A DNA stretch of 39,704 nucleotides from assembly GCA_951801955.1 (NCBI GenBank), contig CATOOV010000029.1:1-39704 (forward strand), in the 5' to 3' direction. Positions 1-39,704 of the stretch are shown here, piece after piece (the stretch's first letter is position 1; each line of letters starts with the position of its first letter). A program made the translations under genes and the position numbers. The notes beneath the pieces are model-generated. The model had not been told where the DNA came from. It saw nothing but the letters and a program-made list of their open reading frames with translations, and did no database searches. This stretch comes from an uncultured Lachnospiraceae bacterium. GTDB lineage: Bacteria; Bacillota; Clostridia; Lachnospirales; Lachnospiraceae.

Positions 1-88
1 TATGCGGGTACTCTTTTTGAATCTTTCAAGGTTATTCCATTGTTCAGTTATCAAGGTTGTCCTTGTTGCCACACGCGACAACTTCTAT
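1..88 (-). other. probable rRNA operon leader (partial)
   Basis: Read on the minus strand, this stretch follows a strong promoter and contains ACCTTGATAACTGAAC, close to the 'TTGAAAACTGAA' type of sequence that commonly precedes 16S or 23S rRNA in Firmicutes. A small dyad (GTTG...CAAC near 68-85) lies at the predicted transcript start. No rRNA body lies inside the window, so the assignment rests on promoter, leader motif and the adjacent tRNA, and is an inference. Confidence 0.4.
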
Positions 89-117
89 ATCTTACCACAG
101 CCATCTGCGCTTGTCAA
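89..117 (-). promoter_or_regulatory. leftward sigma-A type promoter, probably for rRNA
   Basis: On the minus strand TTGACA (117-112) is separated by 17 bases from TAAGAT (94-89). The -35 is perfect and the -10 has the essential A at position 2 and T at position 6. It lies between the tRNA-Ser gene and the window edge and points out of the window. Confidence 0.55.
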
Positions 118-163
118 CATCTTTTTTCAAAAAAATAACAACTTTATTTTTGAAAATCTGAAA

Positions 164-251
164 CGGAGAAAGAGGGATTCGAACCCTCGCGCCGGTCACC
201 CGACCTATACCCTTAGCAGGGGCACCTCTTCGGCCTCTTGAGTATTTCTCC
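164..251 (-). tRNA. tRNA-Ser (anticodon GCU)
   Basis: The minus strand folds as a class II tRNA. The acceptor stem GGAGAAA (251-245) pairs with TTTCTCC (171-165), with discriminator G at 164. The anticodon arm reads CCTGCTAAGG with anticodon GCU complementary to 215-217. A long variable arm (GGTCGGGTGACC core) and a T arm with GGTTCGAATCC follow. CCA is not encoded. The length of 88 nt and the long variable arm fit serine tRNA decoding AGC/AGU. Confidence 0.95.
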
Positions 252-302
252 GAACTGACATTTTCTTTATAAAATTGTCATTTGCGCCGTAACGCATGAA
301 TA

Positions 303-331
303 ATACTACCAAATATAAACCATATTGTCAA
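303..331 (-). promoter_or_regulatory. promoter of tRNA-Ser
   Basis: On the minus strand TTGACA (331-326), a 17-base spacer and TAGTAT (308-303) sit about 50 bases ahead of the tRNA-Ser 5' end. One transcript could continue through the tRNA into the putative rRNA leader. Confidence 0.6.
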
Positions 332-366
332 TATGTTTTTCTAATTTTTTTAATATTAATTTTCTT

Positions 367-395
367 TTGCAATTTTTCATAAGCTATAGTATATT
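367..395 (+). promoter_or_regulatory. candidate promoter of the gmk-yaaR-holB cluster
   Basis: TTGCAA (367-372), a 17-base spacer and TATATT (390-395) point right. If used, the transcript would carry a leader of about 330 nt holding two repeat blocks before the first start codon at 734. The motif is moderate in quality. Confidence 0.35.
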
Positions 396-417
396 ATATC
401 TAAATAATGAAGTTTCA

Positions 418-576
418 GAACAAAAGTGCGTTTCACGCACTGCCGTGAACAACTTTTTTGCTAACGCATCTTTTGTTCCGCGCCGCGCGCAGTCACGAAG
501 TGACACGTCCCACTTGTGCGCGTGCGCATCCTGCCCAGAAGGCTTTATAAAACAACCTTTTGACACCCGAATCCTA
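418..576 (+). repeat. intergenic palindromic repeat family 1, copy A
   Basis: GAACAAAAG (418-426) and its exact reverse complement CTTTTGTTC (470-478) bound a core that also holds a GTGCG/CGCAC hairpin. It is followed by a GTCAC-gaa-GTGAC hairpin and a GCGC-rich segment. Close copies occur at 3883 and 18037. The tail with CTTTTGACACCCGAATC (about 558-574) recurs near 18357. Open frames across it appear on both strands but are by-products of the repeat. Confidence 0.8.
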
Positions 577-586
577 CATGATCAAA

Positions 587-702
587 TATACCCAAAGGGT
601 ACCCTGTATGACCAATCAGTTAATTTGGCGCCCTATTATGCAATTCGGCGCGTTAAAAGGATATCCAAGGGTGCCCCATCATACCATTCGATGTGTTAAA
701 AG
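587..702 (+). repeat. repeat family 2, three degenerate tandem units
   Basis: Three units of roughly 36-42 bp begin near 587, 623 and 661. Each follows the pattern ACCCAAAGGG-t-CCCC-rt-ATgCCATTCG-tgtgTTAAAAGG to varying degrees. The best unit is 661-702. Related single copies lie at 4098-4145 and 17920-17965 (both reversed) and more weakly at 4908-4948. The block sits directly ahead of the 734 gene. Confidence 0.6.
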
Positions 703-733
703 GCATACTTAATTACCAAAGGAACGAAATGCA

Positions 734-1321
734 ATGGGAAAAATATTTTGCTTAATGGGAAAAAGTGCGTGTGGAAAAGATACAATATATAAACAAATCT
801 TAGCACATGGCAACCTTCCTTTAAAAATATTGATACCTTACACCACCCGTCCTATCCGGGACGGAGAAACAAATGGTGTGGAATACTATTTTGTAACAGA
901 AAAAACACAACAAGAACTGGAAGAACACGGACAGATCATAGAACTCCGTTCCTATGCTACAGTTCATGGTATATGGAAATATTTTACAGTAAACGACCAT
1001 CAGATTGATTTACAAAACAACCATTACCTGATTATTGGAACATTAGAATCTTATTTGAAATTACAGCATTATTTTGGAAAAGATGCCATGGTTCCTTTAT
1101 ATATTGAATTAGAATCTGGCGAACGCCTGCAAAGGGCATTGAACCGGGAACGATTGCAGACAACGCCAAAATACAAAGAACTATGCCGCAGATTTCTTGC
1201 AGATGAAGAGGATTTTTCCCAGAAAAATTTGAAACAGGCAGAAATCTGCAGATTTTTTGAAAATAAAGACTTAAACCTTTGTATAAAAGAAATTATATCA
1301 TATATTAAGGAAAACATATAA
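734..1321 (+). CDS. guanylate kinase-like P-loop kinase
   Basis: The 195-residue protein opens with a P-loop, GKSACGKDT (residues 9-17), followed by YTTRPIRDGETNGVEYYF (about 36-53). This matches the GMP-binding region of guanylate kinases (TTRxxRxGExxGxxYxF), so phosphorylation of GMP or a related nucleotide is expected. Length is near the usual 190-205. The start is ATG 734, with AAAGGAACG about 10 bases upstream. The loop is atypical for Gmk (GPSGVGKGT), and the gene lies where Bacillus carries tmk ahead of yaaQ/yaaR, so a specialised or second guanylate kinase is possible. It leads the cluster with yaaR, holB and yaaT. Confidence 0.75.
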   Translation: MGKIFCLMGKSACGKDTIYKQILAHGNLPLKILIPYTTRPIRDGETNGVEYYFVTEKTQQELEEHGQIIELRSYATVHGIWKYFTVNDHQIDLQNNHYLIIGTLESYLKLQHYFGKDAMVPLYIELESGERLQRALNRERLQTTPKYKELCRRFLADEEDFSQKNLKQAEICRFFENKDLNLCIKEIISYIKENI

Positions 1322-1473
1322 CCAACACCTCGTCGTCCAGCATTCCATGGCAGGATGATTCCTACTTATCATAAAAAGCAGGAATCGTTTTCCATTTCTA
1401 TAGAATCCTGTGATTTCTCCTTTATAACGAGGAAGAAACAACCGATAATAATTAAGAAAGGCAGGTGATTCCA

Positions 1474-1914
1474 ATGGCAATCAAAGTAAATGAACTTACC
1501 CCAATGCAGCCTACAGAGGCGCCACAGCCAGTGGAAAAATCAGACGGCAGTTTTAAATTTGCACTGGCAAGCCATATAGAAGAGGCCGAACTGCAAGAAA
1601 AACTAAATGGCCTGATGAACGATATCACTGCGCAGGGAGAAAAACTCTCAGAGCATATGGACATACGTGATATGAAAAGGTACCGGGAACTGGTAAAAGA
1701 CTTTTTAAATGAGGTAGTGAATCGTTCCCACCAGTTTTCCAGAGAAAACTTTCTCGACCGCAGAGGACGCCATCGTGTCTATGGCATTGTAAAACTGGTA
1801 GACAAAAATCTGGATGATCTTGCCAGTGAATTAGTAAAAGATGAAAAAGACCATCTCACCATTTTAAGCAAAGTTGGAGAAATCCGAGGACTTCTCCTGG
1901 ATGTATCTACATAA
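1474..1914 (+). CDS. yaaR: YaaR family protein (DUF327)
   Basis: The 146-residue acidic, helical protein has the DUF327/YaaR signature in its C-terminal half: [19 protein letters not shown], then a [25 protein letters not shown] segment. No enzymatic motif is visible and the biochemical function is unknown. I prefer ATG 1474 with GCAGGTG just upstream; an in-frame GTG at 1465 is an alternative. It lies 39 bases ahead of holB, the conserved Firmicutes arrangement, which supports the assignment. Confidence 0.85.
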
Positions 1915-1953
1915 CGGCAACCCCTTACTTATCATCAGAAACGAGGAATTTTT

Positions 1954-2943
1954 ATGGCAGGCTTTTCAAGTATTATAGGACACGAACAGATTAAAGAACA
2001 TTTACAAAACGCAATTTCCATGAATAAAGTATCTCATGCCTATATTTTTAACGGACCAGATAAATCTGGAAAAATGTCTTTGGCAAAAAGCTTTGCCATG
2101 GCATTGCAATGCGAACAGCAATCCACAGAGGGCTGCATGAAATGTCATTCCTGCAAACAAGCACTCTCTGGCAATCAGCCAGACATCATCTATTTAACAC
2201 ACGAAAAGCCCAATACCATTTCCGTGGATGACATTCGAAAACAAATTAAGAGTGATATACAAATAAAACCCTATGCTTCCCCTTATAAAATTTATATCAT
2301 TGATGAAGCAGAAAAAATGAACCAACAGGCACAGAATGCCCTGCTGAAAACCATCGAAGAGCCTCCAGCATATGTTGTGATTCTTCTTTTGACTAACAAT
2401 GCAGACACATTTCTTCCTACCATACTTTCCAGATGTATTATCTTGAACCTTAAGATGGTTCCATCGGATATCATTCGGAATTATTTGATGGAAGAATACC
2501 AGGTCCCTGACTACAAAGCAGATGTCTGCGCTGCATTTTCCCAAGGGAATGTGGGCAAAGCGATCCAACTTGCCAGTTCTGAAGATTTCAATGAGATAAA
2601 AAATTCTGCCCTGCAGCTTTTAAAGCGAATCAAAGACATTGAATTATATGAAATGATAGAAGCCATTAAGCAGATTAGTAAATATAAATTAGAGATCAAT
2701 GACTATTTTGACCTTATGCTGATATGGTATCGAGACGTTTTATTATACAAAGCAACCTCTGACGCAAACAGTCTCATTTTCCGGGATGAGGTTCACAACA
2801 TAAAAAAGCAAGCGAGTAAAAGTTCCTATGAAGGACTCGAATCCATTATTAAGGCTCTGGATAAAGTAAAAATCCGCCTAAACGCCAATGTAAACTTTGA
2901 ATTGGCAATGGAATTGCTGCTGCAGACCATAAAGGAGAATTAA
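1954..2943 (+). CDS. holB: DNA polymerase III delta' subunit
   Basis: The 329-residue clamp-loader AAA+ protein has N-terminal IIGHEQIKEHL (7-17) and a P-loop-like GPDKSGK (34-40). Zinc-type cysteines lie at 53, 61, 64 and 67. The segment IYIIDEAEKMNQQAQNALLK, followed by TIEEPP, is the Walker B and delta' signature. SRC follows TNN..LPTIL as in other clamp-loader subunits. The protein would help load the beta clamp at the replication fork. It starts 39 bases after yaaR and ends 2 bases before yaaT, so translational coupling is likely. Confidence 0.93.
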   Translation: MAGFSSIIGHEQIKEHLQNAISMNKVSHAYIFNGPDKSGKMSLAKSFAMALQCEQQSTEGCMKCHSCKQALSGNQPDIIYLTHEKPNTISVDDIRKQIKSDIQIKPYASPYKIYIIDEAEKMNQQAQNALLKTIEEPPAYVVILLLTNNADTFLPTILSRCIILNLKMVPSDIIRNYLMEEYQVPDYKADVCAAFSQGNVGKAIQLASSEDFNEIKNSALQLLKRIKDIELYEMIEAIKQISKYKLEINDYFDLMLIWYRDVLLYKATSDANSLIFRDEVHNIKKQASKSSYEGLESIIKALDKVKIRLNANVNFELAMELLLQTIKEN

Positions 2944-2945
2944 TT

Positions 2946-3854
2946 ATGATAAATGTAGTTGGTGTCAGATTTCGTACTGCTGGAAAAATCTATTACTTTG
3001 ATCCCAAGGAACTAAATATTTCCCTGGGTTCCCATGTAATTGTAGAGACGGCAAGAGGTGTGGAATTTGGAACAGTAATGATCGCCCCAAAGGAACTGCC
3101 GGAGGAGAAGGTGATTCAACCCCTCAAGCCGGTCATCCGCATTGCCACATCAGAGGATGAAGCCATTGAACAGGTCAACCGCGAGAAAGAAAAAGAAGCT
3201 TTTCAAATTTGTTTAGAAAAAATACAAAAGCATAAAATGGAAATGAAACTGGTAGACGCAGAATACACCTTTGATAACAATAAACTGTTATTTTACTTTA
3301 CTGCTGACGGACGAATTGATTTTCGGGAACTGGTAAAAGATCTTGCCTCTGTGTTCCGCACCCGCATCGAACTCCGTCAAATTGGAGTCCGTGATGAGAC
3401 AAAAATATTAGGCGGTATCGGTATTTGCGGAAGACCTTTGTGCTGCAACACTTTCTTATCTGAATTTGCTCCAGTGTCTATTAAAATGGCAAAAGAACAG
3501 AACTTATCATTAAATCCTTCCAAAATTTCTGGTGTCTGCGGCAGACTGATGTGCTGTCTCAAAAATGAAGAAGAGACTTATGAATACTTAAACAGCCGTC
3601 TGCCAAACGTGGGGGATTATGTGACTACCAATGACCGGTTAAAAGGAGAAGTTCAAAGCGTCAGCGTCCTGCGCCAAACCGTCAAAGTGATCGTAGAAAT
3701 TGATGATGAAAAAGAAATCCGGGAATACAAGGTAGACCAGCTCCACTTTAAACCAAAACGCCGAAAAGATCATATGAAACTTTCTGCAGAAGAAATGAAA
3801 GAATTATCGGCATTAGAGGACAAAGGCAGGTCTAAAATTGACGATACCCACTAA
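2946..3854 (+). CDS. yaaT: YaaT/RicT, PSP1 domain protein
   Basis: The 302-residue protein has the PSP1 C-terminal domain with the cysteine motifs GICGRPLCC and GVCGRLMCC plus a later CL. In Bacillus subtilis YaaT (RicT) forms the RicA/F/T complex that carries iron-sulfur clusters and tunes RNase Y-dependent mRNA maturation, competence and sporulation; the family link is established knowledge. The C-terminal KPKRRKDHMKLSAEEMKELSALEDKG is a typical charged tail. It follows holB with 2 bases between stop and start. Confidence 0.9.
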   Translation: MINVVGVRFRTAGKIYYFDPKELNISLGSHVIVETARGVEFGTVMIAPKELPEEKVIQPLKPVIRIATSEDEAIEQVNREKEKEAFQICLEKIQKHKMEMKLVDAEYTFDNNKLLFYFTADGRIDFRELVKDLASVFRTRIELRQIGVRDETKILGGIGICGRPLCCNTFLSEFAPVSIKMAKEQNLSLNPSKISGVCGRLMCCLKNEEETYEYLNSRLPNVGDYVTTNDRLKGEVQSVSVLRQTVKVIVEIDDEKEIREYKVDQLHFKPKRRKDHMKLSAEEMKELSALEDKGRSKIDDTH

Positions 3855-3882
3855 TTTCGAATCGCGAAATTACCATCCATTT

Positions 3883-4050
3883 GAACAAAAGTGCGTTTCA
3901 TGCACTCCCGCGAACAACTTCTTTTGCTAACGCATCTTTTGTTCCGCGCCGAGTGTGGTCACGCAGTGACATTTTCTATTCGCACGAGTGTGCACCCTGC
4001 CCGGAGGGCTTTTCTCTTATAAGAAATTTTACAAAATTTCCTATAAGAGA
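3883..4050 (+). repeat. repeat family 1, copy B, plus long hairpin
   Basis: The core has GAACAAAAG at 3883-3891 and CTTTTGTTC near 3935-3943, with the same internal GTGCG...GCAC and GTCACGCAGTGAC hairpins as copy A. At its right end TCTCTTATA...TATAAGAGA (4013-4050) forms a stem of about 16 bp with one mismatch. No T-run follows on either strand, so it is not a standard terminator. The inner part AATTTTAC-AAATTT is shared with copy C near 18170-18189. Confidence 0.75.
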
Positions 4051-4097
4051 AAAAAGGCTATTGCAAAGCCACGAAAACATCAATCATCTTTCATATA

Positions 4098-4145
4098 CCT
4101 CATGAAGCGGTTGAATGGCATCATGGGGTCCCCCTTTGGGTATGG
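4098..4145 (-). repeat. repeat family 2, reversed single copy
   Basis: On the minus strand this reads ATACCCAAAGGGGGACCCC then ATGATGCCATTCAACCGC and TTCATGAGG. It is the same unit as at 17920-17965 (minus) and 587-702 (plus). It ends 20 bases ahead of the trmN6 start. Confidence 0.55.
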
Positions 4146-4164
4146 AATATTGGAGAACTATCTT

Positions 4165-4902
4165 ATGTCTGTAGAATTATTGGAAAATGAACGCCTGGAC
4201 GAGCTGCATCGGAACGGATATTTTATCATTCAAAATCCACAAAAATTCTGTTTCGGCATGGATGCTGTCTTACTTTCTGGTTTTACTCAAGTAAAACCAC
4301 ATGAAACCGTCTTAGATCTTGGCACAGGAACAGGAATTATCCCGATTCTTCTGGAAGCCAAAACACAAGGAAAACACTTTACCGGACTAGAAATACAGCC
4401 GGAAAGCGCAGATATGGCAAGACGCAGCGTGGAATATAACCACCTGCAAGATAAAATCAACATAGAAATTGGCAATATCAAGGATGCTTCCGAACAATTT
4501 GGAGCATCTTCTTTTCATGTGGTCACAGCGAATCCACCATATATGACTGGGCAGCATGGACTGACCAACGCAAATGAAGCAAAAGCGATTGCCCGTCATG
4601 AAATTCTTTGTACCTTAGAAGACGTTATTCGGGAAAGTGCAAAAATCTTAAAACCCCAGGGGCGTTTTTATATGGTCCACCGCCCATTCCGCCTTGCTGA
4701 AATCATGGTACTCATGCACCAATACCGTTTGGAGCCAAAGAGAATGCGGCTTGTATACCCCTTTCTAGACAAGGAACCTAATATGGTATTGATTGAAGGG
4801 CTTTGCGGCGGAAAACCAAGGATCACAGTAGAAAAACCCCTTATCGTATATAAAAAACCAGGGGTTTATACAGATGAGATTTATGATATCTATGGATATT
4901 AA
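4165..4902 (+). CDS. trmN6: TrmN6-type tRNA1(Val) adenine-N6 methyltransferase
   Basis: The 245-residue class I SAM-dependent methyltransferase has the SAM loop DLGTGTG at 51-57 and the catalytic NPPY at 123-126. This NPPY form is typical of N6-adenine and N5-glutamine methyltransferases. N-terminal FGMDAVLLSGF matches the YabB/TrmN6 family, which modifies A37 of tRNA-Val in E. coli. I choose ATG 4165 because GGAG lies 9 bases upstream and family members begin here; upstream in-frame codons run through repeat sequence. The locus corresponds to Bacillus yabB, next to rsmI. Confidence 0.85.
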   Translation: MSVELLENERLDELHRNGYFIIQNPQKFCFGMDAVLLSGFTQVKPHETVLDLGTGTGIIPILLEAKTQGKHFTGLEIQPESADMARRSVEYNHLQDKINIEIGNIKDASEQFGASSFHVVTANPPYMTGQHGLTNANEAKAIARHEILCTLEDVIRESAKILKPQGRFYMVHRPFRLAEIMVLMHQYRLEPKRMRLVYPFLDKEPNMVLIEGLCGGKPRITVEKPLIVYKKPGVYTDEIYDIYGY

Positions 4903-4907
4903 CTTAT

Positions 4908-4978
4908 TCCCAAAGTACCGTCCATGATAGCATTAAGCGTATTAGGCATGGGGTTTCAAGAACACAATCCGTGTTCTT
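4908..4978 (+). repeat. weak family 2 copy and a perfect hairpin
   Basis: Positions 4908-4948 resemble the family 2 unit (CCCAAAG-TACC...CATGATAGCATTAAGCGTATTAGG). AAGAACAC (4958-4965) and GTGTTCTT (4971-4978) then form a perfect 8-bp stem with a 5-base loop. No T-run follows, so the hairpin is not an obvious terminator. Confidence 0.4.
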
Positions 4979-5035
4979 TAACGGATGTAGGCCAGATTTA
5001 CTGGCAAAGACAGGATAGAACAGAAAGGAAACAAT

Positions 5036-5884
5036 ATGCAAGGCAAACTATATTTATGTGCAACTCCAATCGGCAACTTGGAAGACATCACCCTGCGAGT
5101 ACTGCGCACATTGAGAGAAGTTGATTTAATCGCAGCAGAAGATACACGCAATTCTGTGAAACTTCTGAATCATTTTGAAATTAAGACTCCTATGACCAGT
5201 TATCATGAGTATAACAAAATTGAGAAGGCCTATCAGATAGTAGAAAAAATAAGAAACGGACAAAATATAGCCCTGATTACAGATGCAGGAACTCCTGGCA
5301 TTTCGGACCCAGGAGAAGATTTAGTGCGCATCTGCTATGAATCTGGAATTGAAGTCACCTCCCTGCCAGGAGCTTGTGCCTGTATTACGGCATTAACCCT
5401 TTCAGGGCTATCTACCAGGCGTTTTGCCTTTGAAGCATTTCTTCCCAGAGAAAAAAAACAGCGGACAGAAATCCTTTCCTCCCTAGAATCGGAAACCCGT
5501 ACAATGATTTTATATGAAGCGCCCCATCATCTTATAAAGACTTTAGAGGAAGTATATTCTATTTTAGGAGAACGAAAGATTACTCTTTGCAGAGAACTTA
5601 CCAAGAGATATGAAACCATTTTCTCTGCTACCATCTCCGATGCCATTTCCCATTACACCAACCAAGAACCAAAAGGAGAATTTGTACTTGTCATTGAAGG
5701 CAAAAATAGAAAAGAACTGAAAAAAGAACAACAGCAGGCATGGGAAGCCATTTCTCTCATGGATCATATGGCACAATACGAAAACCAGGGAATTTCACGG
5801 AAAGAATCCATGAAATTGGTGGCAAAAGACCGGGGAATCTCAAAACGGGAAGTATATGATATGCTTTTGAAAAAAAATTTTTAA
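5036..5884 (+). CDS. rsmI: 16S rRNA 2'-O-ribose C1402 methyltransferase RsmI
   Basis: The 282-residue tetrapyrrole-methylase-fold protein starts LYLCATPIGNLEDITLR and has AAEDTRN. It then shows TDAGTPGISDPGEDLV and SLPGACACITALTLSGL, all diagnostic of RsmI (YraL), which methylates C1402 in the 16S decoding centre using SAM. Length matches the family. GAAAGGAAAC precedes ATG 5036. The trmN6-rsmI adjacency matches Bacillus yabB-yabC. Confidence 0.93.
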   Translation: MQGKLYLCATPIGNLEDITLRVLRTLREVDLIAAEDTRNSVKLLNHFEIKTPMTSYHEYNKIEKAYQIVEKIRNGQNIALITDAGTPGISDPGEDLVRICYESGIEVTSLPGACACITALTLSGLSTRRFAFEAFLPREKKQRTEILSSLESETRTMILYEAPHHLIKTLEEVYSILGERKITLCRELTKRYETIFSATISDAISHYTNQEPKGEFVLVIEGKNRKELKKEQQQAWEAISLMDHMAQYENQGISRKESMKLVAKDRGISKREVYDMLLKKNF

Positions 5885-5952
5885 ATTAATGCAAGGATTT
5901 ACCAAACTGAGTCGTATTATAAGTAAAATACAAAATATTCAGGAGGTATGTT

Positions 5953-6663
5953 ATGAAAAAATTGAAAAAAATATTAGCAACAGGATTCGCGTGTCTTGTA
6001 GTCTCTGCTATTTCCATACCAGTAATCGCATCAAATATGCAGGAACAAGACCATGTTTTCGCGCAAGATGTCAATAGAACAGACATTAAAAATGTTGTAG
6101 TCGAAAACAGTGACAGCAACAATGTAAAAAGATACTCACTTGAGTTAGAAAACGATATCCATGAAAAGTTGAGTAACTATACAAACACAACAACAGACAG
6201 AAAAAAAGAAAAGACAGAAAAATTTGATACGAAAAATGATGCGGTGGAAGAAAAAATTGAAAAAGAAAAGACAGATGATGTGGTGGGTGACAACACAATA
6301 GATAAAATGGACGTGATTGACGTTGATACCACTGAGGCTGAACCTGAGACTCCAGAAGAAACCATTGAAAATACTGTAGATGAACAAACCCATGGACTGT
6401 GTGCTTATTTCTATGACGATAACGGCGACGGGCTCTGCGACCACTGCACTGGCACTTCCAGCAATGATGTTTGCCCTAACTACTATGACGATAACGGCGA
6501 CGGGCTCTGCGACCACTGCACTGGCACTTCCAGCAATGATGTTTGCCCTAACTACTATGACGATAACGGCGACGGGCTCTGCGACCACTGCACTGGCGGC
6601 TCCGGTTGGAGTGGTGGCTCTGGACACCATGGCGGCGGACATCATGGCGGCAGGCACCACTAA
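5953..6663 (+). CDS. secreted Asp/Cys-repeat protein with His-rich tail
   Basis: The 236-residue protein has a signal peptide (MKKLKKIL, then a hydrophobic core to about residue 26). An acidic/lysine-rich low-complexity linker (about 40-145) follows, then three copies of YDDNGDGLCDHCTG, and finally a Gly/His tail (HHGGGHHGGRHH). DxNxDGxxxD resembles calcium-binding loops, and the CxxC pairs plus histidines suggest metal binding. A very strong site AGGAGG lies 8-9 bases before ATG 5953. It precedes the ECF sigma/anti-sigma pair by about 75 bases and may be its target or sensory partner. No named family is recognised. Confidence 0.7.
   Translation: MKKLKKILATGFACLVVSAISIPVIASNMQEQDHVFAQDVNRTDIKNVVVENSDSNNVKRYSLELENDIHEKLSNYTNTTTDRKKEKTEKFDTKNDAVEEKIEKEKTDDVVGDNTIDKMDVIDVDTTEAEPETPEETIENTVDEQTHGLCAYFYDDNGDGLCDHCTGTSSNDVCPNYYDDNGDGLCDHCTGTSSNDVCPNYYDDNGDGLCDHCTGGSGWSGGSGHHGGGHHGGRHH
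6412..6597 (+). repeat. 72-bp tandem repeat inside the secreted protein gene
   Basis: Near-identical units start at 6412, 6484 and 6556, two full and one partial (period 72 bp, 24 codons). The DNA identity suggests recent duplication. The long antisense frame across it is a by-product. Confidence 0.9.
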
Positions 6664-6738
6664 TATTCCGATACATGATGGAATCATTGCTGTTATTATT
6701 TAAAACCATTGCTCGCAAAAAATATAGAGGAAATACTT

Positions 6739-7221
6739 ATGCGCAGCGAAGAGGAGGTAAACCAGGCAATTGAATTATATGCTGACATGATTCGCAGAAT
6801 CTGTTTTTTGCATTTAAAAAATCATGCCGATACGGAGGATGTGCTTCAGGAAGTATTTTTGAAGTATGTCCTTCATTCTGTTGCCTTTAAAAGCAGGGAA
6901 CATGAAAAAGCATGGCTGATTCGCGTCACACTCAACCTTTGTAAAGATTTAAAGAAAAGCTTATTTCGCCACAATACAATTCCTTTGGATGTACTTTCAG
7001 AAGAAGCCGCAAGTGTAATGCCTGAGCAATTAGAAGTACTGGAAGCAGTACTTTCCCTGCCTTCTAAATATAAAAATGTTATTTATCTGCACTATTTTGA
7101 AGGCTATACGGCACGAGAAATTAGTATGATGCTCCACAAAAAAGAAAATACTGTGTATTCACTCTTATCTAGAGGCAGAAAATTGCTGAAACAGAAATTG
7201 GGAGGTGATAGTATTGCATGA
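6739..7221 (+). CDS. ECF-type RNA polymerase sigma factor
   Basis: The 160-residue sigma-70 family protein has region 2 (ADMIRRICFLHLKNHADTEDVLQEVFLKYV) and region 4 with a helix-turn-helix (LPSKYKNVIYLHYFEGYTAREISMMLHKKENTVYSLLSRGRKLLKQKL). There is no region 1 or 3, as in ECF factors. Start ATG 6739 has GAGG 8 bases upstream; an in-frame TTG at 6709 is less likely. Its stop overlaps the start of the anti-sigma gene by 8 bases, so the two are co-translated. Confidence 0.92.
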   Translation: MRSEEEVNQAIELYADMIRRICFLHLKNHADTEDVLQEVFLKYVLHSVAFKSREHEKAWLIRVTLNLCKDLKKSLFRHNTIPLDVLSEEAASVMPEQLEVLEAVLSLPSKYKNVIYLHYFEGYTAREISMMLHKKENTVYSLLSRGRKLLKQKLGGDSIA

Positions 7222-8092
7222 CAAGATTCAAGAAGCTTTTGGACAAATCCATGCAACAGACCAGATGAAACATGCTGTTTCTGATTATCTGGCTCAAAAT
7301 ACTTATAATACTGAAAAAAAGCCTGCCTCGTTTCAGCTTCGACCATTATTAGCAGTGTGTGCACTTTTATTGATTTGTTTTAAATTTGGCAGTTGGTATC
7401 TCTGGGAGACACCAATCTCTTATGTCAGCGTGGATGTCAACCCATCCATTGAACTGGCGCTTAACCGCATGAATCATGTAACTAAAGCCAATGGTCTCAA
7501 TAAAGAAGGACAAATACTTTTAAACCATGTATCATTAAAAGGAAAAAATTATTTAAACGCCGTGGAATTACTCGTAAGATGCGACGCAATGCAGCCATAC
7601 CTTACCGACAATGCAGATTTAACAATTACAGTGGCATCTTCCAATGCAGACCAACTAATTTCTGGGTTGAAGGAAAGCGTGGTAACGGAACAATACCAAG
7701 GAATGTGCCGGCGTGCAAACATGGACGCGGTAGAATCTGCACATAAATGTGGAATGTCTCTGGGGAAATATCAACTTTATCAAACTCTTTCAGAATATGA
7801 CACAAATATAACTCCAGAAGAATGCCATCACATGTCCATGTACCAGCTTCATGAACTCCTTCTCGATTATGAAACTGCCACGGATCCTTCCAACAATGAT
7901 GAAAACTCAGCAGATGCCGCCACAAATCCTCCCGGTAATGATGAACATTCAAAAGATACTGACACAGAGCATTCCTTCAATAATGACAACTCAAAAGATA
8001 CTGACACAAATCATTCCATAACAAATGAAAACTCATATGAAGTAGAAGAAGATTGTGGACATCATGGAGACCATTGCCATAAAAATCATTGA
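7214..8092 (+). CDS. RsgI-like membrane anti-sigma factor
   Basis: The protein of about 292 residues has a cytoplasmic N-terminus, one membrane segment (LLAVCALLLICFKFGSWYLW) and an extracellular domain beginning YVSVDVNPSIELALNR, the RsgI middle-domain signature. In studied RsgI proteins cleavage occurs at the Asn-Pro of this region during signalling; that NP is present. The tail has repeated N-S-K-D-T-D-T segments ending HHGDHCHKNH. I choose TTG 7214 because GGAGGTGAT (7201-7209) is well placed; GTG 7205 is an in-frame alternative. The shared His-rich ending with the 5953 protein suggests a common ligand, perhaps a metal. Confidence 0.85.
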   Translation: MHDKIQEAFGQIHATDQMKHAVSDYLAQNTYNTEKKPASFQLRPLLAVCALLLICFKFGSWYLWETPISYVSVDVNPSIELALNRMNHVTKANGLNKEGQILLNHVSLKGKNYLNAVELLVRCDAMQPYLTDNADLTITVASSNADQLISGLKESVVTEQYQGMCRRANMDAVESAHKCGMSLGKYQLYQTLSEYDTNITPEECHHMSMYQLHELLLDYETATDPSNNDENSADAATNPPGNDEHSKDTDTEHSFNNDNSKDTDTNHSITNENSYEVEEDCGHHGDHCHKNH

Positions 8093-8181
8093 CAAAACCG
8101 ATTTTTTCTGTCATAATACAACAAGAATTTATAAATTCTTTATAATTTTTAAATTATTTTAAGAAAGTAGGAGAATAAGAA

Positions 8182-8400
8182 ATGGATAATAACGATAACG
8201 GCGGATTTTTATGGGGATTATTAGGATGCTGTATCCCGGTTGTTGGATTGGTCTTATTCCTGGTTTGGAAAGACCAAAAACCTAAGACAGCAAAAGCTGC
8301 AGGAATTGGCGCACTTGTAAGCGTGATTATTAGTGTAGTATTTTATGTGATTTATTTTGTAATTCTTGGAGCAGCAGGGCTGGCGCTTGGAGCATTCTAA
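8182..8400 (+). CDS. small two-helix membrane protein
   Basis: The 72-residue protein has hydrophobic segments at about 10-28 (LWGLLGCCIPVVGLVLFLVW) and 43-70, separated by a basic loop KDQKPKTAKAA. It resembles small clostridial membrane proteins of unknown role. AGTAGGAG lies 8 bases before ATG 8182. The gene overlaps the DUF2085 gene downstream, suggesting coupling. Confidence 0.65.
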   Translation: MDNNDNGGFLWGLLGCCIPVVGLVLFLVWKDQKPKTAKAAGIGALVSVIISVVFYVIYFVILGAAGLALGAF

Positions 8401-8800
8401 GTTTGGAAAATTTTTAAGAATTTTCTTTGGCTGTCATGCCAGACCAGATCGCTCTTTCTATTTTCGGGGAAAGCAGTTTCCAATTTGTGCGCGTTGCACA
8501 GGAGAATTAATCGGCATTCTTGCAGGAATCCCCATTGCTATATTTTGGGGCTGCCCCCGGTTTGAATTTGTTCTTCTTATGATGATACCATTGATTTTTG
8601 ATGGATTTTTGCAAAAGCTGACTTCTTATGAAAGCGGTAATATGCGTCGATTATTTACTGGTATTTTATTTGGAATCGCATTTATTTTTGCATTTGTTTA
8701 TTTCCGTCGTTTTTGTATCTGGATTGCAGGCTTGATTTTAAAATTGTTGGGTATGGATCCTACGGCGGTAGACAAAATGATGAAATCCATTGGCGGATAA
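8387..8800 (+). CDS. DUF2085 membrane protein
   Basis: The protein of about 137 residues carries the DUF2085 signature: FFGCHARPDRSFYFRGKQFPICARCTGE (shown as CH..P.RSF and CARCTGE), where Cys/His residues may bind metal, followed by three or four membrane segments. Function is unknown. The start is uncertain: TTG 8387 overlaps the upstream gene by 14 bases, and TTG 8366 is possible. A terminator follows directly. Confidence 0.75.
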   Translation: MEHSKFGKFLRIFFGCHARPDRSFYFRGKQFPICARCTGELIGILAGIPIAIFWGCPRFEFVLLMMIPLIFDGFLQKLTSYESGNMRRLFTGILFGIAFIFAFVYFRRFCIWIAGLILKLLGMDPTAVDKMMKSIGG

Positions 8801-8802
8801 AA

Positions 8803-8840
8803 AAGGCAATTTTCTCAAGATTGAGGGAATTGCCCTTTTT
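8803..8840 (+). terminator. rho-independent terminator
   Basis: GGCAATT...CTCAA / TTGAG.GAATTGCC forms a stem of about 12 bp with one mismatch, followed by CTTTTTCTC. It closes the sigma/anti-sigma/DUF2085 region. Confidence 0.85.
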
Positions 8841-8944
8841 CTCTATATCAAAAACATTATGCGCAGGATCTTCCTCAGCAAAGGTACCCCTACGAGATTG
8901 TTTATTTGCTTTAGAATGCCAATGATTGTAAGATCATCAAAATA

Positions 8945-8972
8945 TTGACAAAAAATAATGCAATGATATAAT
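8945..8972 (+). promoter_or_regulatory. consensus promoter of the large surface protein
   Basis: TTGACA (8945-8950), a 16-base spacer and TATAAT (8967-8972) are both perfect hexamers. The start of transcription would be near 8979, giving a leader of 60-105 nt depending on the start codon used. Confidence 0.8.
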
Positions 8973-9084
8973 TTTAAAAGAGAAACGAATATATTAAATG
9001 TGAGCGTAAGAAAAATATCTCACAAAAAAGGAAATATGGATGAGGCGTCTGTCTCAAAATATGAAAAAAGAAGGGAAATGTGTG

Positions 9085-12000
9085 ATGAACAAAAAAAGGA
9101 AAGTTTTTCGAACTATCAGCTGGATGTTGGTGTATGCACTGGTTCTTTTTAGTGTGCCAGCGTTTGAAACCACAGTTGCAAAAGCGGCAAGCGATGTCCT
9201 TACAAGTTCGGATGGGCTGTGGAAGTACGAACTTAAGGAGGAATCCGGAGAGACCGTCGCTGTTGTAGACGAATACAATGGAACAGACAGGGATCTTGTG
9301 ATTCCTGGGGAAATTGACGGGTATGTGGCAAAGTACATTGGAAAACCAAGCGGATGGACTACAGTCCGTTTGAATCGTTTTGACAGCATTACAATTCCGG
9401 ACAGTGTCACTGGATTCTCAAACGTACCGTTTTTTTCCCATTCCCATAATTTAAAATTTGTGTCTGTGGGGAAAAACTTTGGAACAAATAAGTATATCAG
9501 GGACATCAATATGCTCAAGGGTGACGAGACCAATGATATCCAGACCAAGGAATACCGTGTATCTTCTGAAAATGAATTGATTACTGCGGTGGACGGCGTA
9601 CTGTATTCCAAAGATATGACAAAATTGGAGATATATCCAGTCCTCAAGGAAGATGCCGTATTTACCGTACCAGACGGGGTCACGTCGATTAACGACTATG
9701 CCATGAACAACCTGCAGTATTTGGAAAACCTTATACTTCCCGAAGGGCTTCAGGAAATCGGAACCTATTGCTGCAAGGGAGCTTCGATCCGTTCCGTCCT
9801 CCTTCCGAATAGCCTTACGCGCCTGGATCATGGGATTTTTAATGAGTCAAAGCTGGAGTCGATTGTACTCCCAGAGACGATCACGGAAATTGGGGGTTAC
9901 GTCTTCACTGGCACGCCGCTTACGGAGATCGTGATTCCTGATACCGTTGTATCACTGGGCGCAGGAGATTTTATGAATTGCGAAAAACTGAAAAGCATCG
10001 TAATCGGCTCAGGTGTGGCGTCGATTGGGGGGAACTGTTTCTATGGGCTGACAGCATTGGAAACATTCGAAATTTCGGAAGCAAACCCAAACTTTAAATC
10101 GGAAGGAGGGATGCTGCTTACAAAAGACGGCGCTACACTGATCCAGTATGCCGCAGCAGGAAATACACAATTCATACTTCCAAATGGAGTGACAACCATT
10201 GCCAATAAGGCCTGCTACGGAATGCCATTTACCGAGATTATCATACCAGATACGGTTGTTTCCATCGGCAGCAATGCGTTTGAAAATTGCACAAAGGCGG
10301 AAACAGTGTATGTCCCGTCCTCTGTGACAGAGCTTGGGAGCAGCGTCTTTTCCGGCTGTACGTCCCTTAAGACGGCAACGATAGATGCACGGATTGCAAG
10401 TATTCACAGCACTTTTGACACATGTAATGCACTTACGGAACTCACATTGCCAGAAACAGCTACATCTGTAGCAGACAGCGTCTTTTTCGGTGATTCTTTA
10501 CGATCCGTCCGTCTAAAGTCATCCCAAGCCCCATCCATCTCATACTCCATCTATCTGCAGGGACAGGATGCCGAGACGGAGTTGATCAAAAAAGCTGCAA
10601 ATATACGAATTTTTGTTCCAGAAGGCGCACAAGGCTATGACGTATCTCCATGGAGCCGAATGCACATTATATATGGGGATGTTATTCCAGCAGAACGGCT
10701 GACGCTGAATCCCTCATCGGTAGTTTTGAATGTGGGAGAGACGGCAGCGCTACAGGCTACAGTGCTTCCAGAGGATGCCATAGTACAAGAGTATGTCTGG
10801 GAAACATCAGACGAAGGGATTGCTTCCGTAGATAGCAATGGGCAGATCAAGGCTTTATCAGCTGGGACAGCAAGAATCAAAGTGACTGCAGGGGAACTTT
10901 CAACCGAATGCATTGTTACGGTCAGGGGAGACCAACCGGCACAAGATTTCCGCATAAAAACCTCTGGTGGAACAGCAAGTAGCAATTACAATGCACAAAA
11001 TTACACTAGGTGGTCCAAACCGATGAAATCCTATCTGTTTGGAGACGGGGAAGGATGCTTCACACGGGCAGAGTTTATAAATGATAAATTAGTTTATGAA
11101 ACATACGGTATGGACGGGACATTGAAGGAAAGCGGCAATATTGCAGATGAACTTCCTCTTGTCGGCGGGTTCTACGTATCAGGTCCAAATCGGTTCGTTG
11201 TTTACGGACAGTCGAACAGCGAGGGAAGTGACGATATGGAGGTCATGCGTATCGTTAAGTACGACCAGGACTGGAACAGGGTATCTTCTTGTTCTTTATA
11301 TGGCGAAAATACCAAAGTTCCCTTCGATGCCGGAAGCCTTCGGTTTGCAGAGAATGGGGATAAACTCTACATCCGTACCAGCCATAAGATGTATGATAAC
11401 CACCAGTCGAACCTCCAAGTCGCTATAAATATGTCCTCTATGGAAATTACAGATACATTCTCATACATATCAAATATTGACCATGGCGGTTATGTATCGC
11501 ACTCCTTCAATCAGTTCCTTCAGATGGATGGCGATGATTTGATTACACTTGACCACGGAGACGGCTATCCAAGGGCAGCCGTACTGATCAAGTATCCAAG
11601 CATCAAAGACAAAACCTTTGCCAAAGCGTCTGTAAAACATATTAATGCACTGGAATTTCCGGGTACTATAGGAAACAATGCTACCGGGGCGAGCCTTGGC
11701 GGATTAGAAGTGTCGGAACACTATTATATTTTTGCCGGAAATTATGCCAATGACAGCGGCTCTTCCGTACGGAATATTTTCGTAAATATCACAGGTAAGG
11801 ATTTTCTACGGAATAAGGACACGCGCATGATATATTTGACTGATTTTAATGCGGACAGCGGCGTGACCGTTTCGACGCCACAGTTGGTAAAAGTCAATGA
11901 AAAGACGTTTCTCGTCCTTTGGAATGAGACAGATACATCAGGGACAACGGTACATAGCCAATTGATTGATGAGGATGGAAATAAAGTCACGGAAGAACAA

Positions 12001-13638
12001 TCTTTCCATGGTTCGCTTTCTGACTGTCATCCAATCGTGCAGAACGGGCAGGTAGTGTGGTACTATACTGGAACGAAAACTGGGGATACCACGCCGATAT
12101 TCTGCAGGATTTCAGTAGACGGAAGGGAGACAACAGACAATCTGCTTGAAAATGAAAAGAAGACAACAATTTCTGCTGATCATGTAAGCTTAAGCCAGAC
12201 TTCCTATACCTATGATGGAAAGCCCAAGACGCCAACTGTCACTGTCAAGGATGGCGACAATACACTGGTGGAAAATACTGATTATACGATTGCTTACAGC
12301 AATAATGTCAATGTAGGGACGGCAAAAGTAACCATTACAGGAACAGGCGCTTATTCTGGTACAGTGACTAAAACATTCACGATCACAGAAGCTGCCCCGC
12401 CACAACAGCAAGCAAAGGAACTGTCCAAATGTACCATAACATTAAGTAAAACGACCTATACTTATGATGGAAAGCCCAAGACGCCAACTGTCACTGTCAA
12501 GGATGGCGACAATACACTGGTGGAAAATACTGATTATACGATTGCTTACAGCAATAATGTCAATGTAGGGACGGCAAAAGTAATCATTACAGGAACAGGC
12601 GCTTATTCTGGTACAGTGACTAAAACATTCACGATCACAGAAGCTGCCCCGCCACAACAGCAAGCAAAGGAACTGTCCAAATGTACCATAACATTAAGTA
12701 AAACGACCTATACTTATGATGGAAAGCCCAAGACGCCAACTGTCACTGTCAAGGATGGCGACAATACACTGGTGGAAAATACTGATTATACGATTGCTTA
12801 CAGCAATAATGTCAATGTAGGGACGGCAAAAGTAACCGTTACAGGAACAGGCGCTTATTCTGGGACGGTGACTAAAACATTCACGATCACAAAAGCTGCC
12901 CCGCCACAACAGCAAGCAAAGGAACTGTCCAAATGTACCATAACATTAAGTAAAACATCCTATACTTATGATGGAAAACCTAAGAAACCAACTGTTAAAG
13001 TCAAGGATGGAAAGAAAATCCTAGTAAAAAATATTGACTATACCATCACCTATCACAATAACGTCAATGCAGGGACAGCGAAAGTAACTGTGAAAGGAAA
13101 AGGAAATTATAAAGGGACGGTAAAAAAATCCTTTACTATTACCATAAAGAAGGGCACATCCCATAAAGTCAGTTCCTACCAGTATAAGGTGACGGCTGCA
13201 TCCACAGTATCAATGACGGCCGTAAAGAACAAAAAAGCTACAAAAATAAAAGTTCCCAAAACTGTGAAAATTGGCGGAAAGACTTTTAAAGTAACCGCTA
13301 TTGGCAGTAAGGCTTTCAAGAACAACAAAAAGATTACAAGCGTTGAAATTGGAGACAATGTAAAGATTATTGGTACATCCGCATTTGAAGGCTGCACAAA
13401 GCTTTGCAAGGCAACCCTTGGAAAAGGAGTTACGGAAATTGGCAGCAGCACATTTAAAAACTGCAAAAAGCTGGGAACCATAACCATAAAATCCACAAAG
13501 CTGAAAAAAGTTGGCAAGAATGCCCTGAAAAGTATCAAGGCTACTGCGAAGATCAAAGTTCCGGCAAGGAAATTGTCTGCCTACAAGAAATTGTTGCGAA
13601 ATAAAGGGCAGGGGAAAAAAGTGAAAATTGTAAAATAA
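9085..13638 (+). CDS. large secreted BspA-type LRR / Big2 / Ig-repeat protein
   Basis: The protein of about 1,517 residues starts with a signal peptide (MNKKRKVFRTISWMLVYALV). BspA-like LRR_5 repeats follow (about 60-500; for example LTEIVIPDTVVSLG and FTEIIIPDTVVSIG). A Big_2-type domain (about 540-620, ERLTLNPSSVVLNVGETAAL) and a beta-rich region without a recognised fold (about 625-1025) come next. Then come four Ig-like repeats with YDGKPKTP and a second LRR block in a lysine-rich C-terminus. Such proteins are surface or secreted adhesin-like proteins. No sortase motif or dockerin is seen. Starts at 9040 or 9061 would add 15 or 8 residues ahead of the signal peptide. Confidence 0.85.
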   Translation: MNKKRKVFRTISWMLVYALVLFSVPAFETTVAKAASDVLTSSDGLWKYELKEESGETVAVVDEYNGTDRDLVIPGEIDGYVAKYIGKPSGWTTVRLNRFDSITIPDSVTGFSNVPFFSHSHNLKFVSVGKNFGTNKYIRDINMLKGDETNDIQTKEYRVSSENELITAVDGVLYSKDMTKLEIYPVLKEDAVFTVPDGVTSINDYAMNNLQYLENLILPEGLQEIGTYCCKGASIRSVLLPNSLTRLDHGIFNESKLESIVLPETITEIGGYVFTGTPLTEIVIPDTVVSLGAGDFMNCEKLKSIVIGSGVASIGGNCFYGLTALETFEISEANPNFKSEGGMLLTKDGATLIQYAAAGNTQFILPNGVTTIANKACYGMPFTEIIIPDTVVSIGSNAFENCTKAETVYVPSSVTELGSSVFSGCTSLKTATIDARIASIHSTFDTCNALTELTLPETATSVADSVFFGDSLRSVRLKSSQAPSISYSIYLQGQDAETELIKKAANIRIFVPEGAQGYDVSPWSRMHIIYGDVIPAERLTLNPSSVVLNVGETAALQATVLPEDAIVQEYVWETSDEGIASVDSNGQIKALSAGTARIKVTAGELSTECIVTVRGDQPAQDFRIKTSGGTASSNYNAQNYTRWSKPMKSYLFGDGEGCFTRAEFINDKLVYETYGMDGTLKESGNIADELPLVGGFYVSGPNRFVVYGQSNSEGSDDMEVMRIVKYDQDWNRVSSCSLYGENTKVPFDAGSLRFAENGDKLYIRTSHKMYDNHQSNLQVAINMSSMEITDTFSYISNIDHGGYVSHSFNQFLQMDGDDLITLDHGDGYPRAAVLIKYPSIKDKTFAKASVKHINALEFPGTIGNNATGASLGGLEVSEHYYIFAGNYANDSGSSVRNIFVNITGKDFLRNKDTRMIYLTDFNADSGVTVSTPQLVKVNEKTFLVLWNETDTSGTTVHSQLIDEDGNKVTEEQSFHGSLSDCHPIVQNGQVVWYYTGTKTGDTTPIFCRISVDGRETTDNLLENEKKTTISADHVSLSQTSYTYDGKPKTPTVTVKDGDNTLVENTDYTIAYSNNVNVGTAKVTITGTGAYSGTVTKTFTITEAAPPQQQAKELSKCTITLSKTTYTYDGKPKTPTVTVKDGDNTLVENTDYTIAYSNNVNVGTAKVIITGTGAYSGTVTKTFTITEAAPPQQQAKELSKCTITLSKTTYTYDGKPKTPTVTVKDGDNTLVENTDYTIAYSNNVNVGTAKVTVTGTGAYSGTVTKTFTITKAAPPQQQAKELSKCTITLSKTSYTYDGKPKKPTVKVKDGKKILVKNIDYTITYHNNVNAGTAKVTVKGKGNYKGTVKKSFTITIKKGTSHKVSSYQYKVTAASTVSMTAVKNKKATKIKVPKTVKIGGKTFKVTAIGSKAFKNNKKITSVEIGDNVKIIGTSAFEGCTKLCKATLGKGVTEIGSSTFKNCKKLGTITIKSTKLKKVGKNALKSIKATAKIKVPARKLSAYKKLLRNKGQGKKVKIVK
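12199..13146 (+). repeat. 252-bp tandem repeats coding Ig-like domains
   Basis: Units begin at 12199, 12451, 12703 and 12955. The first three are almost identical at the DNA level, while the fourth is diverged (YDGKPKKPTVKVKDGKKIL). The array can change length by slippage or recombination and is a likely assembly collapse point. Confidence 0.95.
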
Positions 13639-13788
13639 TTTTGGAGAGAAAACCATCCTGTCAGGAACAAACTGCGGTGAAACAGAAGGATGCCGCTAAT
13701 GCATCCGACAATCCATCCCGGTCAATACGAAACAGGCCTCTATGAAATATTTCGTACTGCCGCAGGCGGAGAGTCTGGTGTAAAATAC

Positions 13789-13838
13789 AAAAATCCTACA
13801 ACATATAGAATATTTATACTATATGTTGTAGGATTTTT
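13789..13838. terminator. bidirectional terminator
   Basis: A perfect 20-bp stem (AAAAATCCTACAACATATAG paired with 13819-13838) with a 10-base loop, flanked by A-run and T-run, works in both directions between the converging 9085 gene and the leftward DUF885 gene. The rest of 13639-13928 holds no convincing gene. Confidence 0.92.
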
Positions 13839-13928
13839 ATCTTGCAGTGACTCATTCCTTATATACCAGGCACGGGCGCTTAATAACAGATTCTACGTCT
13901 AATTGTCCAAAACTTAATTTCCAAAGTA

Positions 13929-15674
13929 CTAGGATTCCCAGTACTTTGGAAGATAATCCTTTAGTATTTTAAAGGGCGCTGGTCCCATCTTCATCAACGC
14001 ATTGTGAAAACGGTAATTGCTGTAATCCTCACCATATTTTTTGACTGCATAATCTTTTAAGTTTAAAAATTCTAAATACCCAATATAATATTTCAAGTAA
14101 TGGGCTGGTTCCTCCACAATCAATTGGTATATTTCCTTAACCACCTGTTTATTTGAAATTTGATAGTTTGCAAAAAAATCTATGGTATCCCTCAATGTCC
14201 ACCCATCACAATGAATCCCCATATCTGCCGTTGCATAAAGGCTCAAAAGCGCTGATTGGTTTTTCTGTAAAAATGCCGCTACATCTTTATCTACATCTGC
14301 ATAATAGAAAGACTCCATTTCCACATAAGTTGCCCATCCTTCTGAATATCCGCTGCTTCCGAATAAACTGCGCACAGCAGGCAAGCCGCTGCTGCGCTCC
14401 ATAACATTTTGATACAAATGTCCTGGAAACCCTTCATGTGCAAGGGTAGTATACAGTTTTAACTTCTCATCCCCCTTTGCCTGATTAATATAAATATAAT
14501 TATTCGATATATCATCTATCGGCGGCGTCAAATAAAATGCCGGGGCCGTATACTCCTCCAGAGACGGATGCACTGATTTGATTGTAAATCCGACCTCTGG
14601 CGGCGCCGGAAAATCTTTTTGCATTTTAACCTGCAGATCTTTTAAAATTAATTCTGGTTCCTCTGTAGGAAGCTGGTAACTGCTGCACTTTTTCCCTACA
14701 TCTGGATACTTTAACGCCAACTCTGCAAGATCCTTCAAATCCTTTTTTCGCTTTGCCTCTGTCTGCTTTTGCATTTCTTCCACGGACAAATCAGAGCCTG
14801 TGACATCTGTTACCAGATAACGATAATACTCTTCTCCACCTGGCAATCCACAAAGGCCACCGCTGTTTGTTCCAGTTCCTTTTAATGCCGTAATCTCATT
14901 GGCCAGCATTTGATAAGCTGGAATAAACTGTTCTAACACAAGCTGGCGGTTTTGTGCTTTATAAGCCTCTGCCTGTTCTCCTGACAAAAACTTTGCTTGT
15001 TCCTGAATGCGGGTGTCAAATGTGGATAACAAGTAATTATTTTCAGGATTCTGTGTAAAATTACAGCACTGCTGCACAATATCTTCCGCTGCAAAATCAG
15101 CCATAAACAATCCCTGTTTTGATTTTTTCTTTTCTACTTCTACAATTTGATGAAAAAAATCAGGGGTACATGAGATCAATTCCAAATAATCTCGGATATC
15201 CTGCTCATCATAAAAAGTATATTCTGCCAAAAGAACTGGAAGCTGAGACTGAAACCCTGTACTCGGACGCAAAATCTCATCGTACTTGTCATGATCGGTT
15301 GCTGACAACTCCTTTTCAATGTAGTTTATCATAATGTCATAAGTCATCTGCTGAGAAATCATAAGATCTTTTTTCTGAAACCCACTTAATTTTTTTTTCC
15401 AATTTTCCAGAAGGGCAGATGCTTCCCTATTCGGCTCATTGGAGATCGTCCCATATGTAACAGTGTACTCGGAAATTCCATAGTTTTCTGGATGTGCCAG
15501 ACAATAATGCATATTTAAGGTACTTGCCTTAACTTCCGATTGAAAAAGCTGATCCGTATATTCTGAAAATTTCTGTTGTGTTTTTGGATTTCCTGCCTCC
15601 TTGGCACATCCACCCCCAAAACACATTAGAAGTAACATAACTAGAACCAGCCATTTGTAAAAATATTTTTTCAT
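13929..15674 (-). CDS. DUF885 family lipoprotein, probable metallopeptidase
   Basis: The 581-residue protein has a lipoprotein signal (MKKYFYKWLVLVMLLLMCFG, lipobox ending GGC at about residue 24). The C-terminal DUF885 domain carries HEGFPGH at 413-419 and a downstream SEGWATYVE, which fit a zinc peptidase active site. It should be anchored on the outer face of the membrane; substrate unknown. The stop codon lies inside a CCAAAGTACT/AGTACTTTGG hairpin (13921-13949). The ribosome binding site is weak (AAGCGAG). It is a single leftward gene between terminators. Confidence 0.85.
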   Translation of the reverse strand: MKKYFYKWLVLVMLLLMCFGGGCAKEAGNPKTQQKFSEYTDQLFQSEVKASTLNMHYCLAHPENYGISEYTVTYGTISNEPNREASALLENWKKKLSGFQKKDLMISQQMTYDIMINYIEKELSATDHDKYDEILRPSTGFQSQLPVLLAEYTFYDEQDIRDYLELISCTPDFFHQIVEVEKKKSKQGLFMADFAAEDIVQQCCNFTQNPENNYLLSTFDTRIQEQAKFLSGEQAEAYKAQNRQLVLEQFIPAYQMLANEITALKGTGTNSGGLCGLPGGEEYYRYLVTDVTGSDLSVEEMQKQTEAKRKKDLKDLAELALKYPDVGKKCSSYQLPTEEPELILKDLQVKMQKDFPAPPEVGFTIKSVHPSLEEYTAPAFYLTPPIDDISNNYIYINQAKGDEKLKLYTTLAHEGFPGHLYQNVMERSSGLPAVRSLFGSSGYSEGWATYVEMESFYYADVDKDVAAFLQKNQSALLSLYATADMGIHCDGWTLRDTIDFFANYQISNKQVVKEIYQLIVEEPAHYLKYYIGYLEFLNLKDYAVKKYGEDYSNYRFHNALMKMGPAPFKILKDYLPKYWES

Positions 15675-15867
15675 ATGCAGATACTCGCTTCTGGGGTATG
15701 TTCTTCTTATAACTTATGTAATCCTTTACAAACTTAGACCAAGGGCTTTTAAGACGCATAGATTTGGCATGTATCTATCTGCAAAGGTTTTCTTTTTAAA
15801 ATCATTTATTTCCATAGGAATTTTTTTTTAAATATGATAGAATAATGACAGTAAAGGAGGGATTATT

Positions 15868-17265
15868 ATGGGATATATTGATAACATCAACTTTGACAAA
15901 CTGGATTTTGTAGATATGGAAATTGAGGAAATTCAAGAACTTGCTGAAAACCTCCTTGCAGAACGAAAATATTCCCTGTTAAGGCAAATGCTGAGTAATT
16001 TAAACGCTGCTGATATCGCTCTTTTATTTGACGAAATCGACAAAAAAGAAATTCCCTTGCTCTACCGTCTCCTGCCAAAAGAGGAAGCTGCAGAAACCTT
16101 TTCTTATATGAGCCGTGATATGCAGAAAACCCTGATCAATACTTTGACAGACCGGGAGCTGCGCGCTGTAATGGATGATATATTTTTGGATGATACAGTG
16201 GATATGATTGAAGAAATGCCAGCAAACGTGGTAGCTCGTATCCTGCGCAACACAGACGAAGAAACCAGAAAAATGATCAATCAGATTTTGAATTATCCCA
16301 AAGACAGCGCAGGAAGCCTGATGACCATTGAATATGTCAACATAAAAAAAGAAATGACGGTAGGAGCCGCCATCAGCCGCATTCGCCAGACTGCCGTAGA
16401 CAAAGAGACCATTTATACTTGCTATGTAACAGAAAACCGCAAACTGATCGGCATGGTATCGGTAAAAGATCTTCTGATGGCAGAAGATTCGATGCAGATT
16501 GAAGATATTATGGAAACCAATATTATCTATGTAGATACCCATGAAGATAAAGAGGAGGTGGCAAAAGTCTTCAACAAATATGACTTCCTTGCCATTCCAG
16601 TGGTGGACCGGGAAGAACGCCTGGTGGGCATTGTCACATTTGACGATGCTATGGATGTTATGCAGGAGGAAAATACCGAAGATATCACAAAAATGGCGGC
16701 TATGACGCCTACAGAAGACAATTATTTCAATACCTCTGTTTTTTCCCACGCCAAAAGCAGAATTGGCTGGCTGCTGTTTTTAATGCTTTCTGCTACTGTC
16801 AGTGGTTCCATTATCACTCATTATCAGGAATCTTTCCAGCTATATCCCCTTCTTGTATCCTTTATTCCTATGCTTACTGGAACGGGCGGTAACTGTGGCT
16901 CCCAAAGCTCTACATTGATGATACGGGGGCTGTCTTTGGATGAGATTAAATTCAAGGATATTTTCCAGGTTATCTTTAAAGAATTTCGGGTAGCCATCGT
17001 AGTCAGCATTGTCCTTGCCATTGTAAATGGGCTGCGTATTTACATTCAGTATGGAGATATCCAGATGGCTGCCATTATTGGTTTAGCACTGATCGCCGTT
17101 ATTATTATTTCTAAATTTATCGGCTGCACCCTTCCTTTGATTGCTGAGCATATCCATTTGGATCCAGCGCTGATGGCAGCGCCTTTGATATCAACCATTG
17201 TAGACATCTGTTCCACACTGCTCTACTTTAAGATTGCCACGATTATTCTCCATATTTCTGTGTGA
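15868..17265 (+). CDS. mgtE: magnesium transporter MgtE
   Basis: The 465-residue protein has the MgtE architecture: N-terminal helical superfamily domain (about 20-125), two CBS domains (about 130-255) and five C-terminal membrane helices. The conserved LTGTGGNCGSQSSTL lies in the pore region. The CBS/N domains act as the intracellular Mg sensor in characterised homologues. Excellent site GGAGGG 7 bases before ATG 15868. No M-box riboswitch is recognisable in the short upstream gap. Confidence 0.95.
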   Translation: MGYIDNINFDKLDFVDMEIEEIQELAENLLAERKYSLLRQMLSNLNAADIALLFDEIDKKEIPLLYRLLPKEEAAETFSYMSRDMQKTLINTLTDRELRAVMDDIFLDDTVDMIEEMPANVVARILRNTDEETRKMINQILNYPKDSAGSLMTIEYVNIKKEMTVGAAISRIRQTAVDKETIYTCYVTENRKLIGMVSVKDLLMAEDSMQIEDIMETNIIYVDTHEDKEEVAKVFNKYDFLAIPVVDREERLVGIVTFDDAMDVMQEENTEDITKMAAMTPTEDNYFNTSVFSHAKSRIGWLLFLMLSATVSGSIITHYQESFQLYPLLVSFIPMLTGTGGNCGSQSSTLMIRGLSLDEIKFKDIFQVIFKEFRVAIVVSIVLAIVNGLRIYIQYGDIQMAAIIGLALIAVIIISKFIGCTLPLIAEHIHLDPALMAAPLISTIVDICSTLLYFKIATIILHISV

Positions 17266-17306
17266 TGGAATTTTTGACATTGTGGTACAAACAAAGGGGC
17301 AGAAAG

Positions 17307-17356
17307 AAAAAAGCTACAACAAATCATTTTCAACGATGACATGTTGTAGCTTTTTT
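17307..17356. terminator. bidirectional terminator
   Basis: AAAAAAGCTACAACA (17307-17321) pairs with TGTTGTAGCTTTTTT (17342-17356). It separates rightward mgtE from the leftward MarR gene. Confidence 0.9.
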
Positions 17357-17433
17357 ATGCAGTAATTATCATATAAATGTTGCCACAGGATCTAAGGCAG
17401 CGTCTGTTGTCATGGAACATTGCCAAACCTGTG

Positions 17434-17898
17434 CTAATTATCAGTTTTCCCCACATCTTTTTTTCCATACCCCTTAAAAAATTCTGTCAAATTCTGCAAT
17501 GCTTTCACCAAGACTTCTGTCTGTTCTTTATTCATGCCTGCCAAGGTTGCCCTTATCATTTCATCATGAAATTTCTCATGATGGTCATAGGCATGTTTTC
17601 CTTTTTGAGACAGTGAAATCAACACCACACGGCGATCCTCCTCACTGCGCTCCCGGTTTACATATCCCTTTTTCACCAGATTATTTATTGCAATTGTCAA
17701 GGTTCCCACTGTCACAGACAAAGATTTCGCCACGGTAGACATATTTTTGGATTCTTTTTTTCCAATCGCTTCTATGATGTGCATGTCATTATTAGAAATA
17801 TCCTTGAATTCTTCTGTAATAATGGCTTTTTGTTCTATTTCCATAATGTCATTAAACAATTTTACCAATACTTCATTGATCGTATTATAGTTATCCAC
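17434..17898 (-). CDS. MarR family transcriptional regulator
   Basis: The 154-residue winged-helix protein contains MHIIEAIGKKESKNMSTVAK, the recognition helix region VTVGTLTIAINNLVKKGYV and the wing NRERSEEDRRVVLISLSQKG, all typical of MarR. It resembles the FabT-like regulators that often precede fatty-acid genes in Firmicutes. Here it points away from the biosynthetic cluster and is separated from it by repeats and the invertible segment, so a role in controlling it is only a possibility. AAGGAGGCG lies ahead of the start. Confidence 0.85.
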   Translation of the reverse strand: MDNYNTINEVLVKLFNDIMEIEQKAIITEEFKDISNNDMHIIEAIGKKESKNMSTVAKSLSVTVGTLTIAINNLVKKGYVNRERSEEDRRVVLISLSQKGKHAYDHHEKFHDEMIRATLAGMNKEQTEVLVKALQNLTEFFKGYGKKDVGKTDN

Positions 17899-17919
17899 AA
17901 GAACGCCTCCTTGACTATA

Positions 17920-17965
17920 CCTCGTGACACACCAAGTGGCATAACGGGGTGCCCTTTGGGTATAT
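17920..17965 (-). repeat. repeat family 2, reversed single copy
   Basis: On the minus strand this reads TATACCCAAAGGGCACCCC, then GTTATGCCACTTGGTGTG and TCACGAGG, matching the units at 661-702 and 4098-4145. It overlaps the leader of the MarR gene. Confidence 0.6.
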
Positions 17966-18036
17966 TTTTATCCACAATTTATTTTATCCTTTTTAGTATA
18001 ACACAAAACATATAAAAATCATCCCACTTTTTTACA

Positions 18037-18378
18037 GAACAAAAGTGCGCTTCACGCACCCCAGCGAACTACTTCTTTTCCTAACGCACCTTTTGTTCCG
18101 CGCCGCGCATGATTGCGAAGCAATAGTTTTCCTTTTGCGCCCGTGCGCATATTTATTTTTTCATATAGGGAATTTTACGAAATTTCCGAACACGATGTTT
18201 GGAAAAGGCTGATCTGAGCCATGGATGGCGAATATCAGCCGGTTGCGTAAAATTTTGATTTTTTCATGAGAACACTTAGAAATTCTTCTGTCCCTAACAC
18301 TTGGAACAATGGTTGCATTTATTTGTTCAATTTGCCAAGAAGGTTTTATGAAACATCCTTTTGACACCCGAATCTTAT
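18037..18378 (+). repeat. repeat family 1, copy C, split by extra sequence
   Basis: The core (GAACAAAAG 18037-18045 to CTTTTGTTC 18090-18098, then GC-rich hairpins to about 18150) matches copies A and B. A GGAATTTTACGAAATTTCC hairpin near 18168-18188 is shared with copy B. About 140 bp of unrelated sequence follows, and then a tail (about 18330-18378, CCTTTTGACACCCGAATC) matching the end of copy A. The interval 17966-18430 holds no supported gene. Confidence 0.7.
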
Positions 18379-18383
18379 AAGGG

Positions 18384-18421
18384 AAAAAAGAGCGGTTCCC
18401 TAATTACTTAGTGAACCGCTC
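18384..18421 (-). terminator. leftward terminator beside the invertible segment
   Basis: On the minus strand GAGCGGTTC (18421-18413) and GAACCGCTC (18398-18390) form a 9-bp stem followed by TTTTTT (18389-18384). It stands 10 bp outside the left inverted repeat and would stop transcripts from the outward promoter in the present orientation. It has no T-run for rightward transcription. Confidence 0.85.
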
Positions 18422-18431
18422 CAAGCCGTTT

Positions 18432-18457
18432 GTTTCGTAGAGTATTTTCCTTGACGA
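18432..18457 (+). repeat. left 26-bp inverted repeat of the invertible segment
   Basis: The 26-bp sequence starting GTTTCGTAGAGTATTTTCC is repeated exactly, in inverted orientation, at 19885-19910. The match ends sharply at both sides, as expected of recombinase sites. Confidence 0.93.
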
Positions 18458-18485
18458 TCTAAAAAAATTTGTATTTAATAGAATA

Positions 18486-18514
18486 ATTATACTTATTGTT
18501 GTCGGATTTGTCAA
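18486..18514 (-). promoter_or_regulatory. consensus promoter, invertible, facing left here
   Basis: On the minus strand TTGACA (18514-18509), exactly 17 bases and TATAAT (18491-18486): both hexamers perfect. In this orientation the transcript begins near 18479, crosses the left inverted repeat and meets the terminator at 18421-18384, so nothing useful is expressed. In the flipped state it would drive the biosynthetic genes. Confidence 0.85.
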
Positions 18515-18537
18515 GGTGTAAAAGATGAAAAATGTAG

Positions 18538-18570
18538 AATCGACTCGAATTTTATAATATTTCGTCGATT
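18538..18570. promoter_or_regulatory. dyad between divergent promoters
   Basis: AATCGAC (18538-18544) and GTCGATT (18564-18570) flank an AT-rich centre containing TATAAT. The dyad sits between the outward promoter and the recombinase promoter and could be an operator or an accessory recombinase-binding site. Confidence 0.4.
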
Positions 18571-18575
18571 TTACT

Positions 18576-18604
18576 TTTACAAATCTTAGGATTCAAACTA
18601 TATT
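18576..18604 (+). promoter_or_regulatory. promoter of the recombinase gene
   Basis: TTTACA (18576-18581), 17 bases, TATATT (18599-18604). The transcript would start near 18611 with a 60-nt leader. Because it lies inside the inverted segment, it stays joined to its gene in either orientation. Confidence 0.65.
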
Positions 18605-18671
18605 AATACTCTTTTCTCCGTCATTTTGTCCGTCAGCAAATCAATAACCCCACAGAAAGGAAGGCTATTTT

Positions 18672-19811
18672 ATGGCAAGAACAGGTGAAAATATCTATAA
18701 ACGGAAAGACGGTCGTTGGGAAGGAAGATTTATTTATTCCTATGAAGAAAACGGCAAGGCAAAGTACAAGTATGTGTATGCAAAGACATATTCAGAGGTG
18801 AGAACAAAATTATTACAGGCACATCAACTCAGAGAAAATCAGCCGCAACGGCAATTGACCCTTTCAGAAAAATCTAAATATGAATACTGGCTGAATGAAT
18901 GGCTGTCGTCCAAAAAATTAAATATCAAAGAATCATCCTATATTCGTTATAGAAATTCCATAAACAACCACATTAACCCCCATTTAGGAAATTATTCCGT
19001 TGAAAAGATAAGTACTTCCCTTGTGGAAAATTTTGTATCAAACCTAATGGTAAACGGAAAACGAAATGGAGAAGGCGGATTATCCGTCAAAACCATATCC
19101 GACATTATGGTGATCGTAAAAGAAACCTTTCAGTATGCACAAAACCATGGGGTAACAACAATTTGCAATTTTGATCATATAACACTCAAAAAAAGCCCCC
19201 GTGAAATGCGTGTATTGACTAACTCGGAAATGCAGCGCCTTATCCATACTTTGTTACAGGAAGAAGACCTGTATAAACTTGGCGTGTTTCTTTGTTTATT
19301 TACTGGCATTCGAATTGGAGAACTCTGTGCGCTGCAGTGGAAACATATATCTCTTACAGACAATACAATCCGAATAGAACGGACAATGCAAAGACTCCAA
19401 ACGGAAGATAAAAATGTTATTCAGAAAACCCATATTATTATTACCGAGCCAAAAAGCTTTGCATCTATAAGAGTAATCCCTATTCCAGAGTTTATTGTTG
19501 AAGTGATAAGACCATATGAAAAAAGTTCAAATGCCTTTTTCCTCACCGGTGACTCTAAAAATTTTGTTGAACCACGGACAATGCAAAACCATTTTAAAGC
19601 CTATTTAAATGAAAGCAACATTGCAGATGCAAACTTCCACTCCCTGCGCCACACCTTTGCTACCCGCTGTGTCGAAGCCGGTTTTGATGTAAAAACGCTA
19701 AGTGAGATCCTAGGTCATTCAAGCGTAAAAATCACTTTAGATAAGTATGTCCACTCGTCTATAGATCTCAAGCGGATGAATATGGCAAAGCTGCAGATGA
19801 TGTTCCCTTAA
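18672..19811 (+). CDS. tyrosine site-specific recombinase (probable invertase)
   Basis: The 379-residue protein has an N-terminal arm-type DNA-binding region (about 1-60), a core-binding domain (about 68-165) and a C-terminal catalytic domain. Catalytic residues are R214 (TGIRIGEL), K261 (EPKS), H323 and R326 (HSLRH), H349 (LGHSS) and Y359 (DKYVH), so the enzyme looks intact. AAGGAAGG lies about 8 bases before ATG 18672. It is enclosed by the inverted repeats it probably acts on. An integrase of a mobile element is the alternative, but no other element genes or direct-repeat att sites are seen. Confidence 0.93.
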   Translation: MARTGENIYKRKDGRWEGRFIYSYEENGKAKYKYVYAKTYSEVRTKLLQAHQLRENQPQRQLTLSEKSKYEYWLNEWLSSKKLNIKESSYIRYRNSINNHINPHLGNYSVEKISTSLVENFVSNLMVNGKRNGEGGLSVKTISDIMVIVKETFQYAQNHGVTTICNFDHITLKKSPREMRVLTNSEMQRLIHTLLQEEDLYKLGVFLCLFTGIRIGELCALQWKHISLTDNTIRIERTMQRLQTEDKNVIQKTHIIITEPKSFASIRVIPIPEFIVEVIRPYEKSSNAFFLTGDSKNFVEPRTMQNHFKAYLNESNIADANFHSLRHTFATRCVEAGFDVKTLSEILGHSSVKITLDKYVHSSIDLKRMNMAKLQMMFP

Positions 19812-19843
19812 TCCTATTCGCCGTCAAAAAAATGGTCAGAGAG

Positions 19844-19885
19844 CAGGCATAAATTCCTTACGTACTATGGTTTATGCCTGTTTTT
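19844..19885 (+). terminator. terminator of the recombinase gene
   Basis: CAGGCATAAA (19844-19853) pairs with TTTATGCCTG (19871-19880), followed by TTTTT. It abuts the right inverted repeat and keeps recombinase transcripts out of the downstream cluster. Confidence 0.88.
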
Positions 19886-19910
19886 CGTCAAGGAAAATAC
19901 TCTACGAAAC
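19885..19910 (-). repeat. right 26-bp inverted repeat of the invertible segment
   Basis: Exact reverse complement of 18432-18457. The following gap, 19911-20081, holds a small AGTACC/GGTACT hairpin (about 19971-19992) and an isolated TATAAT at 20050-20055 without a recognisable -35 box, so only weak native promoter activity is expected in this orientation. Confidence 0.93.
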
Positions 19911-20081
19911 CTTGTTTCCATTTGTTTCTTGCATGTGCCAGTTCGCAGAGCTTTCCTATTATTTCTTCTATAGTACCGGATACATAAGGTACTTCCTTAA
20001 ACTAGTATTGGCGAAAAAAGATTTATGATACCTTTCTATTTGATATTTATATAATTATAACATATCAGCAGGTTTGAAACT

Positions 20082-21614
20082 TTGAATCGAAAAAAATATT
20101 TTGAAAGGATGAATCGTTTGAAAAAAAATTATGACGTTGAAAAACAGCACAAAAAGAAAAAATATCATGCAATCGAAAGAATATTGCTGTTATTAGATAA
20201 AGGGTCCTTTCGAGAGATTGGCTCAGGCATAAATAACTATGTATTCAATCACAATGAAAAGAATGAAAAATCAACGGAATATGATGGTGTTATTACTGGC
20301 AGGGGAACAATCGCCGGAAAAACGGTTTTTATTTTTTCTCAAGATTTCACCATATCCGGCGGATCCATTGGTTTAAACCATGGACGTAAGATTGCAAATA
20401 CCATTAAGCTTGCAATCAAAGCCAAATGTCCAGTGATCGGGTTATATGATTCTGGAGGTGCGCGAATCAGCGAAGGTATCAATGCTTTGGCTGGCTGCGG
20501 GGAAATGATGTATCAAAATACATGCGCCTCTGGCGTAATCCCACAAATTTCGATTGTTGCAGGTCCCTGTGCCGGAGCTGCTGCATATGCGCCGGCAATT
20601 ACAGATTTTGTATTTATTGTGGAACAGATTGGACAGCTATATATCACTGGCAACAAAGTGATTGAACGAGTTACAGGGGAAAAATGTTCATTACAGGAAC
20701 TAGGGGGAGCTAAAGTACATTCAGAAAAATCAGGTGTTGCACATTTTTCATTTACAAGTGAGAAAAAATGTTATGCACAAGTCAGAAAATTGATAAAAAC
20801 ACTTCCTTCAAGTTTTGACGAAAAAAGAGAATATAAAGATTTATCTTATTATGATACTCAACAAAAAGTCAATGAACTTGTTCCAAGAGACAATAAACTT
20901 CCCTATTCCATGCACAAATTAATTGAAAAAATCATTGATTTTGATTCCTTTATCGAAATACACAAGCACTTTGCTACAAATATGATTACTGGTTTCGCAC
21001 AAATAAACCATATTACAATTGGAATTGTTGCAAACAATCCAATGAATAATTCTGGTTGTATCGACCATGATTCAAGTGATAAAGCAGCTCGTTTTGTCAG
21101 GTTTTGTGATTCATTTCATATTCCTATCTTAACATTGGTTGATACCCCTGGATACTTACCAGGAATCTCTGAAGAACATCAAGGTATTATCCGTCATGGC
21201 GCTAAACTACTGTTTGCATATTCAGAAGCTACCACGACCAAAATTACAGTAATCGTAAGAAAAGCCTATGGAGGCGCATACATCGCTATGGGCAGCAAAC
21301 ATTTAGGCGCCGACTATGTGTACGCATGTCCAAACGCATCACTTGCTGTTATGGGAGCTGAAGGCGCAGTTTCTATTTTATATCAAAAAGAGTTATCCAA
21401 TACACCAGACGATCAAGTTGACGCATTTAAAGACAAACTTGTGGGCGAATATATACAAAAATACATGAATCCGGCAATTGCCCAGTCAGAGGGGTATGTA
21501 GATGATGTGATTTCTCTTGATGAGATACGCCAGCGTGTCTTTGAAGATATAAAGTCTTTTGAAAAGAAAAGTACAGGCGCCATCAAGAAAAAACATGGCA
21601 ACATACCATTGTAA
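20082..21614 (+). CDS. acyl-CoA carboxyltransferase subunit (12S / PccB-like)
   Basis: The 510-residue biotin-dependent carboxyltransferase has two crotonase-like halves. N-terminal motifs are SGGSIGLNHGRKIAN, DSGGARISEG and GPCAGAAAYAPA; C-terminal motifs are VDTPGYLPGISEEHQGII and KAYGGAYIAMGS. It would move the carboxyl group between carboxybiotin and an acyl-CoA, making malonyl- or methylmalonyl-CoA. The start is probably TTG 20082 with AGCAGG about 9 bases upstream; ATG 20109 lacks a spaced site. First gene of the biosynthetic operon. No biotin carboxylase gene lies nearby, which points to a transcarboxylase with the next two genes. Confidence 0.88.
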   Translation: MNRKKYFERMNRLKKNYDVEKQHKKKKYHAIERILLLLDKGSFREIGSGINNYVFNHNEKNEKSTEYDGVITGRGTIAGKTVFIFSQDFTISGGSIGLNHGRKIANTIKLAIKAKCPVIGLYDSGGARISEGINALAGCGEMMYQNTCASGVIPQISIVAGPCAGAAAYAPAITDFVFIVEQIGQLYITGNKVIERVTGEKCSLQELGGAKVHSEKSGVAHFSFTSEKKCYAQVRKLIKTLPSSFDEKREYKDLSYYDTQQKVNELVPRDNKLPYSMHKLIEKIIDFDSFIEIHKHFATNMITGFAQINHITIGIVANNPMNNSGCIDHDSSDKAARFVRFCDSFHIPILTLVDTPGYLPGISEEHQGIIRHGAKLLFAYSEATTTKITVIVRKAYGGAYIAMGSKHLGADYVYACPNASLAVMGAEGAVSILYQKELSNTPDDQVDAFKDKLVGEYIQKYMNPAIAQSEGYVDDVISLDEIRQRVFEDIKSFEKKSTGAIKKKHGNIPL

Positions 21615-21641
21615 AATTTAATTTTGTGAGGATAACACATC

Positions 21642-23156
21642 ATGTTAGGATTTACTGAAACAGTTTTAAGGGATGCAAACCAATCGTTAGCTGCCACCCG
21701 TATGTCCAGAGAAGATTTTAAAGGTATCTTGTCTGAAATAGACAAAGCTGGATATTATTCTGTAGAATGTTGGGGCGGGGCAACCTTCGACTCCTGCATC
21801 CGCTATCTAAATGAAGATCCCTGGGAACGTCTTCGTTTTCTGCGCAGGATGATGCCGAACACAAAACTGCAAATGCTGCTGCGCGGGCAAAACCTTCTGG
21901 GATACAGCCAGTACCCCACAGAAATTGTCAGGGATTTTATTGAAACAGCGATTAAAAACGGGATTGATATTATCCGCATCTTCGATGCATTGAATGATAT
22001 TGAAAATATGAAAGACGCCATCAAAGCTACTCTGGATTTCGGCGGCTTTCCATCCTGTGCCCTATGTTATACAGTCAGCCCAGTCCATAATATCCATGCG
22101 TATATTAAACTGGCAAAAGAACTGGAACACTTAGGAGCTATGTCTATCTGTATCAAAGATATGTCCGGCTGCCTGATGCCAGACAAAGCATATGAGTTAG
22201 TGAGAGAATTAAAGGACGTTTTATCTGTGCCAGTGATATTACATACACATAATTCCTCTGGATGTGCTCAAATGGCATGCTTGAAAGCAATTGAAGCAGG
22301 CGTAGATGTTATAGATACCGCAATTTCATGTTTTTCTGGCGGAACTTCCCAAGCCCCGACAGAAACAATGGCATTGACAGCAAAACAGTTGGGAAGAAAA
22401 GTCCATCTTGATATGTCATGTCTGGTACAGATCAATCGTCATTTCAAAAAGGTTTTTGACAAAATGATTAAAAACAAAACGATTGATTACCATTCCATGC
22501 AGACAGATACGCAAAGTTTGATTCGCCAAGTTCCCGGAGGCATGTATTCGAATCTTCTTTCTCAAATGAAATCACAGGGAATCTCACACAGATTGGATGA
22601 AGTGTTACAGGAGGTTCCGCTGGTTCGAAAAGACTTAGGTTATCCGCCCCTTGTAACACCTATTAGCCAAATGGTAGCAACACAAGCGGTAGCTAACGTG
22701 ATTACAGAAGAAAGATATAAGATCGTAATAAATGAAATAAAGGCTTATGTGTGTGGAAATTATGGAAAAGCTCCAGGGAAAATAGATCCCCAAATCAAAA
22801 AAACAATACTTAAGAACAACTCTGCTGCAATTAAGACAGAACATGAATATTTAAAGGCAAAAAAAGCGTGTTTATCAAACGGATGCACACCAGAAGATAT
22901 GTTGATACATGTTATGTTTCCCCAGTTGGCTGAGGAATTCTTTTCCAGCGTCTCAGAAGACAGGGAAGGAGTGTTTACGTTTGCCTGCACAAACCATGAA
23001 GATACTGCAGACGATGAAAATTTAACTGCGCTTAATACAAATGAAGCCTATGATGAGTTGTCAGTCCTCTTTACAGCAATTATCTCTTATTATACGCATG
23101 TGGATGTCAGCGACATCACAATCCATAAAATTTACAGATATTGTTGGTCCGATTAA
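21642..23156 (+). CDS. transcarboxylase 5S / oxaloacetate decarboxylase alpha-like subunit
   Basis: The 504-residue HMGL-like TIM-barrel carboxyltransferase starts FTETVLRDANQSLAATRM; the family's His after Asp-Ala is Asn here, while the metal-binding Asp remains. CIKDMSGCL supplies the carbamylated lysine and ILHTHNSSG the metal-binding histidines. The C-terminal PYC/OADA domain is present. In 5S proteins this domain transfers CO2 from oxaloacetate to biotin and releases pyruvate. Twenty-seven bases after the 12S-like gene. No sodium-pump OadB subunit is found, so energy-coupled oxaloacetate decarboxylation is unlikely. Confidence 0.88.
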   Translation: MLGFTETVLRDANQSLAATRMSREDFKGILSEIDKAGYYSVECWGGATFDSCIRYLNEDPWERLRFLRRMMPNTKLQMLLRGQNLLGYSQYPTEIVRDFIETAIKNGIDIIRIFDALNDIENMKDAIKATLDFGGFPSCALCYTVSPVHNIHAYIKLAKELEHLGAMSICIKDMSGCLMPDKAYELVRELKDVLSVPVILHTHNSSGCAQMACLKAIEAGVDVIDTAISCFSGGTSQAPTETMALTAKQLGRKVHLDMSCLVQINRHFKKVFDKMIKNKTIDYHSMQTDTQSLIRQVPGGMYSNLLSQMKSQGISHRLDEVLQEVPLVRKDLGYPPLVTPISQMVATQAVANVITEERYKIVINEIKAYVCGNYGKAPGKIDPQIKKTILKNNSAAIKTEHEYLKAKKACLSNGCTPEDMLIHVMFPQLAEEFFSSVSEDREGVFTFACTNHEDTADDENLTALNTNEAYDELSVLFTAIISYYTHVDVSDITIHKIYRYCWSD

Positions 23157-23171
23157 TAAAGGAGTACAGAT

Positions 23172-23552
23172 ATGAAATATGATATTTGTTTAAATGGAAA
23201 TAAATATGTGGTTGAAATTGAAAGTTCAAAGGCACAAATTCTGGAAAAGAAGGCTGTTGCTGACAATGAAACAGATCTCCTTGATCTCCCTGATTTTGAT
23301 TTTGGCGAGGAGAAGAATGAAACCTCCAGCATAAAGGCAGCCCTGCCAGGAACTGTCATTGCTGTCAATGTGAAAGTGGGAGAAGAAGTATACAAAGGTC
23401 AAACAATGATTATCCTTGAATCCATGAAGATGGAAAACCCAATTACAGCGCCTTGTGATTGTTATATAGAACACCTTTCCGTAAATGTTGGTTCTTATGT
23501 TAAGAAAGATCAAGAATTGGTGTCTTTCAAAATCCCGGAACTGGCGGTTTGA
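23172..23552 (+). CDS. biotin carboxyl carrier protein (1.3S-like)
   Basis: The 126-residue protein has a variable N-terminal half and a biotinyl domain (about 55-120) with ALPGTVIAVNVKVGEEV and ESMKMEN. K86 is the biotinylation site. It should shuttle carboxyl between the 5S-like and 12S-like partners. Fifteen bases after the 5S-like gene, with GGAG ahead of ATG. Confidence 0.92.
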   Translation: MKYDICLNGNKYVVEIESSKAQILEKKAVADNETDLLDLPDFDFGEEKNETSSIKAALPGTVIAVNVKVGEEVYKGQTMIILESMKMENPITAPCDCYIEHLSVNVGSYVKKDQELVSFKIPELAV

Positions 23553-23595
23553 TACATTGTTACCTATCAAACCATCCATCTTTTATTGTGATATC

Positions 23596-24219
23596 ATGGA
23601 GATTTGCATTGACCCAAACATCCTTTGCCGATTGCCCATAGAACGGCAAAACAGAATTAGGGCTTCCATAAAACCGATCAAAGCAAAACAATTATATGCA
23701 TCGTCATTGCTGACCTTTTTTATATTCGAGAAATATGGCATCAAAAGCCCAGCAATCCAAACCTCTGAGTACGGAAAACCATATATAGGAGAAGGCTTAT
23801 ATTTTAATATATCCCATAGCGGCAGGTTCGTAGTATTAGCTATTAACCCATATGATGAAATTGGCATTGACATACAAGAAAAGAACCCTGTCTCAGACTA
23901 TGCGGCAGAAATGTTCTTTTCCCGCAGCATTTTAGGACATCGTTCCATAAATGAAAGGATGGCATTTTACAATTCTTATCTATGGTGCAGATATGAGGCT
24001 TTCTTAAAATGTTTAGGGGTTGGCTGGAATTTTACAATCAAACACAAACTGCCTGTATTAAAACATTCCGTCCATCATCATGAAACAACGTATTATTTCA
24101 CAGATTATCGTATCTCAGAACACTATTTTACAACACTATGTGAGAAAAACTACCACGTAGAATTTCCCGTTGAGGAGGTGTGCTTTCGTGAACTTGAATT
24201 ATTCTGCCGACCAGATTAA
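23596..24219 (+). CDS. Sfp-type 4'-phosphopantetheinyl transferase
   Basis: The 207-residue protein has the PPTase motifs: YGKPYIGEGLYFNISHSG (59-76), EIGIDIQ (88-94) with the Mg-binding Asp92, and WCRYEAFLKCLGVG (130-143) with Glu134 and Lys138. It attaches phosphopantetheine to a carrier protein, here most likely the ACP at 26770. ATG 23596 is chosen because the conserved protein begins there; the ribosome site is weak. It overlaps the next gene by 32 bases. Confidence 0.88.
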   Translation: MEICIDPNILCRLPIERQNRIRASIKPIKAKQLYASSLLTFFIFEKYGIKSPAIQTSEYGKPYIGEGLYFNISHSGRFVVLAINPYDEIGIDIQEKNPVSDYAAEMFFSRSILGHRSINERMAFYNSYLWCRYEAFLKCLGVGWNFTIKHKLPVLKHSVHHHETTYYFTDYRISEHYFTTLCEKNYHVEFPVEEVCFRELELFCRPD

Positions 24220-24700
24220 TGAATGGATCCTGCAAAATGAAAAAATAAAACGGGTATTCTATCAGGAAATCCATCCTCGTTTCTCTGACTGTATTTACAA
24301 TCGGAAAATCCATTTTTCCAAATATTTTGAATTTTTTGAGATGGCACGTTTTGAAATTATGCTTTTATTCTATGATTATCTGAAAGAAAAAAAAACATCT
24401 GACGCTCCCCCCAGCCTCGGCAACTTTGTTGTCGTAAGAGCCTCCTTTGAAAGCTATCCTGATTTGGGACTGCCAGTCAATGGCTTTGTGAAGATAAAAA
24501 CTGCTTTTATTATACATCATAAACCTCTACTTGAATTTGAACAAACTGCCTTTACAAAATCTGGCAACCCCTGTGTAAAGGCAAATATCAAAATCGCAAT
24601 TGTAAATGAGAAATTTGAAAAAATTGAAAACTGGGAGCGGGATATTTTGGGTGCAATGCTTGCATTTACAAACCAGTATGGAAAGGAAGAAACAGCATGA
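24188..24700 (+). CDS. hot-dog fold protein, probable acyl thioesterase or dehydratase
   Basis: The 170-residue protein has YFEFFEMARFEIMLLFYDYL followed by VVVRASFESYPDLGLPVNGFVKIKT and FEQTAFTKSGNPCVKANIKIAIVNE, the helix-then-strands layout of the 4HBT/hot-dog superfamily. The catalytic residues cannot be assigned with certainty. The start is GTG 24188 with an ideal GAGGAGG 9 bases upstream. Stop overlaps the malonyltransferase start (ATGA). A role on ACP-bound intermediates, either hydrolysis or dehydration, is inferred from context. Confidence 0.6.
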   Translation: MNLNYSADQINEWILQNEKIKRVFYQEIHPRFSDCIYNRKIHFSKYFEFFEMARFEIMLLFYDYLKEKKTSDAPPSLGNFVVVRASFESYPDLGLPVNGFVKIKTAFIIHHKPLLEFEQTAFTKSGNPCVKANIKIAIVNEKFEKIENWERDILGAMLAFTNQYGKEETA

Positions 24701-25641
24701 ATATTTGTTTGATGTTTCCAGGACAAGGAACGCAAAAACCAGGAATGTTACGGGAACTGGGAAACAAAATGGAGGAAGCAAACCCTGTGTTTCAAGTTGC
24801 AAAAGAGGTTACAGGAAGGGATATCAAACAACTCTGTTTATCAGCAAACGCTGAAGAACTGCAGAAAACAGAAAACACCCAATTAGCCGTAACCGCTATG
24901 AACCTTGCATATTTACACTTGTTACACAACGATGGAATCAAACCAAACATCACATTGGGGCATAGTTTGGGACAATTTTCTGCATTTGTCGCAGCTAACG
25001 TTTTAACCCTTGAACAAGTATTTTTGATTGTTCAAAAAAGAGCGGAATTGATGAGTAACGTCCATCGTTCTGGAATGTTATGTTCCGTTTTAGGAATGGA
25101 TATGGAAACGGTTGGCGAGATCTGTAAACGTACGGATCCATCTTCAGAACATTTAGTTGTGGCGCTGCATAACACCCAAAATCAAATCGTAATCGGCGGT
25201 GAACCAGAGTATGTTCTAAAAGCAGAAGAACAATGCATATCAAAAGGCGCCTTAAAAACGGTTCCCATACGGGTATCCAATGCATTCCATACCCCCCTGA
25301 TGCAGGGGATGGTGCAAGAATACGCTGAATTTATAGACAAAATTGAATTCGGCATTCCAAGAATTAAAGTAATGTTAAATTGTAAAGGTAACTTTGCGGC
25401 AGATGTACAAGATATAAAAGATGAAATTAAAAATCAATGCTGCCATACCGTTTTCTGGTATGAAGGCGTGAAAAAAATTTTGAATTTTTATCCTAATATT
25501 GTTTTTGCAGAAACTGGCGTGGGCAAAGTCCTAACTGGCATGATGCGCAGTATTGACAATCAACAGAAAATGTTTATGCTGTCAAACCCTGCACAGTACA
25601 ATAAATTTGTAAACTCAGTCAAATACCCCGCAGCAAGCTGA
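24697..25641 (+). CDS. fabD: malonyl-CoA:ACP transacylase
   Basis: The 314-residue acyltransferase has MFPGQGTQKPGM, the nucleophile motif GHSLGQ with Ser90, QKRAELM with Arg115 (carboxylate binding, favouring malonyl-type substrates) and NAFHTPLM with His198. It loads the extender unit onto ACP. The last residues KYPAAS and the stop are encoded by a structured sequence that continues beyond the gene. Start overlaps the previous stop. It may be a cluster-specific copy; whether another fabD exists elsewhere cannot be seen. Confidence 0.92.
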   Translation: MNICLMFPGQGTQKPGMLRELGNKMEEANPVFQVAKEVTGRDIKQLCLSANAEELQKTENTQLAVTAMNLAYLHLLHNDGIKPNITLGHSLGQFSAFVAANVLTLEQVFLIVQKRAELMSNVHRSGMLCSVLGMDMETVGEICKRTDPSSEHLVVALHNTQNQIVIGGEPEYVLKAEEQCISKGALKTVPIRVSNAFHTPLMQGMVQEYAEFIDKIEFGIPRIKVMLNCKGNFAADVQDIKDEIKNQCCHTVFWYEGVKKILNFYPNIVFAETGVGKVLTGMMRSIDNQQKMFMLSNPAQYNKFVNSVKYPAAS

Positions 25642-25693
25642 CGGGGCATGCCTTAGCTTGTTTTTAGTAAGTTCGCCCCAAGGGGCGGGGTAT
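25623..25693 (+). repeat. structured repeat-like element after fabD
   Basis: ATACCCCGC (25623-25631) can pair with GCGGGGTAT (25685-25693), or its CCCCG with CGGGG at 25642-25646. A separate CGCCCC-AA-GGGGCG hairpin lies at 25674-25687. The folds are mutually exclusive. A 14-base piece, TACCCCGCAGCAAG, recurs at 26711-26724. The remainder of the 241-base gap (to 25882) contains no gene. It may be a REP-like repeat or an attenuator. Confidence 0.5.
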
Positions 25694-25882
25694 TCGACCC
25701 TCGCGGCATTCGTCAAATATCCATGTAAACATGTCTATTTTCCTCATTGCTCGCGGGAATAAAACAATTTGAAAAATTGCCAGGACAAATCTAAGATATT
25801 TTGGAAGATTTATAACTTTTACAGTCCAAAAAACAATTAAAACCTAAATTTGAAAACAAAAAATAACAGGAGGAGTGATAAA

Positions 25883-26629
25883 ATGTTTCAACCAGGTTCT
25901 ATTGCACTGGTAACCGGAGCTTCCAGCGGTATCGGTCAGGCTATTGCCATTAATCTTGCAAGAAATGGGGTTACGGTACTAATCAATTATTGCAAAAGTG
26001 AAAATGGTGCGCTTGACACACTCAAAATTATAGAACAAAACGGCGGCTGCGGCGAAACCATCCAATGTGATGTGACAGATGCAGCAGCAGTCAATCAAAT
26101 GTTTCTCTATATAAAGAAAAAATACAAGTCCCTTGATATTTTAATTAACAATTCAGGTATTACCAAAGACGGGTATCTCTTGATGATGAGTGAAGAAAAC
26201 TTTTTCAAAGTTATGGAGACAAATATGGGCGGCTGCTTTCATTGCACCCAAGGCGCAGTCCGATTGATGTGCGCATCAAAACGAGGAGGCGCTATTGTAA
26301 ATATTTCCTCTACAAGCGGCGTGGTAGGTCAGGAAGGGCAGGCAAATTATTCTGCCTCCAAAGGTGCAATGATCTCCTTTACAAAAACAACAGCAAAAGA
26401 ATATGCCAAACATGGCATACGTGCAAACGTAGTCGCACCAGGATTTGTAGAGACCAAAATGACCCAAAAAAGTGAAAAACTTTTAAAAGAAAAATACACG
26501 CAGTATATTCCCATGGGAAGATTCGGAAGCCCTGACGAAGTGGCCGAAGTCGTAACATTTCTTGCTTCTTCAAAAGCTTCCTATATCACAGGAAAATGTA
26601 TCGTCGTTGACGGTGGTTTAACAATGTAA
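25883..26629 (+). CDS. fabG: 3-oxoacyl-ACP reductase
   Basis: The 248-residue short-chain dehydrogenase has TGASSGIGQA (11-20, NADP binding), NNSG (89-92) and the catalytic set N114, S143, Y156, K160 (YSASKGA). The C-terminal PGFVETKMT and VVDGGLTM are typical of FabG. It would reduce beta-keto groups on ACP. Start ATG 25883 with AGGAGGAG about 9 bases upstream; an earlier TTG at 25850 has no good site. Confidence 0.92.
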   Translation: MFQPGSIALVTGASSGIGQAIAINLARNGVTVLINYCKSENGALDTLKIIEQNGGCGETIQCDVTDAAAVNQMFLYIKKKYKSLDILINNSGITKDGYLLMMSEENFFKVMETNMGGCFHCTQGAVRLMCASKRGGAIVNISSTSGVVGQEGQANYSASKGAMISFTKTTAKEYAKHGIRANVVAPGFVETKMTQKSEKLLKEKYTQYIPMGRFGSPDEVAEVVTFLASSKASYITGKCIVVDGGLTM

Positions 26630-26655
26630 TTTATCTCATCAAAAATTGAGATAAA
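26630..26655 (+). other. hairpin just after fabG
   Basis: TTTATCTCA (26630-26638) and TGAGATAAA (26647-26655) form a perfect 9-bp stem one base beyond the fabG stop. No T-run follows; it could protect the 3' side of an mRNA fragment or mark a processing site in the 140-base gap before the ACP gene. Confidence 0.4.
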
Positions 26656-26769
26656 AGCCTTTGGCGTATTGCAGGGATGCGGATTTGTTTTTGCCAGTAG
26701 AGCTGGACTGTACCCCGCAGCAAGAAGACAATGGCGTTTTTGAATTCATTCGAAAGGAAGTATCAGATT

Positions 26770-27087
26770 ATGGAATTAGCGACAAAAGAACAAGTATTAG
26801 AGTATGCAAAAAAAAGACGAATGGTTTGTGCTGCGATAAAAAGAATTATCGTGGACCAGTTATGTCTTGATATCGAGCCGGAATTTATTACAAACGACCA
26901 GCCCTTATTTGGACGTGGATTAGAACTGGATTCCATTGATGCATTGGAGCTTGCTGTAGGAATCTTTTCAGAATTTTCAGTAACGGTTTCCGATGGCAAT
27001 TCAGCCGTTTTCAGCTCCGTAAATACCATTGCCGACTATATTATGTCACAAGATTACGATGATTCAAATTTGCAGCCTGTTGACTAA
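26770..27087 (+). CDS. acyl carrier protein
   Basis: The 105-residue protein has FGRGLELDSIDALELAVGI with the phosphopantetheine Ser55 in LDSID. The helix layout is typical of ACP, but it has about 20 extra residues at the N-terminus (MELATKEQVLEYAKKRRMV) compared with standard ACP (75-80 residues). Start ATG 26770 with AAAGGAAG upstream. Dedicated carrier for the ketosynthase system. Confidence 0.88.
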   Translation: MELATKEQVLEYAKKRRMVCAAIKRIIVDQLCLDIEPEFITNDQPLFGRGLELDSIDALELAVGIFSEFSVTVSDGNSAVFSSVNTIADYIMSQDYDDSNLQPVD

Positions 27088-27105
27088 ACATACAGGAGGT
27101 AGGAA

Positions 27106-27588
27106 ATGAAAATGGAAGCGCAGATGATTTCTAACCTTTTACCACATAGATACCCTTTTTTATTGCTGGATCAGGTAATAAAACTGGATCCTGGTAAAAG
27201 CGCGGTAGGAATTAAAAATGTAACAATCAATGAACCTTATTTTACTGGACACTTTCCTGGCGAACCGATTGTGCCAGGCGTTTTATTGGTGGAGAGTTTG
27301 GCACAGTTGACTGCCGTCATGTATTCCACAGGACATTTTCCAGAAACAATCGATTGGGAGCATCTAGAAAGTGAAGAGATAGACTTTCGTGGCGTTGCGT
27401 CTAAAGTTGGCTATCTAGTCAATATTAAAAATATAAAATTTAAACAACTCGTGCGTCCTGGCGACACACTAGAACTGCGTGTTTATAAAAAAACCCAATT
27501 TGAAAACTTATCGCAAATTAAAGTGGAAGCCTATGTTGATGGAAAAAATGTTGTAGATGGCATAATTTCTGTCAGCGAAAGACCATAG
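27106..27588 (+). CDS. fabZ: (3R)-hydroxyacyl-ACP dehydratase, FabZ-like
   Basis: The 160-residue hot-dog protein has LLPHRYPFLLLDQV (11-24) and the signature GHFPGEPIVPGVLLVESLAQ with His49 and Glu63. These residues carry out dehydration in FabZ. It would convert beta-hydroxyacyl-ACP to trans-2-enoyl-ACP. AGGAGGTAGGAA precedes ATG 27106. Eighteen bases after the ACP gene. Confidence 0.92.
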   Translation: MKMEAQMISNLLPHRYPFLLLDQVIKLDPGKSAVGIKNVTINEPYFTGHFPGEPIVPGVLLVESLAQLTAVMYSTGHFPETIDWEHLESEEIDFRGVASKVGYLVNIKNIKFKQLVRPGDTLELRVYKKTQFENLSQIKVEAYVDGKNVVDGIISVSERP

Positions 27589-27611
27589 ACCAATGTAAAG
27601 GAGTATAACCA

Positions 27612-28700
27612 ATGAAAAAAAGTATATTGAATGACTTATATGCGGATGGAGCCGTTTGCACAGAAGTGAATGGGACACTTGTTCCATATAAATTTACAGA
27701 TGTGGAAACAGAATACAATGTATTTCGGCATAAAATTGCCCTTGTAGATGGTATTGGATATGCCATGATAAAAATGAAAGGCGACAATGTAATAAAAAAA
27801 ATGGACGCCATCGTCACAAAAGATATCAAATATCTTAATCCTGGCAAAATTGCAGAGTGTCTCTTTTTAAACGAGGATGCAAAAGCTTTGGGCATTTCTT
27901 ATATTGTGAATGATGATGAGTCCATCATTGTACTGGTGCCCCCTGAAAATGCAGCCACAGTCACAGAGTGGATCAGTTATAAAATTGACGAATCCATTGA
28001 AATGATTGATATGACCTCTGAAAACCATCTGATTTTTATGGAAGGAGAAAAATCTTGGGAAATTGCAAAAGAAATTTTTGATTTCCCCATCGAAACACTT
28101 CCTCTCAGAGACATGGTAAAAGTTGATTATAAATCCGAAAAGATTATGCTTTCCAGAATCGGCCGCTCAGGGGAATACGCTTATGCCATGATTGGCCCTC
28201 ATAAAACAATTTATCAAATTGCAGAAGAATTGCTGCATACTTACAGTCTTTCATGGTGTGGGACAGAAGCTTTAAACCTCTGTATGCTGGAAGTAAACCA
28301 GCCGCTGATCAATGAGTCTTCGGTGAAAGAAGGAAACATTTTCGAATTAGCTTATCAATGGTTTGTTCAATTTGACAAAGAAGAATACTGCGGCAGAGAT
28401 ATTCTGATTTCCCAATTTAAAGAAAAATTAAAAAAATGCTGTGTAGGTTTTGTAGCCGCTGATACTAATGCTGTCGCTGAAAATTCTGAAGTATATTTAG
28501 AAGACGAATCCGTGGGGAAAGTTATTTACAGCAAATACAATCCGGCGCTTAGCGGCGTTCTTGGTTATTTTTTGCTTGACAGCAAGATTGCTGTTTCAGG
28601 AGTCCCCTTGACAATAAAATCTGACAATCAAACCATAACAGCAACAACCATTTCTTCCCCTTTTGTACGCCCTGTCAGCTGGGATTCTCAAATGGAATAA
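27612..28700 (+). CDS. GcvT-like folate-binding protein
   Basis: The 362-residue protein resembles the aminomethyltransferase (GcvT/YgfZ/LigM) superfamily. It has YNVFRHKIALVDGIGYAMIKMKGDN near the start, SRIGRSGEYAYAMIGPH in the middle and a C-terminal barrel-like portion with VGKVIYSKYNPAL and LGYFLL. GcvT-fold enzymes move one-carbon units to or from tetrahydrofolate. No gcvH, gcvP or lpd lies nearby, so a glycine-cleavage role is unlikely; methyl transfer or demethylation in the pathway is a guess. Eighteen bases separate it from the ketosynthase gene. Confidence 0.72.
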   Translation: MKKSILNDLYADGAVCTEVNGTLVPYKFTDVETEYNVFRHKIALVDGIGYAMIKMKGDNVIKKMDAIVTKDIKYLNPGKIAECLFLNEDAKALGISYIVNDDESIIVLVPPENAATVTEWISYKIDESIEMIDMTSENHLIFMEGEKSWEIAKEIFDFPIETLPLRDMVKVDYKSEKIMLSRIGRSGEYAYAMIGPHKTIYQIAEELLHTYSLSWCGTEALNLCMLEVNQPLINESSVKEGNIFELAYQWFVQFDKEEYCGRDILISQFKEKLKKCCVGFVAADTNAVAENSEVYLEDESVGKVIYSKYNPALSGVLGYFLLDSKIAVSGVPLTIKSDNQTITATTISSPFVRPVSWDSQME

Positions 28701-28718
28701 TTATAAGGAGGACAGGCA

Positions 28719-31154
28719 ATGAAAAGAATAGTTGTTACCGGATATGGTATTGTAAACGCATTGGGAAAAAATAAGGTAGAGGTAGAAAAAAATATATTTG
28801 ACGGTAAAAGCGGGGTAGGAACAAAGATTTTTCCTTCTGTGGACGGCGATTATCGTGGAACGGTGGGTGAGATAAAAGATCTGACCGAAATTGACCCTTT
28901 TTTTGAGGAAAATAAAATTCCTTATGACAGATGCGCACAAATCGCCATTATGGCTGCAAAAGAATGCTTGGAGCATTCTAAAATTCAAACGGAATCAGAA
29001 GACCCCTACCGACAGGGTGTTGCGATTGGTACTTCCCTTGGAGGCATGCTCAGTGGGCAAACGTTTCACAGACAATGGTTATTAGATGGACTGGAACATG
29101 CGAAGGAAGATTACCTATATTTATATCCGCTGCATTCCATGGTTGATGTGATATCAAAAAAATTCCATATGAAAGGCGTAAAAAATGTGATTTCTACAGC
29201 TTGCGCAGCAAGCGGAAACATTGTTGGTTACGGAAGTGACATGATCAAAAGCGGCAAACACGACATTATGCTTGTGGGTGGTGTTGACCCTCTGTGCGTC
29301 TTTTCTTTTGCCGGATTTACATCCTTAAAAGCATTGGATCCAGAACCTTGCAAACCATACAGCGCCAGCAACGGCATCAACCTTGGCGAAGGCGCTGCAT
29401 TCCTGCTTCTTGAAGATTATGAGCACGCAAAGAAGCGTGGGGCAGCCATATATGCTGAAATTCTTGGATATGGGCTGAGTGCAGACGCCTATCATCCAAC
29501 CGCGCCAGATTTGGGAGGAGGAGGCGCCTCCCGCGCGATGGAGACGGCGATCAAGTTATCTGGCATTCAAAAAGAAACAGTGTCTTATGTAAATGGACAT
29601 GGCACTGGAACAACTGCAAACGACAAGGCGGAGCGTTCCGCATTTAAAACTGTATTTGGAGATAATATATCAGAGATCCCACTGAGCAGCATAAAGGGAG
29701 CGATTGGGCATTGCCTGGGCGCGGCAGGTGCAGAAGAATGCGTGGTATCCATTATGGCTTTGAACAATGGGCTTATACCGCCAACCGTGAATTTTGAAAG
29801 TGATATGGAATCCCCCATCAATTTAGTCCCTAATACGGCGCAAAAACATGACTGTGATGCCATTTTATCCAATTCTTTTGCATTTGGCGGAAACAATTGC
29901 TGTTTGGCGTTAGGAAGAGAGACCACCATACGCAACCCTCAACCCAGCAACACTAAGAACATCGTTATTACAGGAATGGGCTGCTGTGGCGTAGGTGGTG
30001 AGAATATCGAAAGTTTGTGGAATACTTTTTCTTCCAGAAGCGTACATATCAGCCACTTTAAACATAAAACGTTAAAATGCATCCAGATCGGCTCCATTCC
30101 TGATGTGAATTGGAAAAAATACATTCCAGGAAAAATTATTCGAAGGATTGACGAAGTGACAAAACTTGCCATGGCGGCAGGAAAACAGGCGCTTGACCAC
30201 AGCAAGCTTGTCGTAACAAAAAATAATACCGAGCGAATTGGCGTAATCTATGCCACTGGAACTGGACCTTTAGGCACAATTGTAAACATCGACCAAAGTA
30301 TTGTGAAAAATGGTATCGGCTCCATTAGCCTGTCTGATTTTCCTAACAGCGTTATCAATGCAGCGCCAGGAAATTTTTGCATTGCCAACATGTTAAAAGG
30401 ACCGACATCCACTTTATCTGCAGGATCAGCCTCCTATTTAACGGCATTTAATTATGCAGCCGAACTGTTGAATTCTGGCATGGCAGACGCCATCCTTATG
30501 GTTGGCGCCGATGAGTGCAACGAACCAATGATCATTGGTTATGACAAATTACATCTGTTATCCAGGACAAAATTTTCTCCAGTTTCTAAAACAGCAGATG
30601 GTATGGCGCTCTCCCCTGGCGCTGTCGCCGTAATGCTTGAGACCGAGGAACATGCGATAAACCGAAATGCAAATATTTACGCATCTGTGAAAGGTTATGC
30701 CATGACTTCAGACAACTATCGCCTGGGCACTGTCTCCCCTACTGGCGATGAATTGTATGAATGTGTAAAACGGGCTCTTTCAGACAGCAAATCGGAAAAG
30801 ATTGATTTATATATCAACGCGGCAATGGGGATTCAAAATTGTGACCATGCAGATATTAATGCATTGAAAAAATTGATTGCAGATGGATTTCTAGAGGAGG
30901 ACATTGACTGTTCTATGGTTTCTCCCCTGCTTGGTATTGTCTATGGGACAAATTCAGGCTATGGACTGTTGAATGCTTTATATTCTTTTATTCATCAGGA
31001 AGTAATTGGCGTACCAAGTGACGTCTACAGTTTAGACGAAGAAATTTCTCATTATTACAATGAAACAAATAAAAAGAAAGAGATTAAAACCGCTTGCATC
31101 AGCACGATGGCTTTGGGCGGAGCTTACTCTTCCATTGTTTTAGAAAAGTATTAA
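28719..31154 (+). CDS. ketosynthase-chain length factor fusion
   Basis: The 811-residue protein contains two FabF-type thiolase-fold domains. Domain 1 (about 1-400) has the complete triad Cys162 (STACAASG), His294 (NGHGTGT) and His331 (AIGHCLGAAG). Domain 2 (about 414-811) restarts with IVITGMGCCG but has Ser570 in place of the nucleophile (LSAGSAS) and lacks both histidines (NAAMG; I740). This is the pattern of a KS-alpha plus KS-beta/CLF pair, normally two subunits in type II PKS and aryl polyene systems and tandem domains in PUFA synthases. It should extend ACP-bound chains, with domain 2 shaping length. AAGGAGGAC precedes ATG 28719. Confidence 0.9.
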   Translation: MKRIVVTGYGIVNALGKNKVEVEKNIFDGKSGVGTKIFPSVDGDYRGTVGEIKDLTEIDPFFEENKIPYDRCAQIAIMAAKECLEHSKIQTESEDPYRQGVAIGTSLGGMLSGQTFHRQWLLDGLEHAKEDYLYLYPLHSMVDVISKKFHMKGVKNVISTACAASGNIVGYGSDMIKSGKHDIMLVGGVDPLCVFSFAGFTSLKALDPEPCKPYSASNGINLGEGAAFLLLEDYEHAKKRGAAIYAEILGYGLSADAYHPTAPDLGGGGASRAMETAIKLSGIQKETVSYVNGHGTGTTANDKAERSAFKTVFGDNISEIPLSSIKGAIGHCLGAAGAEECVVSIMALNNGLIPPTVNFESDMESPINLVPNTAQKHDCDAILSNSFAFGGNNCCLALGRETTIRNPQPSNTKNIVITGMGCCGVGGENIESLWNTFSSRSVHISHFKHKTLKCIQIGSIPDVNWKKYIPGKIIRRIDEVTKLAMAAGKQALDHSKLVVTKNNTERIGVIYATGTGPLGTIVNIDQSIVKNGIGSISLSDFPNSVINAAPGNFCIANMLKGPTSTLSAGSASYLTAFNYAAELLNSGMADAILMVGADECNEPMIIGYDKLHLLSRTKFSPVSKTADGMALSPGAVAVMLETEEHAINRNANIYASVKGYAMTSDNYRLGTVSPTGDELYECVKRALSDSKSEKIDLYINAAMGIQNCDHADINALKKLIADGFLEEDIDCSMVSPLLGIVYGTNSGYGLLNALYSFIHQEVIGVPSDVYSLDEEISHYYNETNKKKEIKTACISTMALGGAYSSIVLEKY

Positions 31155-31195
31155 AGGGCACTAAGCCATTTAAGGGTCAGTATGAGGTAAAAAGA

Positions 31196-31552
31196 ATGGA
31201 TTTTGAAACAACAATTATTGTAGGACCTACAGATACAGATTCATATAATATTATCCATCATCCACAATATTTCATTTGGATTGAAAAAGTGATTCTTGAA
31301 TGGCTTATTTCAACCTATGGGAATATTGACGGCTTGACATATGAAATTAACAAATTCCAATGTAAATTTCTGTCCCCAGGTGTTCTAAATGACAAATTAA
31401 CCCTGCGGCTAAGATATAAAGGCAAAAAAGCACTGAGCGATAGAGCCTGCCTAAAATTCCAGGTATCAATTGCAAATCAGACAACACGCCATCCTGTAAT
31501 TGAAGCAGACTTTTTTGTTAAGGTTTCAGGTAAAATAGCATGGTTAGCGTAA
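31196..31552 (+). CDS. 4HBT-type thioesterase
   Basis: The 118-residue hot-dog protein has VGPTDTDSYNIIHHPQYFIWIEKVILEWL, the acyl-CoA/ACP thioesterase signature (Asp, then H..Y..W.E). The length is slightly short of the usual 130-145. It could release or edit acyl chains made by the upstream ketosynthase. Start ATG 31196 with GAGG 8 bases upstream. Confidence 0.78.
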   Translation: MDFETTIIVGPTDTDSYNIIHHPQYFIWIEKVILEWLISTYGNIDGLTYEINKFQCKFLSPGVLNDKLTLRLRYKGKKALSDRACLKFQVSIANQTTRHPVIEADFFVKVSGKIAWLA

Positions 31553-31574
31553 CAGTGGAAAGAAGGAAAATAGA

Positions 31575-32516
31575 ATGTTGGAAGAATTTAAAGTAATCAC
31601 GCCTTTAAAAAAATTAAATTATATCAAGAACAACGATATCCGCATCAAACTTGAAGGCAGCAACTTGTATGGCAGCGCAAAAGACAGGGCGGCTGCGTAT
31701 GTGTTATCTAAGCTTTTGGAAGAAGGAACGATCAATAAAGATACAGAAATCGTTGAGAGTTCTTCTGGAAATATGGGTGTTGCCCTTGCAGCAGTTGGTG
31801 CATATTTAAAGCTCAATATTACGATTATGATTGATGCTTCCATCTCAAAAATCAATGAATTTTTAATAAAAGCATATGGCGCTAAAACAGTAAAAATCAC
31901 AGAGGCTGATGAAAACGGAAGTTATTTAAAGAGCCGGTTACAGACCGTAAAAGAATACATATCCCAGCGTAAAAATGTATATTGGTTTAACCAATATGGC
32001 AATCCCTTAGTGGTTGAAGCTTATAAAGAAACAGTCGGCAAAGAAATCACAAAGCAGTTTCCAAATGTTGATTATGTGTTTATTGCCGTCTCCAGCGGCG
32101 GGACTGCAGCCGGCATTTCCCAGGCAGTTCATGAGTATAACAAAGCGATTAAAGTGATTGCAGTAGATGTAGAAGGTTCCAAAATATTTGATCCAAAAAC
32201 AAATAAAATCAAACATTTTACAGGAATAGGTTCAAGCATCCGAACCGATAATTTTTTGCGTGCAATCATAGATGACAACATTATTGTAAGCGAACAGGAT
32301 TCCATCCAAACTCTGTTCCACTTAATGAGAGAAGAACAATTATTTTTAGGAGGATCCTCTGGTTGTACCATGACCGGGGCAGAACAATATATTAAACTGC
32401 ATCAGATTGATAACAAAAAGATTGTTATTGTTTCCCATGACAGGGGCGACCGGTATTTTACAAATTTGTATAGCCAGCACCCAGAGTTTTTGAATGGAGA
32501 ACGCAAAAACCATTAG
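31575..32516 (+). CDS. SbnA-like PLP enzyme (diaminopropionate pathway)
   Basis: The 313-residue fold-type II PLP enzyme has the PLP lysine K36 in GSAKDRAA, ESSSGNMGVALA, the phosphate loop SSGGTAAG, AVDVEGSKIF, GIGSS, GGSSGCT and DRGDRY. These match SbnA more closely than standard cysteine synthase as far as I can recall the family. SbnA joins O-phospho-L-serine and L-glutamate to give N-(2-amino-2-carboxyethyl)-L-glutamate. The SbnB-like gene 83 bases downstream supports this reading. A cysteine-synthase activity is the alternative. Confidence 0.82.
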   Translation: MLEEFKVITPLKKLNYIKNNDIRIKLEGSNLYGSAKDRAAAYVLSKLLEEGTINKDTEIVESSSGNMGVALAAVGAYLKLNITIMIDASISKINEFLIKAYGAKTVKITEADENGSYLKSRLQTVKEYISQRKNVYWFNQYGNPLVVEAYKETVGKEITKQFPNVDYVFIAVSSGGTAAGISQAVHEYNKAIKVIAVDVEGSKIFDPKTNKIKHFTGIGSSIRTDNFLRAIIDDNIIVSEQDSIQTLFHLMREEQLFLGGSSGCTMTGAEQYIKLHQIDNKKIVIVSHDRGDRYFTNLYSQHPEFLNGERKNH

Positions 32517-32599
32517 AAGACCTCTATGACAATCATTTATTTTGAAACAGATACTGCCTCATGTTTTGATTCCGTTGTAATTTAGAAAGGGAAAACTTT

Positions 32600-33610
32600 A
32601 TGACAGACAATATTTTAATCTTAGGGGCAAATGAAATAAATCATGCCCTAAATGGAAAAGAATCTCAAATTATTGAGATTGTGAAAGAGACCTATTTATT
32701 ACATAATCAGGGAAAATCCTCATTGCCCCATTCTATTTTTTTGCGCTTTCCCAATGAGGAAAGAAACCGTATCATTGGTTTGCCTGCATATATTGGAGGG
32801 AAAGACCATATTGCAGGAATGAAGTGGATTTCCTCCTTTCCCAGAAACATTGCAAATAATATGGAGCGTGCCTCTGCTGGTATTTTTTTAAACGAGATGA
32901 CAACAGGCAGGATTACCGCCGTTTTGGAAGGGTCCATTATCAGCGCCAAACGAACTGCGGCAAGCGCCGCATTGGCTGCGCAATACCTTCATTCCAACCA
33001 AAATGAAAAAACCATTGGTCTGGTAGGCTGCGGAAGGATTAATAAGGAGATCCTTTTGTTTGTTTCCAATGTATTTCAGGATATCAATAAAATTTATTTA
33101 TTTGATTTATCCAAAGAACGTATGGAGCAATTTATTTCCTGGCACGAAAATTCAAAATTTTTATTTGAAACATGTACAAGCATGGAAGACCTTTTTTCTA
33201 GGACAAAACTCGTTTCCTTTGCAACTACCGCCCAAGATCCTTATATTAAAACGTTAGACTCTTTCACTTTAGAACATACTGTGCTTGGAATCTCTTTAAG
33301 AGATTTCGCCCCCTCCGTCATTGAACAAGCCTATAATATTGTAGATGATTATGACCATGTTAGCCGTGAGCGCACTTCCATACATCTTACCTATCAGAAG
33401 CGGAAGAAAAATGATTTTGTGGCAGGAACGATTGCAGATGTTGTAAGTGATATGATTGCCCCTCGAAAAAGCGATAAACCTGTAATATTTAGTCCTTTTG
33501 GGTTAGGGATCCTTGATTTATCCCTTGCAGATTATGTCTACGAATCATCTGTCCAAAATGGTCTTGGAACAGTTGTAGAACAATTTTTTCCCGAATGGAA
33601 CATCATATGA
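32600..33610 (+). CDS. SbnB-like dehydrogenase (ornithine cyclodeaminase family)
   Basis: The 336-residue protein has IIGLPAYIGG, AGMKWISSFPRNI, NMERASAGIFLNE, LEGSIISAKRTAASAALAA and a Rossmann motif GLVGCGRI. This is the ornithine cyclodeaminase/mu-crystallin layout, with the NMERAS and KWI features shared with SbnB. SbnB oxidises the SbnA product with NAD to release 2-oxoglutarate and L-2,3-diaminopropionate. AAAGGGAAA precedes ATG 32600. Confidence 0.82.
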   Translation: MTDNILILGANEINHALNGKESQIIEIVKETYLLHNQGKSSLPHSIFLRFPNEERNRIIGLPAYIGGKDHIAGMKWISSFPRNIANNMERASAGIFLNEMTTGRITAVLEGSIISAKRTAASAALAAQYLHSNQNEKTIGLVGCGRINKEILLFVSNVFQDINKIYLFDLSKERMEQFISWHENSKFLFETCTSMEDLFSRTKLVSFATTAQDPYIKTLDSFTLEHTVLGISLRDFAPSVIEQAYNIVDDYDHVSRERTSIHLTYQKRKKNDFVAGTIADVVSDMIAPRKSDKPVIFSPFGLGILDLSLADYVYESSVQNGLGTVVEQFFPEWNII

Positions 33611-33640
33611 TACAACGATTAAGAAGAAAGGAAATGAAGC

Positions 33641-34561
33641 ATGAATGAAATAATTAAAGTGTCTTCCTTAAAAAAATCCTACGGAAATGTAAAAGCCGTC
33701 AAAGGAATCAATTTTTCTGTTGAAAAAGGAAGCCTGTTTGCTTTTTTAGGTCCAAACGGCGCAGGAAAATCAACAACCATTGATATCCTATGTACATTAA
33801 ACAAATTCGATGATGGGCGCATTTCCATTGCCGGTTATGACCTGCAGCATGAATCCAATGAAATCCGTAATCGTATCGGCGTTGTCTTTCAAGACAATTT
33901 AATGGACAAGAAATTGACTGTAAAAGAAAACCTTATGATAAGGGCTGGATTTTATTATAACAGTAAAATAAAGCGAAAACTTGCCGTATCAGAAGCTGCG
34001 AAATATTCTGAAATTGAAGGGTTTCTCCACAGGGATTATGGCACGTTGTCCGGTGGACAAAGAAGAAGGGTAGATATCGCAAGGGCGCTTTTAAATACGC
34101 CTAAAATTCTTTTTTTGGACGAACCAACGACCGGATTAGATCCGCAGACACGCAAACACATTTGGGAAACGGTAGAACGCCTTCAAAAAGAAAACAATAT
34201 GACAATCTTTTTGACAACCCATTATATGGAAGAGGCAGCAAAGGCAGATTACGTCGTCGTTATGGATGACGGATTGATTGTCGCACAAGGCACGCCCTAT
34301 GAATTAAAAGAAAAATATAGCTTTGAACACATTAAAATGAAACCCAAAGAAGATAAAGAGAACGCTTTGATAGAATATCTGGATAAAAAGAAAATGAAAT
34401 TTACAGCCACCTCGGAGTTTATTGATGTAAAAATCAAATCTACCATTGATTCCATATCTATCTTACAGCCAGTCATAGATTTCGTTGAAAGTTTTGAAGT
34501 TTTGTATGGGACAATGGACGATGTATTTCTTAACATTACCGGAAAGGAGATCAGAGAATGA
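33641..34561 (+). CDS. ABC transporter ATP-binding protein
   Basis: The 306-residue protein has Walker A GPNGAGKST (37-45), Q-loop VVFQDNL, signature LSGGQRRRVDIARAL, Walker B ILFLDEPTTGLDP and H-loop TTHYMEEA. It belongs to the DrrA-like group of multidrug/antibiotic exporters. Pairs with the permease whose start overlaps its stop (ATGA). Likely exports the cluster product. Confidence 0.93.
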   Translation: MNEIIKVSSLKKSYGNVKAVKGINFSVEKGSLFAFLGPNGAGKSTTIDILCTLNKFDDGRISIAGYDLQHESNEIRNRIGVVFQDNLMDKKLTVKENLMIRAGFYYNSKIKRKLAVSEAAKYSEIEGFLHRDYGTLSGGQRRRVDIARALLNTPKILFLDEPTTGLDPQTRKHIWETVERLQKENNMTIFLTTHYMEEAAKADYVVVMDDGLIVAQGTPYELKEKYSFEHIKMKPKEDKENALIEYLDKKKMKFTATSEFIDVKIKSTIDSISILQPVIDFVESFEVLYGTMDDVFLNITGKEIRE

Positions 34562-35418
34562 ATCAGATGACAATAAGAGGCTTAAAAATCTTTTTTAAAG
34601 ATAAAGGCGGCGTATTCTTTTCCTTATTAGGCGTGATTATTATTTTTTGTTTGTTTATTTTCTTTATTGGAGACTCAATTACCGAAGGCTTGGATTTTCT
34701 TGATAATGTTGAATATGTGATGAACTCATGGGTGGTAGCCGGTATGCTGGCTTCCTCTGCAATCACTACCAGCATGGGTGCCTATGCAGTTATGGTATCT
34801 GACCGGGAACACAAATGTATCAAAGATTTTTACTCATCTCCAATTAAGAGAAGCAGTGTTGCGGCAGGTTACATGTGCACAGGGTTAATTATCAGTATTG
34901 TAATGTCTTTCGTTACATTTATTTTCGGTGAAATATATATTATTGCAAATGGGGGAGAACTCATCGAATGGATGGATATCCTAAAAATGATAGGCGTTAT
35001 TTTACTTTCATCTTTCTCCTCCAGTGCAATGGTCTGTTTTATTATATCTTTTGTAAAGACAAGCAATACATACACTACCATCAGCATTATATTGGGAACG
35101 CTCATTGGTTTTTTAGTAGGGGCATATATCTGTATTGGCGATTTGCCAGAGGGTGTCCAATGGGTAATTAAATGCTTTCCTTGCGCCCATGCTGCAGTAT
35201 TGTTCCGCCAGCTCCTTATGGGAGATGCAATGACAACCGGATTCGCTGATCTGCCGGAATCTGCATTAACAGAATTTAAAGACACAGTAGGAGTAATATT
35301 TGAATATGGCGACTGGAATCCCGAACCTTGGTTCCATGTGTTGGTATTGATTGGAACTGGGATTATTTTCTATTTGCTGGCAATCTTAAATATGTCACGC
35401 AAAGCGAAAAAATATTAA
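34558..35418 (+). CDS. ABC-2 type permease
   Basis: The 286-residue membrane protein has six predicted segments: GVFFSLLGVIIIFCLFIFFI, WVVAGMLASSAITTSMGAYA, GLIISIVMSFVTFIFG, a pair around 138-180, and a C-terminal LVLIGTGIIFYLLAIL. DREHKCIKDFYSSPIKRS is the usual ABC-2 coupling region. Last gene before a terminator. Confidence 0.9.
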   Translation: MNQMTIRGLKIFFKDKGGVFFSLLGVIIIFCLFIFFIGDSITEGLDFLDNVEYVMNSWVVAGMLASSAITTSMGAYAVMVSDREHKCIKDFYSSPIKRSSVAAGYMCTGLIISIVMSFVTFIFGEIYIIANGGELIEWMDILKMIGVILLSSFSSSAMVCFIISFVKTSNTYTTISIILGTLIGFLVGAYICIGDLPEGVQWVIKCFPCAHAAVLFRQLLMGDAMTTGFADLPESALTEFKDTVGVIFEYGDWNPEPWFHVLVLIGTGIIFYLLAILNMSRKAKKY

Positions 35419-35431
35419 TTTTAAGAAAGAG

Positions 35432-35487
35432 ATAAGATGCTATTTGACTCCTCAAACTGAAAAATAGCATCTTATTTCTATGTTTTC
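35432..35487 (+). terminator. terminator after the transporter genes
   Basis: ATAAGATGCTATTT (35432-35445) pairs perfectly with AAATAGCATCTTAT (35462-35475), a 14-bp stem with a 16-base loop, followed by a broken T-tract (TTCTATGTTTT). It probably ends most of the long biosynthetic transcript. Confidence 0.75.
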
Positions 35488-35498
35488 CTTGTGAAAGG

Positions 35499-35588
35499 AT
35501 GAATCAGAACAGTTGTGAAACAATCGTACCACTTGTTGGTTTAAGGCAGAACCTTACGAAAACATGAATCGGCACAATTGTGAAACAA
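35499..35588 (+). repeat. two 25-bp direct repeats ahead of the GNAT gene
   Basis: Positions 35499-35523 and 35564-35588 share 22 of 25 bases (ATGAATC-G-ACA-TTGTGAAACAA), 65 bp apart start to start. The copies contain an ACAATTGT-like half palindrome. They could be operator sites or a local duplication. Confidence 0.6.
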
Positions 35589-35609
35589 ATAGATATGGAG
35601 GAAAATAAC

Positions 35610-37208
35610 ATGTCAAAAATAAAATATGAATTTTATAGTGAAAAAGATGCCTCAGCAGTCGCTGAGCTCATGAAAAAAAATAAATTTTGGATTGGAAAAT
35701 TCGATCAAAATTTAACTGGTGAGAAATTTATTGATTATCAAAGAAAAAAAGGAACCATATTTGGCATTGTAGGCAAAAAAAATGACAAAGTTGTAAGTTA
35801 TGTGGCGGCATACAAAACTGGAGGACAAAAAGTTGCAAATAAAAACCAAGCATTTATCTGCGCGCTTATTATCGCCCAAAAATACCGCTTATCTGTGTTT
35901 TCGATTTCTGATATGTTCAGTATGCTGATAAAAGAACTAATCCGTATGGGATATAACGATTTGATCTGTGAAGTGGCAAAGGATAACTATCCTTCTTTTT
36001 ATATGATGAGAAAGTGCGGGTTTGTAATTATTGACGAAAATCCAACTTTATACGGTGATTACGTCCTGCACAATTACTTTCCAGGCGTTATCAAAATGTT
36101 AAATCAAATCAATTATACAGATAGTACTGCTATACCTGAAATCATACAGAAATTAGATAAAAAAAATTTATACCATTCAGAACAAATAATAGACCTCCGA
36201 TTTATCAACATGGACTGTAAGACAAAAAAACAAAACTATTCGTTTTATGTCGATACATTAAGCGGTAATATTGCCGGCGTGCATCTGCATGATGCCAAGT
36301 TTAAAATCTGGCCCAATAACAACAAGTTAAACAGCTACCTATTTGAAAATTTTGGTAATGACACAAGAAAAGTAAATGTAGCGTTTTGGGAGGATAACCA
36401 CGTAATCACTTCAGAAACATATGAAACAGATTTTTTTCATGTGGATATCCCTGAAAATGTAACAAAAATAACTTTTGATGTAAACAATGATGCGGATACC
36501 TATACTTTCTTTGTAAAAGAAATGATACAATATGGCTTATATCAGTTTGAGCAAAAGAATATAAATTTCACAGCATTTTCTTTTGAGGAAAATTCAGGAT
36601 TTTTATCCTCCGAACAAAACAGCAACCACATATCTTTGTTTAAAGAAATGTGGCCGCATCTGTGCGCCCCTTATATTGAAGGAATTTTTATTCCTAATTA
36701 CGAAAAAAACCTCACGGTAGATCAGCTCGATAACAAAAAGATTACCGTAACAGAACACACAGATGATTACATTCTTATACGGGAATATAAATCAATTGGA
36801 AATAAAATTGAAATACATACAAAGGCAAAAATGTTGTCCCAAATGCAGGTTCAGCCAATGTTCCAATTCGCCCTTTACGATTTAAGTTACAATTGTGAAA
36901 TAACTTTAAATGACAAAACAATTGTAAACAGGAAATACGATCCAGGCGACGGAGACTGCGTGACAGAAGAAATGATTTTTTTAAATTTTCTGCAGCAGGA
37001 ATATTCTAATAAATATTTTAAGCAAATTGACCTTCGTTTTACTTCTGTACCCAATGTTACTTTTCGAATTAAATCAGAAAAACTTGCCACTTGCTTTTGC
37101 CAATTGAATTATTTGGGTATCGAGTACAATAAAAAAATTTTTAAAGGCAAAAATGAAATAGATTTTGGCATAATTTCAATTGAAAAGATCCATTGCTCCG
37201 GCGATTAG
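35610..37208 (+). CDS. GNAT acetyltransferase fused to unknown beta-rich domain
   Basis: The 532-residue protein has an N-terminal GNAT-like domain (about 1-160): FYSEKDASAVAELM, the strand-rich core GIVGKKNDKVVSYVAAY, ALIIAQKYRLSVFSISDMFSMLIKEL and YPSFYMMRKCGFVIIDE. About 350 residues of predicted beta-rich sequence with no recognised family follow. Start ATG 35610 with GGAGGAAA 8 bases upstream. It is separated from the ABC genes by a terminator but lies on the same strand at the end of the cluster. An N-acyltransferase joining the chain to an amine is an attractive but unproven role. Confidence 0.68.
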   Translation: MSKIKYEFYSEKDASAVAELMKKNKFWIGKFDQNLTGEKFIDYQRKKGTIFGIVGKKNDKVVSYVAAYKTGGQKVANKNQAFICALIIAQKYRLSVFSISDMFSMLIKELIRMGYNDLICEVAKDNYPSFYMMRKCGFVIIDENPTLYGDYVLHNYFPGVIKMLNQINYTDSTAIPEIIQKLDKKNLYHSEQIIDLRFINMDCKTKKQNYSFYVDTLSGNIAGVHLHDAKFKIWPNNNKLNSYLFENFGNDTRKVNVAFWEDNHVITSETYETDFFHVDIPENVTKITFDVNNDADTYTFFVKEMIQYGLYQFEQKNINFTAFSFEENSGFLSSEQNSNHISLFKEMWPHLCAPYIEGIFIPNYEKNLTVDQLDNKKITVTEHTDDYILIREYKSIGNKIEIHTKAKMLSQMQVQPMFQFALYDLSYNCEITLNDKTIVNRKYDPGDGDCVTEEMIFLNFLQQEYSNKYFKQIDLRFTSVPNVTFRIKSEKLATCFCQLNYLGIEYNKKIFKGKNEIDFGIISIEKIHCSGD

Positions 37209-37504
37209 ATATCGGCGTATTTTAATCCCGGAATCATCATTTCATCCCCAGAATGGACTTGTTGTAGTACAACCAAAGCCCAATCTGTTCCAAATTGGCT
37301 CTAATAAGCCTTAAAGCAACACTGAGGGCAGATCTTATTGTCATTCGCCCTGTTATATATTTCCGTCAAATTTAAAATAAAGCACCCGTTCTTTGCCATT
37401 ATGTGGTATACTAATATCGCCGTCTAGACGCATTCGGCGTTTTGACGGCGGCACACACCATACAAAACATTGCAACTTCAACTATTGACAAGGAGGATAA
37501 AATC
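37209..37504 (+). promoter_or_regulatory. gap with extended -10 promoter and 5' hairpin
   Basis: No gene is visible. TGG-TATACT (37404-37412) is an extended -10 without a clear -35. Directly downstream CGCCGTC (37418-37424) pairs with GACGGCG (37444-37450) and ACGC (37428-37431) with GCGT (37437-37440), leaving symmetric 3-base internal loops. The hairpin would be at the very 5' end of the transcript of the hemerythrin gene. Confidence 0.5.
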
Positions 37505-38854
37505 ATGGGTAATCAATTAGTATGGCAGGATCGTTTTATTATTGGTGTAGATTCAATTGACAAAGAACACAAAAAGCTTTTCAGTATTCTTAACAGGCTC
37601 TTAATGAACCAAAAAGACGACGAAAAAAGTCAATGGGTATGCAAAGAAGGAATTAAATATTTCAAAGACCATGCTATGAAACATTTTGCAGACGAAGAGT
37701 CATATATGGCATCTATAAACTACATAGATTTTGAGACCCATCGGCGTCTTCACGAAGATTTTCGAAAAAAAACTCTCCCAGCGCTGGAAAAGGAATTGGA
37801 AGAGACTGCATACTCCAAAGATTCCATCAATCACTTCCTGGGCGTTTGTGCAGGCTGGCTGATTGGACATACACTGACGGAAGACCACGCAATTACTGGC
37901 AAAACATTGAGTAAGTGGACCAATCTTTTGCCAGATCAGGAACAAAAAGCCATGACACAGACCATTACGGATGTTTTATACGACATATTCCGCCTAGAAC
38001 CCAAGTTAGTAAGTGAATGTTACAGCGGGGAAAAATTTGGGAAGGGCATTTATTACCGTTTGGTCTATGGCGACAAAAAGAATGAGAAATTAGAAATTAT
38101 GTTAGTTTTTGAAGAAAAACTGATTATTAATACAGTTGGAAAAATGATTAACATAAAATCAGACACCATCAGCGTTATGTTAATAAATATGGCAAGATAT
38201 ACAGCACGGCAGTTTGTGGAGCGTGTCCGGGAACATTTCCCATCTTCTGAGAACTATGAGGTCAAAGAAGAAAATTTGCTGTCTTATGAACAGTTTCAGA
38301 AAATATTTAACAACAAAGAACCCCAATTTAGCCTCTTGTTTGACACAGGCGAGGGTTATTTTGCATATTGCGCCATAGCGCCCCATTTAATTGAAAAGGG
38401 TGATGAAACTGCAATCAAAACGGAAAATGCCATGGTAGAAATCGAAAAATATCTGAAAAAAAACAATACGAGCAATAAAAAGAATATACTTTTGGTGGAT
38501 GACTCTATGGTTGTACTTCATGCCATGGAAGAACTGCTTGGGAAAGATTACGACATCGCTACAGCAAAATCTGGATTATCTGCCATTCGATCTATCACAC
38601 TGAACCGACCAGATCTAGTTCTTTTGGATTATGAAATGCCAGTCTGCAACGGTCAGCAAGTATTGGAAATGATTCGCTCAGAAGAAGATATTGCAGATAT
38701 TCCGATTATTTTTCTGACAGCCACTGTGGACGTAGAGTCTGTAAAAAAATTGATTGCCTTAAAGCCTGCAGGTTATCTGTTAAAAACCTTGCCGCCCTTG
38801 GAGATTAAGAAAAATATTGACGAGTATTTTAAAAAAACAGCAAACAAACATTAA
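37505..38854 (+). CDS. bacteriohemerythrin, CheX-like and receiver domain protein
   Basis: The 449-residue protein begins with hemerythrin iron ligands H22, H60, E64, H79, H83, H122 and D127 (residues 1-135), suggesting an oxygen-sensing di-iron site. Residues about 150-310 resemble the CheX/CheC-like domain. The C-terminal receiver (about 325-449) has ILLVDDS, the phospho-acceptor in LVLLDYEMP, a conserved T in FLTAT and K in LLKTLPP. It likely links oxygen or redox state to phospho-signalling. Start ATG 37505 with AAGGAGG about 8 bases upstream. Confidence 0.85.
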   Translation: MGNQLVWQDRFIIGVDSIDKEHKKLFSILNRLLMNQKDDEKSQWVCKEGIKYFKDHAMKHFADEESYMASINYIDFETHRRLHEDFRKKTLPALEKELEETAYSKDSINHFLGVCAGWLIGHTLTEDHAITGKTLSKWTNLLPDQEQKAMTQTITDVLYDIFRLEPKLVSECYSGEKFGKGIYYRLVYGDKKNEKLEIMLVFEEKLIINTVGKMINIKSDTISVMLINMARYTARQFVERVREHFPSSENYEVKEENLLSYEQFQKIFNNKEPQFSLLFDTGEGYFAYCAIAPHLIEKGDETAIKTENAMVEIEKYLKKNNTSNKKNILLVDDSMVVLHAMEELLGKDYDIATAKSGLSAIRSITLNRPDLVLLDYEMPVCNGQQVLEMIRSEEDIADIPIIFLTATVDVESVKKLIALKPAGYLLKTLPPLEIKKNIDEYFKKTANKH

Positions 38855-38961
38855 CCCTCTAAAGAAAGAAAGCGAAAAAAGTTAAGCTTCAAGTGAAATA
38901 TTCCGATTGAATATAACTATGATGTCACAAATGGTATAATGATAAATGTATTACCCAATCT

Positions 38962-39010
38962 TGATAAAACCCCAGACAGGAAACCTACGATCCTGCCAGG
39001 GGTTTTATCA
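38962..39010 (+). terminator. terminator with 12-bp outer stem
   Basis: TGATAAAACCCC (38962-38973) pairs with GGGGTTTTATCA (38999-39010), and CAGG with CCTG inside. The T-rich arm ends the hemerythrin transcript. The sequence from here to 39160 shows nothing else recognisable. Confidence 0.75.
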
Positions 39011-39177
39011 GATGAAACTCAAAAGCATATCTTGATATTCAAGAATGACATCGCGTTCATGCTGCGGGGTGCGGGTCAGAAGTCTTCTCCGATAAGATAA
39101 AAAATTTCAAAAAATTATCACACTTTCTTTCTTCCTGCATAAGATAATATAACTGTATCTTTTGGAGTAGTGATGCT

Positions 39178-39516
39178 ATGCTTAATTATTTATGGGGTTT
39201 TATGATCGTTATTGGCATTATTTATGCGGCGCTTACTGGAAACCTTCCTGCTGTCACCAATGCTGCTCTGGATTCTGCAAAAGAGGCTGTCACCCTGTGC
39301 ATCACAATGTTAGGAGTTATGTCACTCTGGGTAGGACTAATGCGTATTGCAGAAAACTGTGGCATTATCAGCGGGGCTGCACGAAGAATGAATCCTCTGC
39401 TGCGATTTATGTTTCCTAATATCCCTAAAAACCATAAGGCAAATGAATATATTTCGGCAAATATCATTGCCAATATGTTCGGGCTTGGATGGGCGGCAAC
39501 GCCTGCAGGGCTTTGA
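39178..39516 (+). pseudogene. spmA: spmA, 5' part, interrupted
   Basis: The 112-residue frame matches the N-terminal part of spore maturation protein A: membrane helices at 1-20 and 33-60, LWVGLMRIAENCGII, NPLLRFMFPNIPKNH and ANIIANMFGLGWAATPAGL. Normal SpmA is about 190-200 residues and continues with LKAM after PAGL. Here TGA follows at 39514, but CTGAAAGCAATG (L-K-A-M) resumes at about 39686, after a repeat-bounded insert. SpmA with SpmB helps dehydrate the spore core. GGAG lies 10 bases before ATG 39178. Confidence 0.8.
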
Positions 39517-39682
39517 GTTATTATAATGACAGGTTGAAAAATCCATTGAGAAATCAAGGGTTTCCGCCGAATTTAGCCCTAATGAAAAAATGTAGTTTTG
39601 CATCAAAGCATTTCTGATTTTTCATTTGGACGGCGCCGATTCAAAAGAAAATAGGAAGAAATGTCAGTAATGTAACTCAAAG
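39511..39682. mobile_element. MITE-like insertion in spmA
   Basis: The ends CTTTGAGTTATTATAATGAC (39511-39530) and GTCAGTAATGTAACTCAAAG (39663-39682) are imperfect inverted repeats, 16 of 20 matching. The interior of about 130 bp has no coding capacity. It splits the conserved AATPAGL/LKAM of spmA. The exact ends and target duplication cannot be fixed; an extra TGC lies between the right end and the resumed coding sequence. Confidence 0.7.
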
Positions 39683-39704
39683 TGCCTGAAAGCAATGAGT
39701 TACT

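Follow-up and report, generated by a model that had tools for sequence, protein, structure and literature searches.

The inverting segment of Hin, the Salmonella flagellar switch, carries an outward-facing promoter. Published accounts place the invertase gene itself within that segment (PMC5903667) and describe Hin as a serine recombinase (PMC3798978, PMC4817059). The fimbrial inversion of Providencia stuartii spans 844 bp and has 14-bp imperfect repeats; a recombinase ORF lies inside it, close to the target (PMC5903667). In gut Clostridia, the hCom2 study describes invertons linked to tyrosine recombinases (inverton group 139 and invertase group 35), with orientation shifts in cultures (PMC11892184). 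A promoter inversion has also been linked to a natural product in Photorhabdus, where the mad switch is associated with pepteridines in the P form (PMC5384830); this switch measures 266 bp without its repeats and contains a promoter only (PMC5903667).

The locus described here lies in a window of 39,704 nt (the whole stretch of DNA that was analysed) from an uncultured Lachnospiraceae bacterium. It resembles Hin in that the recombinase gene is located inside the segment, but the enzyme is a tyrosine recombinase and the target a predicted biosynthetic cluster. An enclosed recombinase near the target is likewise common to P. stuartii, whereas its repeats are 14 bp and imperfect and its target fimbrial, compared with perfect 26-bp repeats here. 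The group 139 invertons may be related to the present recombinase family, although the approximately 205-230 bp between their arms (from two sets of coordinates) are too short for a recombinase gene (PMC11892184). The mad switch separates two phenotypic forms, while the present cassette directly abuts biosynthetic genes. Searches of open-access papers found no switch with an enclosed recombinase directly before a biosynthetic cluster. We estimate with a probability of about 0.82 that positions 18432-19910 constitute a self-flipping promoter switch, whose own recombinase would turn a predicted strong promoter either toward the cluster (ON) or into a predicted terminator (OFF, as assembled).

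Organization of the cassette

18384-18421, minus strand: left outer terminator, outside the left arm and in the path of the outward promoter (OFF geometry)
18432-19910, no strand: invertible segment, 1,479 bp including arms, from repeat search and family comparison
18432-18457, plus strand: left arm, site GTTTCGTAGAGT-ATTTTC-CTTGACGA, two inverted half-sites and a spacer
18486-18514, minus strand: outward promoter TTGACA-17-TATAAT (12/12), pointing left as assembled
18576-18604, plus strand: candidate promoter for the recombinase, TTTACA-17-TATATT, a weakly supported 10/12 match
18672-19811, plus strand: tyrosine recombinase, 379 aa, catalytic R-K-H-R-H-Y all present
19840-19885 (approximate), plus strand: recombinase terminator, U-tract extending into the right arm
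19885-19910, minus strand: right arm, identical to the reverse complement of the left arm at every position

Like known invertons, the segment is bounded by inverted repeats, and the perfect 26-bp pair described in the first-pass annotation was borne out: the arms are complementary at 26/26 positions with 1,427 nt between them, a match expected by chance at about 2e-9 (computed for 2 kb x 2 kb). The arm sequence was found in two copies only, with up to three mismatches allowed, in the genome assembly searched (88.76% complete). The recombinase is intact, as had been claimed, with a Pfam match to Phage_integrase (1.5e-27) and all six catalytic residues (R214, K261, H323, R326, H349 and Y359), which identifies it as a tyrosine recombinase and not as a Hin-type serine invertase. 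Its AlphaFold2 model reached a pLDDT of 79 and a pTM of 0.56, with residues 350-359, including the tyrosine, below 50; the best solved-structure match was the Tn1549 integrase, with a TM-score of only 0.41-0.42 by query length. PADLOC gave no match for the recombinase.

By sequence, the segment contains a predicted outward promoter and the target lies past one arm, as in other invertons. Perfect 12/12 sites are expected at about 5e-4 per segment, a rough figure that assumes equal base frequencies in an AT-rich region. This promoter indeed faces left into a terminator, a hairpin at 18390-18421 on the minus strand followed by six U (-21.4 kcal/mol, z -3.8). A scripted inversion placed the promoter at 19828-19856 on the plus strand, facing the gene at 20082 and at the same coordinates as those derived earlier from geometry; the accompanying claim of an unobstructed path agrees with the purpose-made terminator rule, which found no terminator in the 160 bp beyond the right arm. 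The left hairpin and that of the recombinase terminator (-19.2 kcal/mol, z -3.9) were both found by this rule and were both absent from the list of the consensus scan. The first-pass annotation had further assigned the recombinase its own promoter and terminator, of which the terminator stands, while the promoter is weakly supported because it is a 10/12 match and its region contains 18 sites that score at least 9/12, against an expectation of 12.7 (sd 3.3). Recombinase expression in both orientations, as had been proposed, would depend on that match.

In the proposed mechanism, the enclosed recombinase would act on the identical 26-bp arms and thereby invert the segment. The outward promoter would then face the type II polyketide-like cluster (ON), while in the assembled orientation it would run into the predicted left terminator (OFF). 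By inference, the copy in this window would invert, most transcription of the cluster would start at the switch, and a mixed population of producers and non-producers would result. If it flips, a clonal population would comprise both types and a culture grown from OFF cells could look silent; such switches would be a candidate cause of 'cryptic' clusters in gut anaerobes, and selecting or locking one orientation would allow the cluster to be held ON.

The predicted target cluster and its island

17434-17898, minus strand: FabT-like MarR regulator, left of the island, on the non-target side
18035-39100 (approximate), no strand: island of about 21 kb (cassette and cluster), from comparison with congeners
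18152-18278, plus strand: TwoAYGGAY RNA (RF01731), within the island and to the left of the cassette
20082-21614, plus strand: first gene of the target cluster, MmdA-like carboxyltransferase, alternative in-frame ATG at 20109
21642-35418, plus strand: remaining cluster genes, from profile matches to the encoded proteins
35580-37208, plus strand: 542-aa protein without Pfam or NCBIfam match, possibly a cluster member

The gene content supports the earlier designation of the target as a biosynthetic cluster. Beyond its first gene, it encodes an OadA-like carboxyltransferase, a biotin carrier, a PPTase-like protein, hotdog thioesterase-like proteins (these being weak matches), malonyl transferase, ketoreductase, ACP (Pfam match 3.5e-6), FabZ and GcvT-like proteins, a KS-CLF fusion (28719-31154), an SbnA/SbnB-like pair and an ABC transporter. 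The C-H-H motifs, read by eye, are present in the first half of the fusion and absent from the second, so that a KS with C-H-H, a CLF without it and an ACP are found together, as in type II polyketide synthases. As a guess from gene content, the cluster probably makes a reduced type II polyketide or fatty-acyl compound that is linked to 2,3-diaminopropionate and leaves the cell through the ABC transporter. Besides the window, searches with the KS-CLF fusion gave one match of 42% in 392 genomes (E 1e-150) and one of 41% in 397 genomes (E 1e-120); the cluster relatives P0122-P0141 have 71-81% identity.

The cispentacin (amc) cluster combines a KS and a KS-like partner with an ACP and a hotdog enzyme (PMC10698177), and these components are common to both clusters. 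Cispentacin was nevertheless rejected as the product class, as the four matching amc models scored below their NCBIfam cutoffs (AmcF 283 of 325 bits, AmcG 21.5 of 80, AmcB 32 of 80 and AmcE 52 of 140); the present cluster differs also in its ketoreductase, FabZ, transcarboxylase-like and SbnA/SbnB genes, and no AMP-binding domain (AmcH ligase) was found among the cluster proteins scanned.

The island is inserted between the FabT-like gene and a Gate-domain (SpmA-like) gene, and the site is empty in three congeners. The TwoAYGGAY RNA was set aside as a part of the switch, with no gathering-score match in the loci of 16 relatives.

Related recombinase loci

A first scan of genome contigs with the single recombinase protein as query gave no match. 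The comparison presented here covers 87 loci, 80 from genome contigs (the best 80 of at least 496 relatives) and 7 of 42 from viral contigs, the others being L147, identical to L146, and 34 that either had no more than 40% identity or matched in part. Inverted repeats flank the recombinase in the same position in 67 of the 87; the typical distance from the gene is 170-300 bp on its upstream side and 60-100 bp on its downstream side. The gene does travel with its segment, as noted earlier, but this is the rule in the family and not the exception it had been taken for, and a recombinase inside its own switch has precedents in Hin and P. stuartii (PMC5903667). In eight of the 20 loci without a flanking repeat, the contig ends fewer than 450 bp upstream or fewer than 300 bp downstream, and in the close same-genus relatives L053-L056 (45-47% identity) no repeat flanks the recombinase in the DNA examined. 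The 69-locus set excludes L053-L057 and L059-L063; L059 has a long imperfect flanking repeat and L060 repeats elsewhere.

The family core site, TTTCGTAGAGT-N5-ACTCTACGAAA, comprises two conserved inverted half-sites around a variable spacer, with 46 distinct 5-bp forms in 60 loci (the 69 without L091-L095, near-identical to L090; L138, with a 532-bp repeat; L058, with another motif; and L111 and L116, with the left arm cut off). The spacer is equal in both arms in 56/60 loci versus 35/3,540 cross-locus pairs, the within-locus figure being partly built in since the arms were found as repeats. With half-sites and this partly built-in shared spacer, the family arms, including those of the window, look like tyrosine recombinase core sites. 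Some contigs break at the arms, L111 starting at an arm edge, L116 inside an arm and L102 ending in a site; these are few cases, no expectation was computed and they are not used as evidence.

An outward promoter of at least 11/12 is found at the same cassette end in 41 of 64 distinct loci. The opposite (inward) strand of that stretch has such a site in one of the 64, and mononucleotide shuffles give 0.54 on average. Outer terminators, counted in 63 of the 69 loci (without L091-L095 and L138), are located left only in 35, right only in 10, on both sides in 2 and on neither in 14, with 2 not scorable; thus 45 of 61 scorable loci have a terminator on one outer side only. Where it is left only, the right-hand gene points away from the cassette in 34/35 loci, and where it is right only, the left-hand gene does so in 9/9 scorable loci. 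The target cannot be told from gene direction alone, because the gene on the terminator side points away too in 11 of 32 scorable left-terminator loci, the window among them, and in 6 of 10 right-terminator loci. Target domains refer to 62 proteins chosen from 142 listed neighbour genes. With the site form, a promoter at one end and a terminator on the non-target side, this layout allows ON or OFF geometry to be called from an assembly and further such switches to be searched for, including beside type VII secretion genes.

Orientation and alternative readings

Some species have a homologous target to the left of the cassette where others have it to the right. In the best pair, L129 and L141, the segments are 93.0% identical over 1,478 bp from arm to arm and oppositely oriented, their recombinases are 97% identical, and the homologous target (71% at the nucleotide level) starts at the arm on opposite sides. 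Further opposite-side targets are L085 versus L101 and L086, L109 versus L114, and L136 versus L138, although L085 is without a good outward promoter. The earlier proposal of a promoter-inversion switch in OFF geometry is correct in its geometry and gains independent support from the family comparison. Within single lineages one orientation was seen: no flipped form of the window's locus was found, a single copy of it being compared (relative P0001 is 99% identical), and L090-L095 and G384, seven copies from a single relative, and three plasmid copies of E. raffinosus are each uniform, as are L146 and L147, which have no clear flanking repeat. When 392 genomes of the order were searched for the L090 element in its other orientation, both full copies recovered shared one orientation, and the coordinates of one of them, G403, show it to be L091. 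Among viral contigs, the two arm motifs used as queries matched nothing, while four recombinase 28-mers matched only contigs already in the set.

That single orientation, together with a contig running unbroken through both arms, suits a one-orientation population and thus a relic that once flipped but is now locked, with the cluster permanently OFF or run from another promoter. We regard this as improbable, since an unused switch is expected to decay and here the six catalytic residues, the 26/26 arms, the promoter and both hairpins are intact. Slightly less improbable, if still unlikely, is that a promoter beyond the right arm mainly controls the cluster, with the cassette a mere modulator: the AT-rich stretch there includes a TATAAT at 20050 (by eye) with a poor -35, which could give some expression in the OFF state, and 9/12 sites at 19935 and 20074, and a structured RNA lies left of the cassette. 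Such 9/12 sites are, however, equally common in shuffles, and the family pattern places a strong promoter inside the segment.

The self-flipping switch could also be imagined to work both ways, the assembled promoter serving the FabT-like regulator so that a flip trades fatty-acid regulation against product formation. The outward promoter does have the left gene downstream of it on the minus strand, and this gene resembles FabT (160.6 bits, NCBIfam cutoff 200), but a strong hairpin terminator intervenes, one outer side alone having a terminator in 45 of 61 scorable loci, and the gene lies outside the island with the same neighbours in congeners that lack it, which makes this reading very unlikely. 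Least credible of all is that the enzyme serves the 21-kb island, or a small mobile element bounded by terminal repeats, as its integrase, the promoter being incidental. The position of the recombinase near the island's left end, the Tn1549 match and two pairs whose cassettes resemble each other more closely than their flanks do would fit. Against this, the repeats enclose the recombinase segment rather than the island, a comparison of the island edges found no exact direct repeat of at least 10 bp, and the placement of promoter and terminator recurs across the family.

More tentatively, with the odds somewhat against it, the self-flipping switch may belong to a portable phase-variation module of 1.4-1.5 kb, containing the recombinase, its terminator, a strong divergent promoter and two core sites, that spreads alone or by arm exchange among Clostridia. 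It would impose random ON/OFF states on the adjacent operon, be it type VII secretion, erm(B) or, here, the polyketide-like cluster, whose natural product would thereby be bet-hedged.

Architecture of the window cassette

The elements of the cassette (18432-19910), from left to right, are as follows.

Features of the window cassette
18421-18384, minus strand: hairpin with U-tract outside the left arm (-21.4 kcal/mol, z -3.8)
18432-18457: left arm, 26 bp, perfect inverted repeat with the right arm
18514-18486, minus strand: outward promoter, 12/12 match to the sigma-70 consensus
18672-19811: tyrosine recombinase, 379 aa
19885-19910: right arm, 26 bp, perfect inverted repeat with the left arm

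The first-pass annotation had described perfect repeats around an intact tyrosine recombinase and an outward promoter facing left into a terminator, and both descriptions hold. The recombinase is the single intact gene between the arms and carries all six catalytic residues, which are invariant across 28 aligned relatives; its predicted structure is of middling quality (pLDDT 79, pTM 0.56) and matches the fold of the Tn1549 integrase at a TM of 0.41-0.42. The promoter is located 28 bp inward from the left arm and is directed out of the segment into the hairpin. Scripted inversion of the segment, which leaves the arms unchanged, reproduced the proposed flip: the promoter then occupies plus-strand positions 19828-19856, approximately 225 bp upstream of the first possible start codon of the adjacent cluster (20082), with no terminator detected by our own rule within 160 bp outside the right arm. 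The further proposal that the recombinase keeps its own promoter and terminator inside the segment survives in part: a second hairpin lies 3' of the gene, its U-tract extending into the right arm, and the promoter is a weak match. Both hairpins were missed by a consensus scan and detected by our own rule. Leaky cluster expression in the OFF orientation, with the promoter facing the terminator, is possible. No third copy of the arm at up to 3 mismatches was found in the host genome assembly (88.76% complete).

A recombinase family with conserved half-sites and recurrent terminator placement

Searches with the alignment of the 28 relatives provided the best 80 of 496 matches in genome_contigs and 42 loci in viral_contigs, and those 80 together with 7 of the 42 were examined. 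The recombinase lies within an inverted repeat, at similar distances, in 67 of these 87 loci; addition of the window and L058, another relative's locus, gave 69, or 64 once near-identical copies were removed. The cassette loci form 61 clusters at 80% protein identity and are therefore not one clone.

The arms share the form TTTCGTAGAGT - five variable bases - ACTCTACGAAA, with the outer half-site better conserved. Their spacer takes 46 forms among 60 loci; the two arms of a locus share it in 56/60 cases, and arms of different loci in 35 of 3,540 pairs. The within-locus identity is partly built in because the arms were found as matching repeats; the conservation of half-sites around a locus-specific spacer is not built in by arm detection. 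Tyrosine recombinases require two inverted half-sites around a spacer shared by the partner sites, and the arm form of the family matches this requirement. Distant relatives (32-35% identity) are likewise enclosed by inverted repeats of 25-29 bp in five of eight plasmid loci examined, namely L249, L250, L252 and L253 on Enterococcus raffinosus plasmids and L254 in Vescimonas, and the layout therefore reaches into Bacilli.

Promoters matching at least 11/12 consensus positions between the left arm and the recombinase start are directed outward in 41 of the 64 loci and inward in one, against a mean of 0.54 expected from mononucleotide shuffles. Terminators were scored by one rule in 63 loci with shuffled controls: 34 loci have one between the recombinase and the right arm (shuffled, 2), 37 have one facing outward outside the left arm (shuffled, 1) and 12 have one outside the right arm (shuffled, 1). 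Only two loci have terminators outside both arms, and 14 outside neither. Among the 35 left-only loci, including the window, the right-hand neighbour is directed away from the cassette in 34, but the left-hand neighbour is also directed away in 11 of 32 scorable cases; among the 10 right-only loci, the left-hand neighbour is directed away in 9/9 scorable cases, but the right-hand one also in 6/10. Fisher tests gave p values of 0.006 and 0.0005, with related loci treated as independent. Overall, the terminator usually stands on the non-target side. As the promoter points leftward when the recombinase is on the plus strand, left-only loci have OFF geometry and right-only loci have ON geometry, in which the promoter faces the target.

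Orientation relative to targets

Several pairs of loci carry related targets on opposite sides of the cassette. In L129 (9742-11216) and L141 (1638-3112) the segments are 93.0% identical arm to arm, with 97% identity between the recombinases. Their homologous target DNA (71%) begins no more than a few bases from the arm, to the right in L129 and to the left in L141. An operon with a BTAD/SARP-like regulator, its order kept over up to three genes, is found to the right of the cassette in L085 and to its left in L086 and L101. EssC-type secretion genes, 31% identical, lie left of the cassette in L114 (5793-9461, minus strand; ON geometry by gene and promoter direction) and right in L109 (11204-15205, plus strand; OFF geometry); in both, type VII secretion is likely to be phase-variable. 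As each of these pairs joins different species and the remaining flanks do not match, what they show is that the cassette occurs in either orientation with respect to a target, and not a within-strain flip. No opposite orientation was found among the sets of near-identical copies, each set having one orientation; these include all seven copies of the L090 element (L090-L095 and G384).

The L090-type cassette (9803-12400 in L090) is near-identical across six named species and precedes a small gene, and in L090 also an erm(B) gene. The L109 (9802-11218) and L116 (2-1417) cassettes are 90% alike; their matching flanks, like those of L129 and L141, are about 68-72% alike, which suggests an exchange of cassettes between hosts separately from their targets. 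In L138, a perfect 532-bp inverted repeat (9235-9766 and 11175-11706) includes the arms and extends beyond the cassette, reflecting either a duplication that placed target DNA on each side or an artefact of the assembly.

The predicted target cluster and its island

All genes between 20082 and 35418 are directed rightward, and they form a predicted natural-product cluster. They encode an MmdA-like carboxyltransferase (the first gene, 20082), an OadA-like carboxyltransferase, a biotin carrier, a PPTase (weak match), a malonyl transferase, a ketoreductase, an ACP, FabZ, a GcvT-like protein, an 811-aa KS-CLF fusion, hotdog thioesterase-like proteins (weak matches), an SbnA/SbnB-like pair for 2,3-diaminopropionate formation (SbnB above and SbnA below the NCBIfam cutoff) and an ABC transporter. 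By eye, the ketosynthase C-H-H residues are present in the first half of the fusion and absent from the second, as in chain-length factors. Models for a cispentacin-type product match cluster proteins but score below cutoffs, and the product is therefore left unnamed.

Promoter inversion is already known, and so are recombinases inside their inverted segments, for Hin and in Providencia (PMC5903667). Gut Clostridia have an inverton group, 139, that may share the family of the window cassette (PMC11892184), and promoter inversion is linked to natural-product formation in Photorhabdus (PMC5384830). Among the matches listed from the open-licence PMC literature, there was no report of a self-encoded tyrosine-recombinase switch directly before a biosynthetic cluster, an absence that is weak evidence. 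No ketosynthase, acyltransferase, AMP-binding or condensation domains (Pfam, E 1e-10) were found in 62 target proteins chosen from 142 listed neighbours of the relatives, and the biosynthetic target of the window therefore looks atypical of this family.

Three of the four congeners examined (contigs L243, L245 and L246) have a FabT-like gene immediately next to a Gate-domain (SpmA-like) gene; in the window the former lies left of the cassette and the latter at 39178. The region at approximately 18035-39100 is therefore an insertion relative to these three. In the fourth, L244, the FabT-like gene is present and the junction is absent from the stretch examined. Across 28 other genomes of the genus, the closest match found for the first gene of the cluster was 36% identical. 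Besides the cassette and the cluster, the island contains a hemerythrin/response-regulator gene. A TwoAYGGAY RNA (Rfam RF01731; 64.8 bits against a cutoff of 43), with no match at gathering score across 16 scanned loci of relatives, is found inside the island at 18152-18278 on the plus strand, in the stretch that separates the FabT-like gene from the left arm.
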